This document shows, piece after piece, positions 1-64,000 of a DNA stretch of 64,000 nucleotides (its first letter is position 1; the number at the start of each line of letters is the position of its first letter). Position numbers and translations under genes: made by a program. Below the pieces are notes generated by a model. The model saw only the letters and a list, made by a program, of their open reading frames with translations. It was not told the origin of the DNA and ran no database searches. The DNA lies in assembly GCF_026745355.1 (NCBI RefSeq), contig NC_079206.1, positions 44,827,216 to 44,891,215 of the forward strand. Direction: 5' to 3'. The DNA is from Beta vulgaris subsp. vulgaris (lineage: Eukaryota; Streptophyta; Magnoliopsida; Caryophyllales; Amaranthaceae).

Positions 1-123
1 TTGAGATAGGTTTGTTGGGCTCAAAGCACTAGTAGAAAAAAGCCTACTTGCTGCGGTTAAAAAGTGCCATATTGCTGCGGAATAGGGCGCGCAGCAATTG
101 AGGGCGCAGCAATAGGTATTAAT

Positions 124-265
124 AATATTGCTGCGGTTTTAAACCGCAGCAATATATACCAATATTGCTGCGGTTTTTTAGGCCAAACCGCAGCAATATT
201 TTCATTTTTTATCAGGAAAAATTCAGTATATTGCTGCGGTTTTTAGCCAAAACCGCAGCAATATG
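124..265. repeat. Left subterminal hairpin array of CACTA family A
   Basis: Three consecutive inverted pairs of ATATTGCTGCGGTTTT and its complement, with loops of 0 to about 10 bases. In CACTA elements such subterminal motifs are transposase-binding sites; that role is inferred here. Confidence 0.85.
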
Positions 266-1202
266 ACCTGGTACAGACAAAAAAAAATTTTTTTTTTTTT
301 GTCATTTCGCAAATGAATTTGAAAAATTAAAACCATGCAACTAACATATCCACTATCCACCATATTTGAAGACAAACTAAAGATAAAACACATATCTTAA
401 TTAATATATTAACATAAGAAAACTAATTACAACTTAATGATTAATTACAAAAATTATAATAAAAACAAAATATATTAAAAAATAAAGAAACAGATCTAAA
501 GAAGAACATAATATAAAAAAAATCCTAAAATAAAAAAATTTATGAACAGATCTCACCAAACGAACAAAAAAAAGGAAAACAAAGAATTTACTACCAGATC
601 TACAAACAAAAACTATATTAAAAAATAAAGAAAAATCATAAAATAAAATAATCTACAAACATACAGATCTGAAAAAAAAAAAAAATCCTAAAAGCTATCT
701 CAACAGCGACTCAGCGAGTACAGATCTGAAAAAAAGAAAAAAAATAAAAAAATCCTAAACCGATCTCAACAGCGACGGAGCGCGACAAGCGAAGATCGTG
801 AGATGGAGAACGATGAACGAACGAGGAGAGTGAAGAGTTCGCGAAGAACGTTCTTGATGAGAGCGAAGATCTCAACAGCGATGGATCGTGAGATGGTGTT
901 AACACTGAAAGCACCGAAGATGGCGAAGAACAACGAACGAGCCGGCGGTCTTGATGAGAGACGACGCTCCAGCCGGCGAAAAGTGGGCGAAGATCCGGCG
1001 GTTTTTGAGAGGATGATGAGAGGAGTGAGAGAGGAAAGAGGCGTGAGATGTAAAGGGTGAGAGGAAGAGAAGGAGTGAGAGGAAGAGAAGGAGTGAGAGA
1101 GGCGTGGAGTGTGAGAAGGGGTGAGAGAGGCGTGGAGTGAGAGAAGGGGTGAGAGGAATAAAACCCTAAGCGAGCTTTGTCACTCTTTTATATATTTTTT
1201 TT

Positions 1203-1475
1203 ATAATATTGCTGCGGTTTTCTTAAAAAACCGCAGCAATATATTAAAATATAATTTTTTAATTTTATTTTAATATATTGCTGCGGTTTTTGTCAAAAAC
1301 CGCAGCAATATATTTGGTCAAATAGTCAATTTTTTTAGAAATTTTCTCGATGACACCATATTGCTGCGGTTTTAGGATGAAACCGCAGCAATATCTTTAT
1401 TTTATATTTAACTTTTTTTTTTCGTAATATATTGCTGCGTATGGGTTAAACCGCAGCAATATCACCGCAGCAAAT
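1203..1475. repeat. Right subterminal hairpin array of CACTA family A
   Basis: Four inverted pairs of the motif TATTGCTGCGGTTTT around 1205-1243, 1272-1311, 1350-1395 and 1426-1463, mirroring the left array. The innermost pairs are perfect for about 16 bases per arm. Confidence 0.85.
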
Positions 1476-1600
1476 AGCATTTATTCTACTAGTGAAGCCG
1501 TGTGGTTTCCCTATGGAACAAATTAATTGCCTCAATCATGAATTCATGATACTAGTGCTTTGTATGATGATCCGAAGAGGTATCGTCGCCTTGTTGGACG

Positions 1601-2203
1601 TAGGGCTGGCAATGGCTCAGGTTGGGTTGGTGGGTTGGCGGGTTGAGAACCCCTTGACCCAACCTGACCTGTTAACTTAAACGAGTTGAAATTTACAACC
1701 CAACCCAACCCAACCTTATGATAAACGGGTCAACCTTCAGGTCGACCCGTTTATTTTTTTTTCGTGTTTTTTCTAGAAAAAAAAAACAACATAATTTCTT
1801 TGCAAATAACAGTAGGCAGCAAATTAAAATTAAGTCATTACATAACCATATGTAATATTGTTCAAAATCAACATAACTTTTGTTCAAAATCAACATTAAT
1901 GTTCAAAATTAAAATCATTACAACTTCGTAAGCAATTGTTCAACCTTAAGTGTAATGACTAAGTCATAATAAGCAAGAGCGGTAGAGGAATCCAAATTTT
2001 TTTAGGAATTTTTTTAGCTTGTTTTTTCATAAATGGGTTAGGTGGGTCAAAATCAGGTTGGAATTTTCAACCTGGCCCAATCCATTTAATTAAATGGGTT
2101 GGGTCAGGTCGACCCATTTAATTAAACGGGTTCAAATTTTTGACCCAACCCATTATTAATGGGTTGGGTTCGGATCGGGTTGGGTACTATTTTGCCAGCT
2201 CTA
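1601..2203. mobile_element. Non-autonomous hAT MITE in the Copia remnant
   Basis: The ends are TAGGGCTGGCAA and TTTGCCAGCTCTA (imperfect inverted repeats). They are flanked by an exact 8-bp duplication GTTGGACG (1593-1600 and 2204-2211), the TSD length of the hAT superfamily. The interior is rich in GGGTTGGGT and GGGTCGACCC blocks plus AT-rich filler, and has no transposase. The flanking Copia reading frame resumes in register after one TSD copy. Confidence 0.92.
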
Positions 2204-2870
2204 GTTGGACGACTTATCTATTTGGCTATCACTCGTCCGGACCTGGCATATTCGGTCCATATCCTTTCTTAGTTCCTTCAGGCGCCTCGTGTGGCTCACT
2301 GGGATGCCGCAGTTCGAGTTGTTCGGTACTTGAAGGGTACTCTGGGCTATGGCATCTTACTTAGAGCCGACAATGATCTTACTCTTCAATGTTTGTGTGA
2401 CTCAGATTGGACCACATATCTTATTACCCGTCGCTCTTTGTCTGGTTGACTTGTCTTCTTGGGTCATTCTCCTATTTCAAGGAAAGAAGCAACATACTGT
2501 TTCTTAATCTTCAGCGGAGGCTGAATATTGTTCGATGACCGCTATTACTTGTGAGCTTAAGTGGCTTAAGGGTTTATTTTTCAGTCTTGGGATTCATCAT
2601 CCTAAGGCTATCTCTCTTTTCTATGACAATCAGTCTGCTCTTCATATTGCTCAAAACCCTGTGTTTCATGAGAGAACGAAGCACATTGAGGTTGACTGTC
2701 ACTTTGTTTGTGATGCCATCACGGATAGGTTAATTGCTCCTTCATATGCCTCTACTACAACTCAGTTGGCTGATATTTTCACTAAGGCACTTGGCAAGTA
2801 TCGATTTGATAACCTCATGTCCAAATTGGGCATGTGTGCTCCCCATGCTCCAACTTGAGGGGGGGGGGGG

Positions 2871-3040
2871 TGTTAAGATATTCTTGTATGTTTTTTTTAT
2901 ATTTGTTCCTTATCTTCTTAGGCAAGATATTATTCTCCTTGATTATTTCCTCTTTCAAGGACTCTTGTAACATATATTATCCCTTGAGATTAATGAGAAA
3001 TCCCAAGATTGATTGTGTCTCCTATCACTTTGTCATAACA
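2871..3040 (+). repeat. 3' LTR of the first Copia remnant
   Basis: A G-rich polypurine tract (2858-2870) follows the RNase H stop, then sequence beginning TGTTAAGAT and ending CATAACA, an inverted TGTTA/TAACA border. At about 170 bp it is short for an LTR. The 5' LTR is outside the window. Confidence 0.6.
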
Positions 3041-3595
3041 ACTTAATTGTACAAACAATGAAAATAAAATATGATTTCTCGTATGGCCTCCTTAATTCTT
3101 TATATAGTGTTGTCGTCGTCGTCTTTCCTGTTGTTTCTTGCTGTTCGTGTGAGTGTATAATGTAATTACTGTAGGTGGTGGCTGTTGCATGTGTGCACAT
3201 TCTACTGCTAGATAGGAAGGTAAGTAGGTGGCTTGATAGGATGTGGTGTGGTTTGTGACCGCAGGTTTGTGTGGCATAAAGGTGTATTGATTGCTATTAA
3301 AGGATTCGTTTAGTCATGTATTGACATTCGTCAATGGCTGTTTAATTAGCATACAAATAGCTTAGGATTGTACATGTCGTACTTTGAGAAAAGGGTTGTG
3401 CAAGCTGTTTGTCATAGTGCTACTGGAGGCAAATAATGTTTTTAATAACTATCATGATTCATTATCAAGGAGTAGTAATCACGTTCTTCTAACTTACAAC
3501 ACTTACATGTTTATTTATATTTTGTTTTAGATTATGAAATAAAGAGGCTTTCTAATAGTCTTCTCCTCTTTCATATCGATGTAGTGTAGTACTAC
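3041..3595. other. Spacer without recognisable gene
   Basis: AT-rich single-copy-looking DNA with no credible ORF, RNA gene or transposon ends. Its right end (ACTAC, 3591-3595) is the target duplicated by the next Copia element. Confidence 0.5.
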
Positions 3596-4024
3596 TGTTG
3601 GAATTTAGAGTATAAAATTAGTAATTTCATGATGTATTATTTGAGTAAATTGGTTATGGTGTTCTTACTCAAATGATATATGTAGTATACAATGCTATTA
3701 GTTATGGTGTGGCTATGAGTTGGTGTGGCTGTGAGTTTGTAAACATCTCACACAAGTATACAAGCCACCTACGTCGACCTACGTCGCACTTCGCCGAGGC
3801 TGGACGTTCGCAAGCAGGAAGGGACAGAGCAGCACTGGTCGCGACTCGCGACCTGGGTCGCACCTCGCGACGCTGCCCAGGTCGCGACTCGCGACACTGA
3901 TCGCGGCTCGCGACACTGATCGCGGCTCGCGGAAAGCCTTCTGTTTTCTTGCGTTTTTTGGCGTGGCTTTGCGAGTTGACGGTTATTCTAAATGATTATT
4001 CGGTTTTCTGAATTACAAGAGCGT

Positions 4025-4104
<80 letters not shown>

Positions 4105-4423
4105 ATATTATATTATATTATATATAAGACTTCTTATATGATGAAGGATATGAAGACAAAAACTACTTCTTCTCTCTTGCACAAATACTCTAAAGATTAA
4201 ATCTAAGAGATTCATCACCACAAATTCTCACAAATTCATTCTCAATTGATAGTGTTCATAGTAAGCGTGACCACTATTGTTTTCTTCTTTGTATCTCGAA
4301 GGTGAATTCCGTGATACCCGTGCTTTACGAATAGGGTCGGAATATTACTTTTGGGAAAGTGATCCACGCCTAGAAGATTGTTCATCTTGTGATCCTTGTT
4401 TCATTTCGTATTTTATTCTAACA
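3596..4423 (+). repeat. 5' LTR of Copia element
   Basis: 828 bp, against 715 bp for the 3' copy. It carries a GC-rich block (about 3770-3935) with repeated GTCGCGACTCGCGAC-type palindromes, an extra partial duplication there, and a long TA tract. Together these explain the length difference. The promoter is expected in this LTR, but I cannot assign a TATA box because of the TA tract. Confidence 0.9.
4026..4126. repeat. (TA)n microsatellite in 5' LTR
   Basis: About 75 bases of pure TA followed by TATTA units. The homologous 3' LTR has only about 16 bases of TA, so the tract grew (or the other shrank) after insertion. Confidence 0.95.
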
Positions 4424-4448
4424 ATCCAAAAGTAATATTTTCTTCAAG

Positions 4449-5340
4449 ATGACTACAATTCGTGAAATGTCTGCAAATTTTCACAAACTTGACAAGTTCG
4501 AAGGTGTTGGATTTAGAAGATGGCAAAAGAAGATGCATTTTCTTCTTACTTCGTTAAATGTGGCATATGTTTTGAGCACTCCCAAACCCGAGGAAGTAGA
4601 TGATGAAACTGTGGAAGAAATTCGAAGGAGAAACAAATGGGAGAATGATGACTATATATGTCGTGGCCACATCCTTAACGGTATGTCAGATAATTTGTTT
4701 GATATTTATCAATTTGTTGAATCCGCTAAAAGTCTTTGGAATGAACTAGAAAGTAAATACATGGCCGAAGATGCTTCTAGTAAGAAGTTTCTTGTTAGTA
4801 ATTTCAATGCCTTTAAATGGTAGACACTAGGCCGGTAATGGAGCAATTCCATGAAATTCAAAGAATTTTAGGAAGTTTTAAGCAACACAACATTGATATG
4901 GATGAGACCTTTGTTGTTTCCTCAATAATTGACAAATTACCACCCGGTTGGAAAGATGTTAGAAATCTCTTAAGCATAAGAAAGATGATATGAATGTTGA
5001 ACAATTGGGTGCTCATCTTCGGATTGAAGAGGGCATTCGGGTCCAAGATGGACAAAAGGATGTCAATCCTAATCCTTCTACCGTTAACATGGTGGAGGAT
5101 GGTAAGTCAAAGGAGTCTTCTAATCCTAAGAAGAGGGCTAACAATTTCACCAAAGGCAACAATTGGAAGAAGCCTAAGTTTGGTGGAGGTGCTCAACGTG
5201 GTTGTTGGGAATGTGGCAAGCCCGGTCATTTTAAGAAGGATTGCACCATTTGGAAAAAGAAGATGAACAAAAAGAATGGTGGGAATGGGAGTCAAGCCAA
5301 ACCATGCCAAGCAAGGTATGAGTACACAAGTTTCACTTAA
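4449..5340 (+). pseudogene. Copia gag with CCHC zinc knuckle, frameshifted
   Basis: The capsid-like polyprotein of the 3596-9715 element. The first part (4449-4823, about 124 residues) begins MTTIREMSANFHKLDKFEG and contains the gag segment typical of plant Copia elements (W-x-K-M and a LW-x-EL segment). The zinc knuckle C-W-E-C-G-K-P-G-H-F-K-K-D-C lies at about 5209-5250 in a second frame. At least two single-base deletions in A-rich runs (near 4815 and 4970) separate the parts. The knuckle would bind RNA during particle assembly. The family is certain; function is lost unless the indels are sequencing errors. Confidence 0.85.
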
Positions 5341-5384
5341 TTCAAATCTGAATTTTGTGTGTATGATTTCTGAAATCTTTGTGT

Positions 5385-6940
5385 ACAGGATGATTGTTCA
5401 TGGTGGATCGATTCGGGAGCATCAAGACATGTATGCAAGGAGCGGTCTCTATTCAAGACTTTCAAGGAGGTTGAGAATGGAGAAGTTCTTTACATGGGCA
5501 ATGATTCTACGGCTAAAGTTCTAGGTGTAGGACAAGTAGAATTAGTGTTTAGTTCCGGAAAGCCTCTTATTTTAAGAGATGTATTGTATGCTCCGGAACT
5601 TAGGAGAAATTTAGTCTCCGGTGCTACCTTGAATCGATTAGGATTTAAAATGGTGTTTGAAGCTGATAAATTCATATTATCTAAGGGTGGAACATTTGTA
5701 GGACTTGGTTATCTTTGTAATAGTATGTTTAAACTTAGTATTTCAAATGCTTTGAAAGATACTTTGTTTGTTGTTAATGACAATTCTTCTCTATGATAAT
5801 ACGACTTGGTCATGTTAATTACAAGAAGTTAGTTCAATGTCTAAACATGATTTGATTCCTTCTTTTGATCCAAGTATAGAGAAGTGTAGAACATGCATGT
5901 TAACAAAGATAACTAGAAAATCCTTTCCAAACAATGTGGAAAAGGATACTTTCTTGCTTGATTTGGTGCATAGTGATTTATGTGATTTCCATAGCACTCC
6001 TTCCTTAGGGAACAAGAAATACATGATAACTTTTATAGATGATTATTCTCGATTTTGTTATGTATACTTGTTGTTTACTAAGGATGAAGCCCTTGATAAA
6101 TTTAAGATCTATAAAAACGAAGTTGAATTGCAACTAAGTGACAAACTTAAAAGATTTAGAACCGATAGGGGTGGTGAATTCTATGACCCAAGTTATTTTC
6201 AATCAACTGGCATTATACATGAAACCACAGCGGCTATACACCACAACAAAATGGTATAGCCGAAAGAAAGAATCGAACTTTGCAAGAAATGGTAAATTCG
6301 ATGTTATCCTATTCAGGTTTAAGTGATGGTTTTTGGGGTGAAGCTATGTTAACAGCTTGTCATATTTTAAACCGAGTTCCAATGAAAAAGAACGAGGTTA
6401 CCCCATATGAACTTTGGTATAAAAGAAAACCAAACTTGAGTTATCTCAAAGTTTGGGGATGTGGGCCATTGTAAAAGTGCCGGAACCCAAACGTAAAAAG
6501 TTGGGTGAAAGGGGAGTTGAGTGCATCTTTATAGGGTATGCTCTTCATAGCAAAGCCTATAGGTTCTATGTTATAGAACAAAATGACTTTTGGTCAATTC
6601 ACACTATTGTGGAGTCAAGAGATGCAATATTTGATGAAAATAGATATTCATCAATTCCTAGACCAGAGGACATTACTCCTAATACCAATGTTCATGAAGT
6701 TGATCAATCAAACATGGATCAAGGAGTTGAACTTGATCAAACTAATATTGATCAAGAAGTTGATGAACAAGCTCTTAATGAGAATGTTGCATCAACATCA
6801 TCACAACCTAGGAGAAGCAAAAGGGCAAGAAAAGAGAAATCTTTTGGCCCAGACTTTCATGTATACTTGGTTGAAGGATCAAGATGCTCCATAGTGACTA
6901 AGTTTCCATATATATTTAATGTGGAAGAGATCCTTTAACG
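5385..6940 (+). pseudogene. Copia protease and integrase region, frameshifted
   Basis: A protease active-site motif (W-W-I-D-S-G-A) is encoded near 5410. The gag-pre-integrase segment ends in C-R-T-C at about 5887. The integrase core follows, with D at LVHSDLCD (about 5960), FIDDYSRF (about 6035) and DRGGEFYD (about 6165), then the downstream Copia motif PYELWYKRKP (about 6403). The frame changes several times near 5800, 6240 and 6470. The 6453-6938 stretch is the variable linker before the polymerase. It would process the polyprotein and insert cDNA into the genome. Confidence 0.85.
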
Positions 6941-8475
6941 TTTAATGAGGCTATGAGGTCTCAAGATGCCGCTTTTTGGAAAGAGGCAATTGATGATGAG
7001 ATGGATTCCATCATGGGAAATAACACTTGGGTTCTAGCTGATTTACCTCCTAAGTGTAAACCAATTGGGTGTAAATGGATTTTCAAAAAAAATGAAAGTA
7101 GATGGGACTATTGATAAGTTCAAAGCCCGTCTTGTAGCTCAAGGTTTTTACAAAAACCGGGCATTGATTATTTTGATACATATGCACCAGTTGCTAGAAT
7201 CTCCATATAAGGTTATTAATAGCTCTTGCGGCTATTCATAACTTGTGATCCATCAAATGGATGTTAAGACGGCTTTCTTAAATGGAGAACTAGAAGAAGA
7301 GGTTTACATGCGACAACCGGAAGGGTTTGTTGTGAAAGGTCAAGAGCACAAAGTGTGCAAGTTAATTAGATCTTTGTATGGGCTAAAACAAGCACCAAAG
7401 CAATGGCATCAAAAGTTTGATGAGTTGTGTTTTCTAATGGATTCAAGTTGAATAATTCAGACAAGTGTGTGATAGCAAATTTGATGACAACGGTAATGGT
7501 GTCATGATTTGCTTATATGTAGATGACATGTTGATTTTTGGAAGGATTTGCACAAGTTGAATGGACAAAATCTTTCTATCTTCACAATTCTCCATGAAAG
7601 ATTTGGGAGAGGCGGATGTCATCTTAGGTATAAGAATTAAGAGAGACAATGGAAAATTGACCTTGTCACAATCTCATTACATTGAGAAAGTGCTCAAGAA
7701 ATTTAATGTTAGTGATTGCTCTCTTGTTTCAACTCCTATGGACCCAAGTGAAAAATTGTTACCAAATGATGGTAATGCCTGTCTCAACTTGAGTATGCGA
7801 GGGTTATAGGATGTTTGATGTATGCTATGACGAGTACTAGGCCAGATATCGCATTTGCGGTAGGGAAATTAAGTCGATATACTAGTAATCCTAGTATGGA
7901 ACATTGGCAAGCTATTCGTCGAGTATTAAAGTATTTGAGGAAAACCATGGATTATGGTTTGTCCTACGGTGGATATCCTTCAGTTTTAGAAGGGTATTCG
8001 GATGCGAGTTGGATCTCTAATAGAGAAGATCATTCCTCCACAAGTGGATGGGTATTCCTCCTTGGGGAGGTGCAATATCTTGGGCATCCAAGAAACAAAC
8101 TTGCATTGCAGATTCATCAATGACTTCTGAGTTTATAGCTCTGTCATCGGCAAGCAAAGAAGCCGAGTGGTTAAGGAATCTCATGTTTGAGATACCTTTG
8201 TTGCAAAAGCCAATATCACCTATTGCTATACATTGTGATAGTGATGCAGCGTTGGTAAGAGCTTATAGTCAAGTGTATAATGGCAAGTCAAGACACATTG
8301 GTGTGAGACATAGCTACCTATGTCCAAGGACTTATCAAAGATAGTGCCGCACTGTTGACTATGTTAGAACTACGTATAATCTAGCAGATTGTTTCACAAA
8401 GGCGCTGGCTAGAGATACGGTAAAGAGGATGGCAATCGGTTTAGGATTGGTGCCTTTTGGAAATCACAAGTGAGG
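6930..8475 (+). pseudogene. Copia reverse transcriptase and RNase H, frameshifted
   Basis: Reverse-transcriptase motifs are visible: [10 protein letters not shown] at about 7258, L-Y-G-L-K-Q-A-P at about 7373, the catalytic Y-V-D-D-M at about 7518, and [15 protein letters not shown] at about 7837. RNase H follows, with an EGYSDASW motif near 7990 and a KSRHIGVRH motif near 8285. Breaks occur around 7090 (A-run), 7450, 7540, 7800, 8070 and 8340. The order and motifs are those of Ty1/Copia. The remaining 8476-9000 sequence is untranslated and ends in the polypurine tract. Confidence 0.85.
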
Positions 8476-9000
8476 AAATCTTAACTTAACGCCCAATAAG
8501 ACGTTGGGTCTTGAGTTCAATAAGATTAATTTTCTTATTTGATGATTGAAAGAACTTATATAATCATCCGAGGTAAAGTTCTTTAAATCTGTGATGTTTA
8601 AGAGGTTGTTTAATCTTAATAGGTCTCTTGACATTGTGCTTTATCACAGGAGCATGTTTTCTAAGAGATCTACCTATGTAAGTGCGAAGTTTGGCCGCTT
8701 CAAGGAGCTAGTGAGGCATAGCTTTGATGCACTTATGAATTGATATGGACACATGGTGAATTAGTGTCAAGTATATATTGAAAATGAGTAGTTAATCTTG
8801 TGTGTATAATATCTTCAAGTTTTCATTATGTGTTGCTAATGGTTCAATCGTTTATCGACACCATTTGGATACGAATACTTGGAATGTGTATTATACTAAG
8901 TGGAAGTTCAAGTCTTTGTACACTTTCATTTATGCATAAGATTGTTTTGTGATGATGATGTTTTGTGCATTTATTCTATATACTCTAAATGGGGGAGGAT

Positions 9001-9715
9001 TGTTGGAATTTAGAGTATAAAATTAGTAATTTCATGATGTATTATTTGAGTAAATTGGTTATGGTGTTCTTACTCAAATGATATATGTAGTATACAATGC
9101 TATTAGTTATGGTGTGGCTATGAGTTGGTGTGGCTGTGAGTTTGTAAACATCTCACACAAGTATACAAGCCACCTACGTCGCACTTCGCCGAGGCTGGAC
9201 GTTCGCAAGCAGGAAGGGACAGAGCAGCACTGGTCGCGACTCGCGACCTGGGTCGCACCTCGCGACGCTGCCCAGGTCGCGACTCGCGACACTGATTGCG
9301 GCTCGCGGAAAGCCTTCTGTTTTCTTGCGTTTTTTGGCATGGCTTTGCGAGTTGACGGTTATTCTAAATGATTATTCGGTTTTCTGAATTACAAGAGCAT
9401 TGATATATATATATATATAAGACTTCTTATATGATGAAGGATATGAAGACAAAAACTACTTCTTCTCTCTTGCACAATACTCTAAAGATTAAATCTAAGA
9501 GATTCATCATCACAAATTCTCACAAATTCATTATCAATTGATAGTGTTCATAGTAAGCGTGACCACTATTGTTTTCTTCTTTGTAACTTGAAGGTGAATT
9601 CCGTGATACCCGTGCTTTACGAATAGGGTCGGAATATTACTTTTGGGAAAGTGATCCACGCCTAGAAGATTGTTCATCATGTGATCCTTGTTTCATTTCG
9701 TATTTTATTCTAACA
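9001..9715 (+). repeat. 3' LTR of Copia element
   Basis: 715 bp, colinear with the 5' LTR. It has a shorter TA tract and single copies of two GC-rich segments that are partly duplicated in the 5' LTR. It is followed directly by the target duplication ACTAC. Confidence 0.92.
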
Positions 9716-9970
9716 ACTACAATTACATTTAGTACCTTGAATCATCAAATGAAATTTAATTAGCCATATTCCATGATGGAAATAACTGGCAAGTGTTGAA
9801 TTTGTGTGTTACTCTAACTAAAGCAAGTGTATATAGATATGCATTGCAGTGCAGTTTGTATTGATTGGATACATTTGCATTTTTAAACTGTCTATTTCCT
9901 TCTTCTCTTTCTGTAACACAATACTGCAAAGGGATAAATTGTGGTTTGCTACTGAAGATAATATCAAACC

Positions 9971-10245
9971 GAGTTACCTTCTAATATTAGCTAACCAACA
10001 ATAGAGAAATAGGTCCAATCCTTCCTTCTTTCATTCATATTTTTGTTATGTGTTTTACAAGAGAACGAAGCTCACCTACCTATTTATATTGGCGGCCCAG
10101 AGTTGATCCCTAGGTTATACACAACACACCACTAAGCAAAAGACACCTAGCAGACACTAGAAGACAAAAAACATTACAGCTAACAAAATCGTCCTAGGGA
10201 AGGGAGCAGAATAAACACAAGATGGCCTCGGGCACATATTTCAAC
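9971..10245 (-). repeat. LTR-like repeat of an inverted Copia remnant, copy 1
   Basis: About 275 bp that recurs at 12456-12726 in the same orientation. Read on the minus strand it begins TGTTGAAATATG directly after a polypurine-like CTTGAGGGAGAG and the RNase H end, so it is the 3' LTR of the minus-strand Copia fragment. The outer border (GAGTTACC on the plus strand) does not show a canonical TG/CA end. Confidence 0.6.
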
Positions 10246-10253
10246 ACTCTCCC

Positions 10254-10986
10254 TCAAGTTGGGAGTGAAGCGGTATGATGAACTCCCAACTTGGAGAGTA
10301 AGTACTGATGCTGCCGTACTGGAAGGAGCTTTGTAAGAACATCTGCAACCTGATGCTTGGAAGGAACATAAGTAGGAGTAATCACACCCTCAGTTGTCTT
10401 GTCCCTAATGAAATGACAGTCAATGTCATCATGTTTAGTTTTTCCATGATACACTAGGTAGGCAGCAATTGCAAAGCTGCTTTATTGTCACAGAAGATGG
10501 GAGTGCTACCTGTATGCTTGATCCCCAGGTCCTTAAGCAGGTACTTCAACCACATAACTTCACAAATGGCAAGTGCTATGGACCTATACTCATCTTCTAC
10601 ACTACTTCTTGACACAATAGACTGTCTCTTTGATTTCCATGACACAGGAGACTTACCAAGCATGATGTAGAACGCTGATGTAGAACTTCTAGTACTGGCA
10701 CACCCTGCCCAGTCACTATCACAAAATGCTTGTAGTTGAGCACAAATTGCTAAGCAAGATCCCTTGATTTGATGAACCTATAAGATACCTCAACACCTTC
10801 TTAACACATTAAAGATGCATAGTACGTAGTAGGATTTTGCATGAATTTACTTAAGACATGGACTGTAAAGGCAACATCTGGCCTAGTGAGAGTTAGGTAG
10901 ATAAGCTTACTAGCTAGAGCTTGATACTCAACAGGATGTGGAAGAGCATCTCCTGAGTCAAGTTTTAACTTTAAGTGACTGTCCAT
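10254..10986 (-). pseudogene. Ty1/Copia RT-RNase H remnant
   Basis: Minus-strand fragments of a Copia polyprotein. The reverse-transcriptase end has LIYLTLTRPDVAF (10801-10986). The RNase H has SWKSKRQSIVSRSSVEDEYR with IFCDNKAALQL (10454-10663). The C-terminus has TKHDDIDCHF and QVADVLTKLLP (10254-10454). Frames differ between the pieces and a segment is missing around 10670-10800. The 5' part of the element is replaced by unrelated DNA from about 10988. Confidence 0.85.
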
Positions 10987-10987
10987 A

Positions 10988-12440
10988 TGTAATACCCCAT
11001 ATTTTTAGTATTTATTTAAATAATTAAATATTTATTTTATATTTATTTTCTAAAATAAATATTTTAAGTAAAGGGTATTTTGGTATTTTAACTAATTTTT
11101 AATTATTTTGGCGGGAATATGGCGCCAAAATTGAATTTGTTAAGCTTTTGGTATTAAATCATAGTAAAAAAAATACAGAAAACCCAAGATTTTTTTTTTG
11201 GGGGGACATATATTCCTATGGGATTTTATGGTCATTGGAGGGAGCTTTGTTTTCCCGTAACTCTCAAATTTATGATGGAGGTTACAAATCTTGGTTTAAT
11301 CTCCTAATTTATGGTGGAGGTTATAAACTATTTGATTTTTGAAATTAAGTACTACCTATTCTACTCCTATAAATACCCCATACCTTAAGCCATCTTTTCC
11401 ACACAAAAACTTTGAAGAATCCATAATATCTTACTTCAAAGTTCTTCTTTCTCTTCCTATCTATTATAGTTTTATATTTCTTATTCAAGTTTCAATTTCT
11501 TTGGTTTAAGAAAAATATTTTCATATTTCTTACTCAAAAATATTATGCTCATGATAGGTCATTCATGTTTAAATTCATGATTAAGTTCATGTGGTAATTT
11601 ACTTATTGGTTGGTTATGAGAAAGCTCAAGTATAATAAGTAGAGATACTACTATACTTTTGTGCAAGATTAAGGTACGTTATGTAGCTAGATCTTTTAAG
11701 TTGTTTATTGATTTAATGGTTGGATTGGTTTACAAATTTGGTTTGAAATGGTTACGATATTTTATTATTCACTCTTGGAAGTGAAAAGAAGGAATGATTT
11801 TATCAATATTTCTATATAGAAGTTTTATTATCCTTTTTGGAAAATTAAATTATTTTTACAAGGAAATGTTGATTGGTTTTTATGAACTTTGAATGTTCAA
11901 GAAGTTATTTATGAGGAAAGGAGGTTTATTCATGACTTACAAGTCATATTATTATTATTTCCTCTTGATTAATATCAAGAGATTCAAAGTCCACTTGCTG
12001 GCAATTATAGTTACCCCTTGATATATATAGCTCTGTGACGGGATGACTTGTTTGGAGGGGTGTGCACACTTAACAAAATAGAAGGGGAGATAAGAAGATG
12101 AATTGTTTTCAGGATTATTTTTAATCCAAGTTGTTTGGAAAAAGTTTGTTCTTAAAAGGTTATTCTTGAATTACCATTCAAGGGTTTGGAAAGAGTTTGT
12201 TCTTAAAAGGTTATTCTTGAATTATTGTTCAAGTATTTGGAAAGAGTGTGTTCTTAAAAGGTTATTCTTGAATTATTATTCAAGTGTTTGGAAAGAGTTG
12301 GTTCTTAAAATGTTATTCTTGAATTATTATTAAGTGTTATAAAGTAGTTTATTCTTAAATTATTGCTGATGGAGTTTTTGAAATGAAAAATTATTACCCA
12401 CTAACAAATGTGTTACTTATCTAGTACATTTCGTACTCAG
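10988..12440. other. LTR-like AT-rich segment, probably a solo or truncated Gypsy LTR
   Basis: Begins TGTAATACCCCATATTTTTAG, a start seen in many plant Gypsy LTRs. It contains a promoter-like CCTATAAATACCCC at about 11367 and a GTGACGGGATGACTTG motif near 12035. No matching right end or target duplication is apparent, and it has no coding capacity. The identification rests on resemblance only. Confidence 0.35.
12129..12345. repeat. Four-copy tandem repeat of about 55 bp
   Basis: The unit GTTTGGAAAGAGTTTGTTCT followed by TAAAAGGTTATTCTTGAATT is repeated four times with decreasing fidelity to the right. The reading frame through it is open only because of the repeat; I do not call a gene. Confidence 0.85.
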
Positions 12441-12455
12441 TTTTATATTTTTGTG

Positions 12456-12726
12456 AGTTACCTTCTAATATTAGCTAACCAACAGTAGAGAAATAGCTCC
12501 AATCCTTCCTTCTTTCATTCATATTTTTGTGATGTTTTTTACAAGAGAATCTCACCAACCTATTTATATTGGCGGCCCAAGAGTTAATCCCTAGGTTATG
12601 CACACCACTAAACAAAAGACATCTAGCAGATACTAGAAGATAAAGAACATTACAGCTAACAGAATCGTCCTAGAGAAGGGAGCAAAACAAACACAAGAAG
12701 GCCTCAGGCCCGGCCATATTTCAACA
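12456..12726 (-). repeat. LTR-like repeat of the inverted Copia remnant, copy 2
   Basis: About 90 percent alike by eye to 9971-10245 and in the same orientation. It is either the 5' LTR of the same deleted element or a nearby solo LTR. The plus-strand right end is TTTCAACA, i.e. TGTTGAAA on the element strand. Confidence 0.6.
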
Positions 12727-13971
12727 GCTACTTCTCTAAAATTTTGATATTGATCTTTGGCAGTAATTTACAAGTAATGTGAATAATTCTTAGCCTAATA
12801 TAGTAATATACATAGTAAATTTATGAAATAGAGACTAATTGCTTATAGTGCAATGAGCAGAACACTACTTATTTCTTGAAAAGATTGAAATTGGCAGACA
12901 CTAAAGCAAGTGATTAAGGGCTAAGGTTATTCTATTAGAAGAACTTCTTTTTATAGTTTATTAGGTAATTATTGTTTGAGCTTCAAAATCTTCAGATTAA
13001 TGTCACAAAGTAGAGTTGCACAAATATGTGATCATCGTAACTTGGCTTCTTAATATCAGATGACACACATTTGAAGCTTCTCGTAATTATAGCGTTCACA
13101 TTTTTGACTGGCCAATAAATATATATGCCCTGATCTTCTTATTAATAGTTTAAGTCTACATGTTCCGTCCTGTTTTTATTTGATTGCTCAACTGTTCCTT
13201 GTTTGAAATTTATGGCCGGTTAGGCCTGCCTTTTCAACTGGCATGCGACTCTTATCATAAGTCCTACAGAAGTAGAGCTTGCAGCTTTTGTGCTCTCTCT
13301 TTATACACACTCCAAGTCTTATTGTAGCCAAAACCACAAAACAATACCAAATATCTTACACTTGGTGTTGAGTAAATCTTAGAGCTAGTTTTCCAAGACA
13401 AAGTTGAAACGTAGTGAAAAAGGCATGGTTCTGACCAGAATACACACTTCATTTGTATTGGTTAAGAAGTTCGCTATCTGATAATAGATTGTGTTCAAAA
13501 GCAGGATTTACAGTACATTCCTGATAATAATATGAATAGTAGGTTGTGGAGGGGGACGGGGCGTAATTTGACCCATTGATTCCCTTGAGAAATGGTGTCA
13601 CTGATATTTGGACTAAGAACTGTATATTAAGTTCGAATTCATGAAGCCTCAATACACTGATACACACATCCAGACCATTTAAAACAGACTAATTAATGAC
13701 AAGACTTGAGAGGTGTTTGTTGCACATTTTAAGGTCCTAAGAGCTTTTATACAACCTAATGGTGCTTATATTTATACGTTCCATTACACGGGAAATTACG
13801 AAAGTTTGCATCAAAGCAAAGATGGAAGACTTTATTCATATAAGCATTAAGCAGCCGTATGCATAAGGTTTTGAGGAACATAAACCAAGTACACAATTAA
13901 TCACCAGAACACATAAACATAGAAATTAATGACCAAAGCATCAAATAGATGCAATGAGTAGATTAAATCAC
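12727..13971. other. Spacer downstream of malate synthase
   Basis: AT-rich DNA that should contain the 3'UTR and poly(A) site of MLS just below 13971. No transposon ends or credible second gene are visible; the short ORFs at 13264-13667 resemble nothing I know. Confidence 0.5.
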
Positions 13972-16900
13972 TCAAAGCCTCGGTAACCCCTTTGGATGAT
14001 GGATGACAATGTGATTATAAGCATCAAGAGTGAGAAAATCATCCAACTCAGTGGCAGTACACTGGTTGGTAAATATCTTGCAGGCTTCCTTGTACATTCC
14101 TTTCTTAAACCTCTCATTCCCAACTTCTTTCTGAATTCTCTCCATTTCTTCCTCCACGACACGGGCAAATAGTTCCGGGTTGACCCTAATACCAAAGCCG
14201 TCCCCATCCAACTCGGCCTGGTACTTGAGCCATTGCCAGTTCTGGGTCCTGCTGATTTCTGCAGTAGCAGCATCCTCCATCAAGTTGTATAGGGGGACTG
14301 CACCTGACCCTGTAAGCCAGGCTGCTAGGTACTGGATTCCAACCCGAGTGTTGAGCCGGAGCCCTTCCATGGTGCGAACCCCCCGGGGAAGCTGCAGGAG
14401 GTCATCCTCGGAGATGGTGGAGGCTTCAGGCCGGGTTATGGAACGGATTTGGTTTGGAGCGTCACCCATGTTAGCGTTGAAGACTTCTAAGATGGGTGGA
14501 ATTAGGCCAGGATGAGCAGCCCAAGTTCCATCATGCCCTGCATTCACTTCTCTTAGCTTGTCCAGCTTGACCAACTCTAAGGCCGCCTTGTTTGCTTCTG
14601 CATCGTCCCTTATAGGAATCTGAGCTGCCTGTTCAATAATCAATAGAAAGAGGCATGATTAGTTGATTTTCAGTATATGACCAAGGGAGGGATCATATGG
14701 ATAATGGTAATGAGTTTATATGTATAATAACGTAAGGGAAGTGTCATATTATTGTCCATGGTAATGGAACTCCCTTCAAAAAGAAAAATGTATATATCTT
14801 CATAAACTTTCATCAACAGTTGGTACCACATCTCAGATGATAAGCAATGATGATGAAAAGTTGTGAAGAAAAACACATGTTCGAGTATTGTAGTCTCGCA
14901 AATAGTAATGTTCTTGAGAGATACAAATGAGCAGATGCGTACCATGCCTCCCATAGCATGGACACCACGCCTATGGCAAGTGTAGATGAGAAGATCAGAA
15001 TAACTTCTCATGAAGTGTTGGGTCATCCCAACCTGAACACGATCAGGCAAAAGGCGGTCAGGGTGGGATTGGAAAGTCTTGATATAGCTGAAGATGTAAT
15101 CCCACCTCCCACAGTTGAGCCCAATAGAGTGGTCTCTAAGCTCATATAATATCTCATTCATTTGGAATACTGCAGGAAGCGTCTCTATAAGAACCGTAGC
15201 CCTTATACTTCCTCTTTCTATTCCTGCCATTTTCTCTGCCTTTTCAAACACATTCTTCCATATCTTTGCTTCCCTGTGTAATTCAGTAGATTAAGGTACT
15301 AAATTGTCAGTCCAAAAACATCATTTATGATACTTTAATATAACTATTTAACGATAATATACTTCTAAGTATGTTTTGCCCAAGAATCTGCACTTTTTTA
15401 TGTTTTGTTATTTGTTTGGAAATTTCATAATATAAAACTCAACAAAAGATATACTCCCTTTAATTTGTTACCTTTTCATATTCCTAATTGGACTTTGTTT
15501 GTGTCTAAATAAAGCTTCAACTAGTAACACAAGAATTCGAAAAAAAGAGGAAGGGAGAGAATATCATTTTGTAGCAAATTTAAAGCCCGTGTATATGTAT
15601 GAAACAGGCCATGAGTCTAGTCTATTAGGAGTAATATAGTATAAAAACGTGAATGATCTTTGTGAACTTTGACCGTAATATAGGGAGTATGAGCTATTCA
15701 AGAACGTTAATGACATACTTTGAAATTCTTAATTTACATCTACTTAAGTAATGGAAACAAAAGAAATGATGACATGTAGTATATAAGACTTACATAGAGT
15801 GTTCCATTTTAGGGAGGTAGAAGAATGGGCCAAAGCCATCACCGTGTGTCTGGCGGAACTTGGCAAAGTTGTGGTGGAAGTAGAGGCCAAAGTCGACGAG
15901 GCAGCCGGTAGCTGGCTCACCGTCGATAAGAATATGGGCTTCAGGCAGGTGCCAACCGCGTGGGCGGACAAAGAGCTTGGCAGTTTGATCATTTAATTTG
16001 TAAATCTTATTCCTAGTCTTGTCATGAAAACTAATTGTTCCATTTACTGCTTCTCTTAAGTTCACTTGTCCTTTTATCAAGTTCTCCCAGCTTGGTGATA
16101 GTGCATCTTCAAAATCAGCCTGCATTTGTTATACCAAAATCCATATCAGTAACATCGAATCATCATTAAGTAAGAGCTGTGATAAAACGCTAGGAGCTAT
16201 AGACTTTATTTGTCTATAGGAGGACTTAAAAGCAAATAGAGGAGTGGAAAGAAATTTGGCAGAGAAAAAAAAAAGCTAGTATCCATGTGTCAACATGTAA
16301 TTAGCACACATGTCACAATATTGTTTATCCAAAACAAATTACTTTTTGCAATTTTTAAACTTGTATATCTCAAGAAATATATTTTAGAAAAAAATAAACA
16401 ATAATATACCAATATTTATATATTTTTATTCTCTACAAATAGACATCCATTTTGATATAATTTCATTATATATTTATTCTACTCTTATCCTTATAACACA
16501 CTTGTATCTTGTTATTACAATGCACCTGTTTTATGTTAACATACACTTGTTTCTTATTACCATACACTTGTTTCTTAATACAATACACTTGTTTCTTGTT
16601 GAAATACAATTGTTTTTTATAACACACTTATTTCTTATTATTACAATACAACTGTTTCTCGTTAACATACACTTGTTTCTTGTTAACATACACTTATTTC
16701 TTATTATTACAATACACTTGTTTCTCGTTAACACACTTGTTTCTTGTTAACATACACTTGTTTCCCCATACAATACACTTGTTGCTTGTTAAAATACACT
16801 TGTTTCTTATAACAATAAACTTGTTTGACGTAAGGTAATTAAAACTGATATAAATTTTAAAACTGATATATGATGAAATTATATCAAAATGGATGTCTAT

Positions 16901-19523
16901 TTGTAGAGAATAAAAATATATGAATACTAGTATATTTTTTTATTTTTTTCTAAAATATATTTCTTGAGATATACAAGTTTAAAAATTGCAAAAAGTAATT
17001 TGTTTTGGATAAACAATATTGTGACATGTGTGCTAATTACATGTTGACACATAGATACTAGCTTTTTTTTTTCTCTGCCAAATTCCTTCCTACTTCTCTA
17101 TTTGCTTTTGAGTCCTCCTATAGACAAGTAAAGTCTATAGCTCCTAGCGTTTTATCACTCCTCCATTAAGTAATTTGTTCACTGGAATTTTGTTGTACTG
17201 TTAAGCCATTTTGATGTTTGTTTTATACTGTCTATGTTAACTAGTACTTGGTCTTATGACAAGACTCTTACTTTTTGTCATCAAGGTTTTGGATTCGAAT
17301 CTTACCAAGTGTGGTGTTTGGGAGTAGGGATCCTCTTATCCTCTCCCTACTCTGATCAAGCACCTATTTGTAATGCTAGACTAAGATTCTGTGAAAGACA
17401 GACTTATAGTTATCGTGAAAGACGAGGTCTGAACAAGGTCATTATCCTTATCATTAAAAAAGATAATAAAGATTCGCAGTAAGATTTTGAACTTTAGTTA
17501 ATAATTTTAAAAGGTCTGAACTATTGGTTAACCAGTATAACTTTTTACTTTAGGGCGTTTTAACTTTTAGCGAGTTTTAATAACTTGAAATTGGCTTAAT
17601 AATTCATTAACTTATAAATAGTGGGTCCTACCAGAAGGATTAATTGAGCAAAAGAAATAGGAAGTATATGAGATTTTAATTGACTGGTATAATTAAAGAG
17701 TATTAGATTTTTGTTCAAGCTTGGTTTTTAATTCCGTAAACGAGTTTTTGACGAAACTTTGATCGAGTTTAATTTGTTCGCTAGTAGTTCAAGAACATAC
17801 AACTCATTTACATCCTTATGTAAGGGGTTCAGTGGCCCAATTGTCATGTCATATAATCCCAATTGTCATGTCATATAAACAAGGAATGGAATCAAGAAAG
17901 GGGGAGAAGGAAAAAGGAAAAGAAAACCCTTAAATTTAGAGTGGTGTTTGGTTAAGACAATGTCAATTATCTTGCTTCCTCCTCTTACCCTTCTTCCACC
18001 TAAGCACCACCACTCCTCCCTCTATTGCTATTCCCCACGCCGCCTCTCCCTACCCCAGTAACGCCACCTCGTCGGCCCCCTGCTCTTCCCCTTCCCGCGG
18101 CGGTTCTCCCCTCCGTTTACTCCCTTCGTTACATTTTAATTGTTACACTTTGATATTTTACACTATTCACATATTTTACTTTGACCATCATTTGTGATTT
18201 ATATGCGGATGAAAATATAATTATGTGGGATCTGGTTAGATTCATTATAATATGTATTTTATTAATATATATTTTTTATAATTTTTACAAACACAAAACT
18301 AAAGATATATGTCATCAAAGTTTTGCATTAATATGCGTGAAAAGTGTTAGTGTGTAGATTAAAATGAAACAAATAGAGTAATATGTTTGCCCAAACCTAA
18401 AAGACTCAATTGAGAACGAATGATGTATTTATATAATAGTGTAAATCAAAGTCAATATATTGGATTATAAAAGAAAAATAGATTAATTATTACCAAAATG
18501 AGAATACGGAATTATTGTATCAAATTCAAAATTAATATTTCCTTCGTCATAATTTACTTCCACATATTCCAATTGTAGAGGTCCTACTGTATACTCCTAT
18601 TTTATTTTAATTGTTACAGCTATCCTTTTCACACCTGTCAATGAAAAACTTTGATGATATATATTTTTAGTTTTATATTTGTAAAAATTATAAAAAGTAC
18701 ATATTAATAAATACTTACTAATATGAATCTAACAAGATTTCACATGATTATGTTTTTATTCATATATAAATTACAAACGAGGATCAAAGTACAATTTATA
18801 AATAGTGTAAAATATCAAAATATAATAATTAAAATGAAACAATAGGAGTATATTTTTAACAAGTTCTATCTCTCTGTTTCAAAAAAAAAAAAAAAAATTG
18901 AATCCTATATCACCCACTCTCTTTTTTCTCTCTACTAATACTTTTTACTCTAGTTTAGATAAGTTCTTGAAATTAATCTAACAAGTAATTTGCAATAAAG
19001 GTAATAGTGGACATAATACATGATTATGTTAAAAGATAAAACTAGTTATTTTTTATTTTGATTTTAGAAGCAAATAGGTTGGGATGTCGGATGCTATTCT
19101 GCTATTATGGGGTAATTATGTAATAGAAATGCATACCATGAAAACTTTAGCACCAGAATTAAGAGCATTGATGATCATCTTCCTCTCAACAGGACCAGTA
19201 ATCTCGACCCTCCGATCAGCAACAGCCGGTGGTGGAGCAGAGCATACCCAATTCCCTTCCCTAATTTTCCTGGTGGTAGGATCAAACCACGGCAATGCCC
19301 CACTATTATACTTAGCCTTAGCCTCCTTCCTACACTGCATAGCATACTTGATGTGATTCCTAAACTCCCTTTGTAACTCAGCCACAAATTGCAAGGCATC
19401 TTTGGTGAGTATCTTGGCGTACTCCTCGTCATACCTTCCCCTTACATCCACTCCTTCCGGCACCTCATAGCTGTCTGACGATCGTCGGACAGCGGGAAAA
19501 TGATATGTACTACCTAAATCCAT
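13972..19523 (-). CDS. MLS: Malate synthase, glyoxysomal (four exons)
   Basis: Condenses acetyl-CoA with glyoxylate to malate in the glyoxylate cycle of peroxisomes/glyoxysomes, used to turn seed lipid into sugar. Minus-strand exons: 19137-19523, 15794-16119, 14943-15273, 13972-14628. All introns are GT-AG (donors GTATGC, GTAAGT, GTACGC; acceptors CAG). Together they encode 566 residues, the usual plant length. The start is the ATG opening [10 protein letters not shown]. The family signature [16 protein letters not shown] is at residues 284-299. [18 protein letters not shown] lies in exon 2, and QIPIRDD and [11 protein letters not shown] in exon 4. The C-terminus P-R-L is a plant PTS1 peroxisome signal (SRL or SKL is commoner). 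Residue 238, encoded across the exon 2/3 junction, is Met where I recall Arg in other plants. Intron 1 (16120-19136) is enlarged by three DNA transposons. The frame is intact and it is probably functional. Confidence 0.97.
16174..17163. mobile_element. Mutator-like foldback MITE in MLS intron 1
   Basis: Very long inverted repeats of about 300 bp per arm. The left starts GAGCTGTGATAAAACGCTAG and the right ends with the complement of GAGGAGTGATAAAACGCTAG. The arms match closely inward to about 16470 and from about 16866. A 9-10 bp direct repeat CATTAAGTAA flanks it (16164-16173 and 17164-17173), the TSD length of Mutator-like elements. The centre is a minisatellite and there is no transposase. 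It lies wholly within intron 1, so splicing should remove it. Confidence 0.88.
16497..16830. repeat. Minisatellite core of the foldback element
   Basis: About 15 imperfect copies of a 14-22 bp unit of the type ATACACTTGTTTCTTGTTAAC. Repetition makes both strands look open; neither reading is a gene. Confidence 0.9.
17235..17480 (+). mobile_element. Possible tRNA-derived SINE in MLS intron 1
   Basis: Contains a box-B-like GGATTCGAATC at about 17290 downstream of a tRNA-like 5' stretch, and ends with a pyrimidine/AT tail after TCATTATCCTTATC. I see no clear target duplication and the A box is weak. It could also be random intron sequence. Confidence 0.3.
18120..18378. mobile_element. Stowaway (Tc1/mariner) MITE in MLS intron 1
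   Basis: 259 bp between TA dinucleotides (18118-18119 and 18379-18380). The ends are CTCCCTTCGTTACATTTTAAT and the complement of CTCTATTTGTTTCATTTTAAT. CTCCCTCCGT-type ends with a TA target are diagnostic of Stowaway MITEs. Confidence 0.85.
18594..18848. mobile_element. Second Stowaway MITE in MLS intron 1
   Basis: 255 bp between TA dinucleotides (18592-18593 and 18849-18850). The ends are CTCCTATTTTATTTTAATTG and the complement of CTCCTATTGTTTCATTTTAA. It is the same family as the copy about 215 bp to its left. Confidence 0.85.
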
Positions 19524-19580
19524 TGTTTGTGTAACTCAAGTTGGTAGTCACTCGACACTTCTCAATGTATGGACTATGGA

Positions 19581-19618
19581 GTATATAATGTGGTAAGGTT
19601 TTTGATGTAGTGCATGCA
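19581..19618 (-). promoter_or_regulatory. Putative MLS core promoter: TATA box and RY motif
   Basis: On the gene strand CATTATATAC (19581-19590) lies about 60 bp upstream of the ATG and could be the TATA box. The palindrome TGCATGCA (19611-19618) contains the RY core CATGCA, bound by seed B3 factors of the ABI3/FUS3 type. That would fit a seed/germination gene. These are motif matches only. Confidence 0.45.
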
Positions 19619-19623
19619 TAAAT

Positions 19624-20262
19624 AGAAGTTTATTCTTGGTATTAGTGTTTATGCTTATGAGTTAGTATGATAGTTTAGTTTGTGTATTATTAGTACTGTT
19701 CTGTAGTGGTAGCGGATAGACACAAAAGATGTCATCGCATTAGTTATGGGTATGGACTATGGTGCAGACGTGCGGTTATGGAACTGGCAGTGGCCTTTTG
19801 TGCAAAGGATAACGATGATTGATTAAATTCTGACGTGTTTTGATGAATATGATGATAATTGATAAACATAATATGGGGCATGTGGAAATTTGTGCCTTTA
19901 CCAGCCGCCTCGATTTGGGCAATTTTTGGTGGGATATATATCATATATATCTTGATCTTGACCAAACAACATTTGTACGGGAACGCCTCTAAATATACCA
20001 AGAGTATTTTTATAATTACCAGAAATTCTTTTAGCATGTGTTTGGTATGAATATCGTAGATGGAATAGAAAAGATTTGAATAAGGAGGAGAAAGAGTAAT
20101 AATAAGTGTTACCCTTATTATTTGTTTCATATCTTAATGGAATGAAAACGAATATGACTCACTCCCTTTCCTCTTGTTTGGTATAGTCAACAATGGACTG
20201 AAGTCACTTTTATTTTTATTTCTTTCCCTTTCAACTTAACACATTTTTTTAATACTTGTTAC
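19624..20262. other. Upstream region of MLS
   Basis: No gene recognised. Probably the distal promoter and spacer. A minus-strand open frame of 128 codons at 19744-20130 has the composition of noncoding AT-rich DNA. Confidence 0.45.
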
Positions 20263-20659
20263 TAGACTTTGGCATAGGTCGGGCCTGTTCACAGGCTCGG
20301 CCCACGGGCTTAGGGAAATGCCGGGCTGGGCTAGGCCCAAGCCCGTGAGTGGCAGGCCGTGCTGTGACGGGCTTGAAATTTCCAGATTTTGTCCACGGCC
20401 CGAGGGCCAGGCTCGTGTTTTATGCTATTTTTTTGGGATTTTTGTCAGTTTCATGCTAAAAACACAAAGGAAAGGGGAGTTCGGCCCACGGGCCATGCAT
20501 CTAGGCGGGTTCGTGCCGGTGCGGGTCTGATATAAAATTTCTTAACCGTGACAGCCCCACGTAGTGGACAACGGGTCGGACCGGGCCCAAACCGTGTACC
20601 GTGTCGTGCCGGCCAGCCTGCATGCTGGTGAGAGCTAGCCCGACCCATGCCCACCTCTA
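20263..20659. mobile_element. hAT-type MITE upstream of MLS
   Basis: 397 bp with ends TAGACTTTGGCATAGGTCGG and the complement of TAGAGGTGGGCATGGGTCGG. The flanking 8-mers CTTGTTAC and CTTATTAT match at six of eight positions, a decayed hAT duplication. The interior is GC-rich with repeated GGCCCACGGGC motifs. No transposase. Confidence 0.75.
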
Positions 20660-20960
20660 CTTATTATGCTGCTTATTGTAGAGTATCATTTTCCAATTTT
20701 ATCACAAAGAAAATCTTAACTTTTTACACTTGTTTTATTAGCAAAATAGAAAATTATACTATTAGTTAAATCCACTTAGCCAACCTGCCAAATGAAAACA
20801 AAGTATCATATGTCCAAAGTTAAAACCAAACACAATATCAGAGCACTACATTAAGCAAATGACAACAAGAACACAAAGCTGCTAATAAAGCACTACATGA
20901 CCACAACTCTTGTGTTTTCCCTTCAGAGATCCCAATTAGCAAAAGTTACTAACTACACCA
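20660..20960. other. Spacer between hAT MITE and Harbinger remnant
   Basis: AT-rich DNA with no recognisable feature. It may include the end of the Harbinger element, but I cannot locate a terminal repeat. Confidence 0.4.
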
Positions 20961-22720
20961 GAAAGTCCAGCAGCCTACTTTTTTTTTAAGTAGATCAAGC
21001 ACATATTGTTTCTTCATAGGAATCGGAGCTTGATAGAAGTTATGAAGGTTGTGATCCTCGGCCCTAAGAATCATTGCTGCTTCTAAGGCTTCGGATGGAG
21101 ATATGCCATCTAACTTAATCACTTCATCTTATACCTTGTCCACTTTTTCATCCATCTTTTCCTCCCTTTCGTCTGCTTTTGACCAAACATTGGTCATAGT
21201 TCCAAGATTCACATTAACGTTTTCAAATATTTTTCCAAAATTATTCGAAACACTATGGTGAGATGCCACTAACTCATCAACATCATCCATCTTAGCTAGG
21301 CTCTTCAAATTCTTCCTTTTACCTTAGAATCCTTCACCTTTGTCTTTTTGGAAGGAGTTAAATCATCTCCGATCCTTCAATCTTCATAGGACGTTTTCCA
21401 TATTGAGTTGTAGAATGAGTTGCAGATTGGGTGGAATTCGCATCATCTTCGTTATCACTCTCTATGTTTAATGGTTGGTTAGCAATCTCTTGATCCATAT
21501 GTTCTATAACATCAACAAACGACTCACTCACATATCCGATAGCTTTGTCTTTTGCGTAAATTTCAGCAAGTGTGTCATAGTGAACAAAAGGAACTCCAAA
21601 TAAACCCTTAGCTTTCTTGTGAGTCTACCACAAAAACGATAGCAATCAGTTTTCAACAATATGAATCTTAATAAGACAAGATGTGAAGCTTCCTCCATTT
21701 ATCTCATCAACTAAAAGTTACTCCTATAAGTCCTAGAAAGAGATATTCATAACTTGAGCTTATTTTTCTCATATGGTGAGTTCTGATCGACAAGGTTTTT
21801 CAGATTTAAGATCAACTTAAGTGAAACTTCATGAGTTTTAGCATATCAACATTTCTATACAATATGACATGATAAATTTTGCGTTTAACTGAAGCCAATC
21901 ATTAAGAAATTAGAAGCCAAAACAAAGTATAATTCATGAATTCACTTGGCAGCCTAGTAACTCAGATGAGCAGAGCAAAATTTTGGAATGTATTCACTAT
22001 TCAGAGCAACATTATGGTTATGTAGCACGAAGTTGGTCTTAGTCTCATTGTCAACTATATGTTTAAGTGGAGGGTTACACATGTAGAGCTTGGTCAAAGG
22101 ATATGGGGCAGAATTCCGGCTTCAGCGGGGTGTATGAAAAAGATTAAGAACTAGTGAGGGGACTAGGGTGATAAATTATCCACAACAAGTTCAGTATATG
22201 AAACTAAGAAAGTGTTCCACAACACTAAAAAATACACAACCAGCCAAAAACAAAAACAAAAATAACCTAGAACAGGATTTTGCATGATTGAAGTACCCAA
22301 AAAAGGTATACTAGTTAAACATCATAAATTAGCTGTCAAAAAATACATACATGCATTGGACAACTCTTAAACATACCTTAACTCATTCATCAAACACCTT
22401 CTTCTCAGTTTGCAACATCTTCTTATCGGCATCCCACCCAAATCTTGAGGTCGACAACATCTCCGCCAATGCACTAAATTTTTCAAACCAATGCTTGATC
22501 CTCGATTCAATGTGAGCAACTGCTTTCAAGTCGCAATTAGGTAGCACACCGTTGATCATCTCTTCCAATTTGTTCATGTAGCCATTCTTAAAACCACTCT
22601 CGCTTTTCCACTTAGGGTCACACACCAACTCATGCAAATATTTTATAAGGACCGTATCTTCTTCATAAGTCCAATACCTCTTATTTCTACCTCTTCCTCA
22701 ACTACCTCCCCCCCAACTAC
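20960..22720 (-). pseudogene. PIF/Harbinger ORF1, Myb/SANT-like DNA-binding protein, broken
   Basis: Minus-strand accessory protein of a PIF/Harbinger transposon, which normally helps the transposase bind and enter the nucleus. Exon 1 (about 22377-22690) has a Myb/SANT-like domain starting R-Y-W-T-Y-E-E-D and continuing through SRIKHWFEKFSALAEML to a GWD motif. A TGA replaces an expected Trp codon just after KKVFDE (about 22382). An intron (about 21629-22376, donor GTATGT, acceptor GTAG) separates exon 2, which starts T-H-K-K-A-K-G. The C-terminus (about 20980-21110) encodes SEALEAAMILRAEDHN. Further stops occur near 21375. A related host L10-interacting Myb protein is possible, but the adjacent transposase favours the transposon. 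Confidence 0.75.
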
Positions 22721-23697
22721 ATTATCGGTTAACCTCCATGCTGCATAATCAGAACACAAGTCATACGTAAAAAAAAAGCAACTTTAATCTAGAGTGAGTG
22801 AGAAGTATATAGCATACAATAAAAGCAATTAACTTTGACTCCACGTATATACCTGAAAGGATTAAAGGGTAAGACCAATACTAGAAAGGTCATACATAAA
22901 AGAGATTAAAAGTAAAATGCAAGGGCAAATAACTAGCTATCTTTAGAACCCTTATAAGAAAGTTTGGCAGCAAAAAAAATGTCAGGAAAAAAGACAGAAA
23001 GTACAAGAAAAGAAGAGAAAGAAAGGAATGCAATCAAATAGAAATATACAGAACCATACATGTGTTATTGACCATGCTTATTTCTAGCTTTCCATGCATT
23101 AAATAGGTCTTGAGCTTTTACCTCGAGGCACTCTGAAACCGTTAGGCCTAGAAAGAGCATTGCGTAAGACACGGATATCATGAGCCGATCCCTCCCAACC
23201 CAGAAGCACATAAATAAATTGCATATTAGGTGCACAAACCCCTAACACATTCATCGCAATGGTCCCTTTCCTTATTTTATACTTTCCTCGTTCTTGAGAA
23301 GATACATGTAAATTAATGTACGTCCTGTGTAATGCACCTAAAAAATTCTACAAAAATAAAAATGAAAGTAGCTTATTAAGAAACATAAATGATTTCCTAA
23401 CAAATCTCTAATTGAAAGATAGATAAGTGATGGATCAATACCTTGAAAGGTTTCAACCTTTCATCGTCACAATCATCGGATATAGGAGTTGGTTTATGAA
23501 GTAGTTGTTCATATAACTTCAAGAAAGCCCTTAGACAAAGGTGGAATTGCCGGCTCACTGTTTCTCCACTTCTAAAGAAATAATGTCCAATCGACCTATT
23601 TTTCTTATGATGTGCTAAAGTATATAAAAACATGGCTACGATCTCTTGAAGAGTCATGTTTTTTGTTCCACTTAAACCTCCAATATCTCTTAGCATC

Positions 23698-24896
23698 CAC
23701 TAGTGAAAAAAAGCCCATCTGATACGGTCAAAATCGGGCTTACTGATGTGATTTTGGTCCGCATCAGGTGGGCTCGCAGAAGCTATGAGAAATAATTTGT
23801 TGTGGTCCAAAACCGCATCAGATTCATTAGATACTGATGCGGTTTTGAACAAGACCGCATCAGAAAGTATGGGAAGGGTTTTTAAAAAAAAAGCGACAAT
23901 CAACAACGACATATCAACAACAATAATTGTGCAGAAAACAACCAAAACCATAACTAAATCATTTTTACGAAATTAATCAATAAAAAAGGACAAGTTTACA
24001 TCAATCAAACATTAACAAAATAAATTAAAATTCGAAAAAAACCAGATCTGCGAACTAAATTAAAGAACAAATATTATACAAACAATGAAAAAAATTAGAT
24101 TATACAAATTAAAAACGAATTTCATTATACTATATACGAATTACAAAGAGGAACAAACGAAATCAAAAATCGATAAATTGATGGCGGTTCGTGATAAGAA
24201 ATCGAAAAAAATATAAATGAAAATATCTGGTGAAGATGATGTCTTCGATTCGACGATGAATTCGACGTTCGTAGTTTGTCCTTTCGACGACGGATTCGAC
24301 GATGAACGACGATGGATTCGACGAGAACGACGACGGATTCGACGATGAACAGCGATGGATTCGACGAGAAGGCGATGAAGTTGGTGCGTTGTTGCAGTGT
24401 TCGTTGAGGGTGTAGCGGGTTTAAAAGGGAGGAGGGAAGAGCAGATCTGAAGAGGAGAGAGAGGAGGGATTAGGGTTGAGTGTTGAGTGAGGAGAGAGAG
24501 AGGAGGGCGTCGTGCATGGGTTTGAGAGGGAGAGAGAGAGGAGGGCATCGTGCATGGGTTTGAGAGGGAAGAGGGATTAGGGTTGAGTGAGGAGAGAGAT
24601 AGGGCACATAAGGGAAATGGGTTGGGGATATAAGGGAAAGAATTGGGCCACGAGCGTACTGGGACACGAGTTTCTTTTTTTTTTTTTAAGAAAATGAGAA
24701 AATCTAATGCGGTCCTAGGAACCGCATCAGATTTCAATAAAACCGCATCAATTTTTTAATCTGATGCGGTCTAAAAGAGAAACGCATCAGATTTTTCTCC
24801 CTAGCTTTCCTTCCGTTTTTTTATTTGATTTTATGATGCGGTTTTGTATAAACTGCATTTGTTACTAAGTGATAGATAAGGTTTTTTCCACTAGTG
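23698..24896. mobile_element. Non-autonomous CACTA element, family B
   Basis: Begins CACTAGTGAAAAAAAGCCC, ends TTTTTTCCACTAGTG, with the 3-bp duplication ATC on both sides (23695-23697 and 24897-24899). The subterminal motif is CTGATGCGGT / ACCGCATCAG in inverted pairs. The interior has a GA-rich block (24420-24600) with two TTAGGGTT motifs and CAGATCTG. A 198-codon minus-strand open frame here is low-complexity and not a gene. Confidence 0.92.
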
Positions 24897-24906
24897 ATCT
24901 CACATA

Positions 24907-25157
24907 CTACCTTCGTTTCTTAATAAGTGCAACATTTCCCTTATTTGGAATAGTCACAATAAGTGCAACCAAGCTCAAAATGGTAAAAAAAAGTTCAATA
25001 TTATTACAAATATGCCACCAAAAGCAAGAGGGGACCACAACTTTTTTGTTTCATCACTTGAATTACTCTACTTTATTGTGGTCCCAACTTTCTCTCTCTA
25101 CATTTCTTGGTATTCCCCCACTTTCTCTATGTTGCACTTATTAAGAAACAGAGGAAG
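24907..25157. mobile_element. Stowaway MITE in Harbinger transposase
   Basis: 251 bp between TA dinucleotides (24905-24906 and 25158-25159). Near-perfect inverted ends: CTACCTTCGTTTCTTAATAA and the complement of CTTCCTCTGTTTCTTAATAA. Confidence 0.9.
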
Positions 25158-25210
25158 TATAATGTTAAAAGTACGCCTATTAACACGAAGTTGACTCTTG
25201 CATTACACAT

Positions 25211-25963
25211 CATTCTTTTTATATAATCTGCTCAAGACTAATAAGCGTAAAAGTTTTTTGACTCTTTTCTTTTTTGCCTCAATCGAACACCCCTAATTGT
25301 AATAATACTCATCGTATACCATATCCAATACATCATCAGAACTATAATAACCATCAACATAACTAGTTGATCGAAGTTGTTTTATCCTTCTTTTTCTCTT
25401 TATGAAATGCATTAGCCGAGGCATTATAGAAACCTAATAAACGGTAGTCTGAAAAAAATTAAATAAGCAATTGCAAAATTGACTCCAAGCCTTAATAATG
25501 AAAATGAATTGCATATGATAAAGACTCTCAAGCTAATAAAACGCATAACATACAATTATTTTAATTTAGGTTCTTTAAGAAAAAGCCTCTAACTGCTCTA
25601 CTAGAGAACACTAATTGTCCGCATGAATAAATGTACTAGGACTAGGACACTGAAATTATGTGCAAATCAAGGACATCTAATTGCAATTTTCATTTTTTGT
25701 TGCCATTCAACGCACAAACATAGCAATACAAACAGGATCATGGTAGTTCTTAAACTATTTTTCTTCTCTAAATTTCAATCAATATTAAAGAGATTAGGGA
25801 AATCCTTCAAAAATGTTTAAAAATTCCAATTCATTTTCTACTATAATTATCATTGGTTTCGATATATTAGGGCTATAATCTTGGTATAATCAACATATTC
25901 GTTTTTTTAACAAACAAAAATGACCGTTTCAATTTATATTGAATTGATATTATTAATTACTAA
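25211..25963. other. AT-rich spacer
   Basis: No gene, RNA gene or complete transposon recognised. It may contain the degenerate 5' side of the Harbinger element. Confidence 0.45.
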
Positions 25964-26200
25964 CTCCGTTCCTTTTTAATAGTTACACTTTCCCTTTTGA
26001 CACTATTCATAAATTTTCCTTTGATTATTATTTTTGATTTATGGTTAAAAGAAAATATAGTCATATGGAGTCTTGTTTGATTGGTCTCAATATGTACTTT
26101 TAGAATATCGATTTATTATTTTTTTTACAAATACAAAATTAGAAAGGCTCAAAGTAGTGTATCGGCATGACTGAAAAGTATAAGTGTAAAACGTAATGAT
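25964..26200. mobile_element. Degenerate Stowaway-like MITE
   Basis: The left end CTCCGTTCCTTTTTAATAGT is followed by ACACTTTCCC and CACTATTCA, as in the other Stowaways here. The right end (AAGTATAAGTGTAAAACG) is incomplete, so the boundary is approximate. Confidence 0.5.
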
Positions 26201-27083
26201 TTGAGATTGTCTAATTGGCTTGACAAATAAAATATCTATGGTAAATTCTTAGTTTTACCTTGATTTGAGGATTATTAAATATTTTTGTTAAAAAAAAAAA
26301 TTCTTTACTTTAGGACATAGTACCTTGGATTTTGATATAAGTTACCATTTGTGTTCCTTAAATTTATGTAGAGATGATTTCTTGCCATTTAATATATAAT
26401 TTCAGATTCTCTCTCCACATTTATTATATTGATTAGGTCAATCACAACTTGACAAATGGCGAGTCAAAGAGAAAGGAGCAAGCATCCACGTGGCATGATT
26501 ACTTCGTCGAACGCCACATAGGCAAAACCTTATTGCTTTATAGTATTACTTGGTTGAACTCCCTTAATTAAATTGGACACACATATCTACTATAAAAAAA
26601 TAATGCACGGGTCTTGATGAAACTTAAAGAATTATATCTATGTTATATGTATCCAATCATCTGACTTGATAAAATTCATGTAAAGTCTTTTTTTGTTTGC
26701 CATTAAAAAACGTAAAAACCAGTTTTTGTTATGTCAAATATTGAGAGACCAACAAATTTAATATTACTGATTTTTAATGACAAAGAGAAAATAGAAATGA
26801 CTATTGATAACCTTTGACTGAAGCTTATAATAAAGGAAACATAAATTTGTTTTTCCCCAAAAAGTTACTACTTTTTTGTATGCTAACTACTCCTTTCAGC
26901 TACCTTCTAGAAAACATTACAAACACAAACACAAACACACATTAGCGTTTCATTGCTATATTATCTTTCACCTTTTATTTCTTATTTTACCATGCAAATT
27001 GCCATTAGTACTCACATATTTTTTTACAAAAAATCAAGACATTCTTCCACTGTTGATTCTCAATGTACAATAACCAAGTGATG

Positions 27084-27085
<2 letters not shown>
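26201..27085. other. AT-rich spacer with a possible Helitron-like fragment
   Basis: No gene seen. The stretch 26500-26560 contains CGCCACATAGGCAAAACC followed by an AT-rich end. It loosely resembles segments near 51420 and 54675, but is too short to classify. Confidence 0.35.

Positions 27086-27128
<43 letters not shown>
27086..27128. repeat. (AT)n microsatellite, insertion target of the Sirevirus-type element
   Basis: Perfect AT repeat directly before the 5' LTR. A short ATATATATA follows the 3' LTR (49994-50002), so the element probably inserted inside this repeat, which blurs its target duplication. Confidence 0.85.
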
Positions 27129-27129
<1 letters not shown>

Positions 27130-28476
27130 GTTGAACCCTATTTTGATGATGACAAAGAAACAAAGATGCAAACTAAGTAGTGAACATGAGTTATTTAATG
27201 TATGATTTTTAAGGTATCAATGAAAGGAACTAGTAGGAGAATACGAAGTCAAGGAAGAAGTCAAGAGAGGATTTCAAGACTAAGTAAAGATGTTCTAGAA
27301 GTTGATACTGGAGCAGCATTGGATCAAGAAGAATAAAAGCAAGGCGTTTTATTTTCTAGTTCCATTGTAAAAGGAACAAAGTAAGGATGGTAAGGAACAT
27401 TGGTAGTCTTATTTGGGAATGAGAGTTTGTTCCTTTCTAAGGAACAAACTAAATGGCACTAAACGAATCTGTTGAAGGAACTTGATATATAAAAGAAACT
27501 AGACTTAGGCGTGAAGTAGTATAACGGTACAATTATGAAGTTAGTAAGTCATGCCTAAATAATAGGAAACCAGTTTTATCTAAGTGAAAATCAGTTTTAA
27601 TAGAAAATCTTTTAAGGAAAAGATTTTGTTTTTCGAAAAAGATAAGAAAATATCTATCCGGTTTTTAAGAAGATTTTATTTAAAAGATAATATTTTCTCA
27701 AAAATTTAAATTCAGTTTTAATATTAAATCTGTTTTAGAGTTAACTGATTTTCGGATAAAGCTCAAGAAACTCCTAATCTTTAGGAGCAGTGGCTAAGCA
27801 TATCCACATCCAAAAAGAGATCATGGGACATGATAAGGACGTGTTCCTTAGGGAAGGAACATCATGGATAAGGATTTAACATGAACTCGATTTTAACTTC
27901 CACGTTCTATGTGTTTGTCACTATAAATATTAAAGTCTAAATAAGTTCCAAAGTGTGTCTGACTAAGTAATTAAGTGAGTTTAACTAATTAAGTGTCAGT
28001 GTCTTCATTCTCTCATTATAGCCATTTGTTCTTTGCTTTCTTACTCTAATTCCACTAAGCGTATTTCGATCAATTGTATTTTGGTTTTTGGGGTAAGGGA
28101 CTTTGGGTGAAGTTCTGTAAGAGAGAAGCTTTGAGTAAAGCTAGTAAGAGTGAGAAAACTTTGAGTGAAGTTGAGAGGAACTACTGTTAAGGGAACAGTG
28201 GCTCAGGAACTTGAGTTTAGGAACTCAAGATGTGGCTCGAGAATAGAAATAGGTTGTAACAAAGTTGTTTGGCCTAATTAGTGAAAGAGTTGAGTTTAAA
28301 ATCCCTAGTGGTCGAGGTTGTTTCTTCTTGTTGGGCCAAGAAGTTTTTCCTCGTAAAAATCCCTTGTGTTCCTCTAGCTTGTTTATTCGTTTAAATTTAA
28401 ATTTCCGCAAAAAGTTACGTTTATTTCTACACATACAATTCACCTCCCCTCTTGTAGTGTTCCTAGGGAAATAATA
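27129..28476 (+). repeat. 5' LTR of Sirevirus-type element
   Basis: 1348 bp, colinear with the 3' LTR apart from the MITE in the latter. The two differ by several substitutions and about ten 1-2 base indels, most of them missing bases in this copy. Confidence 0.92.
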
Positions 28477-28478
28477 AT

Positions 28479-28490
28479 TGGTATCAGAGC
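28479..28490 (+). promoter_or_regulatory. Primer-binding site (initiator tRNA-Met)
   Basis: TGGTATCAGAGC, the standard plant Copia primer site, two bases after the 5' LTR. It primes minus-strand cDNA synthesis. Confidence 0.95.
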
Positions 28491-29612
28491 TAGAACTCAC
28501 GACAGATAGGAAACCCTATTGAGAAAAAATCCAAGGAACAATGAATACCACAGAGAAACTTAAGGAAGGTTACTCTACTCAAAGGCCTCCTATGTTCAAT
28601 GGGAAGTACTACAACTACTGGAAGAACCGCATTGAGATATTCATCAAAGCTGAAAACTATCGGGTATGGAGAGTCATTAAGTTGGTGATTCGAAGTCACA
28701 ACTACAAATGACAAAATGAGGTAACTCAAACCCCTCTCTGATTATGACAAATCTGATTTTGAAAAGATGGAAGTAAATGCCATGGCTATTAAACTATTGC
28801 ATTGTGGACTTGGACCCCATGAACATAATAGGATCATGGGATGCAAATCCGCAAAGCAAATATGGGATTTAATAGAAGTAACCCATGAAGGAACTAATGA
28901 AGTCAAAAGATCCAAAATTGATTTACTTATGAATCAATATGAACTGTTCTCCCACTACTACATTTTTGTTCAAAGGCAATGGTTTAAAGATAGCTAACGC
29001 AACGGTTCTTTTAATACTGTTGCAATAGATGGGTCTATTGCAACGGCCCATTGCTGACTATATAATTGATTGGGCTACTACAACGACTGAGTTATAGCCG
29101 TTGCATTAGATTGAGAAAATGCACCTGTTAATCTTATGTTGTTGCGTTAAAAGAGCTACTGCAACGGTAAGCGTCCAAATAATTTTGAATTATTAATTTC
29201 CCACTTATGTTAGAAAGTTCTTTAACCGGCGATTATGCAGCAGATAACTATTTTCTCTCTCCTCCAACTTTAAAACCCTTGTTCAATTGCCCGCTTATCA
29301 TCGCCTCTTCAAAACCTGTATAAAAATGGCGGAAAACAGCAACTCACCAACTTAAAGCCCAGAAATTATGGAACCCTGACCAGAATCCAAAAGCTTTAAC
29401 ACCATGAAAACTGATCGAATTGAAAAACCCTAAGAATATTTTCTTGAAAAAAAAAAATCAATCTCCAAAATCAAAAAACTGCTTAAGGTATGCGAATTGT
29501 GATTATATACTAAGAGGAAGAGGATTAAATCAAGAACCACGATGTTTCTTTCAATATTATTCCAATTTTTTTTTTCTAGAATTCATGAATATCTGCAAAA
29601 TTCAAGTTTTCA

Positions 29613-30880
29613 ATGCAGCAAGTAGGTGAAATCATTCAAGAAAACCCAAGTAAAGAGGCGAAATTCGGTTTATTAGTCGCCCTTCAAAAGGTATATTCTT
29701 CAATTTCAATTGTTATGGAACTTTTAGTGCTAGTGACTTCTTCAATTTCCATGCCTTTAACATCTTTGAACCATGGCTTCTCAATATTATAACAAACCAA
29801 TCCTTGAGTCCAAATGGCTTTCATATATATCTAGTCTAATATGAAACGAGAAATAGAATTAAGTACGGCGTACGGCGTGAAATCTGTAAGCTTGAGGATG
29901 AGAATTTTTTTGATTAGATTACACCACTCGACTGCAAAGTTTGATAGTTGCTAAGTATCAATTAAGTTTTATGTGACCGATTCCGAAGTATGAATTCTGA
30001 AACGCTGTGGCAGAAGCAGAGGAAGCAGCTTTAGAGAGTCTAAGTAGGTAATCTTCTAACATAAGCAAGACATGCTTTGGTTATGTATGTGAGAATTAGC
30101 CATTTCTTACGAATTCTTGTTTCTCAGCCATGTTTGAGTTGTTGTTGCAACATTAGGTGGCAAGCATGGTGCTGCTGGACGATTTCGAATAAATGCGAGC
30201 ATCTTTATACAGGCTTTACTCTCTGGTTATCACAATCTAAAGCAACAGGTACTTCCATCTTACTTTTAAGATGCAAGCTAGATAGATTCTCTATGAACTT
30301 TCTGAATTAAAGGTAGCTGATTAAATTGACTTATGGTGTACCTTTTGTATTATTACACTTTGGAAAACAATTAAAATATATCTTATAGTCCGCAGACAAT
30401 CTGATACGACACTCAACATCGTATTAGTTCATAAAACTAATCGAATGTAGGTGATGGTGCTAAATGTTGTTATATTATAAGTATTTATGTTTCGGTATTG
30501 TATAGTCTAATTAACAAGCTTTATAATCTCGTGTTCGATGATGAAACTAGTCATGTAGCGAGTTTAACTTTAGTGAGTTTAAATGGTTGTTTTGGACCCC
30601 GTTATGACTTTGGCCTGGATTTTGATTCTCTCTCCATTGAATAGATAAAGTTAATGTTGGTTTATGACTTTTGTCCTTGAGTGAGTGTGGAGTGCTTGCT
30701 ATGGTCAAGGTTGTGCTAAAACAAAAAGAAAAAAAGTAGTAGTATTTTGCTTATGGCATGAAGAGTGGTAAAGAAAGTCTCAAATAGTACATTATATTGT
30801 TACTGTTGTAGGTAGAACATTTCTGGTTGGAACAACATAAATTCGAACTAGAAGCTTTTGTTGGATCCTTGTATCATGGA
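29613..30880 (+). pseudogene. Exon-like fragments of an unidentified captured gene
   Basis: Four short open stretches bounded by plausible splice sites. 29613-29690: MQQVGEIIQ, ending KFGLLVALQK before GTATAT. About 30004-30047: AVAEAEEAALESLS before GTAATC. About 30150-30248: ATLGGKHGAAGRFRINAS, ending KQQ before GTACTT. From 30812 after TTGTAG: VEHFWLEQHKFELEAFVGS. I do not recognise the family. Whether the fragments come from one gene, and whether they are transcribed from the CACTA element, is inference. Confidence 0.5.
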
Positions 30881-31812
30881 AAGATGTTGGTTTTAGTTCT
30901 AACTACTTTATCACTTACGTGCCTGCTAACATATCGTGATCTAAACACAATCAAATTGACTAAAAATAAACTGTATAGCACAGTTCAAGCATATTTGCAC
31001 ATCGACTGATAGGTGGTAATTATTAAGGAATAATTAGAGAATATCCTTATTCTCTATTATGGTTATGTAAATCTAGGTAGTTAGTTTCAGTCAAATGTAA
31101 TCTATCCTAGTCTATACTGTTATTCTGTAACCTTTTACGTAGAATAGAAATAGCAAGTTGTTATCTTGCTTTGAATACTTAGTCTGCTACTTATCTTATT
31201 CTAGGTTACCTTTGCTTTGAATTACTATCATTGCTATTTTAGATGGCTAAGACTATTAAATACAAGCAGAAATTCATATTGTACACATGATCATGTCGCA
31301 AATAAATGCAGATGATCAATACAGTAATGACATAGAAAGGGATCAGCTAGAAGGTAGTGTGTACATCTAAGAAGATATGCAAAAACATAAAACCAATGAT
31401 GCGTTATCTTCTTAAAAAAAAGTAAAGCTTAACCGAAGGCCAAGAAGCAAAATCCTAACATATCGTGATCTAAACACAATCAAATTGACTAAAAATAAAC
31501 TGTATAGAACAATTCAAGTATATTTGCACATTGACTAATAGGTGGTAATTATTAAGGAATAATTAGAGAATATCTTGATTCTCTATTATGGTTATGTAAA
31601 TCTAGGTAGATAGATTCAGTCAAATGTAACCTATCCTAGTCTATATTGTTATTCTGTATCCTTATACGTAGAATAGAAATAGCAGGTTGTTATCTTGCTT
31701 TGAATACTTAGTCTGCTACTTATCTTATTCTAGAAGCTCCTGTTGAATCCTTGTATCATGGAAAGATGTTGGTTTTAGTTCTAACGACGTTATCACTTGC
31801 ATGCCTGCTTAA
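30860..31812. repeat. Nested direct duplications inside the CACTA element
   Basis: A 280-bp segment at about 30925-31207 recurs at about 31456-31736 (both run from ACATATCGTGATCTAAACAC to CTTATTCTAG). A flanking 80-bp segment (CCTTGTATCATGGAAAGATG) occurs before the first copy and again after the second (31740-31812). The copies differ by about 5 percent by eye. Confidence 0.85.
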
Positions 31813-33817
31813 TTTTATTTCCTATCTTCTGCCCCATTTTTTGGGAGAAGATTGTTGGAGAAAATGAAATAAAAATACATCAAAACTTGTTCATAATATC
31901 GTATTCATTACTTGTTTCCTTAAGCATTAATTATAATTTTGTAGTTTCTAGATGAGATCAAAGTTTGAAGTATTCGACATTAGTATTTTTGTCTTGACTC
32001 TCCACTCGTAGCACGAGATGGTTTTATTCTTCACAAAACAATCTTTGGACTCCCACAAGCAGGCCCGTCTCGAACTATATAGAGGCCCTGTGCGATCTTG
32101 TATTTGAAGAATTCAATAATGTAATAGCTCATCCATACTTCACATAATCATATTATGAAAAAAAGTAGTCCAAATAAGTAGATAAACTTTTTCTTTTTAC
32201 TACTTGAACTTTCTCTATTTTGGGGCCCTCACAATTAAGGGGCCCTGTTCCATGAAACATGTTGAACATGCTAAAACCGCCCCTGCCCACAAGTAGCTGG
32301 TAACAAATATGAATTATTTGGGCCACTAGTTTTAGGCATTTGGAGTGGACCTAAAGCGTAATTTCTGAATTCTAATGTGACCTTGGCTTTACTATGTTGA
32401 CTAATTTCATTAGATGGAGAGGAAAATATACATCCCTAATGTGACCTTGGCTTTAATTGTAATTCCTAACCCTTGAAGAGTATAATAGAAGTATCACTTC
32501 AAATAATAAAAGTAAAAAACACCTTGAAGTTGGGAGCACTAACTGTAATGTGCACAAAGGTGGGGGTCATATCATCAATGCCTAAATATAATGCAGGCAT
32601 ACATCAGTTGCCTCTACAAGCTTGAGAAAACTATGGCCTCTAGGAGTGACTTATACAATTTGGTGGTTGCCCTGCATGTAAGCTTACTATAAATATCCAT
32701 TTAAAACAAGTTCACAAGCCTTCTTTTTTGTCCTTGATAGCTTCTATTACAGATAAGAAGAAGATATAGCAACAAAGCAAAGGAAACGAGAAACTAAAGG
32801 AAACCGAGTGTGGGATCTCTTATTCTTTCCCAATTTGATCGAAACCAAGGGATGCATCTAGAGATCAACATCCTACTAGTGACTCAAATGGGAAAGCTTC
32901 TGATGGGCTGCAATTGTCAGATAGTGAGGTACTATTACAAATATATCTTAGGTCCTATTTCTCCATGAACATATTTATTGTAAGCTATGGAATATGCGAC
33001 CATCATGCCTTTTCCTGAATTTTTTCTAGTTGTCACATGGATTATAGTGGCTTTTTTTATTAGTCTATTGATTACTTTATCTAAGTACTTGCTGTGCACC
33101 AAGCCACCAACCATAATTTGCCTTGCTGCAACTGTCGCATAGATGCATGCACCATCCGTACTCCTTCCAGGCTAGACTAGTGGAATAGATGCACCTTGAA
33201 GCCTCAGTTACTCGCTTACATCATCAGGAAGTGTAATAATAGGCTATCAGTATGATGTTTGTCGGAATATATAAAGAACCTGCAAAAGAATTTTCATTTC
33301 AGGTTAAGATGTTTCAAATAAAAAAACAAGTTGATATAACAAATTGGCACCACTTATCTTCTATCCCCCCCCCCCCAAAAAAAAAAACACTCCATGACTC
33401 CATTTTCGATTTTAATTGTTAAATTTAGTGTTTTCTAACTATTTACGGTGTTTGAATTATTAGGTGAACAATGAGGCAATGGAGGAGATCAAACATGGAT
33501 GTCTCACCATATATACGCTATTGGTGGCCGGATCTAGCTAGCTATATATAGTAATATGGTGCTTGTAAGTAGTATTTAGAAGAAAATTAGGGTTGTATAT
33601 GTTAGAAATGTCCCCTAAAAAAAATGTTAGAAATGTTTTGTAGTATATTAAACAATTATTTAGCTTGGTTTCATTTAATACATTTTGTTTATATTAGTAA
33701 GAATTTAGTCAATTTAGTCATGATTGTAGTACTCTTATAAATTCATTAGTTCGAAAATTTTCAATAAAAATATGACAATTATTTTGAGCTTCTGGAGCGA
33801 CTTTTTAGTCTTTTGTC

Positions 33818-33821
<4 letters not shown>
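31813..33821. other. Right interior of the CACTA element, no gene recognised
   Basis: AT-rich with no clear ORF. Short exon-like bits occur near 32760-32930 and 33465-33520 but cannot be assigned. A C9A10 homopolymer run lies near 33366. Confidence 0.4.

Positions 33822-33874
<53 letters not shown>
33822..33874. repeat. (TA)n microsatellite
   Basis: Two TA tracts separated by one AA step, next to the right subterminal repeats of the CACTA element. Confidence 0.95.
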
Positions 33875-35264
33875 TACAGGCGGTATAATAGCTTGGAGTA
33901 ATAGGCGTTGCAATAGCTTTTGCTAGTGGGTGTTGCAATAGCGTAATCGTTGCATAATCTACATGAAATCAATAGCTCACACAACCGTTACATAAAAGAT
34001 TGGTCTATAGCAACAATTCATTAAGCCGTTGCAATAGGTCCCAAAAGTCGTTGCACTAGGCCTATTGCAACGCCACCAAATGCGACGGTTCAAAACCGTT
34101 GCAATAGGTCTACTGCAACGACTTTTGAGCCTATTGCAACGGTTTTCATGTGTTGCCTTTGCCATTTAATGTAGTAGTGTCCATAAAATCTAAGGAAAGC
34201 ATTCGAGATATGTTTACTCGTTTTACTAACATAATTAATGAGTTAGCTTCTCTTGTAAAGTTTATTTCATCTGAGGAACAGGTTCGAAAGGTTCTTAGGA
34301 GTCTTCCTAAGGACAGATGGATGGCTAAAGTCACTGCTCTTCAAGAACAAAAGACTTCACTAAGTTCAACTTAGAACAGCTGGCAGGGTCACTTATGACT
34401 CATGAGCTTCACCTTGATACTGCATATGGTGAAAGCTCCAAATCAAAATCATTGCTCTCAAAGCAGATGATGAAGATGATCAGACTCAGAAGAAGAAGAA
34501 GCAGCCCTCATGGTTCGAAAATTTCGAAAGATGTTAGGAACATGAAGAATGGAACTTCAAAGGTAAAACTAAGAAATTTTCTAACAAAGCTGCTTGTCAT
34601 AAATGTGGTAGTACAGATCACTTCATCAAGGAATGTCCCCTTTGGGAAAATGACAAAACCAAAGAAAGGAACAAGGAACGCTTTGCTGAAAGGAACAAAG
34701 AATCAAAGCACCTTTCTCTAAGGCAAATGTGCAAAGCATGATAGCTGCTTGGGGAGATTCAGAGACGGAAGAAGAAGAGGAACAACAACTGAAGAAACAG
34801 CAAACCTTTGCCTCATGGCAAACATGAGAAAAAGAAGATGAAGAAAAGTTGAGGTAAGTCAACATGGTCTTGAGTCAGACTTAGATTGTAAAACTAGGCC
34901 TGAAATATATGATCTTCTTTATGATGCAATTCTTGAATGTAGAGATGAACGTGAAAAACGTAAACAAACGAACAAGCCTAAAGCTGCAAAGAACACATAG
35001 AATGGCTTAAGAAAATGAGAACAGATGTTGAAACAAGATTCTTTGATTATTTGATAAAAACTTAAAAATCAAAGAATGTTATGAAAGTTTGAAAAATGAA
35101 AATTATCTAATTAATTTAGAGATTTCACACTTGAAGGAGTTTGTCCCTGTTCTAGTTCCTTTGATATAAGATCAACCCCTTTGAAAGGTACAGATCTGAG
35201 ATTGAAAATTTAAAAAGAGAAAAATTTTTAAAGGAACAGATCTGTAATCTTAAAAAGGAACTGG

Positions 35265-36950
35265 TTGTCGCAAGGAACAGAGGCAAAACATGGTTTCCTA
35301 AGTGGATTGAGAAACCACAGACCAAAAGGAAAGGAAGGTCTTGGTTTTGAAATACAAGAAAAGGAACAAGACAAAAAATATGTTGATCTACCTAGTGAAA
35401 TTTTGTATGTATTGTGGAAGGTAGGTCATTACATAAATCAATGTCAACTAAAACTGAAATGATTGCAGAAAATGTGAAATAAGTAAAAAAATGGGTTGTC
35501 AAACAAATCCTAGTCAAGAACAGGAACCCACGAAAGAGGGGTTTCTACAACTAACATAGTTGATTTTTCAGGTTGGAGTGAGGGGGAACAACACATGGTA
35601 TCTCGATAGTGGTTGTTCCAAGCACATGACAGGAGACAAAACTAAGTTTCTCTCACTCACAACCTATGAAGGTGGAGTGTAACATTTGGTGATAATAAGA
35701 AAGGTAACATAGTTGCCATGGGAAGGTCGGTAAGTCACCACTACACTCCATTGAAAATGTATTTTTAGTTGAAGGTCTAAAACATAATCTATTAAGATAT
35801 TCTCAATTCTGTGACAAGGAAATACTGTAAAATTTGATAAAGAAAAATGCTTGATCATCAACATTAAAACTAAGAAGGTTATCTTGGAAGGAACAAGGAA
35901 AGGGAACACATACATTGTGGATCTAACCTTGTTCCTCAAATCAATTTAACTTGTCTTAGTGTTATTGAAGATGATTCACTTCTTGGCACAAGCGTCTAGG
36001 ACATGCTAGCTTTTCATTACTTGAGAAACTTAGATCAAAAGATCTTGTTTTAGGATTACCATCCATAAAATTTCATATTGATCAAGTTTGTGATGCATGT
36101 GCACGAGGTAAGCAAGTAAGATCCTCTTTCAAATCTAAAACGATAGTAAGTACCACTAAACCATTAGAATTAATTCATATGGACTTATGTGGACCTATGA
36201 GAATTCAAAGTAGAAGTGGAAAGAGGTATGTACTTAGTTTGTAGATGACTACTCTAGGTATACTTGGGTTATTTTTCTCACTAGTAAAGATGAGACTTAT
36301 GATGAGTTCCTTGTCTTTGCTAAAAGAGTTCAACACTTGAGTGGTCATAAAATAATGCACATTAGATCAGTCATCGAAAGAATTTGAGAATTATAAATTT
36401 GATGACTTAAGCAGAGATAATGGCCTAGATCATAATTTTTCTGCCCCTAGAACACCACAACAAAATGGTGTTGTAGAAAGGAAAAATAGAACTTTGGAGG
36501 AAATGTCTAGAACATGTTAATTGCTAGTGACTTCCAAGGAACTTTTGGGCTGAAGCTGTTAATACTGCTTGTCACATAATTAATCGTGCCATGATGAGAC
36601 CTATCATTAAAAGAACTCCTTATGAACTATATTTTGGAAAGAAACCCAACATCACTTATTTTAGAACATTTGGTTGCAAGTGTTTTGTGCATAATAATGG
36701 AAGATAATCTTGGGAAATTTGATGCAAGGAGTGATGAAGCAATATTTTTAGGATACTCATCACATAGTAAAGCTTATAGAGTATATAACAAGAGAACTAT
36801 GTGTGTTGAAGAAAGTATTCATATAATCTTTGATGAATCTGACAAGTACAATCCAAGCATACAGGTTGATGACTATGAGATTAGGTTGGTACAACCAAAT
36901 GAGAAAAATGCAGATTCAAATGAAGAAGAAGATGTAAAAGAGGAAAGGAA
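35265..36950 (+). pseudogene. Sirevirus-type protease and integrase, frameshifted
   Basis: The protease active site W-Y-L-D-S-G-C-S-K-H-M is encoded near 35598. A GAG-pre-integrase motif L-G-H-A-S and the C-D-A-C-A-R-G-K-Q zinc-binding segment lie around 35998-36120. Integrase core motifs are LIHMDLCGPM (about 36170), the second Asp region near 36415, and PQQNGVVERKNRT with its catalytic Glu (about 36456). The post-core motif EAIFLGYSSHSKAYRVYN is at about 36738. Frames shift near 35690, 35990, 36240, 36390 and 36520, and the reading is then cut by the next CACTA element. Confidence 0.82.
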
Positions 36951-37740
36951 CGAACTAGTAGAAAAAATCTCAAAAGCTCCGGTTAAAAACCCCTCAAATG
37001 CTCCGTATTTGTCCCGTAGCAGACGTCATACGAGCATTTGAGCATTTCACAAATGCTCCGGTTGTGTTAAAAACCGGAGCATTTGAGCTTTTTTACATGA
37101 GTAAAATACCACAAATGCTTCGGTTGTTTCGGAAAACCGGAGCATTTGTTGAACAAATGCTCCGGTTGTTTCAGAAAACCGGAGCATTTGTTGAACAAAT
37201 GCTCCGGTTTTCTGAAACAACCGGAGCATTTGTGTATTTTATATAGTAAAAAAAAACTTTCAGCTACTGCTAGCATGCGTGCAGCTAGAGTATGACACTA
37301 GTGCAGCAAACCAGCAGTACACAACAAGTTCATTTCAGGAGCAACACTCACCAATCTAACATACACTCTTTGTGCCCTTCCCTTCAACCACCACACACCT
37401 CGTGTTCCTCTCATTTACTTAATGTAAAAAAAACGCACATGCAAATCATACAACCAACACATTCAAATTATTATCATTAAAATGAAATAAGTGTACATTA
37501 TTTACAAAACAAGTGTAAATTCGAGTTACAATATATAATCAACCTGCTAAAACTTTTGGCTACGTTGTCCTTGTCATTAATTTCATGTGCCTTCAATTTC
37601 AAGGATATCAATAAGCATTGCTAACTTTTTTTTTACAACAGTAAAAACAGTGCTTTAAAAATGATTAGCTATAAATTATTGAGCGCGGTATCTGAACCAT
37701 AGTACCAAAAAGCATAATCCAAAAGCACAACACATATATG

Positions 37741-37990
37741 CTAATATATTGAGTCAAATACCACAATGTCACATAAGGTAAAATCTAAGATATTCTGTAC
37801 ATAAAGAAGATTTTCGACAGAAGCAGTTCCAATGGTATCAACTTTGCACACCTGATTTTCTACCACATGTAAGCAGTCATTTGTTGCTGAACTACCCTTC
37901 AGAGCGGGTTCTTGATTTTCTGCCACAAGTAAGCAGTCATTTGTTGCTCAGGTTCTTGTTTTTCTGCCACAGGTAAGCAGCAACATCAAA
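37741..37990 (-). pseudogene. Unidentified fragment with a triplicated motif
   Basis: A minus-strand open stretch repeats NDCL-x-V-x-ENQ. The DNA unit GTAAGCAGTCATTTGTTGCT occurs twice, with a partial third copy, at 37868-37985. Function unknown; it lies inside the CACTA element. Confidence 0.35.
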
Positions 37991-39311
37991 CATTAGTAAT
38001 GGTATTGGGGGCCATCGAAACAGACAAGAAGAGAAATTTTTGAAACATACCAGAACTATTAGGGAAAAAACAGAACTACAAGTCTACTTTTCCTCATAGA
38101 GCCATTATTGTGTCTCCATATTAAGAGTAAATAGTTTGGAAGTGTAGCCTCAATTTAAGTAGATAGTGTAAAAATAAAACAAATCAATTATGAAAGAGAG
38201 TTAGTAGGGGGACAACATACATTCATATGGAATATGAATAGAGGGAATAAAAATAGTTAGTGGAATGGTCCACATCACATTAATTCAACGGGTGATCTGG
38301 GAAGTATTTGCAACTAAAAATTTATATGTAGATCGACCAATATAGCAAGTATCTAGGACGATTATTTGTGGAACAAATCTTATGGCCATTTGGAAGGTGG
38401 TAATAAATGGTAGTAATAATAATGATTTTTCATGTTATATTGTAAACAAAGTCTCATGTAAATGCTTATGGTAATGGATCTCATTATCACTCAATGACAC
38501 CTCTAAAATGGTAACGGATGATAATGATAAGTTATTTAGGAAGGGATGTATATGTGAATGGATAAGCATTACCATTGGGTTCACAAATTTACCTATTGAT
38601 TTATACCCTGATTAATGAGAGAAGTAAAGAAGTAAGAAGAGGATAGGGAAAAGAAATGAGAACAAAAAAATCATAAGATTAAGGGAGGAGATAAGAGAGA
38701 GAACAGGAAATCGAAGGAGCCTGTTTAATTAATCATGAGATGATTACTATGATGCACATAGTTTAGCTTACATACTCACTATCACTACATTACTATATAA
38801 TATAACTAACATCTATGATATAGCATTAATTCACTAACTGCAACCCCAACTTCACACACGTTTGATTTAACTCCTTTGCAAGACACAATACACTTTTGAT
38901 CCTAAAAGAAAATGAAACACTATCTCCACATCTGATAAGCAACACAATAATTAGTTTCGTAATAACTATCATTTAGGACAGCCTGCCAAACATGCAAACA
39001 AATAATAAAATGAATATTATAACTTTTTTGAGTATTATCTTGATTGTCACTCGTGCTTCACTCTAACTTGAAGTGTGCAACTCAGGTTGCAGGTGTGAGC
39101 CAACAAGTCACTATAAACTCGAGCTTGACTCAGCTGAAACAACTGTCTAACATAGACAATTAGGCATATCTTTCCTAATCCCCACTTTTCCTCATAGAGC
39201 CATTATTGTGTCTCCATATAAACATAATGAACCTCATTCAGATGAACACATGACAACAATGGTGAAATTATTAAAAGCTCATAAGATCAGCAAAATAACC
39301 TTCATATTATT

Positions 39312-39850
39312 TGCAATTGATGGGCTGAATGAAGGAACATGGAAACGGTGATCGACAATCTTCGTATGCTCCTCTCAAACTGGCATAATTGCTTCATTGA
39401 CTTTTGGAACTTGTACATGCCAGTAATCAGATAGCATCTTCTGCCTCCTCAATGCTTCTGGCATATTCTCCAGTGGATTCAAAGGCATGCAGTCAATATC
39501 CTGCCCAAGTATAAAGGAGATGATAACTATTTACTCCATGTATATCAACCATAGTCCTCCATTTGACATGATAATAGTTACCTCATGATGTAACACATAA
39601 CTGTGCTGAAAATATCCTCAGTTAATCTTTCACATCTAAAGGTCTCTAGGAATTAGCAGTTAAGGGAAAAGCTAAGCAAACACAAAGAAAAATGCTCAAG
39701 AGCAGGAAGAATATGATCTCACCTGTACCCTAATTTGACTGTATATCCGCTGATCAATAATGATTGAATCAATACTAATGTTATTTAATCTACTAATAAT
39801 AAACGGTGTGTACGTTGGCAGATCATAGGGATCCAAATCCTCCAGCTGAT
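39312..39850 (-). pseudogene. Unidentified captured exons
   Basis: Two minus-strand open blocks with plausible splice borders. 39735-39850 encodes LEDLDPYDLPTYTPFIIS and IIIDQRIYSQIRVQ before GTGAG. 39312-39502 encodes DIDCMPLNPLENMPEALRR and QKMLSDYWHVQVPKVNEAI, then a stop. They look like real exons but I do not recognise the protein. Confidence 0.45.
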
Positions 39851-40439
39851 CCTATATTGAAATGAAAAAATTAGGAACCATATAAGAATGATATAAATTA
39901 TTGTATTTGTGAAAAACCACCCATTACTTCATTTTTATTAAAATACACTAACAGATGACATATCGACTACAATTCAAGCATGATAAGTAACTGATAGCAT
40001 ACAATATATTCGCAGTGCTACACATCACACAAGACACTCTGGGCTTCCACAAAAGACATTTAATTGAATGAACTTCATGACTCTGTTTTAAGGAGACCTG
40101 GTGATGGTAAATAAAACATATTAAAAAAAATTAAATATAAAAGCAAAAACGAAGGTGCACAAAAATGTAAAACGGTGTTGATATACATTCACCATGTGAT
40201 ATATAAATAGTAAAAATATTGGTGTGTTCTTTCACTCACTTGCTTGCAGGGTTCAAGCAAGCAAATTGCAAGATAAGAGATTCTAAACTGAATCTTCATG
40301 CATGACTGATACTTCCAGGTGAGTGAGAAATTCGTAAAACACGAGTAGGACCATCAACATATACTTCATACCCCCACGTTTGCTACATCAATACCATTTA
40401 TCTGAGCAAGATTCGTGCCCCTTCTATTAGAGGCTCTGG

Positions 40440-41260
40440 TATCTACTGGTAAATGAGAAGGCAGAGCTCTCTATTTTCCCACCCGAAAAAAGGACTTCCA
40501 TGGGCGCAGTTTATCTAAGCTGATTTCACGTAGCGTTTGAACACCTAAAGCAGGCAAGAGATGTCATTATCTATCTAAATTTTCAAAGACATAACTTCTT
40601 TTTACCCCCAAGAAGAAGCAGCCCCATTAAACAAATCTGATTTGCAAGGAATGCTTTTCACATGCATGCATATTAGGCTTATAGGCTGTAGCAAACAGCA
40701 AGTAATCTTTTTTTTTTTTTTTTTTTTTTGAAGTGAGTAAGTGATAGCAACAAATATTCTTTTTCAACAATATGTGCATCCCAAATTTCAACAACACACA
40801 ATAACGGTAGAATTACCATTAATTTTGACAATGAGCTTGTGCGGTCGAGTCAAGTTATCCCAGACATAGTTCACACTGCCTCTGCTTGCAAGAGTTTCTG
40901 GCTGAAATGAATCCTGGAAACTTACAACAATCAGATTGGAACACAATAGTGGTAACGCCACAACGGTTTTATACAAGTTGACGGTATCTGGGAGAAAACC
41001 TTTTGATAATAAGTAATAGAAGCATCACGAAGATGATTTTCAATTCGATAAGGCAGACAAGTATCTGGTGGTCTACAGAAATGCAAGACAAGGCGGGACC
41101 TTCCTCAACCACATGAACAGCTGCAAATTCCCAAGTAATATCATCTTCCCTTGTTACAAGATCTAACTGATATACATATTTTCATTAATGTCTCCTCGTC
41201 AAGGTTCAGAGGCCTCGAACATTAAACAAGCTGCTGGAAGGGTCAAAGAAAACATCCAGA
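40440..41260 (-). pseudogene. VPS13-like (SHR-binding region) gene fragment
   Basis: Minus-strand exons resembling the C-terminal half of plant VPS13-type lipid-transfer proteins. 41001-41200 encodes REDDITWEFAAVHVVEEG and PYRIENHLRDASITYYQK, then a GT donor. 40793-40913 (after CAG) encodes SVNYVWDNLTRPHKLIVKI. About 40490-40550 encodes LREISLDKLRPWKSFFRV. VPS13 proteins act at membrane contact sites. Frameshifts and a stop show this is a fragment. The family call is from motif resemblance and is moderately sure. Confidence 0.6.
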
Positions 41261-41267
41261 TGGCCTC

Positions 41268-41745
41268 TTTCTGATTATCCCTACTGAGCAGACCATTTAA
41301 AACCTGCACAATATATGAATAGATTGATTCAAGACTTCCGTGCACCCGTTTGAATCAAGTAAACCTTCTGATTTCTTCTTTACAGCTCACAAAACATGTG
41401 TTATATTGAACATAGAAATCATGAGTTCATGACTTCATGGACCTTAACCAAATATTTCCTTCATATAATTATGAATCTAGGCCACAAGAAAAATGATAGT
41501 CAGAACATACCACATAGTGAAAGATTATTGAAGGCATACCTCATTCACAATGCCATCACCTCCAACACATACAATCCCTACAACACAAAACAAGGGGGAA
41601 AAGGAGAGAATGATTAAAGAGATATAGTGGGGAAAAAAAAGTAAGCAAATTGTCCCAATATTAACAAGTACCATCAGGACGTGCTAAAGTCAACAGTAGA
41701 GGCAAGTTTCTTAGCATGTCCAGCACAAGTTGTTTTGACAACTTC
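41268..41745 (-). pseudogene. Sphingoid long-chain-base kinase-like gene fragment
   Basis: Minus-strand exons from the diacylglycerol/sphingosine-kinase catalytic domain. About 41665-41745 encodes FKLEVVKTTCAGHAKKLAST. About 41537-41580 encodes the nucleotide-binding GIVCVGGDGIVNE before a GTATGC donor. About 41265-41305 encodes VLNGLLSRDNQKEA after CAG. The order and spacing match the plant LCBK1-type kinase. Reading then passes into VPS13-like sequence at about 41250. A frameshift near 41670 disables it. The host gene must lie elsewhere. Confidence 0.65.
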
Positions 41746-41759
41746 CAGCTTAAAACCTG

Positions 41760-43100
41760 CAAGCTGAAATAATGACAGCCATGAGCTGATCAAGTACTAT
41801 TTAGCTACTACTCCGTTTAACTCCAATTTATTAAAAGGTGAAGCGCCTAAAGATACTTGAATCAATAAGAGCTCAAAGTTAGAACTAAAACATTATTAAT
41901 TAATTAAATGGTCCCATTGAACTTAAAATCCCTTTCTTGGGCTTTGTTCTAAATTTGAAAGCTTGCAACAGAATCATACATCACCAAACTGATACAACCG
42001 AAAACATTAGGAAAACAGCAATTTAAAATAAAGTTCAACGCTATTCAAGAAATTCAAAATGGCTATTATTCAATTTAAGAGGCCCTATTGAGCTTCCACA
42101 GCAAACAAATCAACCTAAAACAAAATGATAATAACTCAGCCGCTGTCGGCTGTCATACACTTTCACGTCCTATTTATAGTAGCCGAGTCGAATTGGTTTG
42201 CTTATTACCCACCTAAATGTTATGTTAAAAATCTATCTTTACCAGTTAACATTTTCGAACCAGTAATGATGTCAATGCCAAATTTCTTGAAAGTTTATAC
42301 TAATCCCCTACCTTCCACAATTCAATAAACTGTATCATATCTTATTCTCAACCACGAAAACACAAACAGTCGAAAATTACAATTAAAAAAATGCAACAAA
42401 ATCCGGTAATGAAAACCTAAGAACCTAAATCCAAATTAGCTAAATATTGCGAATCGAAACTGGATTATCATGCACATACAGTTGAGACAGCTTCTTCTGA
42501 ATTCTCAGTTCCTTCCATCACTCGAATACCCTCTTATAATCAGTTGCAAATCAAGTAAAATTCTAGAAATGTTGCAATTTGCAAGTAATCTGACGAAATT
42601 CAAAACTAAAGGAAATTAAAATTTGTAATTTAAAAGTAGAAGGACGTGAAATTAGTGCGAATGCGAGACATGTATCAGTTACACAAACACTAAATATTCT
42701 AATTTTTCTCATGCTTACAATATTTACAGCAAGATTAGGGCAAAAAATATATGTATAAGTGGTTGCAGAAAAAACCTGGAAATTTGATGAGAACGTCGCC
42801 GGCGTTCGAGGAGGAGCAACGGCTACTCGAGGGCGGCAACAATGGTCGATGACGCGAAGATATAGAGCTATAAAAGAGATCCAATGCGGTGGCCTAAGAA
42901 AATGATCGCACCACCGCCATGGGTAAATTTTGAAAGAGCTACTGGGAGGAGTGGAGGATCGATGAATCAAACAAAACCTTAAAGAATAAAAGAAAACCCT
43001 AAAATAATCCCTAAATCCAGAAAACCAAAAAAAACCTAAAATACAACAATAAAACTAAAATACAGTAATAAAAATCGGAAGAAATAAATTACCTCGACAT
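41760..43100. other. Right interior of the CACTA element, promoter/5'UTR-like
   Basis: No confident coding exon. Contains AAACCCTAA (42994-43002) and, further right, GA-rich DNA. On the minus strand this resembles a plant 5'UTR and promoter upstream of the captured kinase exons. Confidence 0.4.
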
Positions 43101-43413
43101 GCATTCGGAGAAGCAGATCGAGAGTGAGTGAAGAGGGGAAGAGAGAGAAAGAGAAGCAGATCGATAGTTGAGGAAAAGAGAGAGAGAACAGAGATTACAG
43201 GGGAAATAGTTTTAGAGTTTGCGTTTCAACTTCTAAAGTATTAAATTCCTTTTCCAAAAAAAGTATTAAATTAGTCAAATACTCGGGTTGTTTTTAAAAA
43301 CCCGAGCATTTGTGAATTTTTCTTTTTAATTTTCCAAAAACTTGTCAAATGCTCGGGTTGTTAAAACAACCCAAGCATTTGTAAAGTAGCAAAAGAGGTT
43401 TTTTCCACTATTG

Positions 43414-43894
43414 GAGATAATCACATCGATGATGTTCCTGTTCCTCAAGGAGGAGAAGATGTTCATGTTCCTCAAGATGAAGGAACAGAGTCTACCGAGG
43501 CTAATAGAGGAACAACTGATCATAGTTCTTCATCTACTCAAGGAACTCATGAGGAACAACTGATCATAGTTCTTCATCTACTCAAGGAACTCATGAGGAA
43601 CAACATGTTCCTATAAGAGAGTCTCAACCAAAACCTTGGAGACAACAAAAGTCACATCCAATGGAACTCATAATCAGCGACATATCCAATGGTACGCAAA
43701 CTAGATCTCAGTTAAGGAACTTTTGTGCATTTCATGCATTCCTATCAATGATGGAACCAAGAAATCATGAAGAAGCCCTAACTAACTCTGATTGGATCAC
43801 TGCTATGCAAGCTAAATTAAATGAGATCGAAAGAAACAAGGTATGGCATCTAGTTCCCTCATCTAAACAATAAAAAGTAATTGGCTTAAAGTGG
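43414..43894 (+). pseudogene. Sirevirus-type pol linker before the polymerase
   Basis: Resumes Copia pol after the CACTA element. It is an acidic, Gln/Pro/Ser-rich linker followed by the conserved EPRNHEEALTNSDWITAMQ motif (about 43756-43810), which begins the RT domain. A 44-bp tandem duplication (about 43502-43600) shifts the frame, and a TAA stops it at 43871, just before the long open RT frame. Confidence 0.75.
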
Positions 43895-45280
43895 GTGTTT
43901 AGAAACAAACTAGATGAATATGGAACCATTGTTAGGAACAAAGCTAGACTTGTAGTAAAAGGTTATAATCAACAAGAAGGAATAGACTATGAAGAAACCT
44001 TTGCTCCTGTAGCTAGATTAGAAGCCATTAGAATTTTAATTGCATTTGCTGCTTACATGGGTTTTCAATTATATCAAATGGATGTTAAGTGTGCATTTTT
44101 AAATGGCTATCTAAATGAAGATGTATATGTTGAACAACCCCCAGGCTTTGAAAACAGTAATCTCCCAAACCATATCTACAAGCTTGATAAAGCTCTTTAT
44201 AGGTTAAAACAAGCGCCTATATCTTGGTATGAAAGATTATCTAAGTTCTTTTTAGAAAACAATTTTAAAAGAGGAAAGGTTGATAAAACCTTGTTCCTAA
44301 AATCGAAAGGAACTGACATTTTACTTGTTCAAATATATGTTGATGACATCATATTCGGAGCAACAAATGAAACATTGTGCAAAGAATTCTCAAATCTCAT
44401 GAGTAATGAATTTGAAATGAGTATGATGGATGAGTTAAATTTCTTTCTTGGATTACAAATCAAACAAACTGAAAAGGGAATAATTGTTCACCAAAAAAAA
44501 TACATAAAGGAACTATTGAAGAAATATGGCCTCGAAAACTCAAAGATAAATCACACTCCTATGGGAACTTCAACTAGATTAGATGAAGACTCTATAGGAA
44601 CAAGTGTTGATCAAACAAAATATAGAGGCATGATTGATTCACTTTTGTATCTAACTACTAGTCGTCCAGACATAGCTTTCAGTGTTGGTTTGTGTGCTAG
44701 ATTTCAAGCAAATCCAAAAGAGTCTCATCTAACTGCCGTGAAGAGAATTCTTAGATATCTTAAAGGAACAGATGATCTTGGACTCTACTATCCAAGAAGT
44801 GATACATTTGAGCTAAGAGGATATACAGATGTAGATTATGCTGGAGATCTTGTAAATAGGAAAAGCACCTCAGGTATGGTACAATTCCTTAGTCATAGTT
44901 TAGTTTCTTGGAGTACCAAGAAACAAAACACAGTTGCTTTATCCACTGCTGAAGCAGAATATGTAGCAGCAGCTGCATGTTGCTCGCAAATGCTTTGGAT
45001 AAAACAACAACTTAGTGACTATGGAATAAACTTTGATTGTGTTCCTATTTATTATGATAATACTAGTGCTATCAGTATATCTAAAGATCCAGTGCATCAT
45101 TCCAGAGTTAAACATATACATATCAGACATCACTTTCTAAAAGAAAATGTTGAAAAAGGTTTGATTCAACTTGAGTTTTGTCAAACTGAGAATCAGATTG
45201 CTGATATACTAACTAAGCCTTTGCAAAGAGATAGCTATGAAAAATTAAGGCTTGAGTTAGGATTAATAAAAATTAAGTGA
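43895..45280 (+). CDS. Sirevirus-type reverse transcriptase and RNase H (part of pol)
   Basis: The longest uninterrupted frame in the window (461 codons), carrying RT and RNase H that make and trim element cDNA. RT motifs: [20 protein letters not shown] (residues about 18-37), [11 protein letters not shown] (61-71), LYRLKQAP (100-107), catalytic Y-V-D-D-I (about 149-153), [11 protein letters not shown] (about 255-265). RNase H: catalytic D in the [10 protein letters not shown] motif (about 309-318), AEAEYVAA (about 352-359), [11 protein letters not shown] (about 410-420), [10 protein letters not shown] (about 437-446). The annotated start is only the first ATG after an upstream stop; it is really an internal part of pol. 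The domain looks intact, although the rest of the element is broken. Confidence 0.93.
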
Positions 45281-45833
45281 TTGTTCCTATTTCATTCCCC
45301 CATGTCTGAATCAATTTGAGTGACTTTGTGTGCTAAAAATAATTGTGTTTAATTGCCTAAGACCGTTGCAAATTGGAATGTTACAAAACATAAACATGAA
45401 TTCAAAGGAATTAAACAACTAACAAATGTCACATAATACTCCCCTTACTGTTCCTAAGGTAAAGAAACATGTATGATATGAAGAACATTGATATGTAGCA
45501 TTAGTTGTTCCTATAGCACAAGTTCCTTAGCATTTATTTTCTTTCCAAAAATTAAAAACTCATAAAAATTCCAAAAATTCGAAAAATCCCAAAAATATAG
45601 GAATCAGATTTAATTAAATCTTGATTCTCATTTATCTTCTTTTCGTTTTTTTTCTTTTTCTTTTTATTGGTTCTATTTTTTTCCCGCGTGTATGAAAACA
45701 CTGTACATGCATTCCCTTCCCTCGTTAATTCATCTCTCTAGAAACCGTGTTCCTCAAAACTCTTCATCTTTGCCATTAACGAAACTCCACACACCTCTTC
45801 ACAAACCATAAAACCCCAATTCTACTTCACATC

Positions 45834-47690
45834 ATGGCAAAAACCTCACGAAATTCTCCTTTTCCACCCTCAAAATCTCCTAACTCCTCTAAAATGGAAA
45901 ACTCTCCTTCTCCCACCAAAACCCTCGAAATTGACCAAAATCAAGAAACACCCATTAACGAGCAAAAATTAGAATCTCCAAGAAGGAGTATGCGACGAAG
46001 GAAGTTAATAGGGGAAGATGATGAAGAAGAGTCCCCAAAAGAAACTCAGGGGGAAGAAGAAATCACTCCTGTTCCTTCCAAAGGAATTGTTGCTTCTTCT
46101 TCAAAGAAACGGGTTGAAAGAAGCGAATCACGGTATGTGCTAGGTTTTTGCGTAGATCTAGAATGGGCAAATAGTGTATAAATTTCATGAATTAACAGAC
46201 ATTCTAAAGGAACAGGGTATGGAATTCTTTTTGAATTTGCGTTTAACAATGCATTGTTCCTTTAGCAATGGATGAATTCTGTGCGAATTTTACCAATACT
46301 AATGGTCTTTGCACAACTGAAGTTAGAGGGAAGAAAATTAAGTTTAATCAAGAAACATTGAGATTTGGGAAGTTCCTTGCAAGGAACAGATTTGTATTTC
46401 AAAGGAAAGGAATGTTTCTTTCCCTAATTTTCCTCAGAGATAAAATTGTTGAATTATTTGAGGAACTGCTGTAGAACAAATAAACCATAACCTACTCTCT
46501 CCTCTTCACAAAGTCTTTCAACTTAGTATGGAGAGCACTCATTCCTCGCACTGAAAAGAGGAATGAAGTGGGTCTCTTAGACATGTGCTACATGTTCTGT
46601 TTAGACCACCACATACAAATCAACTTCCCTTCTCTCTTTATCCAACATCTTACCCACTGTATCGAAAATCACTGTTTATTGGTTATGGAGCCTTGATTAC
46701 ATCTCTCCTTCATCATTTTGAAGTGAGACTACTGGATGGCCTACTTTAGGAGTTAAGCAGGGAAACATCTTGAATGAGAAAACTTTAATGGATTGGATCT
46801 TTCTGTCCAAGAGGAGTTCTCACTCAAGGGAGAACAACTCCTAGTTTCTCTAGCAAGAGGAAACTGCCAAAGATAGTTAATGAGGAACTGGCTGATGTTA
46901 TTCTGGAGGAACCAATTCCTACACCGGAGGAACCTAAACCAAAAGGCGCAAACACATTGCCAAAAACCTACCCTCCTGTTTCTAAGAGAGTGAGGCAGAG
47001 CACTAGATTGAAAATAGCTCATTCTGCCTCTGTTCCTTCCAACAAGGACTCACCTTTAGTCCTTTCTGATGCGGAGGAACAGGAACACCCCACTCTCAAG
47101 GAACCCACTCCACCAACATCTCCAAAGCTTTCAGTTCCTATCACCAAACTCACCTCTATCTCTCCCTCATCCTTTTCTGTTCCTTCCAGTTTTGAACAGA
47201 TTAAGGATGAGTTGACTGGACCTAACCCCTTTGCCCCACCTCTACACTCTTCCACCAACACCACCATTTCTCCCTCCCATCTATAACACCTCCAATCTGA
47301 TTCCATTCCCGGAACTGATGGTCCTTCAACACACCTACTTCAGTTCCTCCACCAAAACCTCCTAGTGCCTCTGGTTCCAAAGGTGAAGAACAATTCTCCG
47401 ATGACTGTGGTTGGGTAAATGATGTCTGTCTTCCTGCACAACATATGATTAAATTCTATAATCACCTACACTGACATTAGATGCTAAAACTGACAAAATG
47501 CTCTGGTCTTATGAAATTCTAAGTGATACGGTGATTGAGCAACAAAAGAAGATGGAATCAATGGCCCTAGCCTTGGAGGATTTGAAGGAGAGAGTTGGTG
47601 TCAATCATGGTGAAGTGATGAAGAAACTGGAGGATGTGGTTGAAGAAGAAGTTGTTGTGGAACACAATTCCCCTTCCCTTTCTTAGTTCT
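45834..47690 (+). pseudogene. Extra ORF of the Sirevirus-type element, broken
   Basis: Lies between pol and the 3' LTR, where Sirevirus-type elements carry an additional, poorly understood ORF. It opens MAKTSRNSPFPPSKSPNSS, a basic/Ser/Pro-rich leader (45834-46181). A block around 46190-46480 resembles the plant transposon-protein domain often found in this ORF. A Pro/Ser-rich region follows (46957-47286), then a coiled-coil-like end with EQQKKMESMALALEDLKER (47498-47686). Several frameshifts separate the blocks. Function is unknown; no membrane segment is evident. Confidence 0.6.
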
Positions 47691-47970
47691 TAGTTCTGTT
47701 TCCTTTTGAGGAACAAGACTGTTGTTTAGGTTCTTTTCTTTTTCTTTCTTTGTTTTTTTGTGGAACAAGTGCTATATAAAAATGACTTTTGCTATTTGTC
47801 TGTGTTGTGATTATTTATGCATAATTTCTTCCTTAGAATGGCTAGTATTCTGTGATTGATGTTTGAGCAAGTTTATCCTTTGCAATTCTAACTTAACCAA
47901 AAATTGGTGCTTGCTTATGGTCTTACGACCAATTATAACTTCACGCAGAGTTTATTCTTTTTGAGGATGA

Positions 47971-48229
47971 CAAAGGGGGAAAAAGATTTAAGGAACAAAT
48001 TGTACATAAAATAAGTTAAGGTAAATGAAAAGTAAAAAACATAAGAAATCAAAAAATAAGTTAAGGTAAATGAAAAATCAAAAATAAGTTAAGGTAACTG
48101 AAAAATCAAAAATCAAAATTTTGTTTTATTTTTTATTTTCTGCTTTATTGTTTTATCGTCTTCATTCACTTATATTATTTGTTATTTCCTTAGTTTGTAC
48201 CTTTGTTGTCATCATCAAAAAGGGGGAAA
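47971..48229 (+). promoter_or_regulatory. Polypurine tracts of the Sirevirus-type element
   Basis: CAAAGGGGGAAAAAG at 47971-47985 and AAAAAGGGGGAAA at 48217-48229, the latter next to the 3' LTR. Repeated tracts of this form are a known mark of Sireviruses and prime plus-strand cDNA. Confidence 0.85.
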
Positions 48230-48230
48230 T

Positions 48231-49993
48231 TGTTGAACCCTAGTTTTGATGATGACAAAGAAACAAAGATGCAAACTAAGTAGTGAACTAATGAGTTATT
48301 TAAGTGTATGATTTTTAAGGTATCAATGAAAGGAACTAGTAGGAGAATACGAAGTCAAGGAAGAAGTCAAGAGAGGATTTCAAAGACTAAGTAAAGATGT
48401 TTCTAGAAGTTGATACTGGAGCAGCATTGGATCAAGAAGAATAAAAGCAAGGCGTTTTATTTTCTAGTTCCATTGTATAAAGGAACAAAGTAAGGATGGT
48501 AAGGAACATTGGTAGTCTTATTTGGAATGAGAGTTTGTTCCTTTCTAAGGAACAAACTAAATGGCACTAAACGAATCTGTTGAAGGAACTTGATATATAA
48601 AAGAAACTAGACTTAGGCGTGAAGTAGTATAACGGTACAATTATGAAGTTGAGTAAGTCATGCCTAAATAATAGGAAACCAGTTTTATCTAAGTGAAAAT
48701 CAGTTTTAATAGAAAATCTTTTAAGGAAAAGATTTTGTTTTTCGAAAAAGATAAGAAAATATCTATCCGGTTTTTAAGAAGATTTTATTTAAAAGATAAT
48801 ATTTTCTCAAAAATTTAAATTCAGTTTTAATATTAAATCTGTTTTAGAGTTAACTGATTTTCGGATAAAGCTCAAGAAACTCCTAATCTTTAGGAGCAGT
48901 GGCTAAAGCATATCCACGTCCAAAAAGAGATCATGGGACATGATAAGTAACGTGTTCCTTCAGGGAAGGAACATCATGGGACAATGGATTTAACATGAAC
49001 TCGATTTTAACTCCCACGTTCAATGTGTTTGTCACTATAAATATTAAAGTCTAAATAAGTTCCAAAGTGTGTCTGATTAAGTAATTAAGTGAGTTTAACT
49101 AATTAAGTGTCAGTGCCTTCATTCTCTCATTATAGCCATTTGTTCTTTGCTTTCTTACTCTAATTCCACTAAGGTTGTGTTTGGGAACATGGATTTCATT
49201 TCAATTCTAGAATTGTAAATCCCCACATTCAAATCCAAATGATTTGTTTGGGAAAAATTAGGAATTTGAAATGCATAATTTGAACTTGTTTCTAATGGTA
49301 TTGTTAATGATGGGAGAGAGTCTTTCAAAAAAAAAATGATGGGAGAGAGAAGAAGGGGGGAGTGATGAGAGAGGAGATAGAAATAAACTAACACTTATTT
49401 TGAATTTGAAATGACATGTGTTTTGGTTGGATTTCAAATTCTCCAATTATGCCTTACTTCTTATGAGTCTTGGATTTGGGCCAAATACAATTCCAAATTC
49501 TTAGATGATCCAAACAAGTGATTTGGCCCAATTCCAGAATTTCAAATGAAACTCTAGAATCCAAACAGGCCATAAGCGTATTTCGATCAATTGTATTTTG
49601 GTTTTTGGGGTAAGGGACTTTGAGTGAAGTTCTGTAAGAGAGAAGCTTTGAGTAAAACTAGTAAGAGTGAGAAAACTTCGAGTGAAGTTGAGAGGAACTA
49701 CTGTTAAGGGAACAGTGGCTCAGGAACTTGAGTTTAGGAACTCAAGGTGTGGCTCGAGAATAAAATTAGGTTGTAACAAAGTTGTTTGGCCTAATTAGTG
49801 AAAGAATTGAGTTTAAAATCCCTAGTGGTCGAGGTTGTTTCTTCTTGTTGGGCCCAAGAAGTTTTTCCTCGTAAAAATCCCTTGTGTTCCTCTAGCTTGT
49901 TTATGCGTTTAAGTTTAAATTTCCGCAAAAAGTTACATTTATTTCTACACATACAATTCACTCCCCTCTTGTAGTGTTCCTAGGGAAATAACA
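48231..49993 (+). repeat. 3' LTR of Sirevirus-type element
   Basis: 1763 bp. Equivalent to the 1348-bp 5' LTR plus a 400-bp Tourist MITE with its 3-bp duplication and small indels. Confidence 0.93.
49173..49572. mobile_element. Tourist-type (PIF/Harbinger) MITE in the 3' LTR
   Basis: 400 bp with ends GGTTGTGTTTGGGAAC and the complement of TGGCCTGTTTGGATTC. The 3-bp target TAA is duplicated (49170-49172 and 49573-49575). The 5' LTR at about 28056-28062 shows the unoccupied site. Confidence 0.9.
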
Positions 49994-51030
49994 ATATATA
50001 TATGGGAAGGGTAAAAAAAAATGGCAGCAATTAAAGGGATTTATCCGCAAAGAAATTCCAATAGGAGCAACCATTTTTCAGCAACCAAATATTGTTCTTC
50101 ACATATGTCGCCGTCATATGAAGGTCATTGTGACAGATCCCGATTTTTGAATACATGTAAAGCAATTTCACAATTCATCGTCACGATTTTTAAATTCGAA
50201 ACCAATTTTTAGATAAGTATTCAAGTCGTCATTTTTGTAACTATATGTTTAGGTGTAATTACTTGCTACTTTTTTTAATTATGATTTTAGATAATTCTGT
50301 GACTTCTTTAAAAAAATTGATGCACAGATTTAATTTCTAGACTCATCAATTTAGGTTTACGTTAGTTTTTTTTAGCCATGCAAACAAATTATATGTATGG
50401 TCTTTTTTACACATTAATTATATAATGCTTTTACAATAACAAACTGTCGTTAATGTATAGTATTTGATGGTAAAATAAAAATAAACATAAAGAAACTCAA
50501 AAAAAACTTTATTCCTAACATTAGCATACTATTACAGATCATACTACTTATCTCCTATTGTGCATGCGATTGAGCATATGTTATACTTCATCTTCTATTG
50601 TTGGCGTTGATGCTTCATTTCTCTTTCATATGCCTTTTTTAATGTTATGTCTACGCTGTTAAATTTTTTAATGTTGATGGGATTGATTTATAGTCGGGAA
50701 GAAGATGACTTTTGGGAATTTTGAACCTCTTTGTGGACAAATATATAGGAGGTGGCTGAAGGAATTTATGCTAGGATATGTTCATATTTGGCATACTAGA
50801 GTTATTTCCTAAATATGTATTTGACTGATATATGACTCACATGATTAATGACATTATTATTTACAGGATTGCTTGATATACGGTATTTCGCACAACATTG
50901 GCAACAATGATGAAGTGAATTTTTATTTCGAGAATCATATAATTTTAGTTTACATAATGAACTCTATAAGGATTAAGGCACGAAAATCACGACAATGAAA
51001 ACAACAAGCAATAGCGTGAGATTGTATTTT
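49994..51030. other. AT-rich spacer
   Basis: No gene or complete element recognised. Short ORFs such as 50021-50212 have no recognisable domain. Confidence 0.45.
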
Positions 51031-51170
51031 AAAAATTCAAAATTAAGGTTGATTGACAATTAACGTAAACAAATTCAAAATAAAGGTTGATTGACAATTA
51101 ACACAGGCAAATTTGAAATTAAGGTTGATTGACAATTAACATAGGTAAAAAATAAGGTTGATTGAGAAAT
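51030..51170. repeat. Four-copy tandem repeat of about 40 bp
   Basis: The unit AAGGTTGATTGACAATTAAC plus an AT-rich spacer is repeated with small changes. A single related copy occurs at 53140-53165. Confidence 0.85.
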
Positions 51171-51463
51171 TCAAATCCTTACCATAAGTTACTTTTCTTT
51201 TTTGGAAATGTTTATTTCGGCATTAAACTATATAGAGATCATGATCTTAATTGCCTAATAGTTACCATAAGTCACGCCAATCATAATGAGTCAATACGGT
51301 TTATAGTTAAATCCGAACATTTTTTTTTAAAACTATAATGTCTATTGCCACGTGGACACTCTATTGAAGAGTTTTTACTTTCAATATTCTAGAATTGCTT
51401 GGTTATTGACAACTTGCCACATAAGATTTAGGATTTTGCTTTAGATAAAAATATAGATATAGA
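51147..51463 (-). mobile_element. Dispersed repeat copy 1, Helitron-like end
   Basis: Shares its two ends with 53147-54717: GGTTGATTGAGAAATTC plus TCCTTACCATAA at one end, and TTGCCACATAAGATTTAGGA plus TTTTGCTTTAGATAA at the other. On the minus strand the latter reads as a TCTATATTT start resembling plant Helitron 5' ends. The 3' CTRR end was not identified. Confidence 0.4.
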
Positions 51464-53146
51464 TATAAATTAATCTTAACTTTGAGTCCTCAAACAAATT
51501 TTTATACAAGGTTAGTTTTTTCTATTTAAATCACTAACAAAGTTTGTTTTTCTCTTTTATTAATAAATGTTATGATCTTAATTAACTTTGTATTAGCATC
51601 AAACTTACATCACTTTTTTTGCAGGTAAACTATTAAAACTGATTTAATTGAGACAGTTGTGCTCTTAAGGTACATTGTATTATAAGTAGCTTTTTTGAAT
51701 TTTTTTTATTTTTTTATGTGAATGGATTTTGAATGAATGGAGTATGATGTTTCCATCACAATATTGTATTGAAAATATCAAATATTTGAGAATTTTGATG
51801 TGTGTAATACGATTCTTATTCGAGTTTTCCAAGCTATAATTCATGTTGTTGATACTTTTTATAAAGCTAAATCGGACACATTTAAATCGTTGCCATAAAT
51901 GTTATGGGATTTAATTGTGAAGTAGTTATATAGTTTCCAAAATGATATCTTATTCAATCAATCCATCATTTTATTTTTTAAATATGTATTTTAAATAAAT
52001 GCATTCCTTAATTTCCTCTTTTCGTTTTTATTTTCAAATTCCTTTTTCCCTTTTCCTGTTCAATTTCCTTTTTTTACTTTTGTATTTATGACAAAATATA
52101 TAGATTTGATACAATAGTTATAAACAAAAAAGTTTTGAACTTTTCACGGTTGCTAAGGTATTCTTATAATTTGGAGAATGTTACTTTTGTTCGTTCATCG
52201 TAACAGAATAATTGCTACTAAAAGGTCAAATGTTTTCTTTCTTTCAAATTTTTTTTGGATGGCAAAATAAAAGTCAATTATAAGGATCAACGAAAAAATT
52301 TACTTCTAAATCTTCAAAATGTGCGGACAATATTCAATTGAAAAGACTATGTGGCAAGTATATTTGGACAGAATTGTGGCAAGTATATGGGGACAAAATT
52401 ATGCCAAATAGATCAGAACATTAGAAAATTGTGACAAAAATAGAATAAAACAAACAGAGTAGCTACACCGTAAGTTATAAAAGAACAAGAATTTTATCGT
52501 TAGATTGTAATGTTGTTTCTATTCACATGAAAATCTCATTAGAACATTGCAACCATCATAAAACAAAACACCTAAATTCTCATAGACATTATTTAATTAG
52601 ATGTCTAAACTAAATATGAAGAGCAATTACTTGAATCTAAATTCAATTCTCCAGGGATGACTAAGGTAGTAAGACTTGAGAAACTCTATGCTATCATCAT
52701 TCCTCTGGTTGATCGTTTCATAGGAAGAGCCTTATAGGATAAATTTGAGATAACCTCACTAAACCATCTTCCCTAACTTCCCACTCATTCATTATAGGAA
52801 GGAAGACCCTTTGTTTTTCTACTTTCCACAACTTGCAGGCAACTATATTTGGTGCACTCCTTCATGACAGTAAGAAAATTAAAGGATTTTCATACGGCTT
52901 ATAATATCTCTTTACCATGGAAGTGATTTGCGGCGGTTGAGATGCCTGCCATGGAGGCGGAGGAATTTGTAGGTTAATAGGTTGATATGACAAAAAACTA
53001 TATATGCACGATTTTGGAGTATGCCACATTTTGGAGTGATGGTGACCTATGACATGGTTTATATTTACACTTGCAACAATGTATATAAATTTGTTTTTTT
53101 GCCGAATTCCAAAAATATGTATGATTGGCAATTAAGATTCTAAGAT
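51464..53146. other. AT-rich spacer
   Basis: No gene, RNA gene or transposon ends supported. The short ORF at 52862-53131 (minus) shows no domain. Confidence 0.45.
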
Positions 53147-54717
53147 TAAGGTTGATTGAGAATTTCAAACACTAGGGGAAAAAAAAGGAAGGGCTGTGGA
53201 AGAAGGGTTGCGCTTTTTCTAAAAGCGCAGCCCTACACAACAGAAGGGCTGCGCTTTTTTATAAAAGCGCAGCCCTTCACTTAGTAAGGTTGCGCTTTTA
53301 GAAAAAGCGCAGCCCTACTAAGTGAAGGGTTGCGCTTTTATAAAAGGCGCAGCCCTTCTGACTAAGTAGGGCTGCGTTTTTGAAGAAAAGCGCAGCCCTT
53401 CTTAAAAAAATTTGGAAAATTCAAGTTCGCGGGCTTCAAATATTAAGCGGGATTTGTCAAATATATCCATCATTCTTCTCTCTCCTCTCTCACGTCCCTC
53501 ATTATTCCTTTTCCTCCTTCTCTCACATCCCTCCTCCCTCTCCTCCTTCTCTTTAATCCTCTCAAAAACTCCCAGAAATGTTGCGACAAAAACGCTGAAA
53601 TGATTTGCACGAATCATGCCGACGGAGTCCGATTGCCTATTGTGATACCTTTTCGGAAGCGGAACGAGCCAACGAGTCAAACTCATCGCCACGCCGTGAC
53701 GTTTAGGCTTTTTAAGCCATCCGAGTTCGTTTAAGCCTCCAAATAGGCATTTTAAGTTTTTCCGAAATTTTTTTTTTCCCTTAAATTATGTATTAGGGTT
53801 TTGTTTTATGTATTTAAACATTATTAGGTTAATGTTTGGAGGTAGTTCTTGTATTTTCAGATCTATAATGTTCTTGTATACTTCTCTTTGTTTATATATT
53901 TTGATTAATTTCTTGTATTCTTCTTTTTTTGATTAATGTTCTTGTATACTTCTCTTTGTTTATTTTGATTAATGTTCTTTTATACTTCTCTTTGTATATA
54001 ATTTCTTGTATTTTCATCTTTGTTTTGATTAATGTTCTTGTATACTTCTTGTATAATTCTCTTTGTATATTAGTTTTTGTTCCTTTTTTCCATTTTCGTT
54101 TCATCCTTATTTTTGTTTTGGGTTTAGTATTTTCGTTTCGTTTCTCTTCTCTTCTGTTTAATTTCAGAAAATGTGAGATTATGAGTAAAAAAATGTCAAA
54201 AAATTTTTTTTTTTTTATTTTTTTTTGGTAGGAAAGGCTGCGCTTGTTAGGAAAAAGCGCAGCCCTTCAAGCTCAGAAGGGTTGCACTTTTTCCTAACTA
54301 GCGCAGCCCTTCTAAGCTAGAAGGGATGCGCTTTTCCCTAACTAGCAGCGCAGCCCTACTTAAAAAGTGAAGGGCTGCTGTCAAAAAGCTCAGCCCTACA
54401 GACCATTTTCAGCGCAACCCTTCTTCATTTTTCCACTAGTGAAATCCTTACCATAAATTACGTTTTTTATATCAATAAAATAAACCAAAATCCTATTATT
54501 TAAGAAAGCAATATTTGAGGCAAGATTTGAGCTACACATATGTAAAGAAATCGCCACATGGCTTCTTATTTATAGTGCTTGAATTCATCCCATTTACTCG
54601 TGCCACATGGACACCTTAATAGCATGGTATTAATTTTTGAAGCTCTAAGTTTGCTTGGTGAATATGAGTTTGCCACATAGGATTTAGGATTTTGCTTTAG
54701 ATAATAATATAGATTTT
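53147..54717 (-). mobile_element. Dispersed repeat copy 2, Helitron-like end, interrupted by a CACTA MITE
   Basis: The same end sequences as 51147-51463, with a CACTA MITE at 53170-54441. Without the MITE and one AAA it is about 296 bp, close to copy 1. On the minus strand the right end reads TCTATATTATTATCTAAAGC, a Helitron-like start. Confidence 0.4.
53170..54441. mobile_element. Non-autonomous CACTA element, family E
   Basis: Begins CACTAGGGGAAAAAAAAGG, ends TTTTTCCACTAGTG, with the duplication AAA (53167-53169 and 54442-54444). The subterminal motif is AAGGGCTGCGCTTTT and its complement in five pairs on the left and four on the right. The interior has CT-rich DNA (53468-53560), TTAGGGTTT (53793-53801), one CAGATCT and a T-rich repeat of CTTGTATACTTCTCTTTG. 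No coding capacity. Confidence 0.92.
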
Positions 54718-54823
54718 CTAGCACAATGACTCTTGTTTCATATAGTGACTGTTTTTGACCTATAGTCAATCATTCTCTTATATCTAATGTATTCTAACAT
54801 AGTGACATCTTTTTTTCCATATA

Positions 54824-55081
54824 CTTCCTTCGTTCTCTTTTAAATGAAATGTTTGCTTTTTCACGCAACCCAACGCACTTCTCTAATCATTAACATCTTT
54901 AGTTGTGCACACGTAAAAAATATAAGAAAAACTATAATTTGATAGTATGAATCGAGACGAATCTAACAAGATCCCACTTGACTATATTTTTCTTTATGTA
55001 ATGGCGATAAATTGGAGTCAAAGTTGATCAATAAATAGTGTCATTTCACCCAATATTTCATTTAAAACAGAATGGAGGAAG
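54824..55081. mobile_element. Stowaway MITE
   Basis: 258 bp between TA dinucleotides (54822-54823 and 55082-55083). The ends are CTTCCTTCGTTCTCTTTTAA and the complement of CTTCCTCCATTCTGTTTTAA. Confidence 0.9.
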
Positions 55082-55258
55082 TATATAGTTATAGTTTTTC
55101 AACCTATCATATTACTCATCTTTTATATCTAGTGTGGTGACCCTGTTTTTATATAGTCATCATTTTTCAAGTTATAGTAGTTAGTCTTATTTTATATCTA
55201 GCTTATTGACCTTTTTTTTTCTTCTTCATATAGCCGCCTTTTTAAATCTATATATAGT

Positions 55259-55626
55259 TAGGGGTGTTAATGGGTGGTTAATCGTCCCGCAATGACATTT
55301 CGGTTCGGTAACTGAAAGTATCAATTCGACATGTTTATGAATCATAACTGTTCAAATCGGTAACCGTCTAAGCGCTTAACCGAGTTTTACGGAACGGTTT
55401 TCCGATTAACCATTCACCGTTACTCGAATTTTATTAATTTATATGTTAGATTTCAAATTCTTCCCAACATAAATAATATAACATTAATACTAATATACCA
55501 TACTACATTACTACTCCACAAAGCTCAATGCCAACATTAAAATAAAATACTAATAACAGTAATTCCTTGTAATTTCCCTTGCTTTCTCCTGAACTTCACC
55601 AATACCTAAACTCAGCATATATATAC
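55259..55626. mobile_element. Possible hAT MITE left end
   Basis: TAGGGGTGTTAATGGGTGGT is a typical hAT-type start, followed by GGTTCGGTAAC and AACGGTTTTCCGATTAACC blocks. No matching right end is seen before the Gypsy element begins. Confidence 0.3.
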
Positions 55627-56110
55627 TGTTATGGCTGAAATTTCAGGTTGACATTAACGCAATGACGCAAGGTCGCTGACGCAATGATGTAAGGCCAATG
55701 ACATTCTAAGAAAAGACGCTAATACCAAGTCAACAGGCTCCAAACCAATTGTCCGCAATCAAAGGAATTGAGTTGTTCACTGTTCACGTAATTCACCAAC
55801 GGGAATAAGAGGACTAAAGATGGCTACGAGATAGGGCTCTGTTGGAGTCGAGCGAGAGTCATGTGGGGGCACTTTATGAGATTTTGGCAAGATCTGTTGG
55901 AGGCAATTTCAAGCTCTAGTAGAAGTATTTAAGCAGAAAAGGCCAAAGAAAAACTATCTAGGCATTGAGAGAAAAAGCACATACGAAAAAGGCATTCAAT
56001 ACCCTTTACATTTACATTCTACTTTTACTTAGACCAAAAAGCTAAGATTGTACTGATTGTCATTCACTTTGGGTGACAATTGCATACAGTGGATTGGTGG
56101 ACTCATTTCC
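55627..56110 (+). repeat. Candidate 5' LTR of the Gypsy element
   Basis: Starts TGTTATGGCTGAAATTTC and ends near GGTGGACTCATTTCCA. It includes GGGTGACAATTGCATACAGTG near 56075. No second LTR is available in the window for comparison, so the borders are tentative. Confidence 0.4.
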
Positions 56111-56223
56111 ATCTCCTGTTTTTACCCACCTTCATTGGGGTTTTCACGTCACCATCTCTCTGTGTCACTCCCCTGAAAATCCCCATTGGCATTCATTTTT
56201 CTAACGATCATATATCTATCTAG

Positions 56224-57784
56224 TTGTCGTGGTCCCTGAATCAGATCAATCACTTCCTCTCGAACTTCATCAAAATAGCTGAAGCAATGAATCTTGATCA
56301 AAAGAAGGCAGAGATGAATGAGCTGAAAAAAGCTACGAGCGACTATCCTCTGACTTCTCGTCCTCTCAAGAAAATAATTCAAAAGCTGCAAGAAGAGTTA
56401 GCTTCGACGAAGGCGTCTAAGGCTCAACATCACGTCAGTGTGAAGGATATCCCTATCATGCACCCCTTCACTGACTCCGAGAGTGCTGAATCGGATGGCG
56501 ATGAAGATTTCGCAAATGACGTCTCCCTGAATTACCATGACGGAGGCAGCTTCGAGAAGACTGCTGAGAATGGAGACGGAGGTCCCATGGCGAAGCGAAT
56601 GATCCTGATCGAAAAGCAGATTCGGCGCCTGATGAAGCTTATGTCCCAACTTTGAGGGGCACCAACCCCCGGCATTGTCGAACATCCTGATGGTTATGCA
56701 GCATCACCGTTCGTTGAAAGGATTTCAAAAGCAGCGCTCCCAAAGAAGCTCAGTCTCCCTGTCCTCGCTGCCACGCATGATGGTTCAACCGACCCCGCCG
56801 AGCATGTCGCTCAATACAAGCAAAGAATGTGGCAAGCGTCCATCCCACATGGCATCTTGTTGAAGCGTGCATGTGCAAGTCCTTCGGAGCCACGCTGACT
56901 GGTCTCACTCGCAAATGGCTTGGGTCCCTCAAGCTAAGAAGCATTAGCAATTTCTTGACCTTGGTGAATAAGTTCTATGATAAGTATGAAGGCAGTCGTA
57001 GTCTGGATAAGCAGACAAGCGACCTATATAGCGTCATCCAAGGACCAGGTTAATATGTCCGCGATTATTATTATCGCTTTAATAAAGAAATGATTAGCAT
57101 TAAAACCTTGACACTAAAATCGTTATTCAATGTTTCAGGAAAGGCCTCATCCTCCGGTCGAAGCTGTACAACCTCCTGACGAAGTACCCGTGCTCCATGT
57201 TCGAAGAGGTGAAGTCGCGAGCACTGGCTCAGATGCGTTTAGAAGAGGATGATGTCATCCTCAATACCATCTCTACCCGTCATGCGTCATAAAGCTCGAA
57301 CAATCGCAAGGCATTCGTTCCCAAAAAGAACAACTGGCGGAATCATCCTTAAAATCGTCCTAACCAGGTACATAATGTTAATGATGTGACTAACAATGCA
57401 GAAACTGAGGTCAAGACGGAACATCCGTCCTACTCTGATATCGGATCCTACGGATTCTATGTCGACATCGGAAGTGTTGTTGATGCGCTGACAAAGATCG
57501 GAGCGCCCGTTCGTTGGCCAAGAAAGTGTGATTGTCCAGATGCGCAGAAAGATCAAACTAAGTGGTGCCAATTCCACCACGATCATGGTCACAAGACAGA
57601 AGAGTGCATTGCGCTCAGGCGAGAGGTCGCGTTCATGCTGAATAAAGGACATCTTCAAGATCTTTTGAGCGACAAAGGGAAAATGTCCTTCGAGGGAAAT
57701 CCAACCATGCCTAATCCGCCTGCATCTCCTGCACATATTAAGGTAATTAACGTAATTTCTGGTGGATCCAATGTTGTGGACTAA
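56224..57784 (+). pseudogene. Gypsy gag, frameshifted
   Basis: An N-terminal leader with KKIIQKLQEELASTKASKAQ (56224-56655). The capsid (retrotransposon gag) domain spans about 56700-57280, with KLSLPVLAATHDGSTDPAEH and LTGLTRKWLGSLKLRSISNF. The C-terminal Tat-type zinc-binding motif W-C-Q-F-H-H-D-H-G-H-K-T-E-E-C is near 57562-57606. Frames change near 56650, 56860 and 57050, and a stop occurs near 57291. It would form the particle; this copy is defective. Confidence 0.8.
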
Positions 57785-57862
57785 CATATTCTATAGTCAA
57801 AAGGCTATCCAGAGAGAGACCCCCCCTCGTCCATTGTTCCTAAGTCTTAATGATCTGATAAC

Positions 57863-59200
57863 GTGCGCAAATTAGAGACAATGTCGATCACCTTTGACGA
57901 CGACGACGTATGCGACAAGGACCATCACGACGGCCTGATCATCTCTCTAACCGTCAGCAATTGCAACGTGTGCTGGTTAACGAAGGCAGTTCAACCAACA
58001 ATATCTTCAAAAGCGCCCTCGAAGGTATGGGTCTTTGTGACAAAGATATAACAAAAAAATCTACTGTCTTAGTTGGTTTCAGCAGAGAATCACAACAAAA
58101 TCTTTGAGAAATCATGCAAGCGACCTTAGCTACAGGTGTCAATCTACCAACGAGGTTCAACGTTGTGGATTGTTCATCCGCTTATAATATCATATTAGGC
58201 ACACCCTGGATTCACAAGATGAAAGTAGTCCCCTCGACGTATCATCAGATGCTTAAATTCCCTACCAAGTAGGGTGTTCAGGAGATCAAGGGTGAACAAG
58301 AAGCCGCTCAAGAATGCTAAAGTTTGTCCCTCAAACCCCCTGAAGTGTCCATCTAGCAATTAAAAAAAGGATTAGTGCCCGACGCACTAGACGAGCAAGA
58401 CGTAGATGAAGTGGTGCTCGATCCAACTTTCCCAGATGGTGTCATTCGCATAGGAGCAACTCTGTCGTTGGAAATGCGCGACCAGGTAATTGATCTTTTA
58501 AAACTAACTAAGATTGCTTTGCCTGGTTCCACGAAGATATGACAGGTATCAGCCTAGATGTTATCACACATAAACTCAATGTCGACCCAGAGCATAAGTC
58601 GGTCAAGCAGAATCGACGAAAATTTACACCTGAGCGCAATCAAATTATTAACGATGAAGTGCAGAAACTGATTGACACAGGTAAGGTACGTGAGGTTAGA
58701 TACCCTGACTGGCTGGCTAATTTCGTTGCAGTAAGCAAAAAGAACGACAAGTGGAGGGTTTGTAGCGATTTCACATACCTCAATAAGGCCTGTCCCAAAG
58801 ACTCGTTTCCCCTTCCACATATAGACCCGATGGCGGGGCACGAGCTCCTGATGTTTAAGGCGCTGATCAACATCCAATCTCCCAGAAACATCAAAGTAAG
58901 TGCAAAAATTAACTAGACGCGTCGCTGCCTAAAATCGTTTCATATCCAGGTCGTCTGAGAAATGTCATCTATTCTACGACATATTGTGCAAAAACAAAGG
59001 GTTTGATTGGACTCCAAAGCACGAGGATGCGTTGTAAGAACTCAAACAATATCTAGCTTCCCCTCCATTGATGTCAAAGCTTAACAACGGTGAGACGCTC
59101 CAGCTGTATTTAGCCGTCGGCAACATCTTAGCCAGCGTCGTCCCGACGCGAGAAACAAAAAGCTAGCAGCTTCCAATTTATTATGTCAGTAAGTCTTTGT
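57863..59200 (+). pseudogene. Gypsy protease and truncated reverse transcriptase
   Basis: The protease segment shows V-L-V-N-E-G-S-S at about 57967, where an active Asp is expected in place of Asn. It continues with [14 protein letters not shown] (58180-58222) and [16 protein letters not shown] begins with the motif DWLANFVAVSKKNDKWRVC and DFTYLNKACPKDSFPLPHID (58710-58830). It then jumps from about 58895 to the RT connection region near 58945 (GFDWTPKHEDAL at about 58999). The Y-x-D-D polymerase core is deleted, so no polymerase activity is possible. Confidence 0.8.
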
Positions 59201-60084
59201 TAGACGCCGAGACCAGGTATTCTTATTTGGAAAAACTCGTTTTAGCATTAATTACTGCTGTCAAAAAGTTAAGACATTATTTTGAAACTCATGTTGTCAT
59301 CGTCATGAGTAACTATCCGATAAAGAATGTTCTGCGTAGGCCTGAATCGACAGGTCGCATGGGCAAGTGGGCTATCGCACTCAGTGGCTATGAAATCAAA
59401 TATCTTCCAAGAACGGCAATCAAGTCCTAGGCCTTGGCTAATTTTGTGGCTGACTTTAGCCCAGAACTAGAGAAAATTACGAAAGATGAAGTCGCTCAGA
59501 TTAATCATGTCAGTTATGATCCGTGGACTTTATTTGTTGACAGGTCTTCTAATTTTCGTGGTGCAGGTCTAGGTGTTGTCCTAAAGTCGCCACAAGGGGA
59601 CAAGATAATGCAAGCTGTATGTCGTGAGTTCAAAGCGACGAATAACGTAGCTGAATATGAAGCGTTGATCGCAGTAATGGTCTTAGCAAGCGACTTGGGG
59701 GGAAAACATTGAAAGTATACAAAGATTCAATGCTAATAGTCAGTCAACTCAAGGACGAGTTTGCCGCAAAGGATTCCAAAATGATGCTTTACCTGGAGGT
59801 CGCTCAAGGTAAAAGTAAAATGTTTAATCCTTTTGACACTGTGCAGATACCAAGAGACCAAAACACCCAGGCAGACGCATTGGCTAATGTAGGATCATCC
59901 CCAAGAGACATATCTTTCACTTTCGTTCCCATCGTCCATCTCACAACACCAACATTAGGCAAAGGTAAAGACATTATGGATATCGTCGCGACGGTGGAGA
60001 TTAGCGACCAGGCAAATGAGGTAAGTGTTAGTTGGACAAAACCTTTTTATGATTACTTAACTAACGACATACTCCCAGCAGATT
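59197..60084 (+). pseudogene. Gypsy double RNase H
   Basis: The first RNase H is 59197-59430 (ETRYSYLEKLVLALITAVKK, LRHYFETHVVIVMSNYPIKN). The second, archaeal-like RNase H follows (59434-60084) with W-T-L-F-V-D-R-S-S-N (about 59524), NVAEYEALI (about 59645) and QIPRDQNTQADALA (about 59847). A TAG at 59428 and a frame change near 59710 interrupt it. Two RNase H domains in tandem identify the Tat group. Confidence 0.82.
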
Positions 60085-61245
60085 GAGCAAAAGCGTGCAG
60101 ACTTCGCTTCAAAGCATCCACATATGTCATTATCCAAGGAGTGTTGTTCAAAACATTTGCCGTAAGGCCTTATCTACATAGTTTAGAAACGAACCAATGG
60201 GAAAAAGTCCTCGAATATTTGCATGAAGGGACATGCAGAAACCACTCTGGAGGACGTCCAACAGAGCGCTAAGGATGGGCTATTATTGGCCAACAGTGAA
60301 GCAAGATGTGATTAGGTATGTTACAAAGTGCGATAGTTGTCAGCGACATGCAGGTATGGCACATAAACCTTGTGAAGTTCTGCATCTTTCCTTAACTCCA
60401 TGGCCATAATGAAATGGGGAATGGATATAGTTGGTAAATTACCTCCAGCCCCAAGACAGAAGGTTTTTATGTTAGCACTAATAGATTATTTTTCTAAATG
60501 GATAGAAGCAAATTCCTTCCAACAAGTACGTGATAAAGAGGTAATTTCTTTTATATATAACACCATTTACAGGTTTGGTGTCCCGTCAGAAATTATATGC
60601 GACAATGGGTCGCAGTTTCTCAGCGATAAGACAAAACATTTCTGTGACGACTGGAACATCACATTATTGACGTCAACACCCAGATATCCTCAAGCCACTG
60701 GACAAGCTGAGTCTAGTAATAAGACGGTCATAGACACGTTAAAGAAGCGTCTCATCGCTAAAAAACGAAAACAGGTGGAAGCATTACCAGCGATCTTATG
60801 GGCGAATCGCACGACGCCACGCACCACGACAGGACAAAGACCATTCTCACAGGTCTACGGATGCGAAGCCGTCTTGCCAGCAGAGGTAAGTATTCCAACT
60901 ACCAGATATGGTTTAATGACACAACAGCAGAATCACAATGAACAACTCAGCGACCTCGACACCATAGAGGAATTGTGAGACACAACGTTGATACGCATGA
61001 CAGCACAACAACAAGTTGTAGCAAGAAGTTTCAATAAAAATCTGCAGGCCAAGTCTTTTGTCGAAGGCGATTGGGTGCTAAGAAAGGTCTTACAAAATAC
61101 CTAAGAGCCTAATGCAGGTAAGTTGGGCCCGAAATGGGAAGGTCCCTATCAGATCAGTAAGGTAGTTGGCAATGACGCTTACCAATTGGTCCGGCACGAC
61201 GGTATTATGATCCCACGTAGTTGAAATGTTGTCCACCTCAAAAGA
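60085..61245 (+). pseudogene. Gypsy integrase
   Basis: A degenerate zinc-binding part (60190-60380) with several shifts precedes the integrase core in an open frame of 192 codons (60400-60978). Catalytic residues are W-G-M-D-I-V-G, C-D-N-G-S-Q-F and the Glu of T-G-Q-A-E-S-S-N-K. A C-terminal KWEGPYQISKVVGNDAYQL block (61135-61190) ends near 61245. The core DDE triad is intact though the surrounding frame is not. Confidence 0.85.
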
Positions 61246-61757
61246 TAGTCGTTGAAACGTCAACGACCAGATTTTACTATGTGTTACTTCATTTTACAGG
61301 ATTTTTCATTCGTTGTTATTCAATAACATCGCAACGTTCTAACGCAGCGACCGACGATTGTTTCTTTTAAGTTCAATAACGAAGCATCATGGGCGATGCC
61401 AATAAAACTTCCTTCTTTTTTCAATCAATCCATTGCGACAACTTCCTCAGGATACAACATCTGCCACATAACATCTTATGATGTCATATGCCCTGCCCTG
61501 CTCATCGCAAGTAAGTGAACATATTTTTCATACGTCTAATTTGTTAATTTTACAACGACGAAGGCCTAGCCTATACGACACTAAGAGGCTTGCAAAGCAC
61601 TTGACTATCCTACTTGAGCGTCAAAAGAACGACGGAATGAAAATGAATAACGCTTAAGTTTTCCAACGACTATCATCTGAACGACCAAAATAAAATGTAA
61701 ATGTTATGGTCACTCCCTTGAGTGGCCCAAAAGTACATAAGCAATGGTCACTCCCGT
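61246..61757 (+). other. Gypsy post-pol region
   Basis: Noncoding-looking sequence downstream of integrase, part of the element up to the inserted CACTA MITE. It contains CACTCCCTTGAGTGGCCCAA near 61710. Confidence 0.5.
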
Positions 61758-63287
61758 CACTAGTAGAATAAATGCTTATTTCTGCGGTTAAAAAGTGGCC
61801 TATTGTTGCGGTTTCAAGAGCGCAACAATTAAGGGGGCAGCAGTAGGCCGGTAATAATTACATTGCTGCGGGTTAAAACCGCAGCAATATCTGAAGAAAT
61901 TGCTGCGGTTTTTGGGTAAAACCGCAGCAATATTTGTATTTTATATCAGAATAATAAAGGATATTGCTGCGGTTCCTAAGGAAAACCGCAGCAATATGTT
62001 GTATTTAAAAATGAAAAATACGCATATCGTTGCTGTTGTTACCTAAAACCGCAGCAATATTACTGGTACAGCAAAAAAAAAATGTATTTTACTATCAAAT
62101 TTGAGATATTAAAACTTGACAATTAATCCATCCACTATCCAAAATGACATCATATAATCAACAGTCGAAAAATTACAGTTTCTAGAAAATATTATTCAAA
62201 AATGTAAATGAATCGATAACTTATCATCAAAAAAATAACTAAAAGATGAAAAGAAAGAATATGAAATTATATGAAATAACCAAAAATTTCTAAATCTGGT
62301 GAAATTACCAGAAAATTAAACAAAACAGATATAAAAGAGAAATTAAAAAAAAATTACACAAAAAAAAAACAGATCTGGCAAAAATAAAATTACATGAAAC
62401 AAAATTCAGATCTAAAAAACAAAAAAAAAAACAAAAAAAGAGATAACAGTTCTTAAAATACATAATTCCAAATCGCAAGTAATAAGCCGGCAACTACCGT
62501 TTCACTCTTCTCTTCCTCACGCGTCGTCGGCCGGCAACCATCGTTTCACCCATCTCTTCCTCGCGCGTCGTCGTCGGCCGGCAACCATCGTTTCACTCCT
62601 CTCTTCCTCGCTCGTCGTCGGCCGAAAACTATCCGTTACTCCTCTTCCTCGCGCGTCGTAGGCCGCGTTGTTCTTCTCTGCCATATTGCTGCATCGTCAG
62701 ATCGAACGGTGGGAATTGCTGCGTCGTCAGATTGAACGATCGTTGTCGAACAAGCGACATCGACATGCGTGGTTCGATGGTTGAGAGTAGATGACGGGAA
62801 GAGAGGAGAGAGAGTGAGATGAGGAAGTGAGGAGTGCGGCGTGCAAAGGAAGAGGGGAGGAGAGAGAGTGAGATGAGGAAGAGAGGAGTGAGGCGTGCAA
62901 AGTAAGAGAGGAGGAGATAGAGGCGTGAGGTGTGCAAATGAAATGGAGTGAGGCGTGAAACCCTAAATAACCCTTTTCGTATTAATTTTAGAAGTATATT
63001 GCTGCGGTTTTTAGTAGGAACCGCAGCAATATGTTTAAATAATTTTTTTTAATATTATTTTAATATATTGTTGCGGTTCTTGTCAGAAACCGCAGCAATA
63101 TGTTTGGTCAAATGGTCAAAAAAATTTTAAAATATTTCTGTTGAAACCATATTGCTGCGGTTTCGGCCCGAATCTGCAGCAATATGGTTATTTTATATTT
63201 TTCCTTTTCTTTTTACGTGATATATTGCTGCGTATGGGTAAAACTGCAGCAACATCAGTGCAGCAATAAACAATTATTCTACTAGTG
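61758..63287. mobile_element. Non-autonomous CACTA element, family A copy 2
   Basis: Begins CACTAGTAGAATAAATGC, ends TTCTACTAGTG. The flanking trinucleotides CGT and CAT differ by one transition, a decayed duplication. Same subterminal motif (TATTGCTGCGGTTTT) and layout as 27-1494, including CAGATCT repeats, GA-rich block (62790-62930) and AAACCCTAA (62958-62966). Hairpin pairs are less perfect than in copy 1, so it is probably older. Confidence 0.9.
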
Positions 63288-63365
63288 CATGAGTTACCCA
63301 AAACAGAGTATGTCAAATTATTTTAAGCATATGATAAGAAACAAACAGAAAGTAAAACTTATAAA

Positions 63366-63990
63366 CTAGACATCTAGAGTTTCACTAGTTTCCTTCTCGG
63401 CTGATGCTGCGGACGACAGAGCCTCAGACACCAACTCCTTCTCTGCATCACACTCTGGAGGAACGTTTGACGTCGTGAAAGCAGCGCACGAGGCAACCCT
63501 TCCACCCTCGGGAAGGTCAATGCTTGGAAGAGAGTCAGTTGTCGCTGTCAGTTCGTCAAGATCCATCAGATCCTTCATACCTCCTAGGCACTCAAGGTAA
63601 AGGTCAATCTCCTTCTACGGTTCCCACGACGCGGTCCGCTTCATCATAAACTGGTACATTAGCTTTTCCCTTACCCTTGTAGTCACTTTATCCTCGAGAA
63701 GGTCCAGCTCATTCCTTTGAGCGTCGACCTGAGCTTGAAGCACTTCGATCTCCAGACGCGATGCCTTTTCGTAAAGCGCCAGCTTTCTTGTTCAACTCAT
63801 CTAGCTCCTCACCATTTTGTCTTCAGCGTTTCCTCCATATTGACCATGTCCAAATGAGTTTTCTTCAGTTCTGCATTCTTGTTTTTCAAATTTAGTTCAC
63901 TTTTTGTCAGCTTTGATCTTCATTACTTGATGGCCCTTCAGCAGCGACGACATTTCCTTCTTCGCCAGAAGAAAATGTTGCGACGCCTGC
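63366..63990 (-). pseudogene. Antisense extra ORF of the Retand-type element, frameshifted
   Basis: Minus-strand coding-like sequence opposite to gag-pol. From the window edge leftward it encodes a charged coiled-coil-like region (KNKNAELKKTHLDMVNMEE, then YEKASRLEIEVLQAQV, then RNELDLLEDKVTTRVREKLM), continuing into an acidic tail (63366-63578: MKDLMDLDELTATTDSL, ending in a Ser/Glu-rich stretch). One frameshift lies near 63800 and a stop near 63620. Retand-type elements are known to carry an antisense ORF here; its role is unknown. A host gene fragment is a less likely alternative. Confidence 0.6.
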
Positions 63991-64000
63991 AAGACAATGA

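Follow-up and report, generated by a model that had tools for sequence, protein, structure and literature searches.

Setting and structure of the element

The window, that is, the whole 64,000-nucleotide stretch of Beta vulgaris DNA analysed here, contains a Ty1/copia retrotransposon whose plus-strand LTRs lie at 27129-28478 and 48231-49995 and align in blocks of 97.8% and 96.7% identity, the right LTR having about 400 bp extra at 49174-49569. Within it, on the minus strand at 36953-43413, lies a Pack-CACTA-type element of 6461 bp with degenerate ends, and the prediction that a gene-bearing transposon would be nested in a retrotransposon is borne out by LTRs and copia domains on both its sides. 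The copia domains between the LTRs are located at 28725-28994, 35975-36241, 36598-37038 and 43874-45277, with gag, gag-pre-integrase and SH3 preceding the element and RVT_2 (E 2.3e-71) following it. The LTR pair differs by 20 substitutions at 1355 aligned sites, which would make the nested insertion younger than this divergence of 1.5%.

The element is a mosaic. The left arm of the family (36953-37616, inner border approximate), with subterminal AACCGGAGCATTTG palindromes, is followed by a minus-strand fragment of an ALWAYS EARLY/LIN9-type (ALY) gene with a DIRP domain, which includes exon DIDCMPLNPLENMPEALRR (37617-39593, left border approximate), by minus-strand VPS13 exons and introns from the VAB domain (block A, 39589-41176), by a minus-strand LCBK1-type kinase fragment with its introns (41260-41798) and by block D, 580 bp with no named gene (41796-42375), which is 91% identical to C11:23913621-23914165 (C numbers denote contigs of the same genome). 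The family right arm (42379-43413, minus strand) completes the element and bears exons 1 and 2 of an annotated gene; it is repeated in the genome, at least 78 matches to the query 41746-43413, itself included, being found when 40 of the 338 initial candidates were scored. The ALY fragment is interrupted by a 354-bp insert (38608-38961), which is missing from the three related places compared and has a 92% copy at C1:45964087. It may itself be a small transposon, although its borders as given here show no clear TSD.

The predicted CACTA identity holds for the family, but not for the termini of this copy. Relatives at C1:328065-335157 (TSD TCC) and C5:27670424-27674791 (TSD TCA) have exact CACTAGT ends, and both ends of the window element are homologous to those of these relatives, the C1 copy being 94% identical at the right end (157 bp) and 90% identical across a 1.68-kb alignment that starts from the left end. 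The element's own ends read AACTA and CAATA, with one C-to-A difference each. Target-site duplications of CACTA elements are 3 bp long, and none was found at the flanks, which read ACG and GAG. Because its ends depart from a strict terminal CACTA and lack such a duplication, this copy is classed, on homology, as a degenerate derivative of a Pack-CACTA-type family. Helitrons are marked by a 5' TC, a 3' hairpin-CTRR, insertion between A and T, and the lack of a TIR; homology to TIR-bearing relatives would speak against such an identity. For rice and maize, the available text of one source gives a 5-nt target-site duplication (PMC8903248). No transposase domain was detected at E 0.05 in 57 ORFs of the element (54 of the 103 of at least 32 aa, plus three shorter ones), which gave weak Pfam matches to DUF5967, Noc2 and ROH1-like families (E 0.005-0.05).

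Other features lie in the same window. A second CACTA element (28953-34179), with CACTACTACATT ends and a perfect TSD, TCC, lies inside this copia element, in its gag region. At 1-1494 and 61874-63287 there are two 3' ends from a different family, which have TTGCTGCGGTTTT palindromes and terminate in ...CTACTAGTG; they probably belong to further CACTA elements cut by or contained in the window. Near the nested transposons, malate synthase exons on the minus strand at 13975-16128 (MS_TIM-barrel, E 2.9e-57; MS_C, E 6.4e-45) represent an ordinary host gene.

Captured fragments, their sources and the join

On translation, all of the kinase and VPS13 peptides named in the original prediction were recovered on the minus strand at the positions assigned to them. 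The three kinase exons (minus strand, 41756-41260), which we take to be of the LCBK1 type of plant sphingoid-base kinase, match Pfam DAGK_cat (E 8.7e-13, typed spliced query of 56 aa) and the solved structure of sphingosine kinase 1 (E 0.00024, PDB search), and 16 of 17 protein candidates were matched at E 0.001 or better when these exons and the join were used as the query. The best DAGK_cat match is limited to positions 31-79 of the 125-position profile (typed query), and the domain is thus incomplete. The parent in the same genome is C3:2550325-2550861, to which the fragment is 95.0% identical; at that locus the kinase exons are intact and extend beyond the point at which the window departs from them. 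Compared with the parent gene, exon 3 has a 2-nt deletion. A Zingiber officinale protein named as a 26S proteasome subunit 4 homolog also contains an LCBK stretch, DAGK_cat being matched at 57-112; this protein may be an LCBK chimera of separate origin, or else the product of a faulty gene model.

The VPS13 exons run from 41176 downward on the minus strand. Nine of 24 protein candidates were matched by the VPS13 query, the best, at E 3.9e-42, being named VPS13, and five of the nine carry VPS13_VAB (PF25036), although the typed piece by itself gave no match in Pfam or PDB. Block A is 93.4% identical to C9:16662649-16664290, which lies within a long minus-strand VPS13 gene. In the window translation its VAB-region reading frame contains in-frame stops and frame breaks, and both the LCBK and the VPS13 frames of the window are broken where those of database relatives stay open. 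The window copy and the C9 gene differ at 39 of 1384 ungapped sites, and for this reason the VPS13 capture looks older than the insertion into the copia element. Two assignments near the border with the neighbouring fragment were rejected: exon DQLEDLDPYDLP (39850-39724) was discarded as a part of the ALY fragment, as it falls inside the VPS13 block, and 38962-39588 was discarded as a part of the VPS13 block, as it has no match to C9 and is matched instead by the ALY loci.

The third fragment, presumably from an ALWAYS EARLY gene, matches C10:39740852-39741811 and C5:52865283-52866423, and an ORF adjoining the C5 match encodes a DIRP domain (E 1e-24). The two loci are alike beyond the captured stretch and either may be the donor; no CACTAGT end occurs in the retrieved pieces of either, and the fragment gave no useful PDB match. 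Host coding DNA in the element thus has sources elsewhere, at C3, C9 and C5 or C10, and on these matches no fewer than three unrelated host genes are considered to have contributed fragments to the element. The original prediction of two unrelated genes joined in one transposon is confirmed, both parents having been located in the same genome on separate contigs. An origin of the kinase and VPS13 segments in one contiguous gene was rejected, the parents lying on C3 and C9 with no contiguous parent found, and each segment matches its own family. The prediction did not include the ALY gene, block D, the sibling elements or the copied patches at the join.

The kinase-VPS13 junction, predicted at about 41250, is placed at 41260, from where two short patches reach down to 41178. 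Patch C (41209-41260, minus strand) is an exact 52-bp copy of C9:16661442-16661493 (52/52), and patch B (41178-41210, minus strand) an exact 33-bp copy of C9:16662173-16662205 (33/33). In plus order, block A is followed by one extra T, patch B, patch C and then, from 41260, LCBK. Block A and both patches share one orientation, and the order of their donors is reversed with respect to the VPS13 gene, the donor of the 33-bp patch lying 2.1 kb, and that of the 52-bp patch, an exon still further 3', 2.8 kb, from the joining end of block A. Pfam gave no support for the VPS13 identity of the patches, which was later confirmed at the C9 locus; since in the parent they translate as QPIDLNLDEETLMKIVPFW (patch B) and SSSLDVFFDPSSSLFNVRGLTLG (patch C), each corresponds to coding exon sequence of that one VPS13 gene. 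A search of the same genome (569 Mb) with the predicted chimeric interval returned the interval itself once and six other places, namely LCBK at C3 (95%) and C5 (93%), VPS13 at C9 (94%) and C1 (97%) and the two short exact C9 matches; a single copy of the full chimera was detected. The overlaps at the six joins, judged by eye, were 2, 0 (with one inserted base), 2, 1, 3 and about 0, and random joins between the same donors reached this total in 12% of 20,000 trials (P 0.12). As this microhomology is no longer than chance, it gives no evidence, and it is the patches that bear on how the join was made.

The annotated gene BVRB_5g110650

The locus is annotated as a multi-isoform beet gene, BVRB_5g110650; its isoforms A, B and C, which are among the 16 proteins matched by the query of kinase exons and join, can be read from the window DNA without a mismatch. 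On the minus strand, the coding sequence of isoforms B and C starts at 43100 (exon 1, 43093-43100) and continues through exon 2 (42977-42776), exon 3 (down to 41672, beginning at 41756 in isoform B and at 41763 in isoform C), exon 4 with the GGDG motif (41577-41540) and exon 5 from 41303 downward; the start of isoform A is at 41717. The LCBK-VPS13 join is crossed by isoforms A and B, whose exon 5 (41303-41199 as far as the stop) passes from LCBK through patch C to a stop at 41201-41199 in patch B, while isoform C stops within exon 3 (41676-41674). In the unedited annotated proteins DAGK_cat was matched by isoform A (E 6.2e-07) and isoform B (E 2.4e-06), while isoform C (E 0.16) failed the curated cut-off. 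The splice signals were rightly predicted to have been kept, all four introns of the annotated isoforms being GT-AG.

Exons 1 and 2 lie in the family right arm, and their signals were compared in seven high-scoring relatives among 20 loci, with these present: the start ATG in 5/7, the exon-1 donor GT in 7/7, and the exon-2 acceptor AG and donor GT in 5/7 each. The annotation of the locus as a gene with several isoforms makes transcription of the chimera plausible. A working kinase or VPS13 product would not be expected. According to the accessible part of its report, a gene entered BeetSet-2 if it had expression evidence of 1-100% or, where it had none, if it had a one-to-one ortholog in spinach (PMC4556409). 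A literature search by the gene name found no mention of BVRB_5g110650.

Origin of the chimera

We consider it very probable that the locus is a non-autonomous beet element of Pack-CACTA type that gained its fragments stepwise, with one join probably made by template switching. An ancestral element would have carried the ALY fragment joined to VPS13, a join retained in the C1 relative next to another right half, and in the window copy the VPS13 side would additionally have been joined to the LCBK1 fragment. This second join was probably produced by break repair in which the polymerase switched templates and inserted, between the large blocks, stretches of 52 and 33 bp copied from exons elsewhere in that VPS13 gene, their order being reversed. 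The fragments, with their introns and splice sites, would then stand in sense behind the right arm, the source of exons 1 and 2, and the locus would be likely to yield a chimeric RNA subject to alternative splicing, its frames short and ending just past the join or earlier. The effect, if any, would be mainly at the RNA level.

The specific reading of the LCBK-VPS13 join as a fossil of serial template switching, in which one repair event visited three VPS13 sites in reversed order and ended in LCBK, is moderately favoured. Patches that are exact and in reversed order point to template switching over the excision of contiguous DNA; multi-fragment end joining could also be a source of reversed patches.

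The relatives bear on the order of these steps. The C1 relative has 36954-38607, 38962-40986 and 43096-43413 in common with the window, including the ALY-VPS13 join, and has no LCBK match, while the C5 relative contains a 1.4-kb LCBK fragment, 88.6% identical to the gene, and has no VPS13 match; in both, the cargo is oriented to the right arm as in the window element. The C1 relative's right half (C1:331702-334834), where 8 of 32 ORFs were scanned, gave sub-threshold matches of cystatin/SQAPI-like (E 0.03-0.1), PAP_fibrillin-like (E 0.017) and glycosyltransferase-like type, and the ORFs of the first two types are perhaps further captured genes.

The LCBK piece might have been obtained from the C5 sibling by inter-element exchange rather than from the gene, a possibility to which we give tentative weight. 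The C5 fragment spans that of the window, and 14 differences (13 gene-only substitutions and one shared indel) unite the two against the LCBK gene, in a three-way comparison that also gave 8 window-only and 19 C5-only substitutions. However, the window fragment is nearer to the gene (95.0%) than to the C5 copy (93.5%), and only one of the 14 shared differences is exonic (P 0.04), as expected if they had arisen in a functional gene. This last observation tips the comparison slightly in favour of the LCBK gene having been captured twice, independently.

A role of the element as a source of siRNA against LCBK1, VPS13 and ALY appears doubtful. The sense fragments are about 93-96% like their likely parents, and block A shows a mutational bias: C-to-T or G-to-A changes account for 12 of the 16 substitutions found in the window copy alone and 16 of the 25 found in the C1 copy alone, compared with 4 of the 21 that separate the parent from both copies (which also have gaps in common), for which the direction is undefined. 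Such an excess is expected of methylated copies. Captured genes in maize are described, in the available part of one report, as siRNA reservoirs (PMC13317346). Against this role, the captured pieces form no inverted repeat (repeat search, at least 60 bp, seed 14), only the subterminal palindromes at 37086-37258 being found.

It is unlikely that a hybrid element arose by aberrant excision of neighbouring CACTA copies, contiguous DNA being taken in with no template switching. Catoni et al. (2019) reportedly put forward such excision as their model for Pack-CACTAs. The published model is given as aberrant excision of neighbouring elements in the text available of a further source (PMC13317346). 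The relatives have parts in common with the window copy, and excision could still account for the ALY and VPS13 gains, but the parents of the LCBK and VPS13 pieces are on separate contigs, and excision of contiguous DNA would not be expected to leave two short, exact patches whose order is the reverse of that in the gene. That the chimera is a functional new gene for a short kinase-derived protein is highly improbable, since, despite three annotated isoforms and a match of 25-26 residues around GGDG to DAGK_cat in two of them, only part of the 125-position domain is present, the 2-nt deletion shifts the frame and a stop follows just past the join.

A non-autonomous element with a template-switched join, as preferred here, has several counterparts. 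Soybean Tgm-Express1 is a CACTA element with five host-gene fragments and, like the beet element, contains unrelated fragments as exons and introns; it is alternatively spliced into chimeric RNAs with short frames, and so is the beet element by annotation (PMC1947982, as far as its available text goes). Tgm-Express1 is read from the F3H promoter, internal starts being thought unlikely by its authors in the same text, whereas the beet models start in the element's own right arm; for the beet element, a join with copied patches is also described. Pack-CACTAs with several source loci are known and, among Pack-TYPE elements generally, the available text describes non-autonomous elements with gene pieces from multiple loci and related copies with different cargo, as in beet (PMC8903248); the beet copy differs in its degenerate ends, the lack of a clean TSD and the templated patches at the join. 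The gap-filling (FoSTeST) model of Pack-TIRs in animals invokes template switching to fillers with short microhomology, which resembles the beet case, where the overlaps are at chance level; in the part of the study at hand, the question of plant Pack-MULEs is called 'worth exploring', and the beet case is a plant CACTA (PMC8277862). In Chenopodium, which belongs to the same plant family, CACTA capture also occurs, but in the excerpt available each element carries pieces of a single gene, which lie upstream of a transposase-associated domain (PMC8978399), in contrast to the multi-gene beet mosaic, in whose 57 ORFs no transposase domain was found. In the literature searched, Pack-CACTAs and template switching occur together in the review that gives the excision model (PMC13317346) and in the animal study (PMC8277862). 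Within that scope, the multi-gene CACTA chimera is of a known kind and what is new is the join marked by patches.

In beet, the gene annotated as BVRB_5g110650 is shown to be cargo of a transposon rather than a gene for a kinase. How plant transposons gain gene pieces is an open question, and a single genome here offers the parents, an intermediate-like relative, a probable parallel LCBK capture and a patched join, so that models of capture may be tested on a real event. If serial template switching is indeed responsible, the cargo of plant Pack-CACTAs could be written by replication-type copying, beyond the excision of trapped DNA.
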